DNA of 64,000 nt from contig CP092874.1 in assembly GCA_030710605.1 (NCBI GenBank), positions 68,629,011-68,693,010 of the forward strand, written 5' to 3'. Source of the DNA: Cordylochernes scorpioides. Lineage: Eukaryota; Arthropoda; Arachnida; Pseudoscorpiones; Chernetidae. A program made the position numbers and the translations under genes. Under the pieces are notes generated by a model. The model was not told the DNA's origin. It ran no database searches and saw nothing but the letters and a program-made list of their open reading frames with translations. Below, in pieces: positions 1 to 64,000 of this stretch. Positions within the stretch are counted from its first letter, which is position 1. Each line of letters starts with the position of its first letter.

Positions 1-988
1 CTTTTAAATCCTTTTATTTTATATGTATAGATGGCGCGTTATTGCTTTGTGTTGATAAAGGTTATATTAATAAAGATATAGCATATCATATAAAATATGG
101 GGGGCGGTAGCAAATAGGAGCAGTGTACATTTTAATAGGAGGGTATGATCTTATAAATTATTGTGTCTAATGGATCAAATAATAAAGAAAATTTGGATAT
201 ATATGAAATTAAGAGTAGAGTTCCTTTAAAAAATGGTCTGAAAAAGCATATAACTCCAACCGAGATAAAAAGGAAATGGTTACTGAAAGAATTCACCTTC
301 TCAAAGAGAAGCTTCCAATAAGGAAGAAGGACCCAAATAAGAAGATAAATTCGGAAATCTACGAAAGACTGGTCTTATACTATTATTCGACAATGAGGTT
401 TCATTTATTTATATCTACTCGTAAGTGATCCAAGATCCATGTGATTGCAAATGGAGAAAAAAATGCATAAAACCGGCATTTCGTACAACACTTTTTAATA
501 CTGATAACTAGAAATATATTTTATTTATAAACACATCTCTGTCAAATCCCCAGGCTTAGACCCCAATTGAATCTTTTTTTTATATAGTGAAAAATCAGGT
601 AAACCACAGAGACACTAGATGGTTTCTGGAAAGTTTAAGGACTTATGGGATGTTCACATGAGCGAAATATTCAACGAAGAAGCTATATTTACTGTAAACA
701 TCGTGCAGGGATGTAAAACATTAAGGTTACACACATAGAGAAAATATATGAGTTGTACAAACATTTTAAAGTATTTTTATATAATACACCACAATCCTTC
801 TCTTCCAAAAATGAAAACATCCTTTGTACATCGTTCATATATTTCAACCAGTTGCTATTTCTGGCACATAACGTTCATTTCATGCCCAGAGATATTGAGT
901 ATGATTAAAGAAACACTTGTTATTCAAATTAATCATAATGCATTAATTTTATTGTGATTTCTAGAAATTAAATAGAGAGAGAGAAATA
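1..988. other. Unassigned AT-rich sequence with a short coding-like trace
   Basis: No gene is recognised here. On the plus strand about 170-430 reads as two overlapping lysine-rich open frames; the second runs from an ATG at 277 to a stop near 428 and includes the peptide EKLPIRKKDPNKKINSEIYE. Together they look like a short decayed coding fragment, possibly from a mobile element, with a frameshift near 275. The rest, including the open frame at 748-957, shows no motif and is probably non-coding. Confidence 0.3.
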
Positions 989-989
989 T

Positions 990-1310
990 TAAAAATAAAA
1001 AATGGCATCTCCTGACCAAGAGCACATATGCTTTTCAGATGGCAGAGCGTCATCTGGTAGAATAGAAATAACCTAAACATTGATTTAGCCTGTTCCTTTA
1101 TATTTGGCCACACCAATTTTTCGATAAATCAAGAAAAGCCACCCACAAACGCGTTTCGCGCTGTTGGTGCTCATCAGCGTGTAGTAGGCTATATCACTGC
1201 GACCAAAAATATTTTTGGTCGCAGAGGCATCTTGAGAAACTAAGAAATGGGTATTTAAGGAACAAATTTGCGTAAATACGCTTAACACATAAAAAATATG
1301 CAAAATTTAT
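990..1310 (-). repeat. Retrozyme-like repeat copy with variant hammerhead
   Basis: This is a copy of the dispersed family whose hallmarks are a block with GGCATATCCTGACC, a GATGGCGCTCTGCC block, a TGATTTAGCCTGTTCC block and a central hammerhead ribozyme. In minus orientation the ribozyme at 1143-1182 has core CUGAUGA and GAAA. Stem II has an A-C mismatch and stem I starts with a G-U pair, so activity is doubtful. Beyond the ribozyme lie the family's GGTCGCAG and GTAAATACGC blocks. No protein is encoded. Confidence 0.75.
1143..1182 (-). ncRNA. Hammerhead ribozyme motif, weakened copy
   Basis: Reading the minus strand: stem I strand, core CUGAUGA, stem II GCAC/GCGC around loop CAACA, GAAA, a CGCG mini-loop, U16.1 and U17, then the second stem I strand. 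All invariant core residues are present. The mismatch in stem II and the weaker stem I distinguish it from the two perfect copies near 16.4 and 16.8 kb. Whether it cleaves is unknown. Confidence 0.6.
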
Positions 1311-1501
1311 TTACACAAAAAAAGTATCAGAACCTTTTCCAGGTTTAAACATAGCATATATTACATTTATGAAAATTAATACAAAGCTTTTGGGGTGCTT
1401 ATTATGGAAAGACTAATAGTTGACTTGGTATTGTGGTTACCACTGTTGATATACCATCTGCCACATCATGTGTTGTAGCTGACCCAACGTTCAACATTCT
1501 T

Positions 1502-2290
1502 GATATACCGTGTAACAGAGAAGCTCTATCTATGCTTCCTTTCTTTCTGTGGTGAATCTGAATAAGACCGGTGGTCTTAATAAAGCTGTGTGTGTGATAT
1601 ACCGTGTAACACAGAAGCTCTATCAATGCTTCCTTTCTTCCTGTGGTGAATCTGAATAAGACCGGTGGTCTTAATAAAGCTGTGTGTGTGATATACCGTG
1701 TAACACAGAAGCTCTATCAATGCTTCCTTTCTTCCTGTGGTGAATCTGAATAAGACTGGTGGTCTTAATAAAGCTGTGTGTGTGATATACCGTGTAACAC
1801 AGAAGCACTATCAATGCTTCCTTTCTTTCTGTGGTGAATCTGAATAAGACCGGTGGTCTTAATAAAGCTGTGTGTGTGATATACCGTGTAACACAGGAGC
1901 TCCCTCTATGCTTCCTTTCTTTCTGTGGTGAATCTGAATAAGACTGGTGGTCTTAATAAAGCTGTGTGTCTGATATACCGTGTAACACTGGAATTCCTTC
2001 TATGCTTCCTTTCTTCCTGTGGTGAATCTGAATAAGACCGGTGGTCTTAATAAAGCTGTGTGTGTGATATACCGTGTAACACAGGAGCTCCCTCTATGCT
2101 TCCTTTCTTCCTGTGGTGAATCTGAAATAAGACCGGTGGTCTTAATAAAGCTGTGTGTCTGATATACCGTGTAACACTGGAATTCCTTCTATGCTTCCTT
2201 TCTTCATGTGGTGAATCTGAATAAGACCGGTGGTCTTAATAAAGATGTGTGTGTGATATACTGTGTAACTCATCAAGCCACCTGGTAGAC
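1502..2290 (+). repeat. 94-bp minisatellite built from a LINE-like 3' tail
   Basis: About eight head-to-tail copies start at 1502, 1596, 1690, 1784, 1878, 1972, 2066 and 2161. Each unit carries the hairpin AAGACC-GGT-GGTCTT followed by AATAAAGC and a GTGTGTG tract. The same hairpin plus AATAAAG ends single LINE-like tails elsewhere in this window (26585-26655, 30893, 32183), so the unit probably derives from such a tail. Copies differ by a few substitutions and one inserted A. Open frames here are by-products of the repetition. The array is in or just beyond the 3' part of the host gene. Confidence 0.9.
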
Positions 2291-2360
2291 CACCATACAC
2301 GACGTGCCACATCAGTGTATCTTAGTCATCCCATCATCGCGGGCTGTACCATCAACGTAC

Positions 2361-2474
2361 CAAATAGAAACCGGTAACGAAGGCCAAGATGAACTGGACG
2401 AACACCCCCAGAAAGGTGATGCCGATGTAGATACCATTCAGGACTAGCCAGGGGATGAAAAAGCCTCGACGCTT
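2361..2474 (-). CDS. Host membrane-protein gene, exon 5 of those seen (partial gene)
   Basis: An open exon of 114 nt (38 codons) is bounded on the minus strand by a pyrimidine-rich acceptor ending GTGTTACAG at 2475 and by a donor starting GTACGT at 2360. It enters and leaves in phase 0, which fits the phase-0 exit of the exon at 6347-6471. The product begins KRRGFFIPWLVLNG and is followed by a long hydrophobic stretch ending VTGFYL, which is one or two membrane spans. A basic residue cluster followed by an IPWLV span is typical of small arthropod four-span membrane proteins (DUF4728-like). That assignment is tentative. The remaining 3' exon was not found and may lie left of the window. Confidence 0.6.
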
Positions 2475-2712
2475 CTGTAACACAAAGGTGAGATTGAAAG
2501 GAGTCACTAAGATATTTTCTTATCAGAACAGTACATCCAATTTGACTGATTCCTACCTCAAGATACAGATACATTGAAGAACAGTGAAACTCCGTTAAAA
2601 CACTGCAACGCTGTTAATTATTTCAGCTTCCGATACCAAATTACATTTTAAAGTAGAAATATTCCGCTTTCAATTCGTTACAACTCCATTTATAACTTTA
2701 TTTATAAATAAA

Positions 2713-2856
2713 AGAGCGTACCTGGATCTGTAAAGAAAAAATTTTTTTTTGTGATTTACAAGAATATGTAAATAAAGTTTACTGTATAATAAATTGATAA
2801 AGAGGGAGCAAACTCTCGAAATATATATTTTTTTATTTACAGTTCCAGGTACGCTC
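2713..2856. repeat. Short imperfect inverted repeat
   Basis: GAGCGTACCTGGATCTGTAAA at about 2713 is matched by its near reverse complement at about 2835-2856, with an AT-rich centre. It could form a hairpin of about 145 nt. No terminal motif or target duplication was seen, so its class is unknown. Confidence 0.6.
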
Positions 2857-3174
2857 ATTTATATAAACTTATTTGATGGATCGCCTTTAGACTCAATCCA
2901 TTTATAACACCTTCTATATTTGAGCAAATTTCTTTTAAGGTTTCCAGTCAAATAGAGGGAGATTGTCAGATCTGGACAGCCGGTGTTAATGTAAGGGGAA
3001 AAAGATCATCCAATAACAAGTCTGAAAAGAAAGTGACAATGAAGGGATATTTAACCAACAAGCACTTGAAACTATGGAATGTCAAAGATGCTGTTACCTT
3101 TTTCATTAATTTATAGGAATCCAAAGAAATACATTCGAATATCTTTAATTCTACACCCCAATAAACCTCTAATT

Positions 3175-3535
3175 AAAAAGGCATCTATTGGATCAAAATA
3201 TCATTTATTTTACCAAATTTTCAGTTGGCTAAACGCCAACTTTTTTCAAGGTATTATAACATATTAATGTGTGTCAACAACAAACTCAGCGCCACAATGT
3301 CAATAGAATTAAGTTTTAAAAAATACTTCTGCTCATATTCAATTTTTCTCCCCATTGAATATGAGCAAAAATATTTGTAAATTTAATTCCATTGACGTTA
3401 TGTGACGCTGAGTTTGTTGTTGACACACATTAATATGTTATAATACCTTGATAAAGGTTGGCGTTCATCCAACTGAAATATTGGTAAAATGAATAATATT
3501 TTGATCCGAATATATACCTTTTTAATTTAAAAAAT
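3175..3535. repeat. Foldback repeat, class 1, with hammerhead-like hairpin in both arms
   Basis: The two arms of roughly 150 bp are inverted copies of each other around about 3345. Each arm, read outward, has ATACC, TTGAWAA, a GTTGGC/GCCAAC hairpin, then TGAAA, about four bases and GGTAAAAT. A half copy lies at 32946-33105, and a similar hairpin ends the Penelope-like element near 13.2 kb. No coding capacity. It is probably non-autonomous and may be derived from Penelope-like termini. Confidence 0.75.
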
Positions 3536-3571
3536 ATATAAATATGTATATATGAAAATATTATAATAAAA

Positions 3572-3878
3572 GGTCAGGTGTGGATATTAAAAACAAATTA
3601 GGCATATCCTGACCACTAACTTGAGCGTTTTTTTAGATGGCAGAGCGCCATCTAGACGTTCATTTAACCTGTTATTGATATTTGACCTAACCATTTTTTT
3701 TGATAAATCAAGAAAAGTCAACCACGAACGCGTTTGAGGATGCTGGCCCTCGTCAGCGTAATACAGGCTGTACCTCTACGATCAATTTCTGTTCCACTAG
3801 ATGGCGCGTGACATCTAAAAAACGCTCGTGTTTGTGGCTAGGATATGCCTAAATTGTTTTTAATATACATATAGTTAA
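3572..3878. repeat. Retrozyme-like foldback copy with a broken hammerhead
   Basis: The outer arms (GGCATATCCTGACC at left, GGATATGCC at right) are inverted. The centre holds the hammerhead region on the minus strand at about 3722-3761. CUGACGA is retained, but the GAAA box is changed to CAAA and stem II is disrupted, so this copy should not be self-cleaving. The GATGGCAGAGCGCCATC block of the family is present. Confidence 0.7.
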
Positions 3879-3894
3879 ATAATAAAATTTTTAC

Positions 3895-4685
3895 AATTCA
3901 TTTATTTCAATTTAAAGCGCTATGTTCCCCCTAGAGACACTTGCGCTGTAATAAATGTATGCTTCTACATTTGTCTATACATATATTTACAATAATTTTT
4001 GACCGTAATGAATATTCATATAAAATTAACAAGGATAAAGAGAGAAAAATAAAAAATCATCAAATATTTACATCAAATTGTTCAATTATTATTATTATTA
4101 GAAGAGAATAGAAAAAAAATGAGTTTTAAATATTCTAAGAAGACAAATGAAGCTCTTGAATTTTAACGGGAACAGAGAACTGTGTACAAAAGAAAGAAAT
4201 CTCTGGCAATATCTACAATCAACATAATATAAGGGGGTCGGTGGAAGGGTGGTCTAAACCGTTGCTCTAATGTATCAGTAGACGTGTGGGGGACGGTGGA
4301 AGGAAGGTCTAAACCATTGATTTTCGACCACTACCACCCGGGATCGAATCCCGCATTGGTCACTTTTTTTCTAATTGAAAAAAAAATGCTCCAATGGCCG
4401 CCCGATTCTTGCAAAACCCAACCCCACCAGCGAGTGTAAGTAACCAAACGGGGCTCTAGCACATTTGCAAGTGTTAAGTCGAACTGCTTTTCACATATGT
4501 AGACATGGGGTACACTTACAGTAAAAGTAGTCGCTATATACCATGATTACCATGGCCTGTACCACGTGTAATAGGGATAATAATAATTTTAAAAACTCTT
4601 AAATTTGAAAACATAAACAAAAACAACATAATATGAATTATCAGTTTCCTAAAAGATATTTGTTGCTATATAATAATTACAATGA
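3895..4685 (+). repeat. Dispersed repeat copy A, split by a SINE
   Basis: The sequence from the AAAGCGCTATGTTCCCCCTAG block through GAACTGTGTACAAAAGAAAGAA and AAAGATATTTGTTGCTATATAA recurs uninterrupted at 10135-10370. The comparison defines an empty site: copy A has a SINE inserted at its ACATAATATAA position. In copy B the sequence runs straight into a LINE C-terminal fragment, so this may be part of that LINE family. No open frame is recognised. Confidence 0.65.
4231..4624 (+). mobile_element. tRNA-derived SINE with target site duplication
   Basis: The head has the tRNA-like box B GGGATCGAATCCC near 4340, preceded by GTCGGTGGAAGG and TCTAAACC, with a partly duplicated head (GGTGGAAGG appears twice). 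The body includes the CACCAGCGAGTG block. The tail includes a short CATGATTACCATGG palindrome, AGGGATAATAATAA and an A-rich end. The ten bases AACATAATAT flank it at 4221-4230 and 4625-4634, and the empty site exists near 10.3 kb. Relatives are at 26993, 57510, 17115 (minus) and 28428 (minus head). Confidence 0.85.
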
Positions 4686-4721
4686 TATAGGATTTTTCTC
4701 TTGAATGTTAGTTATCATATA

Positions 4722-5081
4722 CTAGCCGAATTGGCGCCGTGGATGTCATTCATTTGAAAACATCCCGCTCCAAACTTTGTGTTTTTTAAAATATAAAAAT
4801 AAAAATGTAAAATTTCACAACGATATTGTACATGTACAATTAGGACAGCTGATATTAGCTCACATCTTCACCGCTAGAGGCGCTGCTTGCGAGCGAAAGG
4901 ACAAATTTGCAACGCAAATTTGGAAATAACTCGAAGAATTATCGGGATAGAGACCTGAAATTTTCACTATAAGTTTTTCCATATTCTACTATTTATACTG
5001 TTATAATTTCAGTCAGATAAGTTACGTAATGTGGACGTGTATAGCCGACAAACATACATACATACACTGACTTTTATATAC
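4722..5081 (-). mobile_element. Non-autonomous Helitron (deleted 3' hairpin)
   Basis: On the minus strand the element ends in TTCGGCTAG followed by T, the CTAG-type Helitron 3' end. It includes the GGAGCGGGATGTTTTC and GACATCCACGGCGCC blocks shared with other Helitron copies here. The GC-rich hairpin normally just before CTAG is missing. The 5' side has the TATATAAAAGTCAGTGTATG sequence shared with the copy at 63422-63790. No Rep/helicase is encoded. Confidence 0.65.
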
Positions 5082-5275
5082 AACGTGTGATCAATAATTT
5101 CCAGGAATGAGACTGAATCACATAAAATATTCAAAATAATGAAATAATTTTATAAGTACCTTATAGATAAAACATTTATCAACACGTAGAAAAAAAATTG
5201 ATCACACAGACGCACGCGCTCACGTTTTTTCGAATTTATAAGCTCGAGTATATCAGAACATTTTCTAACTTCAGT
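5082..5275. other. Short intergenic or intronic stretch, nothing seen
   Basis: AT-rich sequence between a Helitron and a mariner remnant. No open frame, repeat or signal is recognised. Confidence 0.4.
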
Positions 5276-5525
5276 ATGGACTGTATTGAAAAACAGTGAG
5301 TCTGCAGCGAGTTTTGCTTTAAATTAGGGAAAACAGCTTCCGAATCAATTCAAATGTTGAAGCAGGCTTTTAAAGAAGATGTCCTATCACAATCGAGGAC
5401 ATTTGAATAGTTTGCAAGATTTAAAGCTGGCCGAACAAGCGTCAAGGATGGTATACACACTGGAAGACCTTTATCGATAAGAAACCCCTAAAAATGTTAA
5501 TACCTTGAAAGCAATGGTGTCAGAT
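5276..5525 (+). pseudogene. Mariner transposase N-terminal remnant
   Basis: Conceptual translation gives EFCFKLGKTASESIQMLKQA and FARFKAGRTSVKD followed by TGRP. This is the N-terminal helix-turn-helix region of mariner-family transposases. Stop codons interrupt it (after EKQ, after RTFE and in the linker), and no catalytic DD34D region follows. It is a dead 5' fragment. Terminal inverted repeats were not identified. Confidence 0.85.
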
Positions 5526-5582
5526 ATTTCAAATTATTATAAAATTAATTATCAATTAATATTAAAATTTTGTATTTAATTT

Positions 5583-5785
5583 AGGTTAGGTTTAGGCTAG
5601 GTTCAGGTTCGTTTAGGTTAGGTTCAGGTTCGCTTAGGTTAGGTTCAGGGTTGTTTAGGTTAGGTTCAGGTTTGGTTAGTTTAGGTTAGGTTTAGGTTCG
5701 TTTAGGTTAGGTTTAAGTTAGGTTAGGTTCGTTTAGGTTAGGTTCAGGTTTGGTCAGTTTAGATTAGGTTTAGGTTCGTTTATAT
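5583..5785 (+). repeat. Degenerate TTAGG-like tract
   Basis: About 200 bases of TTAGGTTAGG mixed with GGTTCAGG and GTTCGTTTAGG variants. TTAGG is the ancestral arthropod telomere repeat, so this could be an interstitial telomere-like tract. It could equally be a local minisatellite, since the variants form an irregular longer period. Confidence 0.7.
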
Positions 5786-6346
5786 TAATTAATATTAATT
5801 TTGTAATTTTCATTTTTTTTGTATATGCCTATTCATAAATTCAAATATCACCGTTGGCACTGTTGGAATGTATTACGCCAGTATTTCTTTGTTTACGTTA
5901 GCGCTAAAACACAATTTAAAAATTGCCAATATAAAATAATAAAAATAAAAAGTCCTTTATAAATATAAATTAATCACAGGTATTTATATATATAATATTA
6001 AAAATTAAATCTTGTTTAAAAAAAATAATGAACCAATCATCGCCTTTGTTTACATCGGGCGCCACCGTGACGTCACAACCAATAAGAGGCTTAGTCTTAG
6101 ATTGGGCCAAATGTCGAGGGGTCACCCCTTTTATCAAATTATGTTTTTTATATATTCTTTTAGCGCAATTAAAGCTATTTTGATAACTAATTTTATAATA
6201 ATCTTTTCCACGACTGCATACCAAAATCAAGCAACAGCTAATAATTCTATCTAATTCCAAAATACAACAGAAATCTCTTTTTTAAATATAACATATATAC
6301 AGGGATTACGCATAGTTCAGTTTCGCTGTACCAGCCCAGTACTCAC
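5786..6346. other. AT-rich sequence, nothing firm
   Basis: Overlapping open frames on both strands at 5970-6260 are short and have no recognisable motif or codon pattern, so I treat them as chance. A GC-richer block near 6050-6130 (CACCGTGACGTCACAACC) is unexplained. This is intron of the host gene. Confidence 0.4.
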
Positions 6347-6471
6347 ACTTTGAATCCCACTCTGGAGCATGGAGCAGAAGATGACCATCAGCAGTCTTTC
6401 GAGGCAGATGATCACTGGGATGGCGATCAGTCCAGATATCACCGTGGTGGAGGTGTAGCTCGTTCTCGATT
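6347..6471 (-). CDS. Host membrane-protein gene, exon 4 of those seen
   Basis: The 125-nt exon lies on the minus strand between an acceptor (CTATGACAG at 6472) and a donor (GTGAGTACTG at 6346). It is entered with one base carried over from the previous exon, giving a Glu codon, and leaves in phase 0. The product reads SRTSYTSTTVISGLIAIPV and continues through IICLE and a second hydrophobic run, LLMVIFCSMLQSG. That suggests two membrane segments with a short turn. A longer Met-initiated frame at 6306-6518 overlaps it in another phase and has no spliced partners. Family assignment is as for the other exons: tentative four-span membrane protein. Confidence 0.6.
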
Positions 6472-6721
6472 CTGTCATAGATTGTTCCAGTCTTTTTTAC
6501 ACATGGTTGGAGAGACAACGTCTATATAGTAATTCATCTAATGCATTGTTTAAAACTTGAGAAGAAATTGTTGGAGAGTAACTCCGTACAGCTGTTGCGC
6601 CACCTTTCCTACAGGACATCACGTGACCTGGCGGCACACACTGACTGTACCTGTAGTTTAAGTTTTGGTTTCTGCTACTACGCTTGCCTTTTTTTGTTTC
6701 TTTTGTTCTTTGTCATCTTAA

Positions 6722-8037
6722 CCCTTAAGTACTCGCGCGGGGCCTGATAGACCCCAGACACACTTATTTCATTAAATATCTAGAATTCTATAAAACATTT
6801 GGAGATCAAAACTTTAGTAGCTTAATTTTATATGACAATGATTATGCAGACATATTAACTTTATTTTGTTGCCCTATAATAGACAATAAAATGGAGTTGG
6901 GGTCCACTGGACCCCGCGCGAATAATAACGTAACTTTTAATTTTCAAGCATGGTGAAATAGGTAAGCTGCCTTATAGCTCGGCAATACTTTATATCCTTT
7001 ATCTATGACTTCCACTTAGGTTTGTAGGAACAATTAATAAAAATAAAACTGAAATTCCCCCAATTTATTTTTGTTACAAAAGCTACGTTCTCAACTCACT
7101 ATTTCATCTTTGGATTCAAGAAAAGAGAGAGTACACTGATTTAATATGTACCAAAAAATCTAAAGCAGTTATTTTAATTTCAATCATTAACTCTACAAAA
7201 CAGATTCTGAAAATCTGGTGGAAAATCTAAATCAGAGATTATAACTTTTTAAAATAAACAAAATCAGGTGTTGATATAGGTGATCAATTGTGTAAAATTA
7301 CACAGTAAGCAGGGGGACAAGGAGATGGCCATTGTGCCTCTTTTCTGATCTCGTCAATGTTTCAACAAAAGTTATATATAAAAAGGCCAAAAATTTGGAA
7401 AAATTAAAAAGAAAATCGTTTATTGAAGAGATTGAATTTGGGCTAATTGACCCGAACCTACAAAAACGGGAAAAATAAATCTTTTCTGCCAAAAGATATC
7501 AAAAATTTTATATCTACACATGCTTCTACTGATGAGCCACAAGAAAAGTCCTAAAATTCTATAATTAATTGACAAATATGAAGTTCTTTAGTTTCTTCAG
7601 GAATAAAATCAGCAAGGGTCATCATCAGGGAAACAGAAGTGTTGCCAATTTTGTGATCGCTCCAAGACCGAAAATCCAAAATAATATCTGCTGAATGCGC
7701 TAAACACATTTATACTGGACACTCAACAAGACTTTGCAAGAAGTGTGCACTAGAATAATTTATATTTTCATTTATATTTTTGCGGAAATGGTTTGTATAT
7801 ATTGATATTTTAGATTTTTTGCCTTATTACCAATTTCATCAAATAAAAATAATTAATAATGTAAGTTTTAATAATAAATTGATATATTTGTAAACTAGAG
7901 AGTGTATTAATCTGGCTGCAAGCAAAAATTATATCTATATTTTATTTTTCTAAGATTTTATTCATTGTAGAATATTGGGGTCTGCAAGACCTCGCGCGAG
8001 TACTAACGTCAGTAAAATAGGCGCGAGTAACTAAGGG
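6722..8037 (+). mobile_element. piggyBac-like transposon, 1.3 kb, defective
   Basis: The element sits between TTAA at 6718-6721 and TTAA at 8038-8041. Its ends are CCCTTAAGTACTCGCGCG and, inverted, CCCTTAGTTACTCGCGCC. Subterminal GGTCC-type palindromes occur near both ends (6745, 6900, 7980). The uninterrupted LTR at 34.2 kb shows a single TTAA at this position, so the target duplication is confirmed inside the window. Most of the transposase gene is lost; a C-terminal remnant remains at about 7320-7765. Confidence 0.9.
7320..7765 (+). pseudogene. piggyBac transposase C-terminal remnant
   Basis: Plus-strand translation gives RWPLCLFSDLVNVSTKVIYK followed by LKRKSFIEEIEFGLIDPNLQ. This matches the layout of the end of the piggyBac catalytic domain (RWP, ...N...IY, ...R..F...L...LI.P.L). 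Further on, after stops and a frameshift, CQFCDRSKTENPK and then CAKHIYTGHSTRLCKKC recall the Cys-rich C-terminal domain. Catalytic Asp residues lie upstream and are missing, so it cannot be functional. Confidence 0.7.
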
Positions 8038-8282
8038 TTAATCTAATGTTATTGTTAATTAAACAATAATTTATGAGATCTAGCCTCTGATTCTCTTACA
8101 GAAATGTTCAAATGTATGCGTGTAGATAAAGGGTAGAAAATCATTTCAGAAGTATTGTGTAAAATTTCAACCAGTTTCATTTTTGTTGCAATCAGAGATG
8201 GTGAGAAAAAATGTTTCAGAAACTTTAGAACACTCCTCTTATATAGTTTTTATGTTAGAAATCATGAAAAAAAAATAGAAAA

Positions 8283-8440
8283 TTGGTCAGGTGTTGTTAT
8301 TATGGTTGGAAATGGCCAAATATCTTTGGAACAAGCTAAATCAACGTTTAGTTTATATTTGTTCCACTAGATGGCGCTCTGCCATCTTAAATGCTCACAT
8401 GAGCGGTCAGGAACTGCCAATTTTGTTTTTAAAAAAGTTT
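8283..8440 (+). repeat. Retrozyme-like repeat, truncated copy
   Basis: Contains GGTCAGGTGTTG, the AATGGCCAAATATC block, AGCTAAATCAACGTTTAG, TGTTCCACTAGATGGCGCTC and a final GGTCAGGA, all family hallmarks. The hammerhead segment is absent, so this is a deletion derivative. Confidence 0.7.
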
Positions 8441-10134
8441 TTATGGGTCAAAATGATAAACTGTCTTCAATACAATTCTTAACAGAATAAATAAGAATTA
8501 TTTTAGTTTTACCAAACCTCTCTATATGCTTGGGCATTAATCCGAGTCGGGTCTGTAAGGAATCCTGCAATTACTGTTGACCAATGAATGAATGGATTGG
8601 GAACAATAAATAAGGAGAAATGCCGAAATCTACATAAAAGCTATGTTAATGGTATTCTTCTTTGTTCGAATCTGACTGTAAAATATTAAGAATTTAGGAT
8701 AACCAGGTGACGTTAAAAAAATTGGAGAGTAGTCAAAGAAGCTGCAAAAAAAGAAAGGGAATAGCCATGATGGTGCCAAAGATTCCTGCATGGTCTTTGA
8801 CCTAAAATTGAGAAAGAGCGCGGTAGCAACTAAAGGAAGGTACCGAATAGTTTGGCATGGGTGCATTGAGAAGAACCAGGGCGGATAGTTCAGAGAGAAG
8901 AGTTATTCACAGTCAGTTAAATCAAAATTCTGAAGTCTAAAGTTAACATCCTGTTGAGCATTAAAGAGAGCAAAGGCTTCGACCTGGAAGTTATTAATAA
9001 ATATGGACATTTAAGATTCAGTTAAAAGCGGGTCAAAACATTGAGGAGAGAATTACAGAAAATATCTTCTCCAGAGCCATGGTTTGTTTGTTTGTTTTTT
9101 TTGGTCGAATATTCTAAATCTGAGATCTCTCAGAAAGATTTGTGTTAAAAGTGAAAGTAGGATGGCCATACATCATGTGGCGCGGTACAATAGGAAAAGG
9201 CAGCTTCGGAGCAATAAAGAAGACTTATTTTGTCAAGAAGCGGTACGAAGTAAGAGGAGATGGAGCTATGAATTGGCATGGTGTTAAAATCTCGTAGAAA
9301 TTGTCGTTGTGTGGACCAAGGCATACTACCGCCAATCGTTGTTTCAGATCAGATACTGACAGCATAATAGATTTCAAGCAGGTGGTGTAAATCTCGTTTA
9401 GGAGAGGGAAGCCGATTGGCCGAATGATGTTTCCTCATGCAATAAAGACGTTGTAAAATTGAGAGGAATTTTGACAATACTTTTTTCGAACTAGAAACGA
9501 TTGCATATCGTATGTCGAAAAGCTCCCCAACACAGATGTACCTTGGATAGTGTGGATAGGCGGTGAAAAAGAGATTTAATGCTGAGCACCTTTTGGGACT
9601 TGAAACTGTTGTCTAGGCACTAATTCGACCATTACCGCTGTCTGGGGTTTAGAAGCAAGAAGCTATAACAAGTACTACTACTTGTAGGCTCTACTACAAG
9701 TACTACTATGATGTGAAAACCATCTGCCGGTATGTATAAAGGAGGTAAAGTATTTCAGTGAAGGCGATGTTCTACAGTACGCTGCTATCTTGAGGCCATC
9801 CTTTACCTGACGGTCTCGGAGTTTAGTATAAACAGTTCAACAGAAAGCAAGGAATGAATGTCAGAAGAAAATATATTTGAGTAACAGTAGGAATCTCTAA
9901 GTTATTTTTAAAATGTTCGGATTCAAAAGGTAGTCATAATCATATTTGATATAAAAGCTAATAAAACGACAAAAATTGTTTTCCGCGATTCCTTTTTGAA
10001 TGGTACTTTTTAGATGCGAGAGCATCAATGGTTGAAGAGTGCTTCTTGAAGTTATAACTAACCTCTCTCTGGAAATACAACCTAAACCACTCCTGGTACA
10101 CCCCCATTCCTAACGAATCTTCTTTCCAAACCCT
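8441..10134. other. 1.7 kb without recognisable features
   Basis: Short open frames at 8630-8866 (minus) and 9084-9287 (plus) show no motif. The section 8870-9860 is less AT-rich than its surroundings and has a purine-rich plus strand like decayed coding DNA, but no frame gives a family I recognise. A small AAGTACTACTACTTG palindromic region lies near 9670-9705. Confidence 0.35.
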
Positions 10135-10370
10135 TTTTATTTTATTTTAATTTAAAGCGCTATGTCCCCCTAGGGACACTTGCGCTGTCATACATGTAAG
10201 CCTTTACATTTGTCTATACATATATTTACAATACCTTTAGGCCGTGAATAGATTAACAATGAGAAAAAAGAACTGTGTACAAAAGAAAGAAGTGTCTGAT
10301 AATATGTACAATCAGCATAATATAAATTATCATTTTCTTAAAAGATATTTGTTGCTATATAAATACACTT
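10135..10370 (+). repeat. Dispersed repeat copy B (uninterrupted)
   Basis: Second copy of the repeat at 3895-4685: the AAAGCGCTATGTCCCCC block, ACATTTGTCTATACATATAT, AACTGTGTACAAAAGAAAGA and AAAGATATTTGTTGCTATATA. It serves as the empty site for the SINE at 4231. It runs directly into a LINE C-terminal fragment. Confidence 0.65.
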
Positions 10371-10371
10371 A

Positions 10372-10625
10372 CTAGGGAAGAACAAACGTCGTTTTCAAGA
10401 TTACGAACAGGACACTTAGAATGCTCAAATTTAATGGAAAAATCAAAACATACCCGAAATGCTCCAAATGTGATTCCCAGCCTGCCAGTCCTGAACATCT
10501 ATTAAATTGTATCAAATCCTCCAAAAAGACCTCTGGAAAAACCCCAGGACTATAATAGAAAAGCTAAGACAGTGGAACCTAATGGAGATCGTTTAAACGA
10601 CTTGAGGAATAAGCAACAATAACAA
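10372..10625 (+). pseudogene. Jockey-like LINE ORF2 C-terminal fragment
   Basis: After a frameshift near 10420 the translation reads MLKFNGKIKTYPKCSKCDSQ then PASPEHLLNC. This is the Cys-Cys-His-Cys end domain found after the reverse transcriptase/RNase H of jockey-superfamily LINEs. Upstream, EEQTSFSRLRTGH in another frame is the conserved RLRTGH segment. The final AGCAACAATAACAATA is a CAA/TAA-rich LINE-type tail. It is a dead 3' fragment of about 250 bp. Confidence 0.75.
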
Positions 10626-10984
10626 TATATTGGTGATCAGAAACAAAGATTTAATTTTCATTGAAATTATCAAAACGATGGTGAACCAAATTCGCCGTTA
10701 GAGATTTAAGACGGTGGAAATAAGTGTGAAGGTAATTGCTTTGAGATCCGCACGTTTTGATACGGAGTGAATGATGTATAAGTATGAAGGGAAGATCAGT
10801 TCAGATGGAGGAAGTGTGATAGCAGAGGAATTGGCTGAAATTGAAGGTCTAGTGTAAGATGTAGTGTTTCGGGTTTTGTGTAAGTGCAGTGGAACTGTTT
10901 GCGCAGGGATTGAAGGTTTTCCAAATAGGCAAAAGACAGAGAATTGCAAATCTATTTCCTAGAGATTTGAACTGGTCCCCAAAT
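10626..10984. other. Unassigned stretch
   Basis: The minus-strand frame 10698-10949 (83 codons) has no recognised motif. No splice pair compatible with the host gene was seen. I see nothing else here. Confidence 0.35.
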
Positions 10985-11130
10985 TTAGCGCAAAGTACAT
11001 GTACATAGTATTATAAAATAAATAAAGCTTCCAGGGCTAAGTTTCTTGTGCTTTTTCATCATATAACTCTTGATTTAAATATAATCAGGGAAGAACGTGT
11101 ATTTTAAATCAAGAGTTACATGTACATAGT
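10985..11130. repeat. Class 2 foldback repeat, fragment
   Basis: The AATAAAGCTTCCAGGG / AAGTTTCTTGTGC block is shared with the foldback at 19975-20350, followed by a local inverted repeat (ACTCTTGATTTAAA / TTTAAATCAAGAGT at about 11066 and 11102). Confidence 0.6.
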
Positions 11131-11489
11131 CAAAAGTAAGTATTCCAAATAAACGGAAAATGAGGTTAATAATAAACAAGCAGAATAAGAAAGGTGAATC
11201 TGAAGTGTGAATATACCAAATTTCTTTCGTGTAAATAAAGTAAATATGCAAAGAGAATCAGAGGTAAGTTGTGTCAGAAGTCGATATATAAATTCAGCAT
11301 TAAAAATGGGAAATTTGCATAGATAATCTAAGGTAAATTTACAAATCCAGAAACAAACATCCGAGGTAAATGTGCCAAGCTAAAGATACAATTGTTTCTT
11401 TAGTGAAGAATCAAAAATTTTCAAAAAATATCAAAGATGTCTACATAAACAGATATATAAGGAGACTACATAGTAAATTTTGCTAGGGC

Positions 11490-11690
11490 TCTTAGAGTAA
11501 GTATATGTTGTGATGTCCTGTTGGATGAATGTCATGTGGTTGGTTAAATGCAGTCGTTGTGGCCACAATGTTCGGGGTGGTTTCAGGCGTGAATGTATTG
11601 CACCAAAGAACGAGACATGTCACCACAGAGATAGCTAGAAAGTGATGACGACACCGATCAAGGCAGATCTGTGTAGGGGGGTCTGTCAAT
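11490..11690 (-). other. Open frame with a hydrophobic segment, possible exon
   Basis: The minus strand has a pyrimidine-rich acceptor-like sequence (ACCCCCCTACACAG), then an open frame coding RHHFLAISVVTCLVLWCNTF followed by a Thr/Pro/His-rich segment and a stop. The hydrophobic segment followed by a polar loop resembles the TM1-loop layout of the neighbouring host gene. However, there is no donor site and the phase does not fit between the exons at 12221 and 6347. It may be an unused or alternative exon, or chance. Confidence 0.25.
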
Positions 11691-11818
11691 TATCGTGTCT
11701 CAAAGTAGACTGATTTGAGCAAGAAGTGGGCACACCTGGTAACCCCGACATGTTTTTCGGAGACCTTCCTCCTGTCTGGCGCCGACTGCCACTCAATCGA
11801 ATTTTTTTATGTCGTTTT

Positions 11819-12065
11819 GGTAATTATACTATAACTATGAAAATTCGAAACTATTTAAACGCGTAAGATTATTTTTGAAATTAAACAATTTCTACTGTCT
11901 TACTCTAATGGAAAAATTAATGAGTTTAATTTATTTTGAAACCCATTAATTTTTCCATTACAGTAAGGGCAATAGAAATTGTTTAATTTCAAAAAGAATC
12001 TTGCGCGTCCAAAATGGTTTCGAATTTTCATAACAGATGGCGCGCTAGTGCATCATAATACTATA
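11819..12065. repeat. Foldback repeat family B, copy 1
   Basis: Inverted arms (GAAAATTCGAAACTATTT / AATGGTTTCGAATTTTC; AAATTAAACAATTTCTACTG and its complement) flank a short centre. The right end carries CAGATGGCGCGCTAGTGCATC, a family terminus also seen at 18675 and 33600. Related copies are at 19725, 27405, 33340, 57870 and 61640. No coding capacity; MITE-like. Confidence 0.8.
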
Positions 12066-12220
12066 ACTATATAATACATGGGGATATAAGTATATATTGT
12101 AATATATTATAACATATATATATTAACTTCCCATCTTGTTAGAAGAGATACCAAAGGTATATATATGGTAGATTATCTTATTTAGATTTGTCAGAAAATG
12201 GTCAATAAACCTATCCTTAC

Positions 12221-12298
12221 CTTGGTAATAGGTGTTGGAGTCCCACCCGTTGCCGGAAGAAAAACTTTGTACTCTCGGAGGAGCCTCCCAGGTGGTCA
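12221..12298 (-). CDS. Host membrane-protein gene, exon 3 of those seen
   Basis: The 78-nt exon lies on the minus strand between an acceptor ending CAATCAAG (12299) and a strong donor AAG|GTAAGG (12220). It is entered with one base from the 17528-17588 exon (C + TG gives Leu) and leaves with one base (G), matching the next exon. The product, TTWEAPPRVQSFSSGNGWDS then NTYYQ, is polar and aromatic, consistent with the extracellular loop between the first and second membrane segments. Phase continuity across three exons supports the model. Confidence 0.6.
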
Positions 12299-12390
12299 CT
12301 TGATTGTTGAAAGCTACATAATTGTCTTGTTCAGTTTATGACACCGTTTTATATATAAATTGAAGATATAGTATATAGATTGAAGATATA

Positions 12391-12897
12391 TCTCTATATA
12401 TATAAAAATGAATGTTTGTATGTTTGTTTGTCTGTTTGTCTGTATGTCCGGTATACAAATTCGCAGTAGTTCACTAATTCAAACAAATATTTCCATACAT
12501 AGGTAAAAAAACACGGGGAAGACGATAGGCTATTTTAAAAAATATATAAACCAATTATTAAAACTATATGTTTTTAGTCAGAAAATGATGATGACGATAT
12601 TGCTGTATCATGTTTGATTATCAGATACAAAATTCCAAAAAGCAGAGACCACGGGTGAAACCAGTTCATTATTTTGTACGCAGGAACAAAATTCTAACAG
12701 AAAAAACATTCATTCGAGGAAAAAACAAAAGCCAGATCATCTTTCTATAAAAATATCGCTTCTCAGACACAAAGTTTGGAGCGGGACGTTTCACAAGAGT
12801 GACATCCACGGCGCCAATTTATAATTGTAACGAATAGTATTTGAATAAAAACATTTAATCGGGTAAAACCCGGGCGTTGCCCGGGTCATTCGGCTAG
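12391..12897 (+). mobile_element. Non-autonomous Helitron, copy 2
   Basis: Starts TCTCTATATATATAAAAATG after a host A. It ends with the hairpin ACCCGGGCGTTGCCCGGGT, then CATTCGGCTAG before a host T: a 5' TC, a 3' hairpin and CTAG with A|T insertion, as expected for Helitrons. It is 507 bp and close in sequence to the copy at 15736-16250, in the same orientation on the other side of the Penelope-like element. No RepHel gene is present. Confidence 0.9.
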
Positions 12898-13159
12898 TAG
12901 TTTATAAAGGATTGATAACTCTCTACTTGTTCCTATAATAGGTAAAATGCTTATTACCACCATTATCTACTTGGTTAAATATCAATGAATCAATCCAATG
13001 AAACTATAATAGATTAATGTGTATGAACGAACAGGCAGGAAATTCATCATTCGAGTTGGCTAGATGTGAAGAATAGTCTTTTTTGATAAGCTAGGTCTGT
13101 TTGGAGATTATTTTAATGACAGTTTATTCAAGAATAATATATATATATATATATATGTT
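12898..13159. other. Unique intronic stretch with TA dinucleotide run
   Basis: No open frame or repeat is recognised except a (TA)n tract near 13138-13156. Confidence 0.4.
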
Positions 13160-15720
13160 CATAAAGGGCACATCTTGGATTCAATAGATAATCTTTTATT
13201 TCCGATATTTCAATGGGCTAAACGGCCATCTTTTTCAAAGATCTCATCCCCTCTCGCGACAAGCCGCGCATTACACTTGAGACACGGGCGTCTCACAATC
13301 TCTTCGGGCGAAAATCATCCAAATGAAAATGTAATGTATACAAATAAATATCGTACAATACTAATTTAAATAAATGAATAAATAGAGTGAAAAGTAAATA
13401 TCTATATATACAAAATAAATATTCGGCTATTGCATTATGAATGAAGACATTTCACTGAAGTTCATATATACATAGAGGTTCCTATTCTAGGAGCATCTAA
13501 ATTGTGTGTACATGTCCGGTATATCGATCTTTCGGTTTATGCTATTTCTGTCTTCCAAAGAACTCCAACTCTCCAAGAATAGCCTGCTATGCTTTTCGTT
13601 TATATCTTGGTGTATTATTGATGTTTGTTCAAAGTCTGGAATGTGGCCATTGATGAGAGCATGATCTACTAATAAGGAGGTCGGGTTATGGTGTTTTAGG
13701 GCTGATTTGTGCTGGTTGATTCTTTCTATTAATGGTTTACCGGTTTCTCCTATGTAGACGGCTTGGCAAGACTTGCATGGTATTTTGTATATGACATTGG
13801 TTCTATTGTTTGGTTCAGTGACCTTTTTTGTATCAGGATGGCGGAGGATGTTGTTAAGATTCGAGGTAGATTGGAATCTTGTTGTGATATTGTAGTATTT
13901 TAGTTTTCTGGCTATTCTTTCACAGCCATAGCTGTATGGTAGGGAGCAAAAAATGTTTTGGGATGAAGTTTGTCTATTGTTTGTGGGTGATATTCTCGGT
14001 CTGTAGAAATGCTTTTTGATAAACGGTTTAGGGTAATTGTTGCTAAGTAGTTCTTGAAATATCTTGGTTCTTTCTTTTTTTGTGTCGTTATCGTTTGTTG
14101 AAAAGTGTGTGGTTAGTCTTTTTGAAAGAGTTTTTACCACGGAAATTTTATGGTGGATGGGACCAAATGAATTGAAGTTCAGATAGCTTCCAGTATGGGT
14201 AGGTTTTCGGTATATTCGAGTTTCAATTCTATCTTGGTTTCTGGTTAATTGTATGTCTAGAAACGGTAGGGAGTTATTTTCTTCTATTTCAAAGGTGAAT
14301 TTTAGAAAGGGTTTGAGGTTATTCAAAAAATTCAGAATGGTGGAAAGATCAACTTTTGTTATGCATAGTATATCATCAATATAGCGTTTCCAGATTATTA
14401 CTTGTAGTTGTGCTGTGTCTGCAATTATTTTATCAATTTTGTCCATGTAGATGTTAGCTAATGCTGATGAAACAGGATTCCCCATTGGTAAACCTTTTTC
14501 TTGTTCGAAATATCTGTCTTTTTTTTATATCCAAAATAATTAAGTGCTAGACAAAGTTCAATCAGATCTATAAGGGCTTCTTTAGGGATAGGAAGGATGA
14601 TTTCCGGATGGTTGTGTAAGAATTCTTGAAGTGCCAGGATAGCTTCGTCATGCGGAATTGATGTATAGAGAGATTCTATATCAAAGGATACCATATAGCT
14701 GTCATGTGGAATTGGAATATTATTGATGGTTTCAATAGCTGCTACTGGATTGGGGACTGTATAAGGGAGTTTTTTCTGGAATGGTGAGATGATTGACGAC
14801 AAATATTTCGCGATAGGGTATAAGGGAGAGCCTGAGTATGATATTATGGGACGCAATGGGGTATTGGCTTTGTGGATTTTTGGTAGACCATATAAATTCG
14901 GAAGATTCTGGTTTGTTGCTTTGAAGGCTTCAAAGGTTTTACTATCTAGTTTGTATTTCCGTTTTATTCTGTTGAAATGTCTATTGAAATATTTTATGAG
15001 GTTGGGTAGAGGGTTTTTTGTCAGTGGCTGATATATTTCCTGATTTTGAAGTAACTGTTCGATTTTGTTGTTGTAATCTATTACGTCCATGATTACAGTA
15101 TTTCTGCCTTTATCTGAAGGAGTTATGATGATTTGTTTGTTTTCTTTTAAATACTTTATAGTGTTTCTTTCATCTCTATTTAAATTTGTCTTGTTTTGCG
15201 TTTCCAATTTCTTAATGATCGGGGTTATTTCTGTTCTAATTCTTGGCTTTTGGTCGTCTGGGAGTTTTTTTATTGCATTTTCTATTGCGGCTAAAGTCTT
15301 GGGAGTGTTGATTTTTTGGGAAGGTACAAAGTTTAGACCTTTTGATAGGAGGTTTGTTGTTTCTGGATCGAATGTGTGACTTGAAAGGTTAATTACAGTG
15401 CTTTGATCTGTTTGCCGTGTAGACTTATTCGACCAATTCTGTAGCTTCTTTGAATGTTTTTGTTGTAGAGAAACTCTCTTATTTTTGCATTTTCTTTCTA
15501 GATATATGTTTAACTCATTAAAATATTCATCGCTGATCAGTTGTTGCAAAATTGGGGTAATTCTATTGATGTTTGATTGCAATTCGTTTATTCGGAAATG
15601 ACAATCAAACATCAATAGAATTACCCCAATTTTGCAACAACTGATCAGCGATGAATATTTTAATGAGTTAAACATATATCTAGAAAGAAAATGCAAAAAT
15701 AAGAGAGTTTCTAGGTCAGG
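13160..15720 (-). mobile_element. Penelope-like retroelement with inverted 5' end
   Basis: The minus-strand element encodes a Penelope-type reverse transcriptase fused to a GIY-YIG endonuclease (13487-15590). The segment beyond the coding start (15602-15710) is an inverted copy of about 108 bp of the ORF start (15478-15586), with about 20 bp between the arms. Such 5' inversions are common in Penelope insertions. Downstream of the stop, 13160-13260 holds a hairpin (GATGGCC-GTTTA-GCCCAT then TGAAAT) resembling class 1 foldbacks. It lies between two same-orientation Helitrons within a host-gene intron. Confidence 0.85.
13487..15590 (-). pseudogene. Penelope-like RT-GIY-YIG polyprotein with one frameshift
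   Basis: Reverse transcriptase motifs in order are LPNLYGLPKIHK, the motif A segment VSFDIESLYTSIP, GNPVSSALANIYMD and the catalytic YIDD (near 14375). The C-terminal part has NVIYKIPCKSCQAVYIGETG and RINQHK, the GIY-YIG nuclease core with a Cys pair, and ends at 13487. The reading frame shifts by one base around 14510-14525, in a run of T, between the LALNYFG block and the PMGNPV block. Otherwise both halves are open, about 700 codons in total, close to the usual length for the family. The true start is uncertain because the first 49 codons of the upstream frame come from the inverted copy. The enzyme makes target-primed cDNA. A sequencing or assembly slip in the homopolymer could explain the break. 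Confidence 0.85.
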
Positions 15721-15735
15721 CATTGAGATATATCT

Positions 15736-16250
15736 TCTCTATATATATAAAAAATGAATGTTTGTATGTTTGTCTGTCTGTATGTCCGGTATACAAATTC
15801 GCAATAGTTCACTAATTCAAACCAAAATTTCCATACATAGGTAAAAGAATACGGGGAAGACGATAGGCTATTTTAAAAAATATATAAATCAATTATTAAA
15901 ACTATATATTTTTAGTCAGAAAATGATGATGACGATATTGCTGTATCATGTTTGATTATCAGATACAAAATTATATCGGGAAAAATTCCAAAAAGCAGAG
16001 ACCACGGGTGAAACCAGTTCATTATTTTGTATACAGGAACAAAATTCTAACAGAAAAACCTTCATTCGAGCAGAAAACAAAAGCCAGATCATCTTTCTAT
16101 AAAAATATCGCTTCTCAGACACAAAGTTTGGAGCGGGACGTTTCACAAAAGTGACATCCACGGCGCCAATTTATAATTGTAACGAATAGTATTTGAATAA
16201 GGTACATTTAATAGGGTAAAACCCGGGCGTTGCCCGGGTCATTCGGCTAG
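15736..16250 (+). mobile_element. Non-autonomous Helitron, copy 3
   Basis: Starts TCTCTATATATATAA and ends with ACCCGGGCGTTGCCCGGGT then CATTCGGCTAG at 16250, followed by T. It is about 515 bp and very close to the copy at 12391. The two short open frames on opposite strands at 15946-16161 are shadows within it. Confidence 0.9.
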
Positions 16251-16251
16251 T

Positions 16252-16565
16252 TAAAAATAAAAAAGGCATATCCTGACCAGAGGCACATGTGCTTTACAGA
16301 ATGCAGAGCGCCATCTGGTGGAACAGAAATCAACTAAACATTGATTTAGCCTGTTCCCTGATATTTGGCCAACCCAATTTCTTGATAAATCAAGAAAAGT
16401 CATCCACGAACGCGTTTCGCACTGCTGGCGCTCGTCAGCGTGGAGTAGGCTGCACCACTGCGACCAAAGAGATTTTTGGTCCCAGAGGTTTCTTGGGAAA
16501 CCAAGTAATGAGTTTTTAAGGCCAAACCTGCGTAAATACGCTTAACACATGAAAATATGATAGAA
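16252..16565 (-). repeat. Retrozyme-like repeat, full monomer with intact hammerhead
   Basis: A minus-oriented monomer: hammerhead at 16404-16443, then the CTTTTCTTGATTTATCAAG block, TTGGCCAAATATCAGGG, TGATTTAGC, the GATGGCGCTCTGC block and GGTCAGGATATGCC (16262). On the other side lie GCTGCACCACTGCGACC, GGTCCCAGAGG and GTAAATACGCTTAACACAT. It abuts an inverted copy at 16562, so the pair forms a large head-to-head palindrome. No protein is encoded; any mobility would need an enzyme in trans. Confidence 0.8.
16404..16443 (-). ncRNA. Hammerhead ribozyme, type I, complete
   Basis: In the minus strand: stem I CCACG, core CUGACGA, stem II GCGC-CAGCA-GUGC (one G-U pair), GAAA, a CGCG mini-loop closed by A15.1-U16.1, U17, then CGUGG pairing perfectly with the first strand. 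A flanking U-A pair extends stem I. Position 7 of the core is known to tolerate any base, so CUGACGA is a valid core. The predicted cleavage triplet is GUU. Minimal hammerheads with a tiny stem III are known from Penelope-like elements and retrozymes. Self-cleavage is predicted, not shown. Confidence 0.85.
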
Positions 16566-16990
16566 AAAAAAATGGCGCTCTGTGCCTTCTGTAAAGCACA
16601 TGTGCTCCTGGTCAGGATATGCCTTTTTTTTTATTTTTAATATCAACACCTGACCTTTTTACTTATTTGTTTCTTTCATTTTTTTTTTTTTCATGTGTTA
16701 AGCGTATTTACGCAAGTTTGGCCTTAAATGCCCATTTATTGGTTTCACATGAAGCCTCTGGGACCAAAAATCTTTCTCCACGCTGACGAGCGCCAACAGC
16801 GCGAAACGCGTTCGTGGATGGCTTTTCTCGATTTATCAAGAAATTGGGTTGGCCAAATATTGGGGAACAGGCTAAATCAATGTTTAGTTGATTTCTGTTC
16901 CACCAGATGGCGCTCTGCCTTCTGAAAAGCACATGTGCTTCTCAGATGGTAGAGCGCCATCTAATGGAACAGAATTTCTGTTATTATATT
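16562..16990 (+). repeat. Retrozyme-like repeat, about 1.25 tandem monomers
   Basis: The ATGGCGCTCTG block occurs at 16572 and again at 16907, 335 bp apart in the same orientation. Between them the order is tail block, GGTCAGGATATGCC, T-rich tract, GTGTTAAGCGTATTTACGC, GGGACCAAAAATC, hammerhead, then TTATCAAGAAATTGGG and TTTAGTTGATTTCTG. A head-to-tail partial dimer is what a retrozyme copied from circular or multimeric RNA would leave. From 16941 a short inverted piece of the same family follows. Confidence 0.75.
16778..16817 (+). ncRNA. Hammerhead ribozyme, type I, complete
   Basis: Stem I is CCACG (16778-16782) with CGTGG (16813-16817). The core CUGACGA is at 16783-16789. Stem II is GCGC (16790-16793) with GCGC (16799-16802) around CAACA. 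GAAA is at 16803-16806, the CGCG mini-loop at 16807-16810, U16.1 at 16811 and the predicted cleavage-site residue U17 at 16812. All invariant positions and every stem pair are present, which is unlikely by chance in 40 nt. Confidence 0.87.
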
Positions 16991-17114
16991 CTGGTATTGT
17001 GTAAAACACAAGAGACCTTATTAAGACTAAGTGATCCAAGTTAGTTATTCGACATGTTGGCAAATGCGGGCTATACTACCTCAAATATAGAGGTTGCCGG
17101 ACCGGCATTAATAG

Positions 17115-17336
17115 TTTTTTTTTTTTTACTTATCCCTAGTACACGTGGTACAGGCCATGATAATCATGGTGGGTATATAGCGACTTTTTTTTTTACTATA
17201 AATGCACCACATGTCTACACATGTGAAATTCAGTTCGACTTTACACTTACAAATGTGCCAGAGCCCCATTTTGTTACTTACACTCGCTGGTGGAGTTGGA
17301 CTTTTGGAAGAATCGAGGGTCATTGGAACATTTTTT
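17115..17336 (-). mobile_element. SINE, 5'-truncated copy
   Basis: Read on the minus strand it has the CACCAGCGAGTGTAAGTAAC block, a GGGGCTCTGGCACATTTG block, GTAGACATGTGGTGCA, a CATGATTATCATGG palindrome, CACGTGTACTAGGGATAA and an A-rich tail. The tRNA-like head is missing. The coding-like frames on both strands at 17054-17338 are shadows. Confidence 0.75.
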
Positions 17337-17527
17337 GATAGTTATTAAAATATAAGACATTCCGAGCAGATAATATTTTTATTTTCATCTCTGGCCGTAG
17401 TATCTTTTATTTTTAAATGATATACGATGCTTATACAAAATTAAATAAATGATTTACCGCAAGTTTTCTCATGTTAACTTGCTGGAGGTCATTTAATGTT
17501 GTATCAACCTGTAAGTGGGGTACTTAC

Positions 17528-17588
17528 GTGCGACAGTCAGCATGCCTGCCACGAACATCATCGAAGCAATCAGGAAGATGGACATGTA
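17528..17588 (-). CDS. Host membrane-protein gene, exon 2 of those seen
   Basis: The 61-nt exon lies between an acceptor (GTGTCATAG at 17589) and a strong donor (GTAAGTACC at 17527). It is read in phase 0 as YMSIFLIASMMFVAGMLTVA, an uninterrupted hydrophobic segment, and leaves one base over (C), completing a Leu codon with the exon at 12221. Joined after the first exon (phase 0), it makes the first membrane span. The acceptor has a weak pyrimidine tract, so the exact start is less certain than the end. Confidence 0.6.
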
Positions 17589-17764
17589 CTATGACACAAT
17601 GATCCAATGTTAGATACATGTTACGTATTAGATTCACATGTGCAATCTACATCAAATAATATACCTTTTTAACACATAAACTTTTTCACATAGTATTATT
17701 TTCTACATGAAGTAGTTTTAGCGCCTATTTTTTCGAAGAGGCGACCATATATATATATTAAAAA

Positions 17765-18100
17765 CAAAGTAGGCATATCCTGACCAGGAGCACATGTGCT
17801 TTTCAGAAGGCAGAGCGCCATCTGGTGGAACAGAAATCATCTAAACATTGATTTAGCCTGTTCCCTGATATTTGGTCGCAGTGGTACAGCCTACTCCACG
17901 CTGACGAGCGCCAACAGCGCAAAACGCGTTCGTGGAAGGCTTTTCTTGATTTATCAAGAAATTGGGTTGGCCAAATATCAGGGAACAGGCTAAATCAATG
18001 TTTAGTTGATTTCTGTTCCACCAGATGGCGCTCTGTCTTCTGAAAAGCACATGTGCTCTTGGTCAGGATATGCCTACTTTGTTTTTAATATAAAACCTGA
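17765..18100 (+). repeat. Retrozyme-like foldback copy, mutated hammerhead
   Basis: Arms of about 110 bp, 17773-17877 and 17957-18080, are inverted copies carrying GGCATATCCTGACC, GAGCACATGTGCTTTTCAGA and the CAGAGCGCCATCTGGTGG block. The centre holds the ribozyme region at 17896-17935. The open frames on both strands here are palindrome shadows. Confidence 0.8.
17896..17935 (+). ncRNA. Hammerhead ribozyme, probably inactivated
   Basis: Identical to the complete copy at 16778 in stem I, core CUGACGA and stem II, but the GAAA box reads AAAA: the invariant G12 is changed to A. G12 is a catalytic residue in hammerheads, so this copy is expected to be inactive. Confidence 0.75.
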
Positions 18101-18129
18101 CATTTTATTTTTAATTTTTCTATTGTTTT

Positions 18130-18660
18130 TTCATATGTATGTCGTAAACCCCCGGGTAAGCCAACAAGTGAGTTGGAAGCAATCGGGGTTGAGTGGCAAG
18201 GCGTGCCGAGTGGGAAGTCCGCACGGGACAGTAAGGACAAAGTTTGGGATCAAAAGGCGCTCTCCCAGGACGTCTCAAGTGGCACCAGGACCGGGGAGAA
18301 GTTAAGGACTACCAGAGGAAAGCTAGGCGTCCAGACCGAAGCCGCGGGGGCAGGGGGGAGCCAAAAGGCGATACGAGGGCCGCTGTGAGATGACAACGGA
18401 CCTATTACTTAGCGTGCCTGTCAGAAATATCAACTGTAAACCAACTAACTGTCGACAGCAGGCCTGCCTTCCCTCTTCTCCCTGCCTGGATCCCCGGGGA
18501 TTGATTCTCATTGGTCAGTGACTTATGTGGGTCATCCTTCCCTCCCCTGGGGTCCGGTGGCAAACTGGTGCCATCTTAAGACGACTGAGAAGACGTCATA
18601 CTTTATTACTTACATAAGGCAGATTGGGATATTTTAGAGCAATAGAGTGGTTAAACATAA
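18130..18660. other. GC-rich island, unassigned
   Basis: About 450 bases (18150-18600) are far richer in GC than the surroundings, with purine-rich sequence to 18370 and then a stretch with CCCCGGGGATTG and CATTGGTCAG. The open frames here overlap on several frames without recognised motifs. It could be a regulatory region, an LTR or the 5' part of a mobile element. I cannot decide. Confidence 0.35.
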
Positions 18661-18674
18661 TCAATAGTTATATT

Positions 18675-18770
18675 TCGATGCACTAGCGCGCCATCTGTTA
18701 TCAAATTATAAAACTACTAGACGAATGGCCCGGGCAACGCCTGGGGTTTACCCGAGTGCGAATATATTTT
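18675..18770 (-). repeat. Terminal scraps of foldback B and a Helitron
   Basis: GATGCACTAGCGCGCCATCTG (about 18679-18699) is the foldback B terminus. It is followed at about 18717 by CTAGACGAATGGCCCGGGCA and then ACGCCTGGG, the 3' hairpin end of a Helitron on the minus strand. Only these ends are recognised. Confidence 0.6.
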
Positions 18771-18779
18771 ACAAACGTT

Positions 18780-19632
18780 GTCTTGGGTGGACGCTATAGA
18801 CAGGGTGGTCTGTATAGACAGGTGTATGTATCACACAGCCGATAACAGGGTTGTCTAGGGTGGCCGCTATAGACAGGGTGGTCTGTATAGACAGGTGTAT
18901 GTATCACACTGCTGATAACAGGGTTGCCTAAAGTGACCGCTATAGACAGGGTGGTCTGTATAGACAGGTGTATGTATCACACAGCTGATAACAGGGTTGC
19001 CTGAAGTGACCGCTATAGACAGGGTGGTCTGTATAGACAGGTGATTGTAACACACTGATGATAACAGGGTTGCCTAAAGTGACCGCTATAGACAGGGTGG
19101 TCTGTATAGACAGGTGGATGTATCACACAGCTGATAACAGGGTTGTCTAGAGTGGCCGCTATAGACAGGTGTATGTATCACACAGCTGATAACAGGGTTG
19201 TCTAGAGTGGTCGCTATAGACAGGGTGGTCTGTATAGACAGGTGTATGTATCACACAGCTGATTACAGGGTTGTCTAGAGTGGTCGCTATAGACAGGGTG
19301 GTCTGTATAGACAGGTGGATGTATCACACAGCTGATAACAGGGTTGTCTAGAGTGGCCGCTATAGACAGGGTGGTCTGTATAGACAGGTGGATGTATCAC
19401 ACAGCTGATAACAGGGTTGTCTAGAGTGGCCGCTATAGACAGGGTGGTCTGTATAGACAGGTGGATGTATCACACAGCTGATAACAGGGGTGTCTAGAGT
19501 GGCCGCTATAGACAGGGTGACCTGTATAGACAGGTGGATGTAACACACTGCTGATAACAGGGTTGTCTAGAATGGCCGCTATAGACAGGTGGATGTAACA
19601 CACTGCTGATAACAGGGTTGTCTAGAGGGGGG
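18780..19632 (+). repeat. 73-bp minisatellite
   Basis: Around a dozen units with CGCTATAGACAGGGTGG, CTGTATAGACAGGTG, ATGTATCACACAGCTGATAA and CAGGGTTGTCTAGAGTGG. The start-to-start distance of the first two units is 73 bp. Some units lack the internal CAGGGTGGTCTGTATAGA part and are about 50 bp. TATAGACAG occurs twice per full unit, so the unit arose by an internal duplication. It lies in an intron of the host gene. Confidence 0.92.
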
Positions 19633-19724
19633 CAGGGAGGACACGTGTTCGCCGGCAGCCAATGGGCGCGCATTCTATCCGTGAGCTTCAGACATACAGA
19701 CAGAATAAGGCAATTATATAAGTA

Positions 19725-19910
19725 GATTTTAGACGCGTAATATTCTTTTTAAAATAAAACAATTTCTACTGCCCTTACTGCAATGGAAAAATTAAATCAC
19801 CACTGATGAGCCAGGCCCTCCCTTTAATTTTTCCATTGCAGTAAGGGCAGTAGAAATTGTTTTATTTTAAAAAGAATATTACGCGTCTAAAATAGTTTTA
19901 TAATTTGATA
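19725..19910. repeat. Foldback repeat family B, copy 2
   Basis: The two arms (TTAGACGCGTAATATTC, AAATAAAACAATTTCTACTG, CCCTTACTGCAATGG) are nearly perfect inverted copies around a centre with CACTGATGAGCCAGGCC. MITE-like, no coding capacity. Confidence 0.85.
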
Positions 19911-19974
19911 ATCAATAGTGTTACAATTTATATGGGTTTATACTAATTTAACTATATAAACGTTCTTCCCTGAT

Positions 19975-20350
19975 TTGAAATATTATAAATAAATAAAGCT
20001 TCCAGGGTTAAGTTTCTTGTTCATATTTTTATTTTCAAGTTTTCAGGCTTGTCAGTCCTTCAACAGGAGTATCACGATAATAAATTGATGATATATACTA
20101 TTTTTATATACAAATTAATTTTTACATATTTAAATATTAATGATATTGAAAGGGGGGAGAAAATATATATTACCTTCTTTGTGTGTTATAACAATTTTTG
20201 AAAATATACGTGCATGGTATATTGGTATATATCATCATCAATTTATTATCGTGATACTCCTGTAGAAGGACTGACAAGTCCGAAAGCTTGAAAATAAAAA
20301 TTTGCACAAGAAACTTAACCCTGGAAGCTTGATTTACTTTATAATTTAAC
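19975..20350. repeat. Class 2 foldback repeat
   Basis: The left arm (19990-20100) and right arm (20212-20345) are inverted. Each has AAGCTTCCAGGG, AACTTAAC, a hairpin of type GGACTGACAAGTCC followed by GAAAGCTTGAAAATAAAA, and ATCGTGATACTCCTGT. Upstream of the hairpin CUGUUGA or CUGUAGA resembles a hammerhead core with A6 changed. A related hairpin (GGGC/GCCC) is in the foldback at 31700. Confidence 0.75.
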
Positions 20351-21018
20351 TATGGCCATGGTACAAAAATAATAAATATTTAAGTTATATTAATAAAGTT
20401 ATAATTAATTACACTAAATATGTGGTGAAAGCAGATGGGACAGAGTTAATGGTTATTAATATGGTACAAGCTTAAATAAGGACTATTAACTTATATAGCT
20501 TTGGTTAAATTACGATATATATATTTAGGTACACCATGCATAGCAGAAGAGTCAGGTGAGAATTGAGATTTTCTTGTCAGAGAACTCAGAGGTGTTTTGA
20601 CGGATTCCAACATTTGAAGTATCTACGAATAGAGGGTGATAGCAGGAGTGGCACCGCCAAAATTTGATTTTTTTAAGTCTTGGATTCATAATTATACTAA
20701 GAAAGTTTAGAAGAGGATTTCTGAAATTATGCAGTGTCCAGTTAGGTTCACTTTACCAATAAATGAATTATCAAAGGATAGAAAACAGTCTAAGGGGGGC
20801 AGAATGACGAAGCTTGAAATTTGGAGATTCGATTTCTTGAACAACAGATTCTAAAGGTACTGCTTTAGAATAAAAAATATAACGAAAAAATGAAAATACT
20901 TAATCTAAGGTTAAATTAAGGAGAGAAGAGTCGGACAAAATAAGTAAGTATATCTAGAAAATGTCCATTTTCACGGCTGAAGTAATATTAGGAAAAAAAC
21001 AATTTAAAAAACAAAAAT
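20351..21018. other. AT-rich intronic sequence, nothing recognised
   Basis: No open frame of note, no repeat shared with other parts of the window and no splice-compatible exon were seen. Confidence 0.4.
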
Positions 21019-21019
21019 A

Positions 21020-21296
21020 AAATGGTCAGGTGTTGATATTAAAAATAATGAAAGCATATCCTGACCAGGAGCACATGTGCTTATTAGATGGCAGAGCGCC
21101 ATCTAGTGGAACAGAAATCAATTATTCATTGATTTAACCTGTTCCCTGATATTTGGCCAATCCAATTTCATGATTTATCAACAGGTTATATCAATGAATA
21201 GTTGTTTCTGTTCCACTAGATGGCGCTCTGCCATCTAAAAAGCATATGTGCTCCTGGTCAGGATATGCTTTCATTATTTTTAATATTAGGAAGCCA
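21020..21296. repeat. Retrozyme-like foldback, hammerhead deleted
   Basis: Clean inverted arms: GCATATCCTGACCAGGAGCA, TAGATGGCAGAGCGCCATCT and TTCCCTGATATTTGGCCAA on the left, mirrored on the right up to GGTCAGGATATGC. The centre is only TTTCATGATTTATCA, so the ribozyme has been lost, leaving a compact MITE-like palindrome of about 275 bp. Confidence 0.85.
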
Positions 21297-22205
21297 AAGT
21301 TGATTTCGCGCCCAAGATTTATTTCGGTTGTGATAAAGCGTAGAATTTATCCGTCGCTATTGTGGGCCAAAGCTGCCATTTATAGTATAGTTTTCTTCTT
21401 TACCAAAGTAAGCACTGAGTAGGCTATAAGTACAAAACAAGATAATTGAGGTGAAAATCCATTAGACAAAAAAAATGAAATTAGAGGTCTTTATTTTATG
21501 AGGTGTTAGGTGCATATTTTCGTCAATTTGAAAATCTTTATTTTACTCTTTCATAATAGCAATTTCGACTAATTCCTGGCTTTTTTAAAATGACACCAAG
21601 ATACTAACTCATCCGGCCTGACTAACACTAAAAAGGTTTATATAATTTTTTTTTTAAAAGCATGGTAAGATAATAAAAAAGAAATAGATTTGAGACGTAA
21701 TGAGAACAGCATTGAAAAAGGCAATCTCCAGACTCAAATACAAAATCTTTCTTAACACAAACCTCACCATACATGCAATTAAATTTCTTGTTTTACTTAT
21801 CTAGTTGGAAGAACAAAGCAGTCGTATTTTTCTTAAAAGGTGTTTGGCAACACAGGAAACTGATTGGTAAGAACTTAGTGAAGAGGAAGTCAAGCCTAGC
21901 AACTCAGATAAGCTCCCATTTCCGCATCAATGTTTGTGCCGCTTTGTTTTAGAAACTAAATAATTGGGGATAGCTAGGTCCAATTGAGGGGTTTCGAGGC
22001 TACCTAGCTGAACAGACATCCCACACACAAGATTCAATTAAATATTTATAGGCTATGAGAAAATATAAGTATTTCAATCACCAAGTATTTCACTAATTTG
22101 TCACCCGGAATAGAAATAATACTATAGGAACAATGGTAAAACAAATTATATTTATTGAACGCAACTCTTATGATTGTATTATTGAATCGGGTTTTATTTG
22201 AATTT
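21297..22205. other. Intronic sequence, nothing recognised
   Basis: About 900 bases with only short open frames and no family hallmarks. A GGGGATAGCTAGG / CCTAGCT region near 21970-22010 is the only slightly GC-richer patch. Confidence 0.4.
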
Positions 22206-24835
22206 AATATTGGAGCTGGTCTAGAGACAATACTCTCAGGAGATGTCGAGTGTAGATAGGAGCTGGTCTAGAGACAATACTCTCAGGAGATGTCGAGTGT
22301 AGATAGGAGCTGGTCTAGAGACAATAATCTCAGGAGATGTCGAGTGTAGTTAGGAGCTGGTCTAGAGACAATACCCTCAGGAGATGGCGAGTGTAGACAT
22401 ATGTAGAATTTCTATATTACATTGGCCTACCGTTGTAGCTGACATTGAATGTAGATAGGAGCTGGTCTAGAGACAATACCCTCAGGAGATGGCGAGTGTA
22501 GATAGTAGCTGGTCTAGAGACAATACTCTCAGGAGATGTCGAGTGTAGTTAGGAGCTGGTCTAGAGACAATACTCTCAGGAGATGTCGAGTGTAGATAGG
22601 AGCTGGTCTAGAGACAATACTCTCAGGAGATGTCGAGTGTAGTTAGGAGCTGGTCTAGAGACAATACCCTCAGGAGATGGCGAGTGTAGTTAGGAGCTGG
22701 TCTAGAGGCAATACCCTCGGGAGATGGCGAGTGTAGATAGGAGCTGGTCTAGAGACAATACTCTCAGGAGATGGCGAGTGTAGATAGGAGCTGGTCTAGA
22801 GACAATACCCTCAGGAGATGTCGAGTGTAGATAGGAGCTGGTCTAGAGACAATACCCTCAGGAGATGTCGAGTGTAGTCATATGTAGAATTTCTATATTA
22901 CATTGGCCTACCGTTGTAGCTGACATTGAATGTAGATAGAAGCTGGTCTAGAGACAATACTCACTAGATGTCGAGGGTAGATATATGTAGGATTCCAATA
23001 TTACATTGGTCTACCGTTGTGGCTGACATTGAATATAGATAGGAGCTGGTCTAGAGACAATACTCTCAGGAGATGTCGAGGGTAGATATATGTAGGATTC
23101 CAATATTACATTGGTATACCGTTGTAGCTGACATTGAATGTAGATAGGAGCTGGTCTAGAGACAATACCCTCAGGAGATGTCGAGGGTAGATATATGTAG
23201 GATTCCAATATTACATTGGTCTACCGATGTGGCTGACATTGAATGTAGATAGGAGCTGGTCTAGAGACAATACCCTCAGGAGATGTCGAGGGTAGATATA
23301 TGTAGGATTCCAATATTACATGGGTCTACCGTTGTGGCTGACATTGAATGTAGATAGGAGCTGGTCTAGAGACAATACCCTCAGGAGATGTCGAGGGTAG
23401 ATATATGTAGGATTCCTATATTACATTGGCCTACCGTTGTAGCTGACATTGAATGTAGATAGGAGCTGGTCTAGAGACAATACTCTCAGGAGATGTCGAG
23501 GGTAGATATATGTAGGATTCCAATATTACATTGGTATACCGTTGTAGCTGACATTGAATGTAGATAGGAGCTGGTCTAGAGACAATACCCTCAGGAGATG
23601 GCGAGTGTAGACATATGTAGGATTCCTATTTTACATTGGTATACCGTTGTAGCTGACAGTGAATGTAGATAGGAGCTGGTCTAGAGACAATACTCTCAGG
23701 AGATGTCGAGTGTAGACATTTGTAGGATTCCTATTTTACATTGGTATATCGTTGTAGCTGACAGTGAATGTAGATAGGAGCTGGTCTAGAGACAATACCC
23801 TCAGGAGATGGCGAGTGTAGACATATGTAGGATTCCTATTTTACATTGGTATACCGTTGTAGCTGACAGTGAATGTAGATAGGAGCTGGTCTAGAGACAA
23901 TACTCTCAGGAGATGTCGAGTGTAGACATATGTAGGATTCCTATTTTACATTGGTATATCGTTGTAGCTGACAGTGAATGTAGATAGGAGCTGGTCTAGA
24001 GACAATACCCTCAGGAGATGGCGAGTGTAGACATATGTAGGATTCCTATTTTACATTGGTATACCGTTGTAGCTGACAGTGAATGTAGATAGGAGCTGGT
24101 CTAGAGACAATACTCTCAGGAGATGTCGAGGGTAGATATATGTAGGATTCCTATATTACATTGGCCTACCGTTGTAGCTGACATTGAATGTAGATAGGAG
24201 CTGGTCTAGAGACAATACTCTCAGGAGATGTCGAGGGTAGATATATGTAGGATTCCTATATTACATTGGCCTACCGTTGTAGCTGACATTGAATGTAGAT
24301 AGGAGCTGGTCTAGAGACAATACTCTCAGGAGATGTCGAGGGTAGATATATGTAGGATTCCAATATTACATTGGTCTACCGTTGTGGCTGACAGTGAATG
24401 TAGATAGGAGCTGGTCTAGAGACAATACTCTCAGGAGATGTCGAGGGTAGATATATGTAGGATTCCTATATTACATTGGCCTACCGTTGTAGCTGACATT
24501 GAATGTAGATAGGAGCTGGTCTAGAGACAATACCCTCAGGAGATGGCGAGTGTAGACATATGTAGGATTCCTATTTTACATTGGTATATCGTTGTAGCTG
24601 ACAGTGAATGTAGATAGGAGCTGGTCTAGAGACAATACTCTCAGGAGATGTCGAGTGTAGACATATGTAGGATTCCTATTTTACATTGGTATACCGTTGT
24701 AGCTGACAGTGAATGTAGATAGGAGCTGGTCTAGAGACAATACTCTCAGGAGATGTCGAGGGTAGATATATGTAGGATTCCTATATTACATTGGCCTACC
24801 GTTGTAGCTGACATTGAATGTAGATAGGAGCTACT
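22206..24835 (+). repeat. Composite 47/105-bp minisatellite
   Basis: The 47-bp unit GGAGCTGGTCTAGAGACAAT plus CTCAGGAGATGTCGAG and GTGTAGATA is tandem at 22212-22400 and 22450-22880. From about 22880 it alternates with a 58-bp unit (TATGTAGGATTCC, ATTACATTGG, CTACCGTTGTAGCTGACA) to give a 105-bp composite, with starts at 23041, 23146 and 23251 and so on to 24835. Variant blocks such as GACAGTGAATG recur in runs, showing higher-order spread. It lies in an intron of the host gene. Confidence 0.93.
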
Positions 24836-25153
24836 CCATCCAACGACAACACTCTTGGGTACGTCGAAAGTAGGGATATGTTAAATCAAGTTCAATTACA
24901 TACATTCACGAGACAAAAACAATTTTATAGAAATAAGTAGGATTCATCAATCTACCCTTTGTCGAAGGTACAACTGTCACCTTATGGTGTACTGGTAGCG
25001 TGAGACCACTAAACTATCCCATAATGATACGTAGGTGTTTAAAAGGACATAGGTCAGTATCAGATGACAACCTGAGAGGGCTTGCAACAGAGATGTCAAT
25101 GTAAACAGATATCCTTTCACATCGGATGACGAAATAGGCAGCAACACACATAC
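24836..25153. other. Unassigned intronic sequence
   Basis: No repeat hallmarks. The minus-strand frame continuing the possible exon at 25154 stays open to about 25020, but no donor that fits was found there. Confidence 0.35.
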
Positions 25154-25196
25154 CGAAAGCTACCAGTGCCGGTAGAAACCACGTTACATAGTCGAG
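25154..25196 (-). CDS. Possible alternative exon of the host gene
   Basis: The minus strand has an acceptor (CTGATATCACAG at 25197), an open segment reading LDYVTWFLPALVAF and a good donor (GTATGTGTG at 25153). It would follow exon 1 in phase 0 but leaves in phase 1, while the next exon (17528-17588) needs phase 0. So it is either linked through an exon I did not find, is an alternative or unused exon, or is chance. The hydrophobic content fits a membrane span. I leave it out of the core model. Confidence 0.3.
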
Positions 25197-25335
25197 CTGT
25201 GATATCAGAAGAACGAGTTCTCATAAGTAATAATAATAGGTGAACTTTTTATAGCGAATAACTTCTTATAAAGAAATATATAAACCTAGGGTGAGTTTGG
25301 AGAATATATCATTCAATAATATGCATTCCTAGATA

Positions 25336-25507
25336 CAGTAGCACCTCACTGTAAAGGACACCTAATTGCAGAGCCAAAGTGTCCTTTAGGGAGAAGGTTC
25401 CTCTTACCGGAGAGTTGCTAAATTGTGAAAATGGTAATTTAGCAAATTAAAACTGTCCTTTATGGAGAGGTATCCTCTATCGGGGTGTCCGCTAAAGGGA
25501 GGTTCTA
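25336..25507. mobile_element. pogo/Tigger-type MITE
   Basis: The ends are CAGTAGCACCTCACTGTAAA on the left and the inverse of CAGTAGAACCTCCCTTTAGC on the right, with GGACAC / GTGTCC just inside. This is the usual terminal sequence of Tigger/pogo-like Tc1-mariner MITEs. It is about 170 bp with no coding capacity. A TA precedes the left end; the right flank is AATA, so the TA duplication is imperfect. Confidence 0.75.
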
Positions 25508-26584
25508 CTGAATATATTAAAAAAATGCATAGGGTATAATCAAACAGCAAAATATTTGAATGGGGATGAACAAAGAATACTCATATTTTTTATGGACATA
25601 TCGGCCTTATAAGTTTATTCATTATGTCCTTTTTGCTTTTGAAGTATTAATGATGAAATGATAGAAAGAAGACATTTGGCCAAAGTGTCCTTTATTCTAA
25701 AGAAATAAAAATGTAGGCCTGTCAACCTCTAGTTTCAAAATAACTCTACTTTCGCTATCAATTCACTCTTTTCTGTGATCCATTCTCGCTCCTTTTCAAG
25801 TAAAAACAATTTGATTTGAATGATACTATGGGATAATGTGTATGTTTCAAGAAGTAAAAACTGTGTTTTTTCTTCTTCCGCTATATAATCAAAATTCATT
25901 GACCCAATTTATAAAATAAGAATATAAACGGTAGCGTTTCTTTATTCGTGCAAAGTGCAAGATTTCGGATCTTTATTATCTTTCTACAGGCATTATAGAG
26001 TTTCCATAGTACAATTTCTAAAGCGGCTGTTACATTGGAGTATGGGTTTTAAATGCATACGTACATACATGCAATTTTAATTTTTTAAACTTTATCGAGA
26101 GAGAACTTTTTATTCTTTAAAAGTCATTTTTACCATCAGAACTTTGGTTTCTGCTAAAATAATTGGCCTTCTACGATTACACAAAGTTTTCCATTATGCA
26201 AATATGGTATTTCGCATATCTTTCACCACAATACAATTTACAAGCTTGTAAATTACTTTCTTATTATTTCACGAACGAGAAAATCAAACATTCAAATATA
26301 GAATTTTTTAATTTTAAAATAGATAAATTAATTTACATAACTATTATTTTCATAATTGTGAACTTTTGCGATGTCCTTGGCGGCATTAAAATGAAAACGT
26401 AGCTTTAAGATATGTGAATAGGTATCAACAAAATTTATGAGATACACATTGTATGAATAATTTCGTAAAATATATGCAATTATAATCTTCATATCCTAAA
26501 ACAATATTACTAAGCCTCTTATCTCTACCTAGGAATTTTAACCCTAACTTGTTGTTGGGTGCTGCGCTTGCCTTGAGTACAGGA
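25508..26584. other. AT-rich sequence, nothing firm
   Basis: Contains a 79-codon plus-strand frame at 26163-26402 rich in Ile, Phe and Lys, without motif; its composition is what AT-rich DNA gives by chance. No repeats were recognised. It lies in the first intron of the host gene. Confidence 0.4.
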
Positions 26585-26655
26585 GCTCCATCTATTCTTT
26601 CTTCCTGTGGTGAATCTGTATAAGACCGGTGGTCTAAATAAAGCTGTTTGTGTAT
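26585..26655 (+). repeat. LINE-like 3' tail hairpin, single copy
   Basis: CTTCCTGTGGTGAATCTG, then a hairpin AGACC-GGT-GGTCT, AATAAAGC and TGTTTGTG. It matches the unit of the 94-bp minisatellite at 1502 and, in structure, the tails at 30893 and 32183. Confidence 0.65.
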
Positions 26656-26992
26656 TAATATTGATTTATTCTTGTGTACCTTAAATAAATTGCTGTCATC
26701 CATTTTAACCCTAAATATGGAAAATTGTGGCCCGACTTAAGACAGGTTGTGAAACGGTTAAACTATCCCAATTTTACATTTTAACTTTGCACCGTAGTTT
26801 CTCATGTGCGGTATGACAGACCTTAACAAATATTCAACTTGTAATATATTCAGACAATAAAAGGCATATCGAAAAAATATTTACTAATATTTCGGTCAGT
26901 ATAATATGCCAAACTTTGTCATAGTTACAACAATGAATTCTATTTTGTGTAAGCAATATCAGTGCCACTTAGCATCACTAAGTTCCCGTGTT

Positions 26993-27296
26993 TAGTGGTC
27001 GGTGGAAGGTTGGTCTAAACCGTTGGTTTTTGACCGCTACGACCCGGGATCGAATCCCGCATTGGGCACTTTTTTTCTGGTTTAAAAAATGATCCAATGT
27101 CCCCCAATTCTTACAAAAGTTCAACCCCACCAGCGAGTGCAAGTACAAAACGGGGCTCTGGCACATTTGTAAGTGCAAATTCGAACTGCTTTCACATGTG
27201 TAGACATGTGGTGCACTTACAGTAAAAGCAGTCGCCTACTTCTACCCACCATGATTATAATGGATGTACCACATGTACTAGGGATAATAAAAAAGT
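26993..27296 (+). mobile_element. tRNA-derived SINE
   Basis: The head GGTCGGTGGAAGGTTGGTCT and box B GGGATCGAATCCC are followed by the CACCAGCGAGTGCAAGTA block, GGGGCTCTGGCACATTTG, GTAGACATGTGGTGCA and the tail CTAGGGATAATAAAAAA. Length is about 300 bp. The target duplication is not clear. Confidence 0.8.
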
Positions 27297-27404
27297 TTCA
27301 GTTTAAAAATAGTTTTTCTTTGATGGAAAAAGATCAATTTCGATGAATAAATGGCATTACTATGAAAAGTGACAAACTCGACAAATTTTGAAAGAGAGAT
27401 GTTT

Positions 27405-27545
27405 TTAAATTACGAAACTATTTTAGACGCGTAATATTCTTTTCAAAATAAAACAATTTCTACTGCCCTTACTGCAATGGAAAAATTAAAGGGAGGGCCT
27501 GGCTCAGCAGTGGTGAACCCTCCCAGCGGTTTCGCCAGTTTAATC
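27405..27545 (-). repeat. Foldback repeat family B, half copy
   Basis: One arm only: TTTTAGACGCGTAATATTC, AACAATTTCTACTGCCC, GGGAGGGCCTGGCTCAGCAG, then GGTTTCGCCAGTTTAATCTA. The CUGAUGA of other copies is CUGCUGA here. Confidence 0.75.
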
Positions 27546-28427
27546 TACCATACCGCTGTTATATTGCATTTTTGGAACTTCCTTTTATAGTGATACTGAT
27601 GCTTGACTCTTCGAATGGGTATTTTAGATGAATTATGGAAATAAGCTTTTAGGACAGCAGAATTACATATAATTATAAATGCATAATGAGATAATACATA
27701 ATAATAAAGAGATGTTTTAATATATATGGCGCCGAGCTCACAAAATACATTGCTGTGCGTTAACAAATGGCGTTCACCTAACCGAAAGATTGCTATTTTA
27801 GATTTTTTGTTTGTTTAAATATCTAAGAATTTATTTATGGATAGTTCTATTTGTGCAAATACAATAGATACAAGGGTGTTGATCCATGTTTCTTTTTGTT
27901 TGGTTTGTGTTTCTTCCTCCAAGAGATTTAGTTTCGATTTGTTCAATAAGTTTCGGACTGGGCAGGGGACGACAAAATGGCCATCCTTGCGTCAGCGAAG
28001 TGCCGAATTTATCGGCACTTCGTGCAGATGGGGCTGGGTGGGGGAATTGAGGACCCTCTCATCGCCTGGAAGAGGACACTTGTACGGTGGGGAAGACTCC
28101 CCGGCTCTCTGAAAATTTAAATTTGTAAATATTAATTCTTCCTTAAATTATTATATAATAAGGCAAAATAGCCTAGCTGCGAAAGCTTTAGACTTTACAA
28201 CCTGGTTCGGACACGCTTTTCTCTATCTTTTTATTATCTCTAATTATTTTTGTGATCTCTTCGTTATTTTGTATATATTGACTGAGTTGTTAATAAATTT
28301 GTTTTAATTGTCAATCCCTCGGTTCCAAAAATCACTTTATCAGGTACCGCTCAACAAGAGCAACCTAGTTTATGATATTTGCAACAATGAATAATATGCG
28401 AAGGTTATTCATATAATAAACAAGATG
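27546..28427. other. Unassigned, with a GC-rich LTR-like stretch
   Basis: The stretch 27955-28110 is GC-rich and contains the palindrome AGTGCCGAATTTATCGGCAC. It is followed by AT-rich sequence with AATAAATTTG and a CCCTCGGTTCC segment near 28310. The layout resembles an LTR, but I find no TG..CA ends with a duplication. The 91-codon frame at 27837-28112 has no recognised domain. Confidence 0.3.
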
Positions 28428-28500
28428 TTAACGCGGGATTCGATCCCAGTTCATGATCGGGAATCGAGGGTTTTGCCCATCGTCCACCGACTTCTTATTG
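28428..28500 (-). mobile_element. SINE head fragment
   Basis: On the minus strand: AAGTCGGTGGACGATGGGCA, then box B GGGATCGAATCCCGC. It is the tRNA-like head of the SINE family, diverged, without the body. Confidence 0.65.
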
Positions 28501-28664
28501 GTATGTTCAATTAGTATAAATAAGTTTCGATTTAGAGCAGTCTGTCAGGCCACACCTCAATACATAGGTAGTTTTACTTCATACAAGTTTACAACTTGTG
28601 GATCATGGTAAATGAATATGTTTAACAATTTAGTCATGTGGTGATAATTCGAATGAAAATTGAC

Positions 28665-28740
28665 TCGGGGCTGTTGGCTCTCGTCAGCGTGGTGCAGACT
28701 GTACCTCTACGTACTGTACCTTTTTTATTTTTTATTTTTT
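28665..28740 (-). repeat. Retrozyme-like remnant with half hammerhead
   Basis: The minus strand retains CCACG, CUGACGA and the AGCCAACAGC stem II region at about 28669-28693, preceded by GTAGAGGTACAGTCTGCA. The GAAA and second stem I strand are lost, so the ribozyme is truncated. Confidence 0.65.
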
Positions 28741-28849
28741 TCACATAAAAATGTATTCGATATACTTTATATTCAGGTACACACAAACCGATAGTATCCA
28801 AATTTTGAAACCATTTCCATAATTATAAATAATACAATATAATGCGGCT

Positions 28850-29212
28850 TATGATTGTAAAACTACATTTGAAAAATATTCCGCATGTGTTTCTTTTGAA
28901 CGAAAATTTGAAATTTATTTTAAGAGAAGAAATAACAATTATATCTAACCTTAGGGATGAGGTATGAAAGGATGAATTGTGAAGAGTAATGATAAACGGA
29001 GAAATAAAGTGTCCAGGGATGGGAACATACAGTGTCCCTGGACACTTTTATTTTTCCGTTTATCATTACTCTTCACAATTCACCCTTTCATACCTAATCC
29101 CTAAGGTTAGAAATAATCGTTATTTCTCCTTAAAATAAATTTCGATATTTTCGTTCAAAAGAAACACATGCGGGATAATTTTCAAATGTAGTTTTATAAT
29201 TATAAATATACA
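28850..29212. repeat. Long near-perfect palindrome
   Basis: Arms of about 170 bp, 28855-29025 and 29040-29212, pair around GATGGGAACATACA. Matching blocks include AAGTGTCCAGGGA / TGTCCCTGGACACTT, AACGGAGAAATAAA and CCTTAGGGATGAGGTATGAA. The adjacent 29220-29310 has GGCTCGCGAGCCGCCA and CCCTGACC, a pattern seen at hAT-type transposon ends, so the whole may be a hAT-derived foldback. Confidence 0.7.
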
Positions 29213-29379
29213 TACTAAATATAAAACCATAGTCTCTCATACTGAGCCGCAGCTTCACTTTCAAAGAATCCCATGTGGCTCGCGAGCCGCCAACCCCTGA
29301 CCTAACCGTAGGATACTTCCAACTTAGCTTATTATGTATTGGTTACACAGAAATATTCCAACCAATTCCAAACGTTGGT

Positions 29380-29575
29380 CGTTAGTTAGGGACCCCTCAA
29401 CATAGATCAGTACACTAACAACCCCATCCGTGGTGGTGGTGTCTTGTCCAAAGATTGGTTTCCTGGAGACATGCTATATCAATGTGGTGTTCATACGGCA
29501 GTCTATTCAGCTCTCCCTTCTTCTGAGTTCCATTTATGTTCAATTGTAAGATGTTCAGGGTCCTCATAGCATATT
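29380..29575 (-). pseudogene. LINE endonuclease N-terminal fragment
   Basis: The minus strand reads TLNILQLNINGTQKKGELN, then HHIDIACLQETNLWTR. This is the start of the apurinic-type endonuclease of non-LTR retrotransposons (N-x-N-G and Q-E-T motifs). It breaks off with stops after about 55 codons. No reverse transcriptase is adjacent. Confidence 0.8.
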
Positions 29576-30324
29576 AATTAAAAGTAAATTAAAAGCATAT
29601 TAACCCCCCACTCGTAACACTAATAATAGAATCCATTTTTTATTGTTGGGAAAAAAAATTATAGATTCGCAGAGGAAGAGAAAGATCCTTTATTACCTAA
29701 AGATATAAAACTATAAAAGAAGGACAAATTATATATACATAAGCAGCTCACGCCGGCCTGCCCTATTCACTTAACCGCTAGCCTACCAACAAACAAACAA
29801 GGCCGCGCTATATAGGCAGAGATGTAATTTTCATAGGCAATACTAAAACTATGCAAATATCAAATATCGTAGAAATATCTACAATTTTCAATTTCAACAT
29901 AAATAAACAAGTACGTTAGAAGATTTAAAAACTACAAAATTTTCTTACAATGTGTTCCTTTTTATTTTAAAATGCAAGATATCAAGTGATAATCGCTCTT
30001 TAACAAGCAAATATTTTGTAAGTTTTTAAGCGCTTTTTTACAATTTTTTCTTTGATCACGTTAGAAGATTGTATACAACATTTTACTAAGATTTGGTTGA
30101 GCAATTCACATAGTTAAAATGAAGATCAAAACCTACTCACAAGGTTATAAAAGCAACTCAAATTTAACCTACGAAAAAACGTCTTGAATATTAAACACTA
30201 GTTATAAAATAGCACTAACTACGCATTGACTGAATTGGTTAACCGCGCCATTAAGTCCTAAGGCAACAATGGAACCATAAATATTGGAAGAGTTAGGTTT
30301 AAATCAATAGGAACATGTACTTAC
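29576..30324. other. Intron 1, proximal part; nothing recognised
   Basis: AT-rich, no coding frame. No repeats shared with other parts of the window. Confidence 0.4.
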
Positions 30325-30399
30325 CATGTATAGGAAGCATATCACCAGGGATCCCGTTCTCAAGGTGAAGCAGAAACAATTTCGAACTCTAAGCGACAT
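30325..30399 (-). CDS. Host membrane-protein gene, first coding exon
   Basis: ATG on the minus strand at 30399 opens a 75-nt exon ending at a strong donor, ATG|GTAAGTAC (30324). The product begins MSLRVRNCFCFTLRTGSLVI and continues CFLYM: a short basic N-terminus, Cys pair, LRTG and the start of a hydrophobic segment. A Cys-rich start followed by LRTG then a span is the hallmark of a family of small arthropod four-span membrane proteins (DUF4728-like). I give this as a likely family, not a function. Together with the exons at 17528, 12221, 6347 and 2361 the phases join without conflict to about 151 codons, predicting at least four hydrophobic segments. The gene spans over 28 kb because its introns are loaded with repeats. 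Confidence 0.6.
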
Positions 30400-30892
30400 C
30401 TTGTCTGAGATCGTTTTCGTTCTGGACGTCTGTGAGGATGACGAATTCCAAAACCGCCACCTGTGGCATTCGGCCGTGTGTTGATACCGCCATCTATGGG
30501 CATATAATTTCCCTAAATTTTACTAGAAATCACCTCGATGCTGTTTAAAATGACGAAAACCTATAACGACACGTTTATTTATTTCATTAAAACTGATCAA
30601 AATTTCCAAGCCAAATGGATCTTCTAAATAATATAAAATAGCTCTTAAGGAAAAATTCACCTTTTGTAAATCTTTCTGATATTACTGTCCAAAAATAATA
30701 TTTAAAAATCATTAAAAACTAATTTTATACTAAAAATAAGATAAAATATCAATTTTTAAACTTAAAAATATTAAACAAATTTAAAATTTCTTTAAAAACT
30801 AAAAATATGCTAAAATAATTATAACTTATTTGAAACTAAAAATTTGATCATTTCTATTTACATATTCATCCGCACTTAAACCCTTATCAAAA
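30400..30892. promoter_or_regulatory. Upstream region of the host gene (inferred promoter area)
   Basis: The region just upstream of the first exon (30400-30500, minus strand) is less AT-rich than its surroundings and presumably contains the 5' UTR and promoter. I see no clear TATA box or initiator at a fixed distance. The remainder to 30892 is very AT-rich without features. Confidence 0.25.
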
Positions 30893-31650
30893 CAACAACA
30901 AAAAGCCTTTATTTAGGGTCACTGACCCTATACAGGATTCACCAGAGGTATGCATAAGAACAAAGCAGTGAGACAAAGGAAATAACGATATAGACAGAAG
31001 AAAAAGAAAAAAACAAGAAAGAGAAAGAGGGAAGCAAGAAAAACAACGCAAAAAGAGTAGCAGTAAGAAAGTGAGGAGTGAGTGTCACTTGGCCTTCTTC
31101 TGAGATATGGACTTGTGGAAACCATAAAACGCCGTAGCAATATACTTATTGAGGGTCATATTGTCAATTATTGATGGAAGTGAAGCACAGAGTTGCCCAG
31201 TTTTGAGCATAAGGGTTCTTCTTTCTTCTTTCAGAGCAGAGCAATCAAAAATATAGTGAGTGATTTCATTTTTTAGTTTTGAATTACAGAAGGTACAAAT
31301 CGGATCCTCACCGCAGAGCATCTTGGTGTGGTTTTCTCTAAAAAAACTTGAAAGTATTCTAACTTGTGCGAGTAGTCTTACAACCGGGAAAGGAAAATCC
31401 CCTAAAAGGTATCCCTCCGTCATGAAAGATATGTGAATGTCTTTGTAGTGAGAGTATAGTTTAGATTTATCCATTCTTGTAAGGTCGTTTTGTATAGATT
31501 GGTCTGCCGCTGTTTTTAAGAGCCCTGTAATCGCGCTCCTCAGCGTTTCAGGATCATCACAGGAAACAAGTGCAGGGGATCCATTATTGTTAAGCAGATT
31601 GGTGAGCTTTTTAATGAAACCGACCCTTATCAAAACATATTCCATAAAGA
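30893..31650 (-). pseudogene. LINE ORF2 C-terminal domain and 3' UTR
   Basis: An open frame of 186 codons (31085-31645) contains FPVVRLLAQVRILSSFF, then CTFCNSKLKNEITHYIFDC and EERRTLM. This is the C-terminal Cys-Cys-His-Cys region that follows the reverse transcriptase in several LINE clades. It lacks RT, so it is a 5'-truncated insertion. The 3' UTR ends with the hairpin AGGGTC-AGT-GACCCT, AAATAAAGG and a TTGTTGTTG tail near 30895, all typical of target-primed insertion. Confidence 0.75.
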
Positions 31651-31699
31651 TTTACAGCTACGCTCTTATCTTTTCATATTGGTCCGATAATTCTTTCTC

Positions 31700-32012
31700 T
31701 AAAAACGATAAAGAAGAGTAAGGAGAAAATATTTTTATTCAATTAAACTTGTGACAAGCTTTCGGGCAGTTACGCCCTTCAACAGGTAATAAAAAGAATA
31801 ATTGACTATTAAAATAGGAAAACATACTAAGCTTTAAACAAAAATGATACAACTGCAGCCTGGCCGCGAGAAAACGTGAATTCGGGAAAGTAATGTGAGG
31901 TGGGGGGGGGAGGGGGTTTATCCGGTGACTGAAGGGCGTGACTGCCCGAAAGCTTGTCACAAGTTTAATTGAATAAAAATCTTTTCTCCTTACTCTTCTT
32001 TATCGTTTATAC
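31700..32012. repeat. Class 2 foldback repeat
   Basis: Outer arms at 31706-31795 and 31925-32010 are inverted: AAAGAAGAGTAAGGAGAAAA, TTTTTATTCAATTAAACTTG, TGACAAGCTTTCGGGC. Each arm has a GGGC/GCCC hairpin followed by GAAAGCTTGTCAC. The centre (31860-31920) has a poly-G run. The 73-codon frame at 31739-31960 is a shadow. Confidence 0.75.
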
Positions 32013-32182
32013 AATCTATGGAGAAAGTTTTCAAGTAATTCTTTCTCTGTTGCAGCTGTTTGCCACTGAAACAAGGGCTTCCAAAATTAATGTGAGTAAA
32101 TGCAAAACTAAAAATTTGCTATGCCTCGGCGTACACTATTTGTAAGATCTCAAAAAAAAATGTTTTCTATATTATAATATAT

Positions 32183-32290
32183 TATAACAACAACAACAAA
32201 AAGCTTTATTAAGACCTTTTAGTCCTATACAGATTCTCCAAACAGAAATGTAGGATACATGCAGGATAAACAGCAATAGTATCTCAATGG
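32183..32290 (-). repeat. LINE 3' tail, isolated
   Basis: On the minus strand: GAATCTGTATAGGACTAAAA, GGTCTTAATAAAGC and TTTTTGTTGTTGTTGTTATA. It has the same layout (short hairpin, AATAAAGC, TTG repeats) as the tail at 30893, and is a severely 5'-truncated copy. Confidence 0.7.
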
Positions 32291-32945
32291 TAATATGATA
32301 TTGTCGCGAAGATAAATAAAGCAAGGGCAAGTTTGTGAATAATTAATTTACTATAAGGGGTATTTATAGGGAGAGAGAGAGAGAGTCAATACAACTTACC
32401 CCAAGTTAAAGATAATCCTAATGAGCGACGTCAGCCACCCCGCCGACCAGATTCCGAGAACCCCTCACACCAGTGGCCCCCACCCCCGGAGTCCAGGAAT
32501 GATTGACAGGCGTCCCAAGGGGCCTCTCGTGATTGGAGCCGCAAAGCCTCTTGACAATATTTATATACTGTAAAAATTATATAACAACAATCATGCCAAT
32601 AAATAGATTGGCTGGGTAAATTGAAGGTAAAGAAATTTATTACTCGAGTTGAACCACCTAGAGATGAGAAATTATATTAAAGAAATTTCTATTATAATAA
32701 TTAATTTTTCCATTCAAAATGAGTAGGAAAATATAGTTTGCGTTTTGAAAGCTATAGCCAGTGGCTTAAATATAAAAACAGAAGATAAGCGAATAAATAT
32801 GCTTAAGTATTGTATAGGAGATATAGCCAATGTAATTTTATTTCCGAAAAGGTTATCAGAAGATAACAAAAGAATATGATAACGTTGTTAGAGCCTTTGA
32901 TGAACAATATATAAAGAAATATAATAAAAGAAATATATAAGGAAA
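32291..32945. other. Unassigned, with a GC-rich patch
   Basis: The patch 32400-32560 is GC-rich (CCCCACCCCCGGAGTCC, GATTGACAGGCG, GTGATTGGAGCC) and preceded by a (GA)n tract at about 32368-32384. It may be an LTR or promoter piece. Nothing recognised in the rest. Confidence 0.3.
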
Positions 32946-33105
32946 TATTTTTAAAACTTAATTCTATTGACGTTATGTGGCGCTGAGTTTGTTATTGACA
33001 CCACATTAATATGTTATAATACCTTGAAAAATGTTGGCGTTCAGCCAACTGAAATATTGGTAAAATAAATGATATTTTGATCCAATATATGCCTTTTTAA
33101 TTAAA
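32946..33105 (+). repeat. Class 1 foldback, single arm
   Basis: Contains TTCTATTGACGTTATGTGGC, GCTGAGTTTGTTATTGACA, AATATGTTATAATACCTTG, the GTTGGC-GTTCA-GCCAAC hairpin, TGAAATATTGGTAAAAT and GATATTTTGATCC: one arm of the foldback at 3175-3535, with its hammerhead-like hairpin. Confidence 0.75.
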
Positions 33106-33339
33106 TAAAGAAATATATGATATTTGGAAGAGCCAAGTTTAATAAAAGACTTCAATTAGAAATGGGGGTAAGCGAATTCATAACTAACACAAATTGTTTG
33201 AACATTGCAATTTTAGTATTTTATATGGTGAATATGAGAGTATTGTAATTTTTTAGAGTGAAAAAATATGCAGGTAGTTTCAGAATCAACTTTGAAAAAA
33301 AAAAAAAGACTCAAGGATGGAAAAATCAGGAAATATAAA

Positions 33340-33655
33340 AGAACAATTCGAAACTATTTCAGACGCGTAAGATTCTTTTCGAAATTAAACAATTTCTACT
33401 GCCCTTACCGCAATGAAAAAATTAATGGGAGGGCCTGGCTCATCAGTGGTGAACCCTCCCAGCGGTTTCGCCAGTTTAATCTACCATGGATACCATGGGA
33501 GGGTTCACCACTGATGAGCCAGGCCCTCCCATTAATTTTTCCATTGCAGTAAGGACAGTAAAAGCTGTTTAATTTCAAAAAGAATTTTACGCGTCTAAAA
33601 TAGTTTCGAATTTTTCATAACAGATGGCGCGCTAGTGCATCATAATAACAGAACA
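33340..33655. repeat. Foldback repeat family B, best copy
   Basis: Arms of about 140 bp are inverted around CTACCATGGATACCATGG (about 33492). The left arm carries GGTTTCGCCAGTTTAATC beyond the GATGAGCCAGG block, which the right arm lacks. The right end is CAGATGGCGCGCTAGTGCATC. On the minus strand at 33435-33474 the order CTGGC, GAAA, ..., CTGATGA, GCCAG has both conserved hammerhead boxes joined by a perfect 5-bp stem, in permuted order. Confidence 0.8.
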
Positions 33656-33659
33656 ATCA

Positions 33660-35371
33660 TTAAATTTATTCGTTGAACAAACTTTCAATTAGGTTAAGGG
33701 AGTTAACAAAGATAAGCGAAATGCCAAAAAGGCCAATGAATATAGTATACTGGTATAATTACCAAAAAAACGATCAAAACAAGAAAATCTATGGAATAAC
33801 TGAATTTCTCTATCAAAAGTTCGTAGTAGAATCTTTCAGAACAACAAACCGAGTGAATCAATGCTTCAACTGCCAGGATTTCGGGCACGGTCAACTTAAC
33901 TGCTTCCTGAAGCCAATGTGCGTTAAGTGTGCTGAGGAGCACCATTCGAAGGACTGTTCAAGAAAGTCTATGACAACTTCCCCCAAAGTGGGAAAATGCG
34001 AAGAAACTCAAACTGCCAATTACCGCGGTTGCCCAAAGTTTCAAAGAGTACATAAGCAAGAGCCAAGATACCCTGGTCAGTACAAATCTATATAACATAA
34101 TTCAGATTTCAAAAAGATTTGAAACAATGCCAAAAATTGTAAAAAACAGAACCAAAGCAATGCTGAGATTGCAACAAGAAAGTGTTGGAGAGTAACTTCA
34201 CACATCAACTGTTACGCCACCTTTCCTACCGGACATCACGTGACCTGGCGGCACACCGACTGTACCTGTAGTTTAAGTTTTGGTTTCTGCTACTACGCTT
34301 GTCTCTTTGCCTCTTTTGTTCTTTGTCATTTTAATCTAATGTTATATTGTTAATTAAACAATAATTTCTGAGACCCAGCCTATGATTCTCTTACAGAAAA
34401 ATTCTTTGTTCTGATACTAAAGACCTGTGTGAAATATTGTTGTAGTAATCAACACATACCTACAATGAATTGCAAACTACTTTTTAAAATTATTGCTTAT
34501 AATTATATTAGAATCAGATCAAAAAAGGGATAATTATTACACTTTTTAGAAGATAAAAAATAGACATTGCTCTGCTCCTTATAACTCACCTTAAACCCTC
34601 AATTGATCTAAAGTTCAGGAACTATCAAACCATTAGAACTGACCGAATCACAGGAATATGTGGGGGAGCAGCCATCTTCATAAAATACCTTTTTTTTTAA
34701 ATATAAAAATATGAAGATTCAAACTTCAAATTTAATTACACCAGATGCAAAACCTTTTACAAATATCTGAAATTTATAAGATGCCTGATGTACCATTGTT
34801 GGGAGAAGATTTGAACCTACTGAAAGAACATAACCATGCAACAATCGTCGCAGGAGACTGGAACTCCAAGCACCCTCTCTGGGGACCTAGGACTCCTAAC
34901 AACAGCGGAATCACACTGCACAATTTATCTGAAAGAGAAATCCTCGACAAAGTCGCACCTTCTTTACCCATAATTACAGTCCATTCGGCAATCCCGATAA
35001 AACCTAGACTTCGCTGTTTTTAAAAACATTCCCTGGACCCCAAAGGCCAGAACCACCGACGACTTATAATCTGACCACTCCCTGTAATCTTAGAATTGAA
35101 TTGTTTAAAGGATGAATTCACAACTAGGCTCAGCCGAGTAACTTATTGGATTTATTTTGAACAATTTTTAATCTCCACCACGTCCTCAAACTCCTTTTTT
35201 AAAATAGAAGTAGACCTTTACTCAGCAATTTAAATTTTAAATGATATAATTAGAGATAGCGACTCGAAAAACACCAGCTTTTCATCTTCTAAATTGATAA
35301 AAATCCAAATAATAAGGCTTTAATAAGGAAGTAAAATAAAGCTCGGAAAAGATAGCAATCAACCTGGGATC
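33660..35371 (+). pseudogene. Jockey-like LINE: ORF1 and endonuclease remnant
   Basis: ORF1 part (33673-34095) reads EFLYQKFVVESFRTTNRVNQ then CFNCQDFGHGQLNC and CVKCAEEHHSKDC, a jockey-type gag with tandem zinc knuckles. After a solo LTR insertion, the endonuclease follows at about 34550-35110: LKFRNYQTIRTDRITG, GGGAAIFI, ATIVAGDWNSKHPLWG and SDHS with stops between. Beyond it, a frame similar to the region after the endonuclease runs to the satellite boundary near 35371. The reverse transcriptase would have been next and is absent, so the satellite replaces or interrupts the element here. Confidence 0.75.
34178..34400 (+). mobile_element. Solo LTR (uninterrupted copy)
   Basis: A 213-bp LTR, TGTTGGAGAG...TCTCTTACA (34183-34395), is flanked by GAAAG (34178-34182) and GAAAA (34396-34400), a five-base duplication with one mismatch. 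It is the reference for the copy broken by piggyBac at 6569-8100. It sits inside the LINE remnant. Confidence 0.85.
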
Positions 35372-38300
35372 CCTGGTGTTCCAGAATGAGAGGTTGTGGC
35401 GACAATGGGAGTGATCTCGGGTTATATTTGTGTTCCAGAGTGGGAGGTTGCGGCGACTATAGAAGTGATCTCGGGTTATATTTGCGTTCCAGAGTGAGAG
35501 GTTGCGCGACAATAGGAGCGATCTCGGGTTCTATTTGTGTTCCAGAGTGGGAGGTTGCGGCGACGATAGGAGTGATCTCGGGTTATATTTGTGTTCCAGA
35601 GTGGGAGGTTGCGGCGACAATAGGAGTGATCTCGGGTTATATTTGTGTTCCAGAGTGAGAGGTTGCGGCGACGATAGGAGTGATCTCGGGTTATATTTGT
35701 GTTCCAGAGTGAGAGGTTGCGGCGACAATAGGAGTGATCTCGGGTTATATTTGTGTTCCAGAGTGAGAGGTTGCGGCGACGAGAGGAGCGATCTCGGGTT
35801 ATATTTGTGTTCCAGAGTGAGAGGTTGCGGCGACGAGAGGAGCGATCTCGGGTTATATTTGTGTTCCAGAGTGAGAGGTTGCGGCGACAAGAGGAGCGAT
35901 CTCGGGTTATATTTGTGTTCCAGAGTGAGAGGTTGCGGCGACGAGAGGAGCGATCTCGGGCTATATTTGTGTTCCAGAGTGAGAGGTTGCGGCGACAATA
36001 GGAGCGATCTCGGGTTATATTTGTGTTCCAGAGTGAGAGGTTGCGGCGAAAATAGGAGTGATCTCGGGTTATATTTGTGTTCCAGAGTGAGAGGTTGCGG
36101 CGACGAGAGGAGCGATCTCGGGTTATATTTGTGTTCCAGAGTCAGAGGTTGCGGCGACGATAGGAGCGATCTCGGGTTATATTTGTGTTCCAAAGTGAGA
36201 GGTTGCGGCGACAATAGGAGAGATCTCGGGTTATATTTGTGTTCCAGAGTGAGAGGTTGCGGCGACGATAGGAGTGATCTCGGGTCATATTTGTGTTCCA
36301 AAGTGAGAGGTTGCGGCGACAATAGGAGCGATCTCGGGTTATATTTGTGTTCCAAAGTGAGAGGTTGCGGCGACAATAGGAGAGATCTCGGGTTATATTT
36401 GTGTTCCAGAGTGAGAGGTTGCGGCGACAATAGGAGCGATCTCGGGTTATATTTGTGTTCCAGAGTGAGAGGTTGCGGCGACAATAGGAGCGATCTCGGG
36501 TTATATTTGTGTTCCAGAGTGAGAGGTTGCGGCGACAATAGGAGAGATCTCGGGTTATATTTGTGTTGCAGAGTGAGAGGTTGCGGCGACAATAGGAGCG
36601 ATCTCGGGTTATATTTGTGTTCCAAAGTGAGAGGTTGCGGCGACAATAGGAGAGATCTCGGGTTATATTTGTGTTCCAGAGTGAGAGGTTGCGGCGACAA
36701 TAGGAGCGATCTCGGGTTATATTTGTGTTCCAAAGTGAGAGGTTGCGGCGACAATAGGAGAGATCTCGGGTTATATTTGTGTTCCAGAGTGAGAGGTTGC
36801 GGCGACAATAGGAGCGATCTCGGGTTATATTTGTGTTCCAGAGTGAGAGGTTGCGGCGACAATAGGAGCGATCTCGGGTTATATTTGTGTTCCAGAGTGA
36901 GAGGTTGCGGCGACAATAGGAGAGAACTCGGGTTATATTTGTGTTCCAGAGTGAGAGGTTGCGGCGACAATAGGAGTGATCTCGGGTTATATTTGTGTTC
37001 CAGAGTGAGAGGTTGCGGCGACGAGAGGAGCGATCTCGGGTTATATTTGTGTTCCAGAGTGAGAGGTTGCGGCGACGAGAGGAGCGATCTCGGGTTATAT
37101 TTGTGTTCCAGAGTGAGAGGTTGCGGCGACAAGAGGAGCGATCTCGGGTTATATTTGTGTTCCAGAGTGAGAGGTTGCGGCGACGAGAGGAGCGATCTCG
37201 GGCTATATTTGTGTTCCAGAGTGAGAGGTTGCGGCGACAATAGGAGCGATCTCGGGTTATATTTGTGTTCCAGAGTGAGAGGTTGCGGCGAAAATAGGAG
37301 TGATCTCGGGTTATATTTGTGTTCCAGAGTGAGAGGTTGCGGCGACGAGAGGAGCGATCTCGGGTTATATTTGTGTTCCAGAGTCAGAGGTTGCGGCGAC
37401 GATAGGAGCGATCTCGGGTTATATTTGTGTTCCAAAGTGAGAGGTTGCGGCGACAATAGGAGAGATCTCGGGTTATATTTGTGTTCCAGAGTGAGAGGTT
37501 GCGGCGACGATAGGAGTGATCTCGGGTCATATTTGTGTTCCAAAGTGAGAGGTTGCGGCGACAATAGGAGCGATCTCGGGTTATATTTGTGTTCCAAAGT
37601 GAGAGGTTGCGGCGACAATAGGAGAGATCTCGGGTTATATTTGTGTTCCAGAGTGAGAGGTTGCGGCGACAATAGGAGCGATCTCGGGTTATATTTGTGT
37701 TCCAGAGTGAGAGGTTGCGGCGACAATAGGAGCGATCTCGGGTTATATTTGTGTTCCAGAGTGAGAGGTTGCGGCGACAATAGGAGAGATCTCGGGTTAT
37801 ATTTGTGTTGCAGAGTGAGAGGTTGCGGCGACAATAGGAGCGATCTCGGGTTATATTTGTGTTCCAAAGTGAGAGGTTGCGGCGACAATAGGAGAGATCT
37901 CGGGTTATATTTGTGTTCCAGAGTGAGAGGTTGCGGCGACAATAGGAGCGATCTCGGGTTATATTTGTGTTCCAAAGTGAGAGGTTGCGGCGACAATAGG
38001 AGAGATCTCGGGTTATATTTGTGTTCCAGAGTGAGAGGTTGCGGCGACAATAGGAGCGATCTCGGGTTATATTTGTGTTCCAGAGTGAGAGGTTGCGGCG
38101 ACAATAGGAGCGATCTCGGGTTATATTTGTGTTCCAGAGTGAGAGGTTGCGGCGACAATAGGAGAGATCTCGGGTTATATTTGTGTTCCAGAGTGAGAGG
38201 TTGCGGCGACAATAGGAGCGATCTCGGGTTATATTTGTGTTCCAGAGTGAGAGGTTGAGGCGACAATAGGAGTGATCTCGGGTTCTATCTGTGTTCCAGA

Positions 38301-41300
38301 GTGAGAGGTTGCGGCGACAATAGGAGAGATCTCGGGTTATATTTGTGTTCCAGAGTGAGAGGTTGCGGCGACAATAGGAGCGATCTCGGGTTATATTTGT
38401 GTTCCAGAGTGAGAGGTTGCGGCGACAATAGGAGAGAACTCGGGTTATATTTGTGTTCCAGAGTGAGAGGTTGCGGCGACAATAGGAGTGATCTCGGGTT
38501 ATATTTGTGTTCCAGAGTGAGAGGTTGCGGCGACGAGAGGAGCGATCTCGGGTTATATTTGTGTTCCAGAGTGAGAGGTTGCGGCGACGAGAGGAGCGAT
38601 CTCGGGTTATATTTGTGTTCCAGAGTGAGAGGTTGCGGCGACAAGAGGAGCGATCTCGGGTTATATTTGTGTTCCAGAGTGAGAGGTTGCGGCGACGAGA
38701 GGAGCGATCTCGGGCTATATTTGTGTTCCAGAGTGAGAGGTTGCGGCGACAATAGGAGCGATCTCGGGTTATATTTGTGTTCCAGAGTGAGAGGTTGCGG
38801 CGAAAATAGGAGTGATCTCGGGTTATATTTGTGTTCCAGAGTGAGAGGTTGCGGCGACGAGAGGAGCGATCTCGGGTTATATTTGTGTTCCAGAGTCAGA
38901 GGTTGCGGCGACGATAGGAGCGATCTCGGGTTATATTTGTGTTCCAAAGTGAGAGGTTGCGGCGACAATAGGAGAGATCTCGGGTTATATTTGTGTTCCA
39001 GAGTGAGAGGTTGCGGCGACGATAGGAGTGATCTCGGGTCATATTTGTGTTCCAAAGTGAGAGGTTGCGGCGACAATAGGAGCGATCTCGGGTTATATTT
39101 GTGTTCCAAAGTGAGAGGTTGCGGCGACAATAGGAGAGATCTCGGGTTATATTTGTGTTCCAGAGTGAGAGGTTGCGGCGACAATAGGAGCGATCTCGGG
39201 TTATATTTGTGTTCCAGAGTGAGAGGTTGCGGCGACAAGAGGAGCGATCTCGGGTTATATTTGTGTTCCAGAGTGAGAGGTTGCGGCGACAAGAGGAGCG
39301 ATCTCGGGTTATATTTGTGTTCCAGAGTGAGAGGTTGCGGCGACGAGAGGAGCGATCTCGGGCTATATTTGTGTTCCAGAGTGAGAGGTTGCGGCGACAA
39401 TAGGAGCGATCTCGGGTTATATTTGTGTTCCAGAGTGAGAGGTTGCGGCGAAAATAGGAGTGATCTCGGGTTATATTTGTGTTCCAGAGTGAGAGGTTGC
39501 GGCGACGAGAGGAGCGATCTCGGGTTATATTTGTGTTCCAGAGTCAGAGGTTGCGGCGACGATAGGAGCGATCTCGGGTTATATTTGTGTTCCAAAGTGA
39601 GAGGTTGCGGCGACAATAGGAGAGATCTCGGGTTATATTTGTGTTCCAGAGTGAGAGGTTGCGGCGACGATAGGAGTGATCTCGGGTCATATTTGTGTTC
39701 CAAAGTGAGAGGTTGCGGCGACAATAGGAGCGATCTCGGGTTATATTTGTGTTCCAAAGTGAGAGGTTGCGGCGACAATAGGAGAGATCTCGGGTTATAT
39801 TTGTGTTCCAGAGTGAGAGGTTGCGGCGACAATAGGAGCGATCTCGGGTTATATTTGTGTTCCAGAGTGAGAGGTTGCGGCGACAATAGGAGCGATCTCG
39901 GGTTATATTTGTGTTCCAGAGTGAGAGGTTGCGGCGACAATAGGAGAGATCTCGGGTTATATTTGTGTTGCAGAGTGAGAGGTTGCGGCGACAATAGGAG
40001 CGATCTCGGGTTATATTTGTGTTCCAAAGTGAGAGGTTGCGGCGACAATAGGAGAGATCTCGGGTTATATTTGTGTTCCAGAGTGAGAGGTTGCGGCGAC
40101 AATAGGAGCGATCTCGGGTTATATTTGTGTTCCAAAGTGAGAGGTTGCGGCGACAATAGGAGAGATCTCGGGTTATATTTGTGTTCCAGAGTGAGAGGTT
40201 GCGGCGACAATAGGAGCGATCTCGGGTTATATTTGTGTTCCAGAGTGAGAGGTTGCGGCGACAATAGGAGCGATCTCGGGTTATATTTGTGTTCCAGAGT
40301 GAGAGGTTGCGGCGACAATAGGAGAGAACTCGGGTTATATTTGTGTTCCAGAGTGAGAGGTTGCGGCGACAATAGGAGTGATCTCGGGTTATATTTGTGT
40401 TCCAGAGTGAGAGGTTGCGGCGACGAGAGGAGCGATCTCGGGTTATATTTGTGTTCCAGAGTGAGAGGTTGCGGCGACGAGAGGAGCGATCTCGGGTTAT
40501 ATTTGTGTTCCAGAGTGAGAGGTTGCGGCGACAAGAGGAGCGATCTCGGGTTATATTTGTGTTCCAGAGTGAGAGGTTGCGGCGACGAGAGGAGCGATCT
40601 CGGGCTATATTTGTGTTCCAGAGTGAGAGGTTGCGGCGACAATAGGAGCGATCTCGGGTTATATTTGTGTTCCAGAGTGAGAGGTTGCGGCGAAAATAGG
40701 AGTGATCTCGGGTTATATTTGTGTTCCAGAGTGAGAGGTTGCGGCGACGAGAGGAGCGATCTCGGGTTATATTTGTGTTCCAGAGTCAGAGGTTGCGGCG
40801 ACGATAGGAGCGATCTCGGGTTATATTTGTGTTCCAAAGTGAGAGGTTGCGGCGACAATAGGAGAGATCTCGGGTTATATTTGTGTTCCAGAGTGAGAGG
40901 TTGCGGCGACGATAGGAGTGATCTCGGGTCATATTTGTGTTCCAAAGTGAGAGGTTGCGGCGACAATAGGAGCGATCTCGGGTTATATTTGTGTTCCAAA
41001 GTGAGAGGTTGCGGCGACAATAGGAGAGATCTCGGGTTATATTTGTGTTCCAGAGTGAGAGGTTGCGGCGACAATAGGAGCGATCTCGGGTTATATTTGT
41101 GTTCCAGAGTGAGAGGTTGCGGCGACAATAGGAGCGATCTCGGGTTATATTTGTGTTCCAGAGTGAGAGGTTGCGGCGACAATAGGAGAGATCTCGGGTT
41201 ATATTTGTGTTGCAGAGTGAGAGGTTGCGGCGACAATAGGAGCGATCTCGGGTTATATTTGTGTTCCAAAGTGAGAGGTTGCGGCGACAATAGGAGAGAT

Positions 41301-44300
41301 CTCGGGTTATATTTGTGTTCCAGAGTGAGAGGTTGCGGCGACAATAGGAGCGATCTCGGGTTATATTTGTGTTCCAAAGTGAGAGGTTGCGGCGACAATA
41401 GGAGAGATCTCGGGTTATATTTGTGTTCCAGAGTGAGAGGTTGCGGCGACAATAGGAGCGATCTCGGGTTATATTTGTGTTCCAGAGTGAGAGGTTGCGG
41501 CGACAATAGGAGCGATCTCGGGTTATATTTGTGTTCCAGAGTGAGAGGTTGCGGCGACAATAGGAGAGATCTCGGGTTATATTTGTGTTCCAGAGTGAGA
41601 GGTTGCGGCGACAATAGGAGCGATCTCGGGTTATATTTGTGTTCCAGAGTGAGAGGTTGAGGCGACAATAGGAGTGATCTCGGGTTCTATCTGTGTTCCA
41701 GAGTGAGAGGTTGCGGCGACAATAGGAGAGATCTCGGGTTATATTTGTGTTCCAGAGTGAGAGGTTGCGGCGACAATAGGAGCGATCTCGGGTTATATTT
41801 GTGTTCCAGAGTGAGAGGTTGCGGCGACAATAGGAGAGAACTCGGGTTATATTTGTGTTCCAGAGTGAGAGGTTGCGGCGACAATAGGAGTGATCTCGGG
41901 TTATATTTGTGTTCCAGAGTGAGAGGTTGCGGCGACGAGAGGAGCGATCTCGGGTTATATTTGTGTTCCAGAGTGAGAGGTTGCGGCGACGAGAGGAGCG
42001 ATCTCGGGTTATATTTGTGTTCCAGAGTGAGAGGTTGCGGCGACAAGAGGAGCGATCTCGGGTTATATTTGTGTTCCAGAGTGAGAGGTTGCGGCGACGA
42101 GAGGAGCGATCTCGGGCTATATTTGTGTTCCAGAGTGAGAGGTTGCGGCGACAATAGGAGCGATCTCGGGTTATATTTGTGTTCCAGAGTGAGAGGTTGC
42201 GGCGAAAATAGGAGTGATCTCGGGTTATATTTGTGTTCCAGAGTGAGAGGTTGCGGCGACGAGAGGAGCGATCTCGGGTTATATTTGTGTTCCAGAGTCA
42301 GAGGTTGCGGCGACGATAGGAGCGATCTCGGGTTATATTTGTGTTCCAAAGTGAGAGGTTGCGGCGACAATAGGAGAGATCTCGGGTTATATTTGTGTTC
42401 CAGAGTGAGAGGTTGCGGCGACGATAGGAGTGATCTCGGGTCATATTTGTGTTCCAAAGTGAGAGGTTGCGGCGACAATAGGAGCGATCTCGGGTTATAT
42501 TTGTGTTCCAGAGTGAGAGGTTGCGGCGACAATAGGAGAGATCTCGGGTTATATTTGTGTTCCAGAGTGAGAGGTTGCGGCGACAATAGGAGCGATCTCG
42601 GGTTATATTTGTGTTCCAGAGTGAGAGGTTGAGGCGACAATAGGAGTGATCTCGGGTTCTATCTGTGTTCCAGAGTGAGAGGTTGCGGCGACAATAGGAG
42701 AGATCTCGGGTTATATTTGTGTTCCAGAGTGAGAGGTTGCGGCGACAATAGGAGCGATCTCGGGTTATATTTGTGTTCCAGAGTGAGAGGTTGCGGCGAC
42801 AATAGGAGAGAACTCGGGTTATATTTGTGTTCCAGAGTGAGAGGTTGCGGCGACAATAGGAGTGATCTCGGGTTATATTTGTGTTCCAGAGTGAGAGGTT
42901 GCGGCGACGAGAGGAGCGATCTCGGGTTATATTTGTGTTCCAGAGTGAGAGGTTGCGGCGACGAGAGGAGCGATCTCGGGTTATATTTGTGTTCCAGAGT
43001 GAGAGGTTGCGGCGACAAGAGGAGCGATCTCGGGTTATATTTGTGTTCCAGAGTGAGAGGTTGCGGCGACGAGAGGAGCGATCTCGGGCTATATTTGTGT
43101 TCCAGAGTGAGAGGTTGCGGCGACAATAGGAGCGATCTCGGGTTATATTTGTGTTCCAGAGTGAGAGGTTGCGGCGAAAATAGGAGTGATCTCGGGTTAT
43201 ATTTGTGTTCCAGAGTGAGAGGTTGCGGCGACGAGAGGAGCGATCTCGGGTTATATTTGTGTTCCAGAGTCAGAGGTTGCGGCGACGATAGGAGCGATCT
43301 CGGGTTATATTTGTGTTCCAAAGTGAGAGGTTGCGGCGACAATAGGAGAGATCTCGGGTTATATTTGTGTTCCAGAGTGAGAGGTTGCGGCGACGATAGG
43401 AGTGATCTCGGGTCATATTTGTGTTCCAAAGTGAGAGGTTGCGACGACAATAGGAGCGATCTCGGGTTATATTTGTGTTCCAAAGTGAGAGGTTGCGGCG
43501 ACAATAGGAGAGATCTCGGGTTATATTTGTGTTCCAGAGTGAGAGGTTGCGGCGACAATAGGAGCGATCTCGGGTTATATTTGTGTTCCAGAGTGAGAGG
43601 TTGCGGCGACAATAGGAGCGATCTCGGGTTATATTTGTGTTCCAGAGTGAGAGGTTGCGGCGACAATAGGAGAGATCTCGGGTTATATTTGTGTTGCAGA
43701 GTGAGAGGTTGCGGCGACAATAGGAGCGATCTCGGGTTATATTTGTGTTCCAAAGTGAGAGGTTGCGGCGACAATAGGAGAGATCTCGGGTTATATTTGT
43801 GTTCCAGAGTGAGAGGTTGCGGCGACAATAGGAGCGATCTCGGGTTATATTTGTGTTCCAAAGTGAGAGGTTGCGGCGACAATAGGAGAGATCTCGGGTT
43901 ATATTTGTGTTCCAGAGTGAGAGGTTGCGGCGACAATAGGAGCGATCTCGGGTTATATTTGTGTTCCAGAGTGAGAGGTTGCGGCGACAATAGGAGCGAT
44001 CTCGGGTTATATTTGTGTTCCAGAGTGAGAGGTTGCGGCGACAATAGGAGAGATCTCGGGTTATATTTGTGTTCCAGAGTGAGAGGTTGCGGCGACAATA
44101 GGAGCGATCTCGGGTTATATTTGTGTTCCAGAGTGAGAGGTTGCGGCGACAATAGGAGTGATCTCGGGTTCTATCTGTGTTCCAGAGTGAGAGGTTGCGG
44201 CGACAATAGGAGAGATCTCGGGTTATATTTGTGTTCCAGAGTGAGAGGTTGCGGCGACAATAGGAGCGATCTCGGGTTATATTTGTGTTCCAGAGTGAGA

Positions 44301-44604
44301 GGTTGCGGCGACAATAGGAGAGAACTCGGGTTATATTTGTGTTCCAGAGTGAGAGGTTGCGGCGACAATAGGAGTGATCTCGGGTTCTATCTGTGTTCCA
44401 GAGTGAGAGGTTGCGGCGACAATAGGAGAGATCTCGGGTTATATTTGTGTTCCAGAGTGAGAGGTTGCGGCGACAATAGGAGCGATCTCGGGTTATATTT
44501 GTGTTCCAGAGTGAGAGGTTGCGGCGACAATAGGAGAGATCTCGGGTTATATTTGTGTTCCAGAGGAGAGGTTGCGGCGACAATAGGAGCGATCTCGGGT
44601 TATA
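35372..44604 (+). repeat. 54-bp satellite, about 170 units, with higher-order structure
   Basis: The unit is GAGAGGTTGCGGCGACAATA, GGAGCGATCTCGGGTTATAT, TTGTGTTCCAGAGT (54 bp). From about 35.55 kb the phase is kept without an indel for roughly 9 kb. Variants (GACGAGAGG, GACAAGAGG, GAAAATAGG, GAGTCAGAGG, TTGCAGAGT, GGGTCATAT) recur in the same order. A marker block recurs at 35753, 36995, 38507, 40397, 41909 and 42881, distances of 23, 28, 35, 28 and 18 whole units. Because 54 is a multiple of 3 and units lack stops, both strands show open frames of 300-1100 codons (18-residue repeats such as RGCGDNRSDLGLYLCSRV). I consider these non-coding. The array is cut by the LINE/copia nest and resumes at 54913. 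Confidence 0.97.
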
Positions 44605-44848
44605 TTTGGCCTTGCAAGTACGCCGCCCGGCAGCCAGGCAGTACGCTGAGGTCCCCATACAAAGCGCACCAGTCGGGCTTGCAGTTTGGCGATGGTGGAG
44701 TCTGTGGGCAGGTTGCCGTGTAGATGATGCACCACGGCGGATAACACCAGCGAGTTGGCGGCTCTGGCTCGACCGACTAGGGAGAGGCCGCGGGTGAAGG
44801 GGACCTACCTCGTTATAGCACCCTCGAGCAGTGCGGGGAATTGTTGTT
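44605..44848 (-). repeat. Tx1-like LINE fragment, first copy of a 244-bp duplication
   Basis: This segment is almost identical to 51554-51797. On the minus strand it encodes part of the region after the reverse transcriptase (KLQARLVRFVWGPQRTAWLP, GGVLARP). It starts abruptly against the satellite at 44604 and ends where the copia 5' LTR begins at 44849. Confidence 0.9.
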
Positions 44849-45110
44849 TGTTGGACACCGAGCGCCGCTACTCAAGTATAACACGTGACCGGAAGGATGA
44901 CGTCGGCACCCCCCCCCCCCCTCCAACTGACTGTTTATGTTTAGCCTAACAACGCTGTGGTTTATTTACCTTTTACGGAGGATGTAACCTCTTTGTTTCC
45001 TTTCTTTCCCTTTTAATCTTTATATAACTTATGCTTTAATAAATTAGTTAGTGCAAGGCTCTTGTCCTAAGTGTAACCAAGTACCTTGTCTACACCCCTA
45101 CAAGAAAACA
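44849..45110 (+). repeat. Copia 5' LTR
   Basis: Contains the GACACCGAGCGCCGCTACTC block, a CCCCCC run, TTTATATAAC TATA-like sequence and a GCTTTAATAAATTAG polyadenylation-like sequence. The end is inferred from the TG...CA rule and the following TTATGAGACTG; the boundary is uncertain by tens of bases. Confidence 0.8.
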
Positions 45111-45198
45111 TTATGAGACTGATTGGAGCTGCCTGAAGAATTGAACGGTAAGCCTATTTTTGTTCTCTCTCTCCCCCTTCAGTGGACGCCATCTTATA

Positions 45199-48100
45199 AT
45201 GGAAGCTAACGAAAGTTTAACGAAAATTACCAAGCTAAATGGATTAAACTATTCCTCATGGAGCTTCCAAATTAAGCTCAATCTGATGGACAATGACTTA
45301 TGGTCAATTGTTGACCCAGGCGAAGTCAAACCCGAGGGAGGGGATGTTGGTCTAATCAACAAATTTAATACGAGGCAGAATAAGGCTTTAGCAAAGATAT
45401 GTCTCTCTATTGGTGAGGAGCAGCAAAACCATATCAGACATCTAAATTCCCCCAAAGAAGTTTGGGATGAATTACAAAGACTTTATGCACCCAGGGATAG
45501 CAAACACAGAATTCTCCAACTGCGTCGAAAGTTGTACTCCCAGAAATTCTGTCAACATGCGAACATGAATGCCTATTTGGGAAGCATAAATCTAATAGTG
45601 AGTGAACTCACAGGTGTAGGGGATAAAATTGAAGACGGTGATCTAAGCATGCTAATTCTTTGTGGAATGCCCGAGGACTGGGATAATGTTATATCAACAA
45701 TGTGTAACTTACCAGAGTCAGAGTTCACCAGTACCAACGTCAGACGTAAATTGTTAGCTGAGGCAGAGCGCCGGTATGCTACAACAAATGAAGGGATGGG
45801 TGCACTGTCAGTCAGGAACTCTAACAAGAAACAATTCCCTCATGAACATCAAGGTTCTAAAACTGTTAGAAAATGTTTCGGATGTGGGAAAACAGGGCAT
45901 ATTGCACGGGACTGTTTCAAACTGAAAAAGAATAACGCTAAACAACAGGAAAAGGGAGCGATATATCAACATCACGAAGCAAAGAACTTGAATGTGATGT
46001 ATAATGCAGCAGTTGTATCAGAAGAGGATACGTGGGTAATTGACTCAGGTGCCACGCATCATATGACTCCGAACAGAAGGTATTTTTCCACGTTGAATGA
46101 CGAGAATGTAGAACAAGTGACCACCATTGATGGTACATCACATTCAAACATAGGAAGAGGTAATGCTCAAGTAGATCTGATCAACAATTCTGGACAACTT
46201 AGAAGCATAGTTGCTCAGAATGCAATGTTCGTACCTGGGATCAGACATGGTGTACTCTCTGTTCTACAAATTGTGGAAAATGGTCATGAGGTTATCTTCG
46301 ACAAGAAGGGATGTCATATCTACGACAATGATCATAACTTGATGATCAGAGCAGAGAAGAGAGGAAGGCTCTATCTCGTCAGGACTGCTCCGTCCAGATT
46401 TCCAGAATCAGGAGAATGTTCAAATTCCATTGCTCAAACCAACAATTTTCGTAAATTCCCACTAAATTTATGGCATCAGAGACTCATGCATATCAACTAT
46501 GACACCATAGTAGACATGATGAAAAGAGAAGTTGTCATTGGTTTGACCTGTCAGGCTGGAAAACCTGATAAGTGCTCTGATTGTATGATTGGAAAATCGA
46601 CAAAAAGACCTTTCCTGAATTTGAGATCTACCAAGGAAACTCAGACACTAGCCCTTGTTCACTGTGATCTAATGGGACCGTTCAACATTGAGAGCTGGGG
46701 TGGATCAAGATTTGTCTTGACCATCATTGATGACGCATCAAGATACACAAGGGTTAATTTCCTCAAAAGGAAGGGCGATACTCTAGAAAAATTCAAGGAA
46801 TGGATGAAAGAAGCTGAAAATCAGACGGGATTTTCTCTCAAGAGGATCCGTACAGATAACGGACTAGAGTTCTGTTCATCTCCTTGGGATATTTTCACGA
46901 AGGCCCATGGTATAGTACATGAACGCACCATGGTCTACACACCTGAACAGAATGGTGTCGCCGAACGCATGAATAGGACTTTGCTGAACTTAGTGAGGAG
47001 TACTGTGAACAGTTGCAATCTGCCACCCGCCTCTTGGGCAGAGCTCACCAACACAGCAGCATACTTGAGAAATCGTGTTACAAACAGACACAATGAAGAG
47101 AAAACGCCTTTTGAATTGTGGTTTGGAAAAAGACCTGCTCTGCAACATCTGAGAGCAATCGGCTGCGAAACCTTTGTTCATGTTCCAAAACAAAGAAGGA
47201 ACTCGAAGCTTCAGCCAAGAGCCACTAAAGGAATTCTCGTGGGTTATTCTCTACAGGGACGAGGTTGGAGAATCTGGATTCCTGAAAAACGCCAAGTGGT
47301 GGAATCTAGAAATTGTGTATTCAAAGAAGAAATCCTCTGTAAACAGCCCAAAAGAGAAAGGGATACTCTACCATCTGTCCATTTCTCCTCGAAAGAGGCC
47401 TCCTTTCAAGACGAAAGTAATGCAGATCAACCAGTAGACCGAGAAACTGAAGAACTGATTGGAACTACAGGTGGAATAGATCAGCTATCTGAGACTCTCC
47501 CAGAGTACCTGAGAAGCCATCCAATGACACTCCGAAGTCATGAAAAGACGGCAGAATCTCCGGAAGAGGATAATAGTGGTGGACAGATAAATGCCTCAAG
47601 TGCAGAGGACAATAACCCCACTTATGAAGAAGCCATGAACATCCCTGAGGTAGTTAATTGGATAGAAGCCATTGAAGAAGAAAGGGAATGTATGGCAACT
47701 GCAGGAATTGCCGAAAGGTATCAAACCTTTAAAATGTAGATGGGTACTAAATAAGAAAATCAATGCAGTGGATGGTACCACTAGATACAAAGCACGTCTA
47801 GTCGCCAAAGGCTTCACTCAACGTAGAGGAATTGACTACAACGAAGTCTATACTCCTGTTTCCAGTTTTGAAACTATAAGGCTATTAACGGCGATAGCAA
47901 CAGAAAAGGACTGGTTCATTGACCAATTCGACGTGAAGAGTGCTTATCTTCATGGGACACTCAATGAGACTATTTACATGGAACAACCTGAATGCTTCAA
48001 GAAACCAGGAGAAGAAAACTTGTTCTGCAAGCTTAAGAAATCAATCTATGGATTAAAACAGAGCGGAAGATGCTGGAATAAATTCTTAAACAAACAAATT

Positions 48101-48838
48101 CACGAAATAGGATTCCAACGTAACCCAATTGATCCGAGCATCTACGAAGTTGAACTTGAAGAAGGAAGGATCATTCTCTCAATCTATGTGGATGACATCT
48201 TTGCCATTTCAGAGAATCAAGCAGCGAGAAACAAATGCAGAGAACTCTTAAATTCCAGTTTTGAAGTGAAGTATCTAGGACCAATTTCTCATATGCTTGG
48301 AGTATCCTTCAAGAAGTCAGAAGATGGAAGTATGACTCTTTCTCAAAGTAACTACATAGAAGAACTGCTTCAACGTTTCAGACTACAGGATGCAAAAGGT
48401 GTCTCGACTCCAATGGAAACCAATCTTGACCTGCGTGTAAGGAAAAATGGAAATTCCAATGAGCGGTTTCCATACCGTGAACTGATCGGAGGACTGTCAT
48501 ACCTTTCTCAGAGAACCAGGCCCGACATCGCCTACGCAGTCGGGATCCTATCCAGATACTGTGATAACTACACAAGAGAACACTGTGAAGCTGGGAAACG
48601 CGTGCTGCGTTATCTGAAGAGCACCAAGGACTTTGGCATAACTTACAGATCCACTGGCAAACCTTTGATTGCCTTTTCGGAGGCAAGTTGGGCCTCAGAC
48701 ATTGTAGACCGAAAAGGAGTATCTGGACATCTCATCATTTTAGCTGGAGCACCAATAATTTGGAGAAGCACCAAACAAACAGTTACCGCTTTGAGTACTA
48801 TGGAATCGGAATACATTGCATTGTCATCAGCTGTGAAG
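45199..48838 (+). pseudogene. Copia gag-pol polyprotein, frameshifted and split
   Basis: The first in-frame ATG is at 45199. Order: a gag-like N-terminus (LNGLNYSSWSFQIKL; domain like UBN2), zinc knuckle CFGCGKTGHIARDC, protease WVIDSGATHHMT, integrase (HX4H/CX2C around LWHQRLMH and CSDC; catalytic stretches VHCDLMGPF, IRTDNGLEF, EQNGVAERMNRT), reverse transcriptase (YGLKQ, YVDD near 48187) and RNase H start (ASWASD, STMESEYIALSS). The frame changes once near 47690, between EEERECM and VWQLQELP. At 48838 it is interrupted by the inserted LTR element; the rest resumes at 51001. Confidence 0.9.
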
Positions 48839-49106
48839 TGTGATGTAATTGTACATATTCAGATGTAAATATGTAAATATGGTTTTGCATATAGACGCTC
48901 GAGTTAGGATATAAATAGAGACAATTGGATGTTGTCAGTTAGTTAGGAAAGTTACGTTCTTAAATAAAGAAGTGTTCACCATCGTAGCCCGATCCTTTAG
49001 AGAAACAAAACATGGTGGCAGCGTAAAAGCGGTAAAAGCGTAAAAGCAATTTTCAAAATTATAAAGTTGAAATATAAGAATTTTTTTTTTTAAGAAAAGG
49101 AAAAAA

Positions 49107-49979
49107 ATGGCTAATTATATACAAGTAGCTGCTCCAGAAGGATTCAATTTCGGCAAACCTAATGAATGGCCGATATGGTTCAAAAGATTTCAAAGATACA
49201 GAATCGCTTCAGGACTTTCAGAGAAAAGTGAAAATGAGCAAGTAAATGCTCTGATTTACATAATGGGCGATAAAGCAGAAGAAATCTTGATCTTATTTAA
49301 TTTAAGTGAAGCGCAAATTAATGACTATAAACTAGTGGTGTCCAAATTTCAGGACTATTTCATAGGAAAAAGAAATGTTATATATGAAAGAGCAAAATTT
49401 AATAGAAGAAGCCAAGGGGAGACTGAACCTGTAGAGGAATTCATAACCAATCTCTACGTGCTGGCAAAAACCTGCAGCTATGGTATCTTAAAAGAAGAGA
49501 TGATCAGGGATCGGTTGGTAGTTGGAGTGAAAAACTTTAATCTTTCTGAGAAATTACAGTTAGAATCGGAACTAACCTTGGAGAAGGCAATCCAGATTGT
49601 GCGCCAATCAGAAAGTGTAAAAAATCAACAAAAAGAAATCAGGCAAGACACTGAAAAGCGGAACGTGGATGTGATTGACAGGAAAGGAGGGAGAAATGGC
49701 ACAAATTTCCAGAAAACAAGAATGAAAGGTACAAAAACGTACAATTCTAATTTTCCAAAGAATCCTCAAGGATGTTCTTCTTATGAGAAACGTAAATGTT
49801 TCCGATGTGGATATTACCAAGGACATTCGAAAGAACAATGTCCTGCTAAGGATGCTATTTGCAACAAGTGCAGAAAGAAAGGTCATTTTGCCAAGGTTTG
49901 TCACACAAAAACCGTACAAGAAGTATCAAGCTCCCAAAATGATGTATTCATTGGAATAGTGGAAATTGTACAAAAGTGA
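49107..49979 (+). CDS. Gag protein of the gypsy-type element
   Basis: An intact frame of 290 codons. The N-terminus MANYIQVAAPEGFNFGKPNE and WPIWFKRFQRYRIASGL, followed by YERAKFNRRSQGETEPVEEF, is the capsid-like region of gypsy/Ty3-type gag. Near the end are two zinc knuckles: CFRCGYYQGHSKEQC and CNKCRKKGHFAKVC. The stop comes just inside a 16-bp tandem repeat, where protease would normally follow. An intact gag without pol suggests that the product may still package the RNA while enzymes come from full-length relatives elsewhere. Confidence 0.88.
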   Translation: MANYIQVAAPEGFNFGKPNEWPIWFKRFQRYRIASGLSEKSENEQVNALIYIMGDKAEEILILFNLSEAQINDYKLVVSKFQDYFIGKRNVIYERAKFNRRSQGETEPVEEFITNLYVLAKTCSYGILKEEMIRDRLVVGVKNFNLSEKLQLESELTLEKAIQIVRQSESVKNQQKEIRQDTEKRNVDVIDRKGGRNGTNFQKTRMKGTKTYNSNFPKNPQGCSSYEKRKCFRCGYYQGHSKEQCPAKDAICNKCRKKGHFAKVCHTKTVQEVSSSQNDVFIGIVEIVQK

Positions 49980-50432
49980 AATTGTACAAAAGTGTAATTG
50001 TACAAAAGTGAAATTGTACAAAAGTCAAATTGTACAAAAGTGTAATTGTACAAGAGTGAAATTGTACAAAAGTGAAATTGTACAAAAGTGAAATTGTACA
50101 AAAGTGTAATTGTACAAAAGCGAAATTGTACAAAAGTGAAATTGTACAAAAGTGAAATTGTACAAAAGTGTAATTGTACAAAAGTGAAAATGTACAAAAG
50201 TGTAATTGTACAAAAGTGAAATTGTACAAAAGTAAAATTGTACAAAAGTGAAATTGTACAAAAGTAAAATTGTACAAAAGTGTAATTGTACAAAAGTGAA
50301 ATTGTACAAAAGTGAAATTGTACAAAAGAGAAAATGTACAAAAGTGTAATTGTACAAAAGTGAAATTGTACAAAAGTGAAATTGTACAAAAGTGTAATTG
50401 TACAAAAGTGAAATTGTACAAAAGTGTAATTG
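49967..50432 (+). repeat. 16-bp minisatellite inside the LTR element
   Basis: About 29 copies of AAATTGTACAAAAGTG with substitutions (GTGT, GTAA, GAGA, AAATG). The period of 16 is not a multiple of 3, so three open frames with the same 16-residue pattern appear on the minus strand; none is likely real. It occupies the place where pol should begin. The ATTGTACA core also occurs near the start of the element's LTR (GTAATTGTACATATTC). Confidence 0.95.
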
Positions 50433-50820
50433 TGGTTCCTGTGGGATTCCTTTGAAGGTGCGGAGTGACAATTCGGATCACTATGGCAAATCAAAGGAAG
50501 CTTGTTCTGCTCCCTCTATAATAGGTGTTGTGAATGCTAATGATGAAAAGGAGTAAAGGATTCTGAAGAGGAGCCTAAGGGCGCAGGAGTACGAGAACTG
50601 CCTCCATTGGAAGTAAATGATCGAGTTTGGCTGACGGACCTTAACGGGGAGCCATATGTAAATTACCCAGAGGCCAACCCACACACTTCGGATGCTGCTA
50701 CAGATGTGACCGGATCATCAACATCTCCTAAAGAGGCACTTTATAGGACTCGCTCTGGAAGAACAGTTCGTCCGCCCAGACGTTTTGGAGAGGTCTAGAG
50801 CTAATCTCTAAGAGGGGAAA
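50433..50820 (+). pseudogene. Integrase C-terminal tail remnant of the gypsy-type element
   Basis: Translation gives LPPLEVNDRVWLTDLNGE and, further on, LYRTRSGRTVRPPRRFGEV with a stop just before the polypurine tract. These are the segments found after the integrase core of gypsy-type pol. Nothing of the catalytic parts remains upstream. Confidence 0.7.
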
Positions 50821-51000
50821 TGTGATGTAATTGTACATATTCAGATGTAAATATGTAAATATGGTTTTGCATATAGACGCTCGAGTTAGGATATAAATAG
50901 AGACAATTGGATGTTGTCAGTTAGTTAGGAAAGTTACGTTCTTAAATAAAGAAGTGTTCACCATCGTAGCCCGATTCCTTTAGAGAAACAAAACATGAAG

Positions 51001-51372
51001 GACATCACATGGGTACGGAATCTGATGGAACAGCTGAAAATGTCAAGTTTGATTTGTGGAGAAACAAAAGTATTCTGCGACAACCAGGCTGCAATTTCCC
51101 ATGCGGAAAATTACATCGACAAATCGAAAACTAGACATTTTGCCGTAAAGTACCATTTTGTTCGAGAAAAGATCTCAGAAGAAGCAATCGAACTTTTCTA
51201 CACTCCGAGTGCTGAGAACCCTGCTGACTTCCTTACCAAGCCTCTTGCTAGAAGCCAGCATGAAAAGTACTGTAGAGCGCTGATGGACTATCGGAATAAA
51301 CGTCCAGCTGAAGTTTTTTCCGGGAGGGGATATGTTGGACACCGAGCGCCGCTACTCAAGTATAACACGTGA
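51001..51372 (+). pseudogene. Copia RNase H, C-terminal part after the insertion
   Basis: Continues the RNase H of the copia polyprotein: DITWVRNLMEQL, FCDNQAAISHAENY, SKTRHFAVKYHFVRE, ENPADFLTKPL, ending with a stop at 51372 inside the start of the 3' LTR. The catalytic Asp of DNQ is present. Removing 48839-51000 (element plus one target repeat) would restore the reading frame, which dates the insertion after the copia. Confidence 0.88.
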
Positions 51373-51553
51373 CCGGAAGGATGACGTCGGCACCCCCCCT
51401 CCAACTGACTGTTATGTTTAGCCTGACAACGCTGTGGTTTGTTTACCTTCTACGGAGGATGTAACCTCTTTGTTTCCTCTCTTTCCCTTTTAATATTTAT
51501 ATAACTTATGCTTTAATAAATTAGTTAGTGCAAGGCTCTTGTCCTAAGTGTAA
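51333..51553 (+). repeat. Copia 3' LTR, truncated
   Basis: Matches the 5' LTR from TGTTGGACACC to CTAAGTGTAA, then changes abruptly into the LINE sequence TTTGGCCTTGCAAG. No five-base duplication of the 5' flank follows it. Confidence 0.88.
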
Positions 51554-51797
51554 TTTGGCCTTGCAAGTACGCCGCCCGGCAGCCAGGCAGTACGCTGAGG
51601 TCCCCATACAAAGCGCACCAGTCGGGCTTGCAGTTTGGCGATGGTGGAGTCTGTGGGCAGGTTGCCGTGTAGATGATGCACCACGGCGGATAACACCAGC
51701 GAGTTGGCGGCTCTGGCTCGACCGACTAGGGAGAGGCCGCGGGTGAAGGGGACCTACCTCGTTATAGCACCCTCGAGCGTTGCGGGGAATTGTTGTT
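51554..51797 (-). repeat. Second copy of the 244-bp LINE duplication
   Basis: Equals 44605-44848 apart from a few substitutions (for example GAGCAGTGC versus GAGCGTTGC). In this copy the LINE continues beyond TTGTTGTT into CCTGGCCGAAGG; in the other the copia LTR starts at that point. Confidence 0.92.
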
Positions 51798-53893
51798 CCT
51801 GGCCGAAGGATGACATTGCAGATGTTACATTGCAACCCAGTACCCGAGACTGCTCCGATGTCCAGGAGATGCCAAGCTGCGCGTCGGTGCGGGATCGCCA
51901 GGCGCCGCACCATAGGCCTCTGCTCTTCGCGAAGTTGACGTCTATTCCGGAGGCGCGCCGGAAGTCCTCGAAGATGTTTCTCACCACGTCGAAGAGCTCG
52001 TCGCGCCTGATGAGCAGCACGATGTCGTCGGCGTAGGGGAGGACGTTCCCGGGGCCAAGCGCTCGCTCGAGGCGCACCAAGAGAGGGCCAGTGGCGAGGC
52101 TGAACAAAACGGTGCTGACGGCGTAGCCCTGCCTCACTCCGTTCAGCAGATGGAAGGGCCTTGTACGGAGGCCCCCGGCTCGTACCGCCGCATCCGCCCC
52201 GGCATACAGGAGGAGGAGACCATCAGGGACACTAAAAGGCTTCGGTCCAGGGTGTCAAAGGCCGACTCTAGGTTCGTCGAGATTACAGCCAGCTCCGACC
52301 CATTCCTCGTAGCCATGTGGATCTCGTCGGCTATTCTCGCCACGTTCCAACTGGGAGACCTCCCCGGGACTGCGCATGTCTGGCACCGAGGCACCATGAC
52401 GGGAAGATGGGGCCGCAGACGCTTGAGGAGGATGTTGCCCAGGACGCGGTAGTCTGCCGTGGGGAGCGAAATCGGCCTGTAGGCGCTGAGCCCAGGGCCG
52501 CCGTTGGACTTGGGGACGAGGCAGATGGTACTGCGCCTGATCGATGAAGGCAAAGCCCCGCGTAGTTTGGAGACCTCGAAGACGCGCCTGAGAGCCTCGA
52601 CGAAGAAGTCTTCGTAGGCGATCAGAAACTCGCAGGGCAAGTCGTCCCATCCGGGAGCCCTTCCGAGCGGTAGTCGGCGGATGGCCGCCGCGATCTCTGC
52701 GCCGGTGATAACAGGGCGGATCAGTGGATCATCCTCTTCCAGGGAGAGGGGAGTGGTCGTCCCCCGGATGAACTTAGCGGTGGCGATGGGGTCGCTGGGT
52801 TCACGGGCAAAGCGGTGCTGGTAGATGGAGTATGCTCGTCGTCGCAGCTCCCCGCCCTCGATGATGCTTCCAAACTTATCCCGGATGTTCGTGCAGGCGG
52901 GCCTTCGGACGCGAAGCGAACGCACAAGGTCGGGCAGCGATGGGTAATCGGCGGCTGACTAGGCTGCCTCCAGCCTGGCCTGCAGAAATCGCCCTGCGCG
53001 CGAGATGTGGTCGTCGTCGGCGACGCTTGAGACATGGAGTGATCTCACCTCCGCCAGGAGTTCGGCCCTGATCTTCGACCATCTTATCCACAGAGCTTCG
53101 CCGGACATGTCCGCAATAGATTCAGCTGTTCTATCTATTGTTGCCAGCAGATATTCATCCACCAGCACCGAGCGAAGCATAGCGGCCACGCAGGGCTGGC
53201 GAGGATAAGGAGGCGGACCCAGCTGGACGAGGACAGCTCGATGGTCAGAGAGTCTGTAATAGATGGTTTTGTACAGTGTCACTCTCTCCAGGAGTCTCGA
53301 TGGCAGGAGAATTCTGTCCAAGCGAGCGGTGTCAACTCGACGCCCGCAGCTGGCCACTCTAGTTGGAAGGTGTGCAGCGTCAAAGAGGGTGGCTACATCA
53401 ACGAGGGCTGTCTGTTCCATAAGCTCCGTGAGGGCCTCCACCGGCCGGATGCCGTGTCGCTCGTGCTCTGATCGTCGATGTTGAGGTCGCCCACCACCCA
53501 GGCGTCCTCCTGGATCGCGACTGCCGTGATGGACTCCAGCTTCTCAAGCCGCTCGCGAGGAATGTGTGCTAGGTGACAGTTGATCACGCGCACTTCCTGG
53601 CCGCGGACGTCGATGGAGACGATGGAGATGTTTCCCGGCCACAGGACGCGCTGCCGCAGGACAGCGAACCCCGGGACGAAGAGTCAGGCGAGGCCCGAAC
53701 CTCTGAGGGCTGCGGGGGGCACGATGACGGCGCTGTAGCCCAGACACAGATGTTGTATGGAGTCTAGCGTCGAGGCGTTGGTCTCCTGGATGAAGGCGAC
53801 TACGCTATGTTGACGCAGGAAGTGGCAGAGCTCTATGCTCCCTCGCGAGCGGCCAGCCCGCGGGCGTTGATGGATGCCAGACGGAAGCTCATT
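51754..53893 (-). pseudogene. LINE ORF2: endonuclease and reverse transcriptase, multiple frameshifts
   Basis: Starts MSFRLASINARGLA, with HSVVAFIQETNAS (endonuclease Q-E-T), INCHLAHIPRERL, VVGDLNIDD and YRLSDHRAVLVQL (S-D-H). The RT region has LPLGRAPGWDDLPCEFL, STICLVPKSNGGPG, YRPISL, LESAFDTLDRSLL (motif A), MRQGYAVSTVLFSLATGPLL (motif B) and the catalytic YADD (near 52035). The frame changes at least at about 53440, 52930 and 52140. Motif A reads STNLESAF where an acidic residue is expected ahead of the loop, so one catalytic Asp seems lost. Confidence 0.8.
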
Positions 53894-54892
53894 GGGCGCT
53901 CCTCGTCTGGGCACGAACGTCCGATAGGCGCTTGTAGAGAGCGCAGTTGGAGTCGGGCAGGGCGTCGATCAGCTCCTGGGCAGTATTGTTGTGGGCGGTA
54001 ATCTGCTCACTCCCGATCTTGTTTTTCAGGCTCTTCAGACCGAGAACTGAGGCTAGCGCGTCCAAGACTTCTCTTTCAAGCCCTTCGAGCCCAGACTTGT
54101 CCAAGATGTTGCTGGGAATGCGCTCAAGGAGTTCGTTGAGCTGCGTCAGGTCACGAAGGACTTTTTCTGCGTCTTCCGAGCGCCACCACGGGACTGCTTT
54201 GATGTAGGAGGGACTGGGTCCACAGAAGCAGTATGTAGGGTCTCTGGAGCAGGTGCAGGAGCTGCAGGTGGAGCTGGTGATGCAGCTGGAGTTGGTGGTG
54301 CTGCGGGTGGTTCTCGTGATGCATCTGGGATCGGAGCAGCTGTCGATGATGAACCTGCGGCTGGCGTTGGTACTGGAGCAGGCATGTCGTTCGAGGAGGA
54401 GGGCTGCCTTCCTCCGGCGTTATTAGGACCAGCGGGGGGATCTACGTGTAGAAGCAGGTTAGCTTCTTGGACGCCAGTCTTCCGGGGGCAGTTGGCACGC
54501 TTGTGCCCGTGCTTATAGCATAAGGAGCACTTGATGCCATACGTGACGTACACGAGGCTAGTCACTCCTTTGGATTTGATTTCGAGACAGCCTGGGATGT
54601 GTGAGAGCTTCACACCGTCTCGTAGAGTGATGAAGGCCTCACGCCGTGCGTCAGCCCAGTATGACTCGCCCAGCTCCATCATTTTCTGGACGATGGATGT
54701 TATCACTCCGTAGGGCCGCAGGGCTGCCACGATGTCTAGGTTTTCAAAGAACGGAACGTTCCCGATCACGATCCGTTCTGCCCGCTTCTTCAGTGGTGTT
54801 GCTCGCAGGAGGGCGTCCTCGATCTCCAGCCCATCCTCCACGAGCTTGTCGGCTTGCTGGACACTGGAGAGGCCGACCAGGATTTGCCCCAT
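53889..54892 (-). pseudogene. LINE ORF1 (nucleic-acid binding protein)
   Basis: The frame 54146-54892 includes RIVIGNVPFFENLDIVAALR, EAFITLRDGVKLSHIPG and a zinc knuckle CSLCYKHGHKRANC, then a Pro/Ala-rich linker; after a frame change the C-terminal part (53889-54104) continues with LEREVLDALASVLGLK. This layout fits ORF1 of the Tx1 group. ORF1 stop and ORF2 start share ATGA at about 53890. The N-terminus is probably truncated. Confidence 0.7.
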
Positions 54893-54912
54893 CCATCTTC
54901 AGCTGGTAGACG

Positions 54913-55607
54913 GCGACGAGAGGAGCGATCTGGGTTATATTTGTGTTCCAGAGTGAGAGGTTGCGGCGACGAGAGGAGCGATCTCGGGTTATATTTGTGT
55001 TCCAGAGTGAGAGGTTGAGGCGACGAGAGGAGCGATCTCGGGTTATATTTGTGTTCCAGAGTGAGAAGTTGCGGCGACAATAGGAGCGATTTCGGGTTAT
55101 ATTTGTGTTCCAGAGTGAGAGGTTGCGGCGACGAAAGGAGCGATATCGGGTTATATTTGTGTTCCAGAATGAGAGGTTGCGGCGACGAGAGGAGCATTCT
55201 CGGGTTATATTTGTGTTCCAGAGTGAGAGGTTGCGGCGACAATAGGAGTGATCTCGGGTTATACGAGTATTTGTGTTCCAGAGTGAGAGGTTGCGGCGAC
55301 AATAGGAGCGACTCGGGTTATATTTGTGTTCTAGAGTGAGAGGTTGCGGCGAAAATAAGAGTGATCTCGGGTTATATTTGTGTTCCAGAGTGAGAGGTTG
55401 CGGCGACAATAGGAGTGATCTCGGGTTCTATTTGTGTTCCAGAGTGAGAGGTTGCGGCGACAATAGGAGCGATCTCGGGTTCTATTTGTGTTCCAGAGTG
55501 AGAGGTTGCGGCGAAAATAGGAGTAATCTCGGGTTCTATTTGTGTTCAAGAGTGAGAGGTTGCGGCGACAATAGAAGTGATCTCGGGTTATATTTGTCTT
55601 CCAGAAT
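54913..55607 (+). repeat. 54-bp satellite, diverged edge block
   Basis: About 13 units of the same satellite, more diverged than the main array and with indels (a missing base near 54931, an extra ACGAGT near 55266, a missing T near 55310). Greater divergence at the edge and uniformity in the centre is the usual pattern of a homogenised array. The final unit ends at CTTCCAGAATGG. Confidence 0.95.
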
Positions 55608-55984
55608 GGCAAAAATTGGTGTTGACGCCGGCTCTATAAATGATTTGGATGATTCTCTTCTTCCTCGCTCTAGATAATTTTCAATTAAACTTTCATAGAC
55701 ACATTTTAATTAGTCTTAATTCTAATTCATAGAATTCAACACAATATATCAGCTGACAAATTATATTTTTAAAAGTTGAATAGAACTTCCTAAAAGCTAT
55801 GCAATATTCTTGATATATTACTTGGGGACATGCAGACAAATCCAGATTAAATAGGAAGGTGTACCTAGCGGGAATATTGGCAGAGCTGAATTACTGGTAG
55901 GATGGCTCTAAGTCTGGGGTTGTTCTATTGCTTACTTTCTTGAGTTTATTTTCTTTCGAAAAGATTCAAAATCCGGATATTCCC
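55608..55984. other. Sequence beside the satellite, nothing recognised
   Basis: A plus-strand frame continues from the satellite for 23 codons (ending LLPRSR) and stops. No repeat or gene hallmark follows. Confidence 0.35.
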
Positions 55985-56240
55985 TCTACAACCTAAAGTG
56001 GTTTGGTCCCAGAGGCTTTTTGAGAAACAATAAATAGGTATTTAAGGCCAAACTTGTGTAAATATGCTGAATATATTAAAATATAATTCAAAAATAGAAG
56101 GAAAGGTAAGGTATTGATGTTAAAAATAAAAACATACGATTCCTGACCGCTCAAATGAGCTTTTTAGATGGCACAGCACCATCTTCAATGGAGCAGAAAT
56201 CAATTAAACATTGATTTAACCTCTGTTCCCTGAATATCAT
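55985..56240 (-). repeat. Retrozyme-like repeat, junction of two monomers
   Basis: GGTCCCAGAGGC, TATTTAAGGCCAAACTTG and GTAAATATGC (the block beyond the ribozyme) are followed directly by GGTAAGGTATTGATGTTAAA, TTCCTGACCGC, the AGATGGCACAGCACCATC block and TTGATTTAAC. That is the head-to-tail order expected at a monomer junction. The hammerhead parts lie outside the preserved piece. Confidence 0.65.
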
Positions 56241-56869
56241 TAATATCATAATAATTTCACAATGTTTGCTGATGATGAAATCCTTAATTTTGTTGCATAC
56301 CTTAAAATCAATTTCTCTCTAGCCCTTTTGATAACAAAGTTCCAGAGGAAATTTGGCTTTCAAGAAAAGTAAGCGTACGTCATTTCAATTTATTTATTTT
56401 TTTAGGTTTCTAGTTCATGTTCATATTCCAGAGCAAAAGCAAAAGAAATTCTATCATCGAGCTGAAAGATGTATTTTACTGTGATATTCAACACAATATA
56501 GAGGTTATAGACGCTTAGATAATTATTCTAAATAAGTATCGATATACCTAAACATGCTAAATTATATGAAACTGAAGTCGGATTAATTCTGATTAAGGAT
56601 GATGTAGTAGACGGAAACGAGACTAAAACAGTTTCGTTTGGTTGCCGGAACAGGAAAAAGTCCACACACCGTAGCCAGACACGCAGAGATCACGTGATTC
56701 TGACCTTCAACCAAGTTATGACAGTCAACTAGGAGTTCCCACCAATTCAGAAATTAAATATAGAGTTGGGAGGGAGGTTAGTTTTTATAATACTTTAAGC
56801 CTCCGTAGTCAAGAATTTGAAAGAAAAACACAGAATCTTTCAAACGTTGTACTAAATATTTGCTAGGTT
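56241..56869. other. AT-rich stretch, nothing firm
   Basis: No recognisable frame. It may include the decayed 5' part of the copia remnant that follows. Confidence 0.35.
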
Positions 56870-57360
56870 TTGAACCGCAAACATTTGAAAAAGCTGTTTA
56901 TTCACCCGAATCAGATAATTGGAAAAATTCTGGTTGGTTAAATAAGCATTTATAGATAAATAATGCATATTTATATGGGAAACTATATGAAGAATTGTGC
57001 ATGGCTTTGCCCACCAGAGGTAAAATTTTAAAATTCGGAAAATAAAGTTCTTAAATTTTTAAAACCCATTTATGGGCTCAAACAAGCAGTGATTTGTTTG
57101 GATACTACACTGAGTCAATTTTTAGAAAAAATTGTGTTTTTCTAAAATTCCTTCTTGCATTTTGTTGTTTGACAACAATGTCACCGACTATGCTGTTGAC
57201 CAGAATTCACTTAAGGAAATCGAGGTTAAGATTAGACAAGAGGATGTCGAAATAAATTACGTCAAAACTACTTTTATCTTTTAACCAAAGGCATTTTTCA
57301 AAAACTTGATAAATACAATATGTCGGAAGTCCTCAAAGTATGTAGGCCTTTATAGGCCCA
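56870..57360 (+). pseudogene. Decayed copia reverse transcriptase
   Basis: Across stops and frameshifts the plus strand reads EPQTFEKAVYSPESDNWK, NNAYLYGKLYEELCMALP, LKPIYGLKQA (with a frame change) and later KLDKYNMSEVLKVCRPL, the conserved order of a Ty1/copia reverse transcriptase. It is unrelated in detail to the copia at 44.8 kb and much older. The RNase H part of probably the same element continues at 61757 after the inserted SINE and LINE. Confidence 0.75.
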
Positions 57361-57509
57361 GCTACCATAATATCTTAAAGAAATTATTCCAATACACAAG
57401 CTAAAAAAGACCAAATTTTGAACATACTATACAAAAGCTTATTGACGTATTGTTGTATTTGTCTAATTACAAGGCAATATCGCGCCATTTATATAAATAA
57501 GAGAAAAAA

Positions 57510-57835
57510 TGGGGTCGGTGGAAGGATGGTCTAAACCGTTGGTTTTCGACTGCTACGAACCGGGTTCGATTCCCGCATTGTGCACTTTTTTCTGATAAAA
57601 AAAAATGCTCCAATGGCCCCCGATTCTTGCAAATATCCAACCCCACCAGCGAGTGCAAGTAACCAAACGGGGCTCTGGCACATTTGTAAGTGCAAAGTCG
57701 AACTGTTTTTTACATGTGTAGACATGAGATTCACTTAGAGTAAAAGCAGTCGCTAACTACCCACTATGATTATCATGGCCTGTACCACGTGTAGTGGTAT
57801 AAGCAAGAGATAAGCAAAAAAAAAAAAAGAGATAA
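57510..57835 (+). mobile_element. tRNA-derived SINE
   Basis: The head GGGGTCGGTGGAAGGATGGT and a perfect box B GGTTCGATTCC (about 57565) are followed by the CACCAGCGAGTGCAAGTAAC block, GGGGCTCTGGCACATTTG, a CATGATTATCATGG-type palindrome and an A-rich tail. AAGAGAAAAAAT before it and AAGAGATAAAAT after it form a probable 12-bp target duplication with one mismatch. Confidence 0.85.
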
Positions 57836-57869
57836 AATCATTAAAGCAAAAATGTTTCTTTTACCCATA

Positions 57870-57985
57870 AAACAAACTTTCTACTTTCCTTACTGCGATG
57901 AAGTTGTCTCATCAATGGTAAATCCTCCTTGCGGTTTTTCCAATTTAATCTCCCAGACCGCTTCTTAGAGCTCTAATACTGTATT
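57870..57985 (-). repeat. Foldback repeat family B, decayed copy
   Basis: ACAAACTTTCTACTTTCCTT, ACTGCGATG, TCTCATCAATGGT and GCGGTTTTTCCAATTTAATC correspond to the family arm, with several substitutions. Confidence 0.55.
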
Positions 57986-58066
57986 AGATCATTCTACTTT
58001 TATATATGCTACATTTAAGTGTAGAATCTTAATTGTTGTTGCTGTTGTCGTGTCCAAAGAAGAGTC

Positions 58067-59310
58067 TCAGATGTCTCCATGCATCTCCATCACAGCAGCA
58101 GCAATATCCACTATCTTGGGTGTGTAAAGCTGCTGCTCTGGGTCTAAGTCGATTTTCTGCAAGGCTGCGGCCATTGCTGGGCATGAGAATATGTGAGTAG
58201 GTGTTAGTTCCACACCAGGACAATTGTTGCACGCTTTATAAGTTCTTGTGCCATCTGGATGCATTGTCATTCCTTTATGGTGTTTTGTTCTAAGTCTTGT
58301 TATGGTTTTTGTCAGTTTTCTCTCAGAGTTTATTTCACATATTTGATCTTTTCGTATTTTTTGTTTGATTATCTTGTATTTTGCCAAAGCATCAGCGTCA
58401 AATACTGACATTTGTTCTTTCCTTTGGCTCAGCTTTCTGGCTTCCTTTGCCAATTCATCTGCCATTTCATTACCCTCGATCCCAACATGGGCAGGAATCC
58501 ATTGTAGAATGCAGTTCTTTTCCAATGTTTCTAGTTAGGTAAGTAATGAGTGTATTTTCTGCGTGATTCTAGTATTGCCCTTCTGAATTGCTTCTAGAGC
58601 GGATCTGGAGTCGCTGTATATTATGATTCCTTCTGATTGATGCAGGGATGGTTGGTTCAGGCATACATCAAGGGCTTTCCAGATAGCTGTCAGTTCACAA
58701 GTGAAGTTTGACGAAATCTTTCCTGCTCCTTCTTTGATTTTGATGTGTGTTCCATCTTGGAGTATTATGTTAATTCCGGCCCCTCCATTACTCAGAGTAA
58801 GGTCTGATGATCCATCTGTGTATGCTAATAAATAATTTTTCCAATCATGTAAATCAATTGTATCAAGTCCCTTCTTTTTAAGTATGGTTTTGTTCTCTTT
58901 TTTATTGCAGGGTTCGTTCAGGTTGAGATTGATGATTATATTTGAAGGTAATGTGGTAGGAAATGTTGGTTCTTCTTGAATTTGAAAGTCACTGTGTTTC
59001 ATGTTTATGCCTTTTCTAATGTTGTTGTCGTTCTGAAGTGTTGAAGATCTTTTAAGTCTTTCTTTTTGTGTCCAGTTTAAGTAGGTTCTATGGGATATGT
59101 GTTCGGTTTTTTTACTTTTTAAGCTATTTGTGAATTTTATTGTTTTTAATTGTCTTCTGCTTTCGAGTAGGTCTAGGCCACATTCTCTTTGAATTTTCTC
59201 ATTATTGGTGGAAGAAACAGCGCCAGTGATTATTTTGGCCGCTTTTGCTTGAACACTGTCTAGTCTTCCTTTTAGTGATGAGCTTGAGGGAGCCCAGACA
59301 GGTGTTTCTT
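58067..59310 (-). pseudogene. LINE RNase H and C-terminal domain
   Basis: Continues the ORF in another frame: YTDGSSDLTLSNGGAGI (first Asp), FTCELTAIWKALD (Glu), IIYSDSRSALEAI (second Asp), then after an in-frame break near 58530 WIPAHVGIEGNEMADELAKE (His/Asp). The end has CNNCPGVELTPTHIFSC, the zinc-binding tail, and stops at 58067. With RT and RNase H both conserved, the element belongs with jockey/I-group LINEs. Confidence 0.85.
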
Positions 59311-61429
59311 ATTCCATTATTGGCCTTATCAAGGTGGTATATGTTGTTCTGAGGGTTTTGGGTTTTGCTCCCCAATTTGTTCCACATAACCTTCTCAGAA
59401 TATTTAGTTTTCTGGTAGCTCTATTTGAGGTGCTAATTATGTGTTCTGTAAAACGCAATTCCTCATCAAGTATCACACCTAGGTATTTTGGATTTCTAAT
59501 TTTATCAATTATTTGGTTGTTTATACTTATTTTGGGATTAAATTTATGCCTGTTTTTCCTGTCAGTGGAGAAGACGCATAGGTTTGTTTTTATTGGGTTT
59601 ATGGTCATTTTGAGTTCCATTGCCCACTTCTCCAGTCCTCTCATTGATGTGTTCAGTATTTTTTCTGATTTTTCTATACTGCTACTTGTGTGCCATATGG
59701 CTATATCATCTGCATAACAGGCAACCTTTGTGTCTTCAGTGAGGTAAGGATGGAGGTCGTTAATATATAGCAGGAAGAGTAAAGGACTGAGCACAGATCC
59801 CTGAGGTACACCAGCCCATGTTCTTCTGTCCTTGGAAAATGCTCCATTAACCCGAACCTTTATCCTTCTTCCCCTTAAGAAGTCTGCAATCCAGATTAAG
59901 GCTTTTCCTCTTACTCCGATGTTGTGCAGCCTTTCAAGTAATTTCTCCCTCCACACTCGATCAAAAGCTGAAGTCATATCCAGGAATACGGCCGTTGTCT
60001 TCTTTGTTGGTTTTTCCTGGAAAGAATCTATTATTGAGTGGCAGAAGTAGAACAGTTGATCAGTTGTACAGTGTCTGGGTCTATAGGCAGTTTGGTAGAA
60101 GTTTATTTTATTATTGTTAGTGAGCCAGACTATGAGCCTAGATTGGATAATTCGTTCTGTTATTTTACAAAGTATGCTGGTGAGAGCAATTGGCCGATAA
60201 TTCTTGCATTCCTTGGCATCTTTGTTTGGTTTCAGTATTGGCACTATAATTGATATCTTCCAATCCTTTGGTAGTTTACCAGTTTGCCATGAAATGTTCA
60301 GTATTCGTAGGAGTTGATTTTTAGCTTTGTCTCCAAAGTGTTCAATCGTTTGACCAAAGATTAGATCATCTCCAGGTGACCTCTTGGGATCTAACTTTTC
60401 TATTGATGAGTTTAGCTCATTCAGTGTGAAGTCTCTCGAAAAAATATCTTGTTGATGGTAATTTCTTGATTGTTTAACTAACTTGTTCATATTATTTTTT
60501 AGAGTGCTGTCGTCATTCGTGTAGTTGAGTCTGGAAGTGCTTGAAAGATATTCAGCAATTATGTCAGCCATCTGTTTGTTCGTTCTCGCTGTTCTATTCA
60601 TATTGGTTAGAGTATTGGAGGATTGGTGTTGGTTTTGATTGTTTTCCAACACTCTAATTATATTCCAGTGTTGGCTGTCCTTTCTTGGATCCATTTTTTC
60701 GCAGAGTTCTGCCCATTTTTCTTGTTTGCATATCCAAATTTCTTGTTCTATTTTGTGACTAATTTCAATGAGTTTCTTTCTGTTTTCTTCTGTTTTATTT
60801 GTTTTGAGAAGTTCATTGATATTGTCTCTCTCTGCAATCATTGCCTCGATGCTGTGGTCCTTCCAGAAAGGTATCCACAGGTCTTTACGTCTGCCTCTAG
60901 GTATCGATGCTTTTGCAGCTTTGGATATGTTCGAAGAGAATTTTTCCAAGTTTTTGTCAAGCGTTCTGTAATTTGATTCTTCTTTGCATAGTTCTTCGAG
61001 CTTTTCTGTGAATTTTTTCCAGTCGGCTTTCCTAAAGTTCCATGATCTTTTATTTTGTTGGACATTCTCAATTTTGAAGTTTAGGGTTGTTAAAATTGGT
61101 CTGTGGTCACTGATTGCACTTTTCAGGATTTTCCATTGTGTTGTGGGTGCGATGTTGTAATTTATCGCTGTGATGTCTATTGCGGATTCTGTTCCTGTGG
61201 ACTTGGATAGATAGGTGTTCTCTCCATTATTTAACGGTGTAAGGTCGAGGTCGGTTAGCATGTCCTCAACCTGCTGACCTTTGTTATCCTGGACAGGTGA
61301 TCCCCAAGTTGGACTTTTGGCGTTAAAATCGCCAAGTCCACACCTCCCTGCGGTCCCCCCTGGACCCTTGGAATATTCGACCAAATTCTGGTTCGTTTCC
61401 AAGGTGACTAACGTGGCAACGGCACCCAT
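59309..61429 (-). pseudogene. LINE ORF2: endonuclease end and reverse transcriptase
   Basis: A 706-codon open frame. It begins inside the endonuclease (GLGDFNAKSPTWGS, ISDHRPILTTL). The reverse transcriptase has SPGDDLIFGQTIEHFG, KISIIVPILKPNKDAKECKN, YRPIAL, VFLDMTSAFDRVW (motif A), GVPQGSVLSPLLFLLYINDL (motif B) and YADDIAIW (motif C, near 59710). Catalytic residues are intact. The frame ends at a one-base shift near 59310, after IRPIME. Confidence 0.88.
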
Positions 61430-61440
61430 TTTCCAATGAA

Positions 61441-61756
61441 GAGCAAAACCGATATCTCCAGAATCTTAATTGTATTGAAGAAAACTATAGATATATGCTT
61501 TTTAATGTTTTTTGTATTTTTATGTTTTTATACTGTCTTCAAAGCTTTTGTCCATAGTTTGATTGAATACAATTATAAGATTCCGCCCCTTCAGTGTGGC
61601 ACATATAAACAGAATCGTCCAATACAGTAATAGAGCTTTAAAAAGCGCGGCCTGGTAGATTGAATAAGTTTAACCGTTGGGAGGGTTGACTACTAATAAG
61701 CCAAGCCCTCCCAATATTGTTCCAAAGAACAGTAGCTTTTATGTGAAAAAGAAACA
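61441..61756. repeat. Flank and decayed foldback B copy
   Basis: The segment 61640-61745 has GGCCTGGTAGATTGAATAAG, TTGGGAGGGTTGAC and AAGCCAAGCCCTCCCAAT, a decayed family B foldback. The first 200 bases show nothing recognised. Confidence 0.5.
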
Positions 61757-61915
61757 TTCGTGCTTTAATGATTTGTCCAATTATATTAAACCAGTAATAG
61801 CTTTTGCTATTTCGAACCTTTCCCAAATTTGTGAAAACCCAGAAAATAAGCATTGGGAAGCTTCAAAACATGTTTTGAGATACCTATCGATACTATACTT
61901 AAGATATAAATAATT
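61757..61915 (+). pseudogene. Copia RNase H region remnant
   Basis: Reads IKPVIAFAISNLSQICENPE then HWEASKHVLRYLS, the segment between RT and RNase H in copia elements (compare RPDIAYAVG...VLRYLK in the copia here). Orientation and order match the RT remnant at 56870, so it is probably the other half of the same element. Confidence 0.75.
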
Positions 61916-61949
61916 TTGGACAGAAAATATAAATATTTTAGTTTAAATT

Positions 61950-62536
61950 TAAAAGAGAAAAAATACTTGGCTTAACGAGACGAGCTATGCAAAACACGTC
62001 CGCACAGTTCGGAAATCAAATGGAATAACCTATGTTGTCGGAAAGCCGGATATCTACCTACACCCCGGTGCTGGCACCTACATCTATTTTGGAGAGTCCA
62101 TTCCGGAGGACCAATACAGACTAAACCAATTGTTGGCAGAATTCAAACTGAAGCCGCACCTGGCAGAACCAACCACGGATAAAGATTGGAGCCTATTGAA
62201 GAGGAATATGAAGAAGAGGAACTGGACAAGGCTCTCAATCAGTCGGAACCCGAGAAAGAGGTGGAGCCTATCAAAGATGAAGAACTGAACAAGGTTCTCA
62301 ATCAGTCGGAACCCGAGAAAGAGCTGGAACCTATCGAGGATGAAGAACTGAACAAGGCTCACAATAAGTCGGAACCCGAGAAAGAAGTGGAGCCTATCGA
62401 AGATGAAGAGGACAGAAGCTATTCCATCGAGTTACTTATTAAACATCTCAAAATAACCAGAGCAGAACGGGTAAAACTCCTTCAAGAAAATGATAATGAT
62501 TTTCCGAATGCACTCATGAAATCCCGCGAGAATTAA
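61950..62536 (+). pseudogene. NAC-alpha-like gene copy with frameshift and acidic repeats
   Basis: The first frame (about 61953-62185) reads HVRTVRKSNGITYVVGKPDI, YLHPGAGTYIYFGES, DQYRLNQLLAEFK, which follows the NAC domain of nascent-polypeptide-associated complex alpha (ribosome-bound chaperone). A one-base shift at about 62186 leads to EPIEEEYEEEELDKALNQSE and three 21-residue acidic repeats of the type LNQSEPEKEVEPIEDEELNK. The end, YSIELLIKHLKITRAERVKL and NDFPNALMKS, matches the C-terminal UBA domain. There are no introns where a gene would have them and no clear start, so a decayed retrocopy is likeliest. A real gene with a sequence error is possible. Confidence 0.65.
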
Positions 62537-63421
62537 CCTTGCAGGTAAATTGACTGTTGTTATAAAAAATGAATATTATTTTTGTTCTACTCTTTTTCTA
62601 TACTTTTGCCCATACTTCCTATACTTTTAATATTCCAGTATTGACATACAGTAGCTACTATTCATATTTTTAGTCGATTCGTTTTAGAAAGTATTTGCTA
62701 CAGTAAATATATACCCCTTATTCGTTTTAATAAAACATTTCCCCGTGTGCACCAATCGTTCTACGTGCCTTGTCTGTCTATATGGTCCCTGGTTTATTCT
62801 CCCGCTGCTTGATTCGCCCCTATAAAACCACCTTAAATCCTCAGTTCTTAAGCCAATCAGGTTGATCATTGGCAATATCGTCTATGTAGTATGATATGAA
62901 ATAAGCTAACGTGGCTTCGAATAAAGAAATTTTCCTTTTTTTTTTGGTAAATTATAACTGGATCTATTGTCATTTTATCTAAAGCTATTTTCCAAAGATA
63001 TATTTATGAACAAACACACATTATGATGTTATTTCTTTATTTTTGTATTATTGAGAGATATAGCTAACGCTCTCTTATTCTGGTAATTTTTTTTTTTTTT
63101 AGTAAATAGAATTGATCAATTTTATTCCACCGACACTATTTTGATCACAATGATTTAAATGTGTTTATATCTCTATTTTTTAAATTGGAAAATGGGTAAA
63201 TGTTGCTTGTTCAACTTTTACTAAAACCTTTGTTCTTATAGGTAAATATATTCATATTTATGGATTACGTGAAATTTCAAGCCTTGGTATATTTGTTTTC
63301 AAATACATTTTCGGCTAAAATCCAGAAAGTTTACAAATATAAAATGTGTCTATCAGGAAAGGAATTTTCCATTATTTTATTGTCATTGTAAAAGGAAAAA
63401 TATTAGCATTATATATATATA
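62537..63421. other. AT-rich stretch, possible LTR remnant
   Basis: The segment 62700-62940 has TTATTCGTTTTAATAAAACA, a CCTATAAAACC TATA-like sequence and TCGAATAAAGAAATTT, a layout reminiscent of an LTR, but no paired copy or duplication was found. The rest is plain AT-rich DNA. Confidence 0.3.
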
Positions 63422-63790
63422 CTAGCCGAATGACCCGGGCAACGCCCGTGTTTTACCCGATTGAATGTTTTTATTCAAATACTATTTGTTACAATTATAA
63501 ATTGGAGCCGTGGATGTCACTCTTGTGAAACGTCCCGCTCCAAACTTTACATGTACATTAGGTCAGCTGGTATTACCCCTCATTTTCACCGCTAGAGGCG
63601 CGAGCGAAAGAGCAAATTTGCAAATAACACGACGGATATTCGGGATAGAGACCTGAAATTTTCACTAAGAGTTTTTCCAGATTCTACTTTATATACTGTT
63701 AAAATATCAGTCATATTAGTTACGTATTGTGGACGTGTATAGTTGACATACATACATACACACATACGCTGACTTTTATATATATAGGGA
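63422..63790 (-). mobile_element. Non-autonomous Helitron, copy 4
   Basis: On the minus strand it starts TCCCTATATATATAAAAGTC after a host A at 63791. It ends with the ACGGGCGTTGCCCGGGT hairpin, CATTCGGCTAG and a host T. About 370 bp. It shares its 5' part with the copy at 4722-5081 and its 3' part with all copies here. Confidence 0.88.
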
Positions 63791-63835
63791 TAATAATATA
63801 AATGAGTTTTAAAAATTGTAAAAAAGAAAAAAAAT

Positions 63836-63905
63836 GCATCGGCCGGGAATCGAACCCAGGCCGCCAGCGTGGCAGGCGAGCATTCTACCACTGAACCACC
63901 GATGC
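63836..63905 (-). tRNA. tRNA-Gly (anticodon GCC)
   Basis: The 70-nt minus-strand sequence has a fully paired acceptor stem (GCATCGG / CCGATGC), box A TGGTTCAGTGG, anticodon loop CTGCCAC with GCC, and box B GGTTCGATTCC. A run of eight T follows immediately (complement of 63826-63834), a Pol III terminator. One C-T mismatch sits in the anticodon stem compared with the common animal tRNA-Gly(GCC). It is probably a real gene, or a very young pseudogene. It supplies glycine tRNA for GGC/GGT codons. Confidence 0.9.
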
Positions 63906-64000
63906 TTATAAGAAATGGCCCTATTTGGGTATTTATTCCATTCACAAAAGCAAACGATGACAGAATTGTTGATGACTCTGATACTTATATTTATAATTAT

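Follow-up and report, generated by a model that had tools for sequence, protein, structure and literature searches.

The window examined here, a 64,000-bp stretch of the genome of Cordylochernes scorpioides, a pseudoscorpion (arachnid) whose assembly comprises 2.62 Gb in 24 contigs, contains at positions 16251-16974 an inverted, partly tandem insert of a dispersed repeat. The left arm of this insert (16251-16547, minus strand) corresponds to positions 1-297 of one repeat unit and terminates near 16252 in a 3' end that we term T1, which is abutted by a Helitron-like insert. By eye, the left arm apparently continues head to tail into the region of a second 3' end, T2, of the preceding unit (16548-16571, minus strand). 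The right arm lies on the plus strand and is composed of two parts in head-to-tail order. The first part (16572-16694) covers unit positions 234-344 and includes the T1/T2 hairpin GGTCAGG...CCTGACC, and the second (16696-16942) covers positions 1-269 of the next unit. An inverted fragment (unit 266-220, at 16928-16974, minus strand) closes the right end, which is non-canonical; with this atypical end, and with the Helitron-like insert at its T1 end, the insert is not the clearest example of the layout of its family. An earlier note on this DNA had reported that the same blocks recur head to tail at 16572 and 16907, 335 bp apart, and this recurrence was confirmed.

Each arm contains a type I hammerhead with an intact invariant core. 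The predicted cut of the left one (16404-16443, minus strand) falls between 16409 and 16408, and that of the right one (16778-16817, plus strand) between 16812 and 16813. Since the two cores occupy opposite strands, a single transcript holds only one of them in sense. A motif scan of the window recovered the cores at 16438-16408 (minus) and 16783-16813 (plus), in agreement with the position, invariant core, type and cut site given in the earlier note, and located a third family core at 1177-1147 (minus) that the note had not listed; a further match at 7529-7561 is an unrelated chance hit. The plus copy reads CTGACGA-GCGC-CAACA-GCGC-GAAA-CGCGTT/CGTGG, with the slash marking the predicted cut after 16812. 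As read from the sequence, the family hammerhead has a stem I of 5-6 bp, a 4-bp stem II with a CAACA loop, and a stem III with just one A-U pair and a palindromic CGCG cap. Two details of the previous description require qualification. Both copies had been credited with a full stem II around the core; the core is intact in both, but stem II of the minus copy includes one G.U pair. The motif had also been called minimal, which is accurate for the very short stem III but not for stem I, which in other copies passes through an internal loop into a second short helix that covaries (pair 101-150). This outer part of stem I was lost from the plus copy at 16778.

In the suggested comparison with Rfam models, a scan of the window returned no hammerhead above the curated threshold. 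When run in E-value mode over 1.5 kb, Hammerhead_HH9 (gathering score 52) matched the plus copy below that threshold with 23.2 bits (E 0.0064) and the minus copy with 17.9 bits (E 0.33, chance level when taken alone). The same model matched all six of the other loci tested with 24.0-29.4 bits (E 0.0008-0.042), each under the gathering score. Rfam miRNA matches over the repeat were all sub-threshold and, we think, reflect its hairpin fold.

The minimal hammerheads of Penelope-like elements (PLEs) and Terminons, associated with the names of Cervera and de la Pena (2014) and Lunse (2017), reportedly favour dimers through a very short stem III. The present hammerhead resembles them in its very short stem III and differs from them in its stem I, whose internal loop and second helix bring it nearer to canonical type I. 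The axolotl ribozyme HHR_Amex1 has the same single-pair stem III with a palindromic tetraloop (PMC7229834, cited throughout, like PMC3846280, PMC11167929 and PMC7761336, for individual passages), and the axolotl retrozyme is described there as cleaving poorly alone and well as a dimer. By analogy, the pseudoscorpion hammerhead is likely to cleave poorly on its own and well as a dimer.

The earlier count of at least nine copies in the window depends on how copies are counted, as we find 16 family segments at 8 places (E<=1e-3). Besides the focal insert, these places comprise a copy of unit positions 1-300 with the third, near-intact ribozyme core (986-1287, minus strand), an inverted copy whose core is broken by loss of the GAAA (3572-3866), inverted fragments lacking a ribozyme (8267-8432), an inverted copy in which GAAA has become AAAA (17755-18134), an inverted copy whose arms stop short of the ribozyme (21007-21286), a short fragment with a partial ribozyme (28670-28708, minus strand), and an old copy in two fragments without a ribozyme (56002-56233, minus strand).

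Several other elements occupy the window. The Helitron-like repeat adjoining the T1 end of the left arm (15722-16251, plus strand; about 530 bp) closes with a GC hairpin followed by CTAG, a terminus that we take to be a Helitron-like end motif, and has a full sister copy at 12379-12898 (91% alike) and parts at 63420-63548 and 18697-18755. Next to it is a decayed Penelope-like element (13487-15723, minus strand) with RVT_1 and GIY-YIG matches, two broken ORFs and, at 15469-15712, an approximately 244-bp palindrome of its own coding part. It represents a candidate helper type for the hammerhead repeat. As the coding part of that repeat, however, it was rejected, because the inverted stretch it carries is its own coding DNA and because the Helitron-like insert separates it from the repeat. 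LINE-type ORFs (RVT_1 with an endonuclease domain) are located at 59309-61429. A 54-bp tandem repeat fills 35376-44608 and 54911-55605 (171 and 13 copies) and leaves long ORFs on both strands, and tandem arrays with other periods are present at 22212-24832 (47/105/315 bp), 18777-19627 (73/146 bp) and 1501-2269 (94 bp).

Searching the genome with a 35-nt hammerhead pattern (at most 3 mismatches) produced 40,291 matches, 20,122 on the plus and 20,169 on the minus strand. The reversed pattern produced 0 on either strand, and the matches are therefore not due to chance. The dispersed non-coding hammerhead repeat described previously is thus real and accounts for tens of thousands of pattern matches. 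Its organisation was analysed in 90 loci (L009-L098; 30 loci and 60 regions) that cover 94 of the 100 pattern matches listed, all exact and all from the first 43 Mb of contig C1. Because these loci were selected by an exact hammerhead match, ribozyme intactness among them is biased, and copies without a hammerhead are missed unless they lie nearby. Removal of duplicates (L016, L019, L025, L031 and L077, the last duplicating L073) left 85 independent loci; L001-L008, chosen by DNA similarity, were left out of the counts. Single ribozyme copies decay in a roughly neutral manner. Among 27 arms that had not been employed in picking loci, 13 of 321 core positions were changed (4.0%) as against 118 of 2,153 flanking positions (5.5%), a comparison in which no selection on single ribozyme copies is clearly seen, and all core positions were intact in 15 of these arms. 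Such near-neutral decay of individual copies is expected for dead inserts.

The repeat unit, as represented by a tandem copy in L030, is 349 nt long with 40% GC. The longest ATG ORF in the tripled unit encodes 48 aa; the unit is non-coding, has no reverse transcriptase or GIY-YIG ORF, and is not an autonomous Penelope-like element. When folded as a circle it reaches a minimum free energy of -115.1 kcal/mol (z = -8.9 versus 200 dinucleotide shuffles). Covariation was evaluated over 98 distinct sequences (95 locus arms, the L030 unit included, and 3 window arms). Standard pairs made up 96.3% of the pair cells, as compared with 94.1% in shuffles and 42-47% in slid controls, and double changes were found in 179 cells; shuffles averaged 57.7 such cells and reached at most 72, and slid controls gave 18-46. 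The number of pairs showing double changes (18) exceeds the shuffle maximum of 16 but not the slid controls (14-23). Covarying pairs include members of ribozyme stem I (101-150, 106-147) and stem II (120-130), and variation within the ribozyme is underestimated because the loci were chosen by hammerhead match. Head-to-tail runs across the unit border are present in 37 of the 85 loci, the longest spanning 824 bp (2.4 units), and no long head-to-tail arrays were seen among these sampled loci.

These characteristics uphold the previous description of the family as retrozyme-like, given its type I hammerhead, its 349-nt non-coding unit, its head-to-tail copies and its covarying, self-paired RNA. 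Metazoan non-LTR retrozymes from Acropora, Mytilus and Ambystoma share with it the type I hammerhead, head-to-tail copies, a non-coding unit of a few hundred base pairs, low GC and a strongly self-paired RNA (PMC7229834). Type I core order with an intact invariant core is a feature of that group, and the unit falls within its size and GC range (150-450 bp, GC below 50%). The pseudoscorpion family differs from the retrozymes of PMC7229834 in being dispersed, often inverted and bounded by two unlike ends; the word 'inverted' does not occur in the main text of that paper. A plant LTR retrozyme was rejected, as the core order is type I rather than type III and the inserts display inverted arms and partial head-to-tail runs rather than two LTRs.

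The inserts have two characteristic 3' ends. In hammerhead sense, T1 lies at unit position 302 (...TTTTTAATAT, followed by AT-rich flank) and T2, 47 nt from it, at position 349 (...TTTTTTCAT, also followed by AT-rich flank). T1 sits in the loop of a hairpin predicted from GGTCAGG...CCTGACC. The 5' ends of the arms are variable, and copies are often 5'-truncated. Two 3' ends in inverted arrangement were found in 38 of the 85 loci (28 T1/T2, 2 T1/T1, 2 T2/T2, 5 T1/other and 1 T2/other), a single 3' end in 45 (33 T1, 6 T2, 6 other) and none in 2. The earlier note had regarded the head-to-head placement of two units as unusual; these counts indicate that it is a common layout in this family. When both ends are canonical, 28 of 32 inverted inserts are T1/T2, a heterotypic excess with p = 9.7e-6 against a 1:1 expectation and p = 4.9e-13 against independent ends. 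Target-site duplications (TSDs) of at least 8 bp flank 28 of 32 two-ended loci; in a mispaired control the rate is 40%, a high value owing to the AT-rich flanks. Among one-ended loci 17 of 45 have them, versus 11% in the control. TSDs are clearly seen in L048 (ATACGTAATAATAT) and L080 (ATATTTAATTCT).

This end structure bears directly on whether the family could be a palindromic MITE, the relic of a DNA transposon, with terminal inverted repeats (TIRs) as its long inverted repeats and with an incidental hammerhead. Many copies do resemble long TIR elements, for example those at 21007-21286 and 17755-18134. An element with two identical inverted ends is nevertheless largely refuted by the 28 of 32 inserts whose ends differ, and the single 3' end in 45 of 85 loci, the variable 5' ends of the arms, the head-to-tail runs in 37 of 85 loci and the covarying RNA helices also argue against this explanation, which we consider very improbable.

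The two arms of an insert are related to each other. Opposite arms of the same insert differ at 156 mismatches over 3,543 bp (4.4%; the 31 of 36 pairs that share at least 40 bp), whereas arms drawn from different inserts differ by 7.7% on average, with a minimum of 6.1% over 500 permutations. A few pairs have clearly different arms, as in the T2/T2 locus L013 with mismatches at 25 of 129 sites, which may, judging from its sequence, be a compound of two insertions. Such pairs are what would be seen if inverted pairs in general were separate neighbouring insertions, or insertions joined by recombination. That same-locus arms are on average more alike than chance, that TSDs bracket both arms and that T1/T2 pairing is in excess leaves this explanation with scarcely any probability.

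Retrozyme RNA could also have been moved by a LINE-type enzyme with the inverted copies arising through twin priming, and the window does hold LINE-type ORFs (59309-61429). Twin priming in LINEs produces inverted 5' parts and leaves an inverted arm without a fixed 3' end. The inserts described here have both outer ends fixed and differing, unlike the products of twin priming, and no poly-A was seen at their ends. A LINE origin is accordingly judged unlikely.

Where the arms meet, the junction points are scattered along the unit. Of 49 inverted junctions, 23 overlap by 1-17 nt, 4 abut and 22 carry extra bases. The overlaps would permit microhomology, and inverted arms might then derive from a single cDNA that primed itself or switched template, instead of from priming on two strands. 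A precedent is available in PMC3846280, where the inverted repeats of PLEs are attributed to self-priming and junction palindromes are read as the product of such priming on an antisense template. A single cDNA folding back on itself should, however, yield like ends, while 28 of 32 are unlike, and the 22 junctions with extra bases show no overlap. We therefore regard self-priming as improbable. The starts of the arms are informative about the template as well. None of 184 arm starts lies at position 142, the first base past the predicted ribozyme cut. Position 140 has five, including two that belong to a single duplicated locus, and position 30 has just as many. Given this lack of a cDNA-end pile-up at the ribozyme cut, cut linear monomers are not the evident template, and a circle or an uncut multimer fits better.

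PLEs of the same genome follow a similar insertion rule. Their ends read ...GATCCAATATATGCCTTTTTAATT (T1) or continue through a further tail to ...ATGGATTGCTCTATTTTCA (T2), and the PLE T1 end pattern has 65,068 genome matches (control 0), exceeding the hammerhead pattern in number. Among the PLE-end matches listed, several form close inverted pairs. Outward-facing pairs were counted only when PLE context was present at both ends, rather than at one or none, with T1 assigned when no tail motif was found and with seven duplicate or overlapping loci excluded. Six of the seven pairs are T1/T2, and the remaining one, at window positions 3193/3505, is T1/T1. By eye, the PLE inserts in L034 and L074 have the T1/T2 layout. 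A stem-loop is predicted in four of five folded PLE ends, L092 being the one without, and as the stem hardly varies it supplies no covariation evidence. At the level of sequence, the ends of the element and of the PLEs are weakly similar (p 0.02-0.22 for one subfamily and 0.21-0.53 for the other, in which the best match lies outside the T1 region for four of five PLE ends). The element and the PLEs thus appear to share an insertion rule and a stem-loop-plus-tail layout, with end sequences only weakly alike.

Published PLEs provide further parallels. The pLTR-bearing Penelope elements of Adineta vaga (PMC3846280) and the element PAc (PMC11167929) resemble the family in their inverted arms, a tail at one end, approximate TSD size, partial head-to-tail copies and a hammerhead upstream of the stem-loop at which reverse transcription starts. 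The former are described with inverted pLTRs, one of which has an optional 31-bp tail, and with TSDs of 8-10 bp in some copies and none in others; unlike ends in PLEs were accordingly already known (PMC3846280). According to PMC11167929, the PLE protein acts on both strands, cutting and extending each; an internal AC-rich stem-loop of the RNA is where reverse transcription begins, and the tail found in genomic copies corresponds to the interval separating two start sites. The family differs from PLEs in its 349-nt unit, which has no reverse transcriptase or endonuclease ORF, and in the stem sequence of its stem-loop. Its T1/T2 pairing is also unlike the behaviour of the anole PLE in vitro, where no difference in start site was seen between the strands (PMC11167929).

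Given these parallels, the family could be a deletion derivative of a PLE that retains only the pLTR, having inherited hammerhead and ends from an ancestral autonomous element and being copied from linear transcripts with no circle. PLE pLTRs bear type I hammerheads (PMC7761336, PMC11167929), the order of hammerhead, stem-loop with T1 and then tail agrees, and hammerhead mutants of the anole PLE still insert in vitro, leaving insertion unaffected (PMC11167929). Opposed to this are the end sequences, which are barely alike between PLEs and the element, the covarying rod formed by the unit, which is typical of retrozymes, and the head-to-tail runs of up to 824 bp, which require a multimer or a circle. 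A pLTR derivative is possible, though on balance we doubt it.

The reading that we prefer, with a probability of roughly 0.7, is that PLE proteins mobilise this family, a non-autonomous retrozyme, by two-sided target-primed reverse transcription. The 349-nt RNA would be transcribed from tandem copies, or a circular or multimeric form of it would be copied, and it would fold into a rod in which the type I hammerhead would cut to unit length. As stem III is palindromic, the hammerhead probably acts as a dimer. A Penelope-like protein would cut AT-rich DNA on both strands, and reverse transcription would be primed from both cut ends, starting, as the ends of the inserts suggest, at T1 on one side and at T2, 47 nt further 3', on the other. 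The two cDNAs would extend to variable points and then be joined. The resulting insert would have two inverted arms, one ending short and the other with a tail, and would be flanked by a TSD. Should one side alone succeed, a one-armed, 5'-truncated copy would result, usually ending at T1. Under two-sided priming, a head-to-head pair such as the focal one is an expected product. More tentatively, and with somewhat less than even confidence, we propose that animal retrozymes are moved by Penelope-like proteins through two-sided priming in which each strand has its own fixed start site on the RNA, T1 for the first and T2 for the second.

Neither animal hammerhead retrozymes nor PLE hammerheads are new. 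The Penelope-like insertion layout of the hammerhead repeat is absent from the earlier note, and a literature search restricted mostly to titles and abstract openings outside subscription journals found no report of two-ended T1/T2 retrozyme inserts and no paper on a pseudoscorpion hammerhead ribozyme. Known retrozymes are hammerhead repeats in tandem that give rise to circular RNAs. PMC7229834 puts PLEs forward as a strong candidate for the enzyme that mobilises animal retrozymes but does not settle the question. A retrozyme-like family with PLE-signature ends, residing amid abundant PLEs that follow the same rule, makes the PLE hypothesis directly testable. Priming on two strands at two start sites has been shown in vitro for one anole PLE (PMC11167929), and the family offers in vivo evidence on this process in large numbers. 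If the more tentative proposal is correct, the T1/T2 pairing would be a genomic record of an asymmetric dimer acting on a small, perhaps circular, hammerhead RNA, and asymmetric two-site priming would account for inverted pLTRs and tails in PLEs generally.
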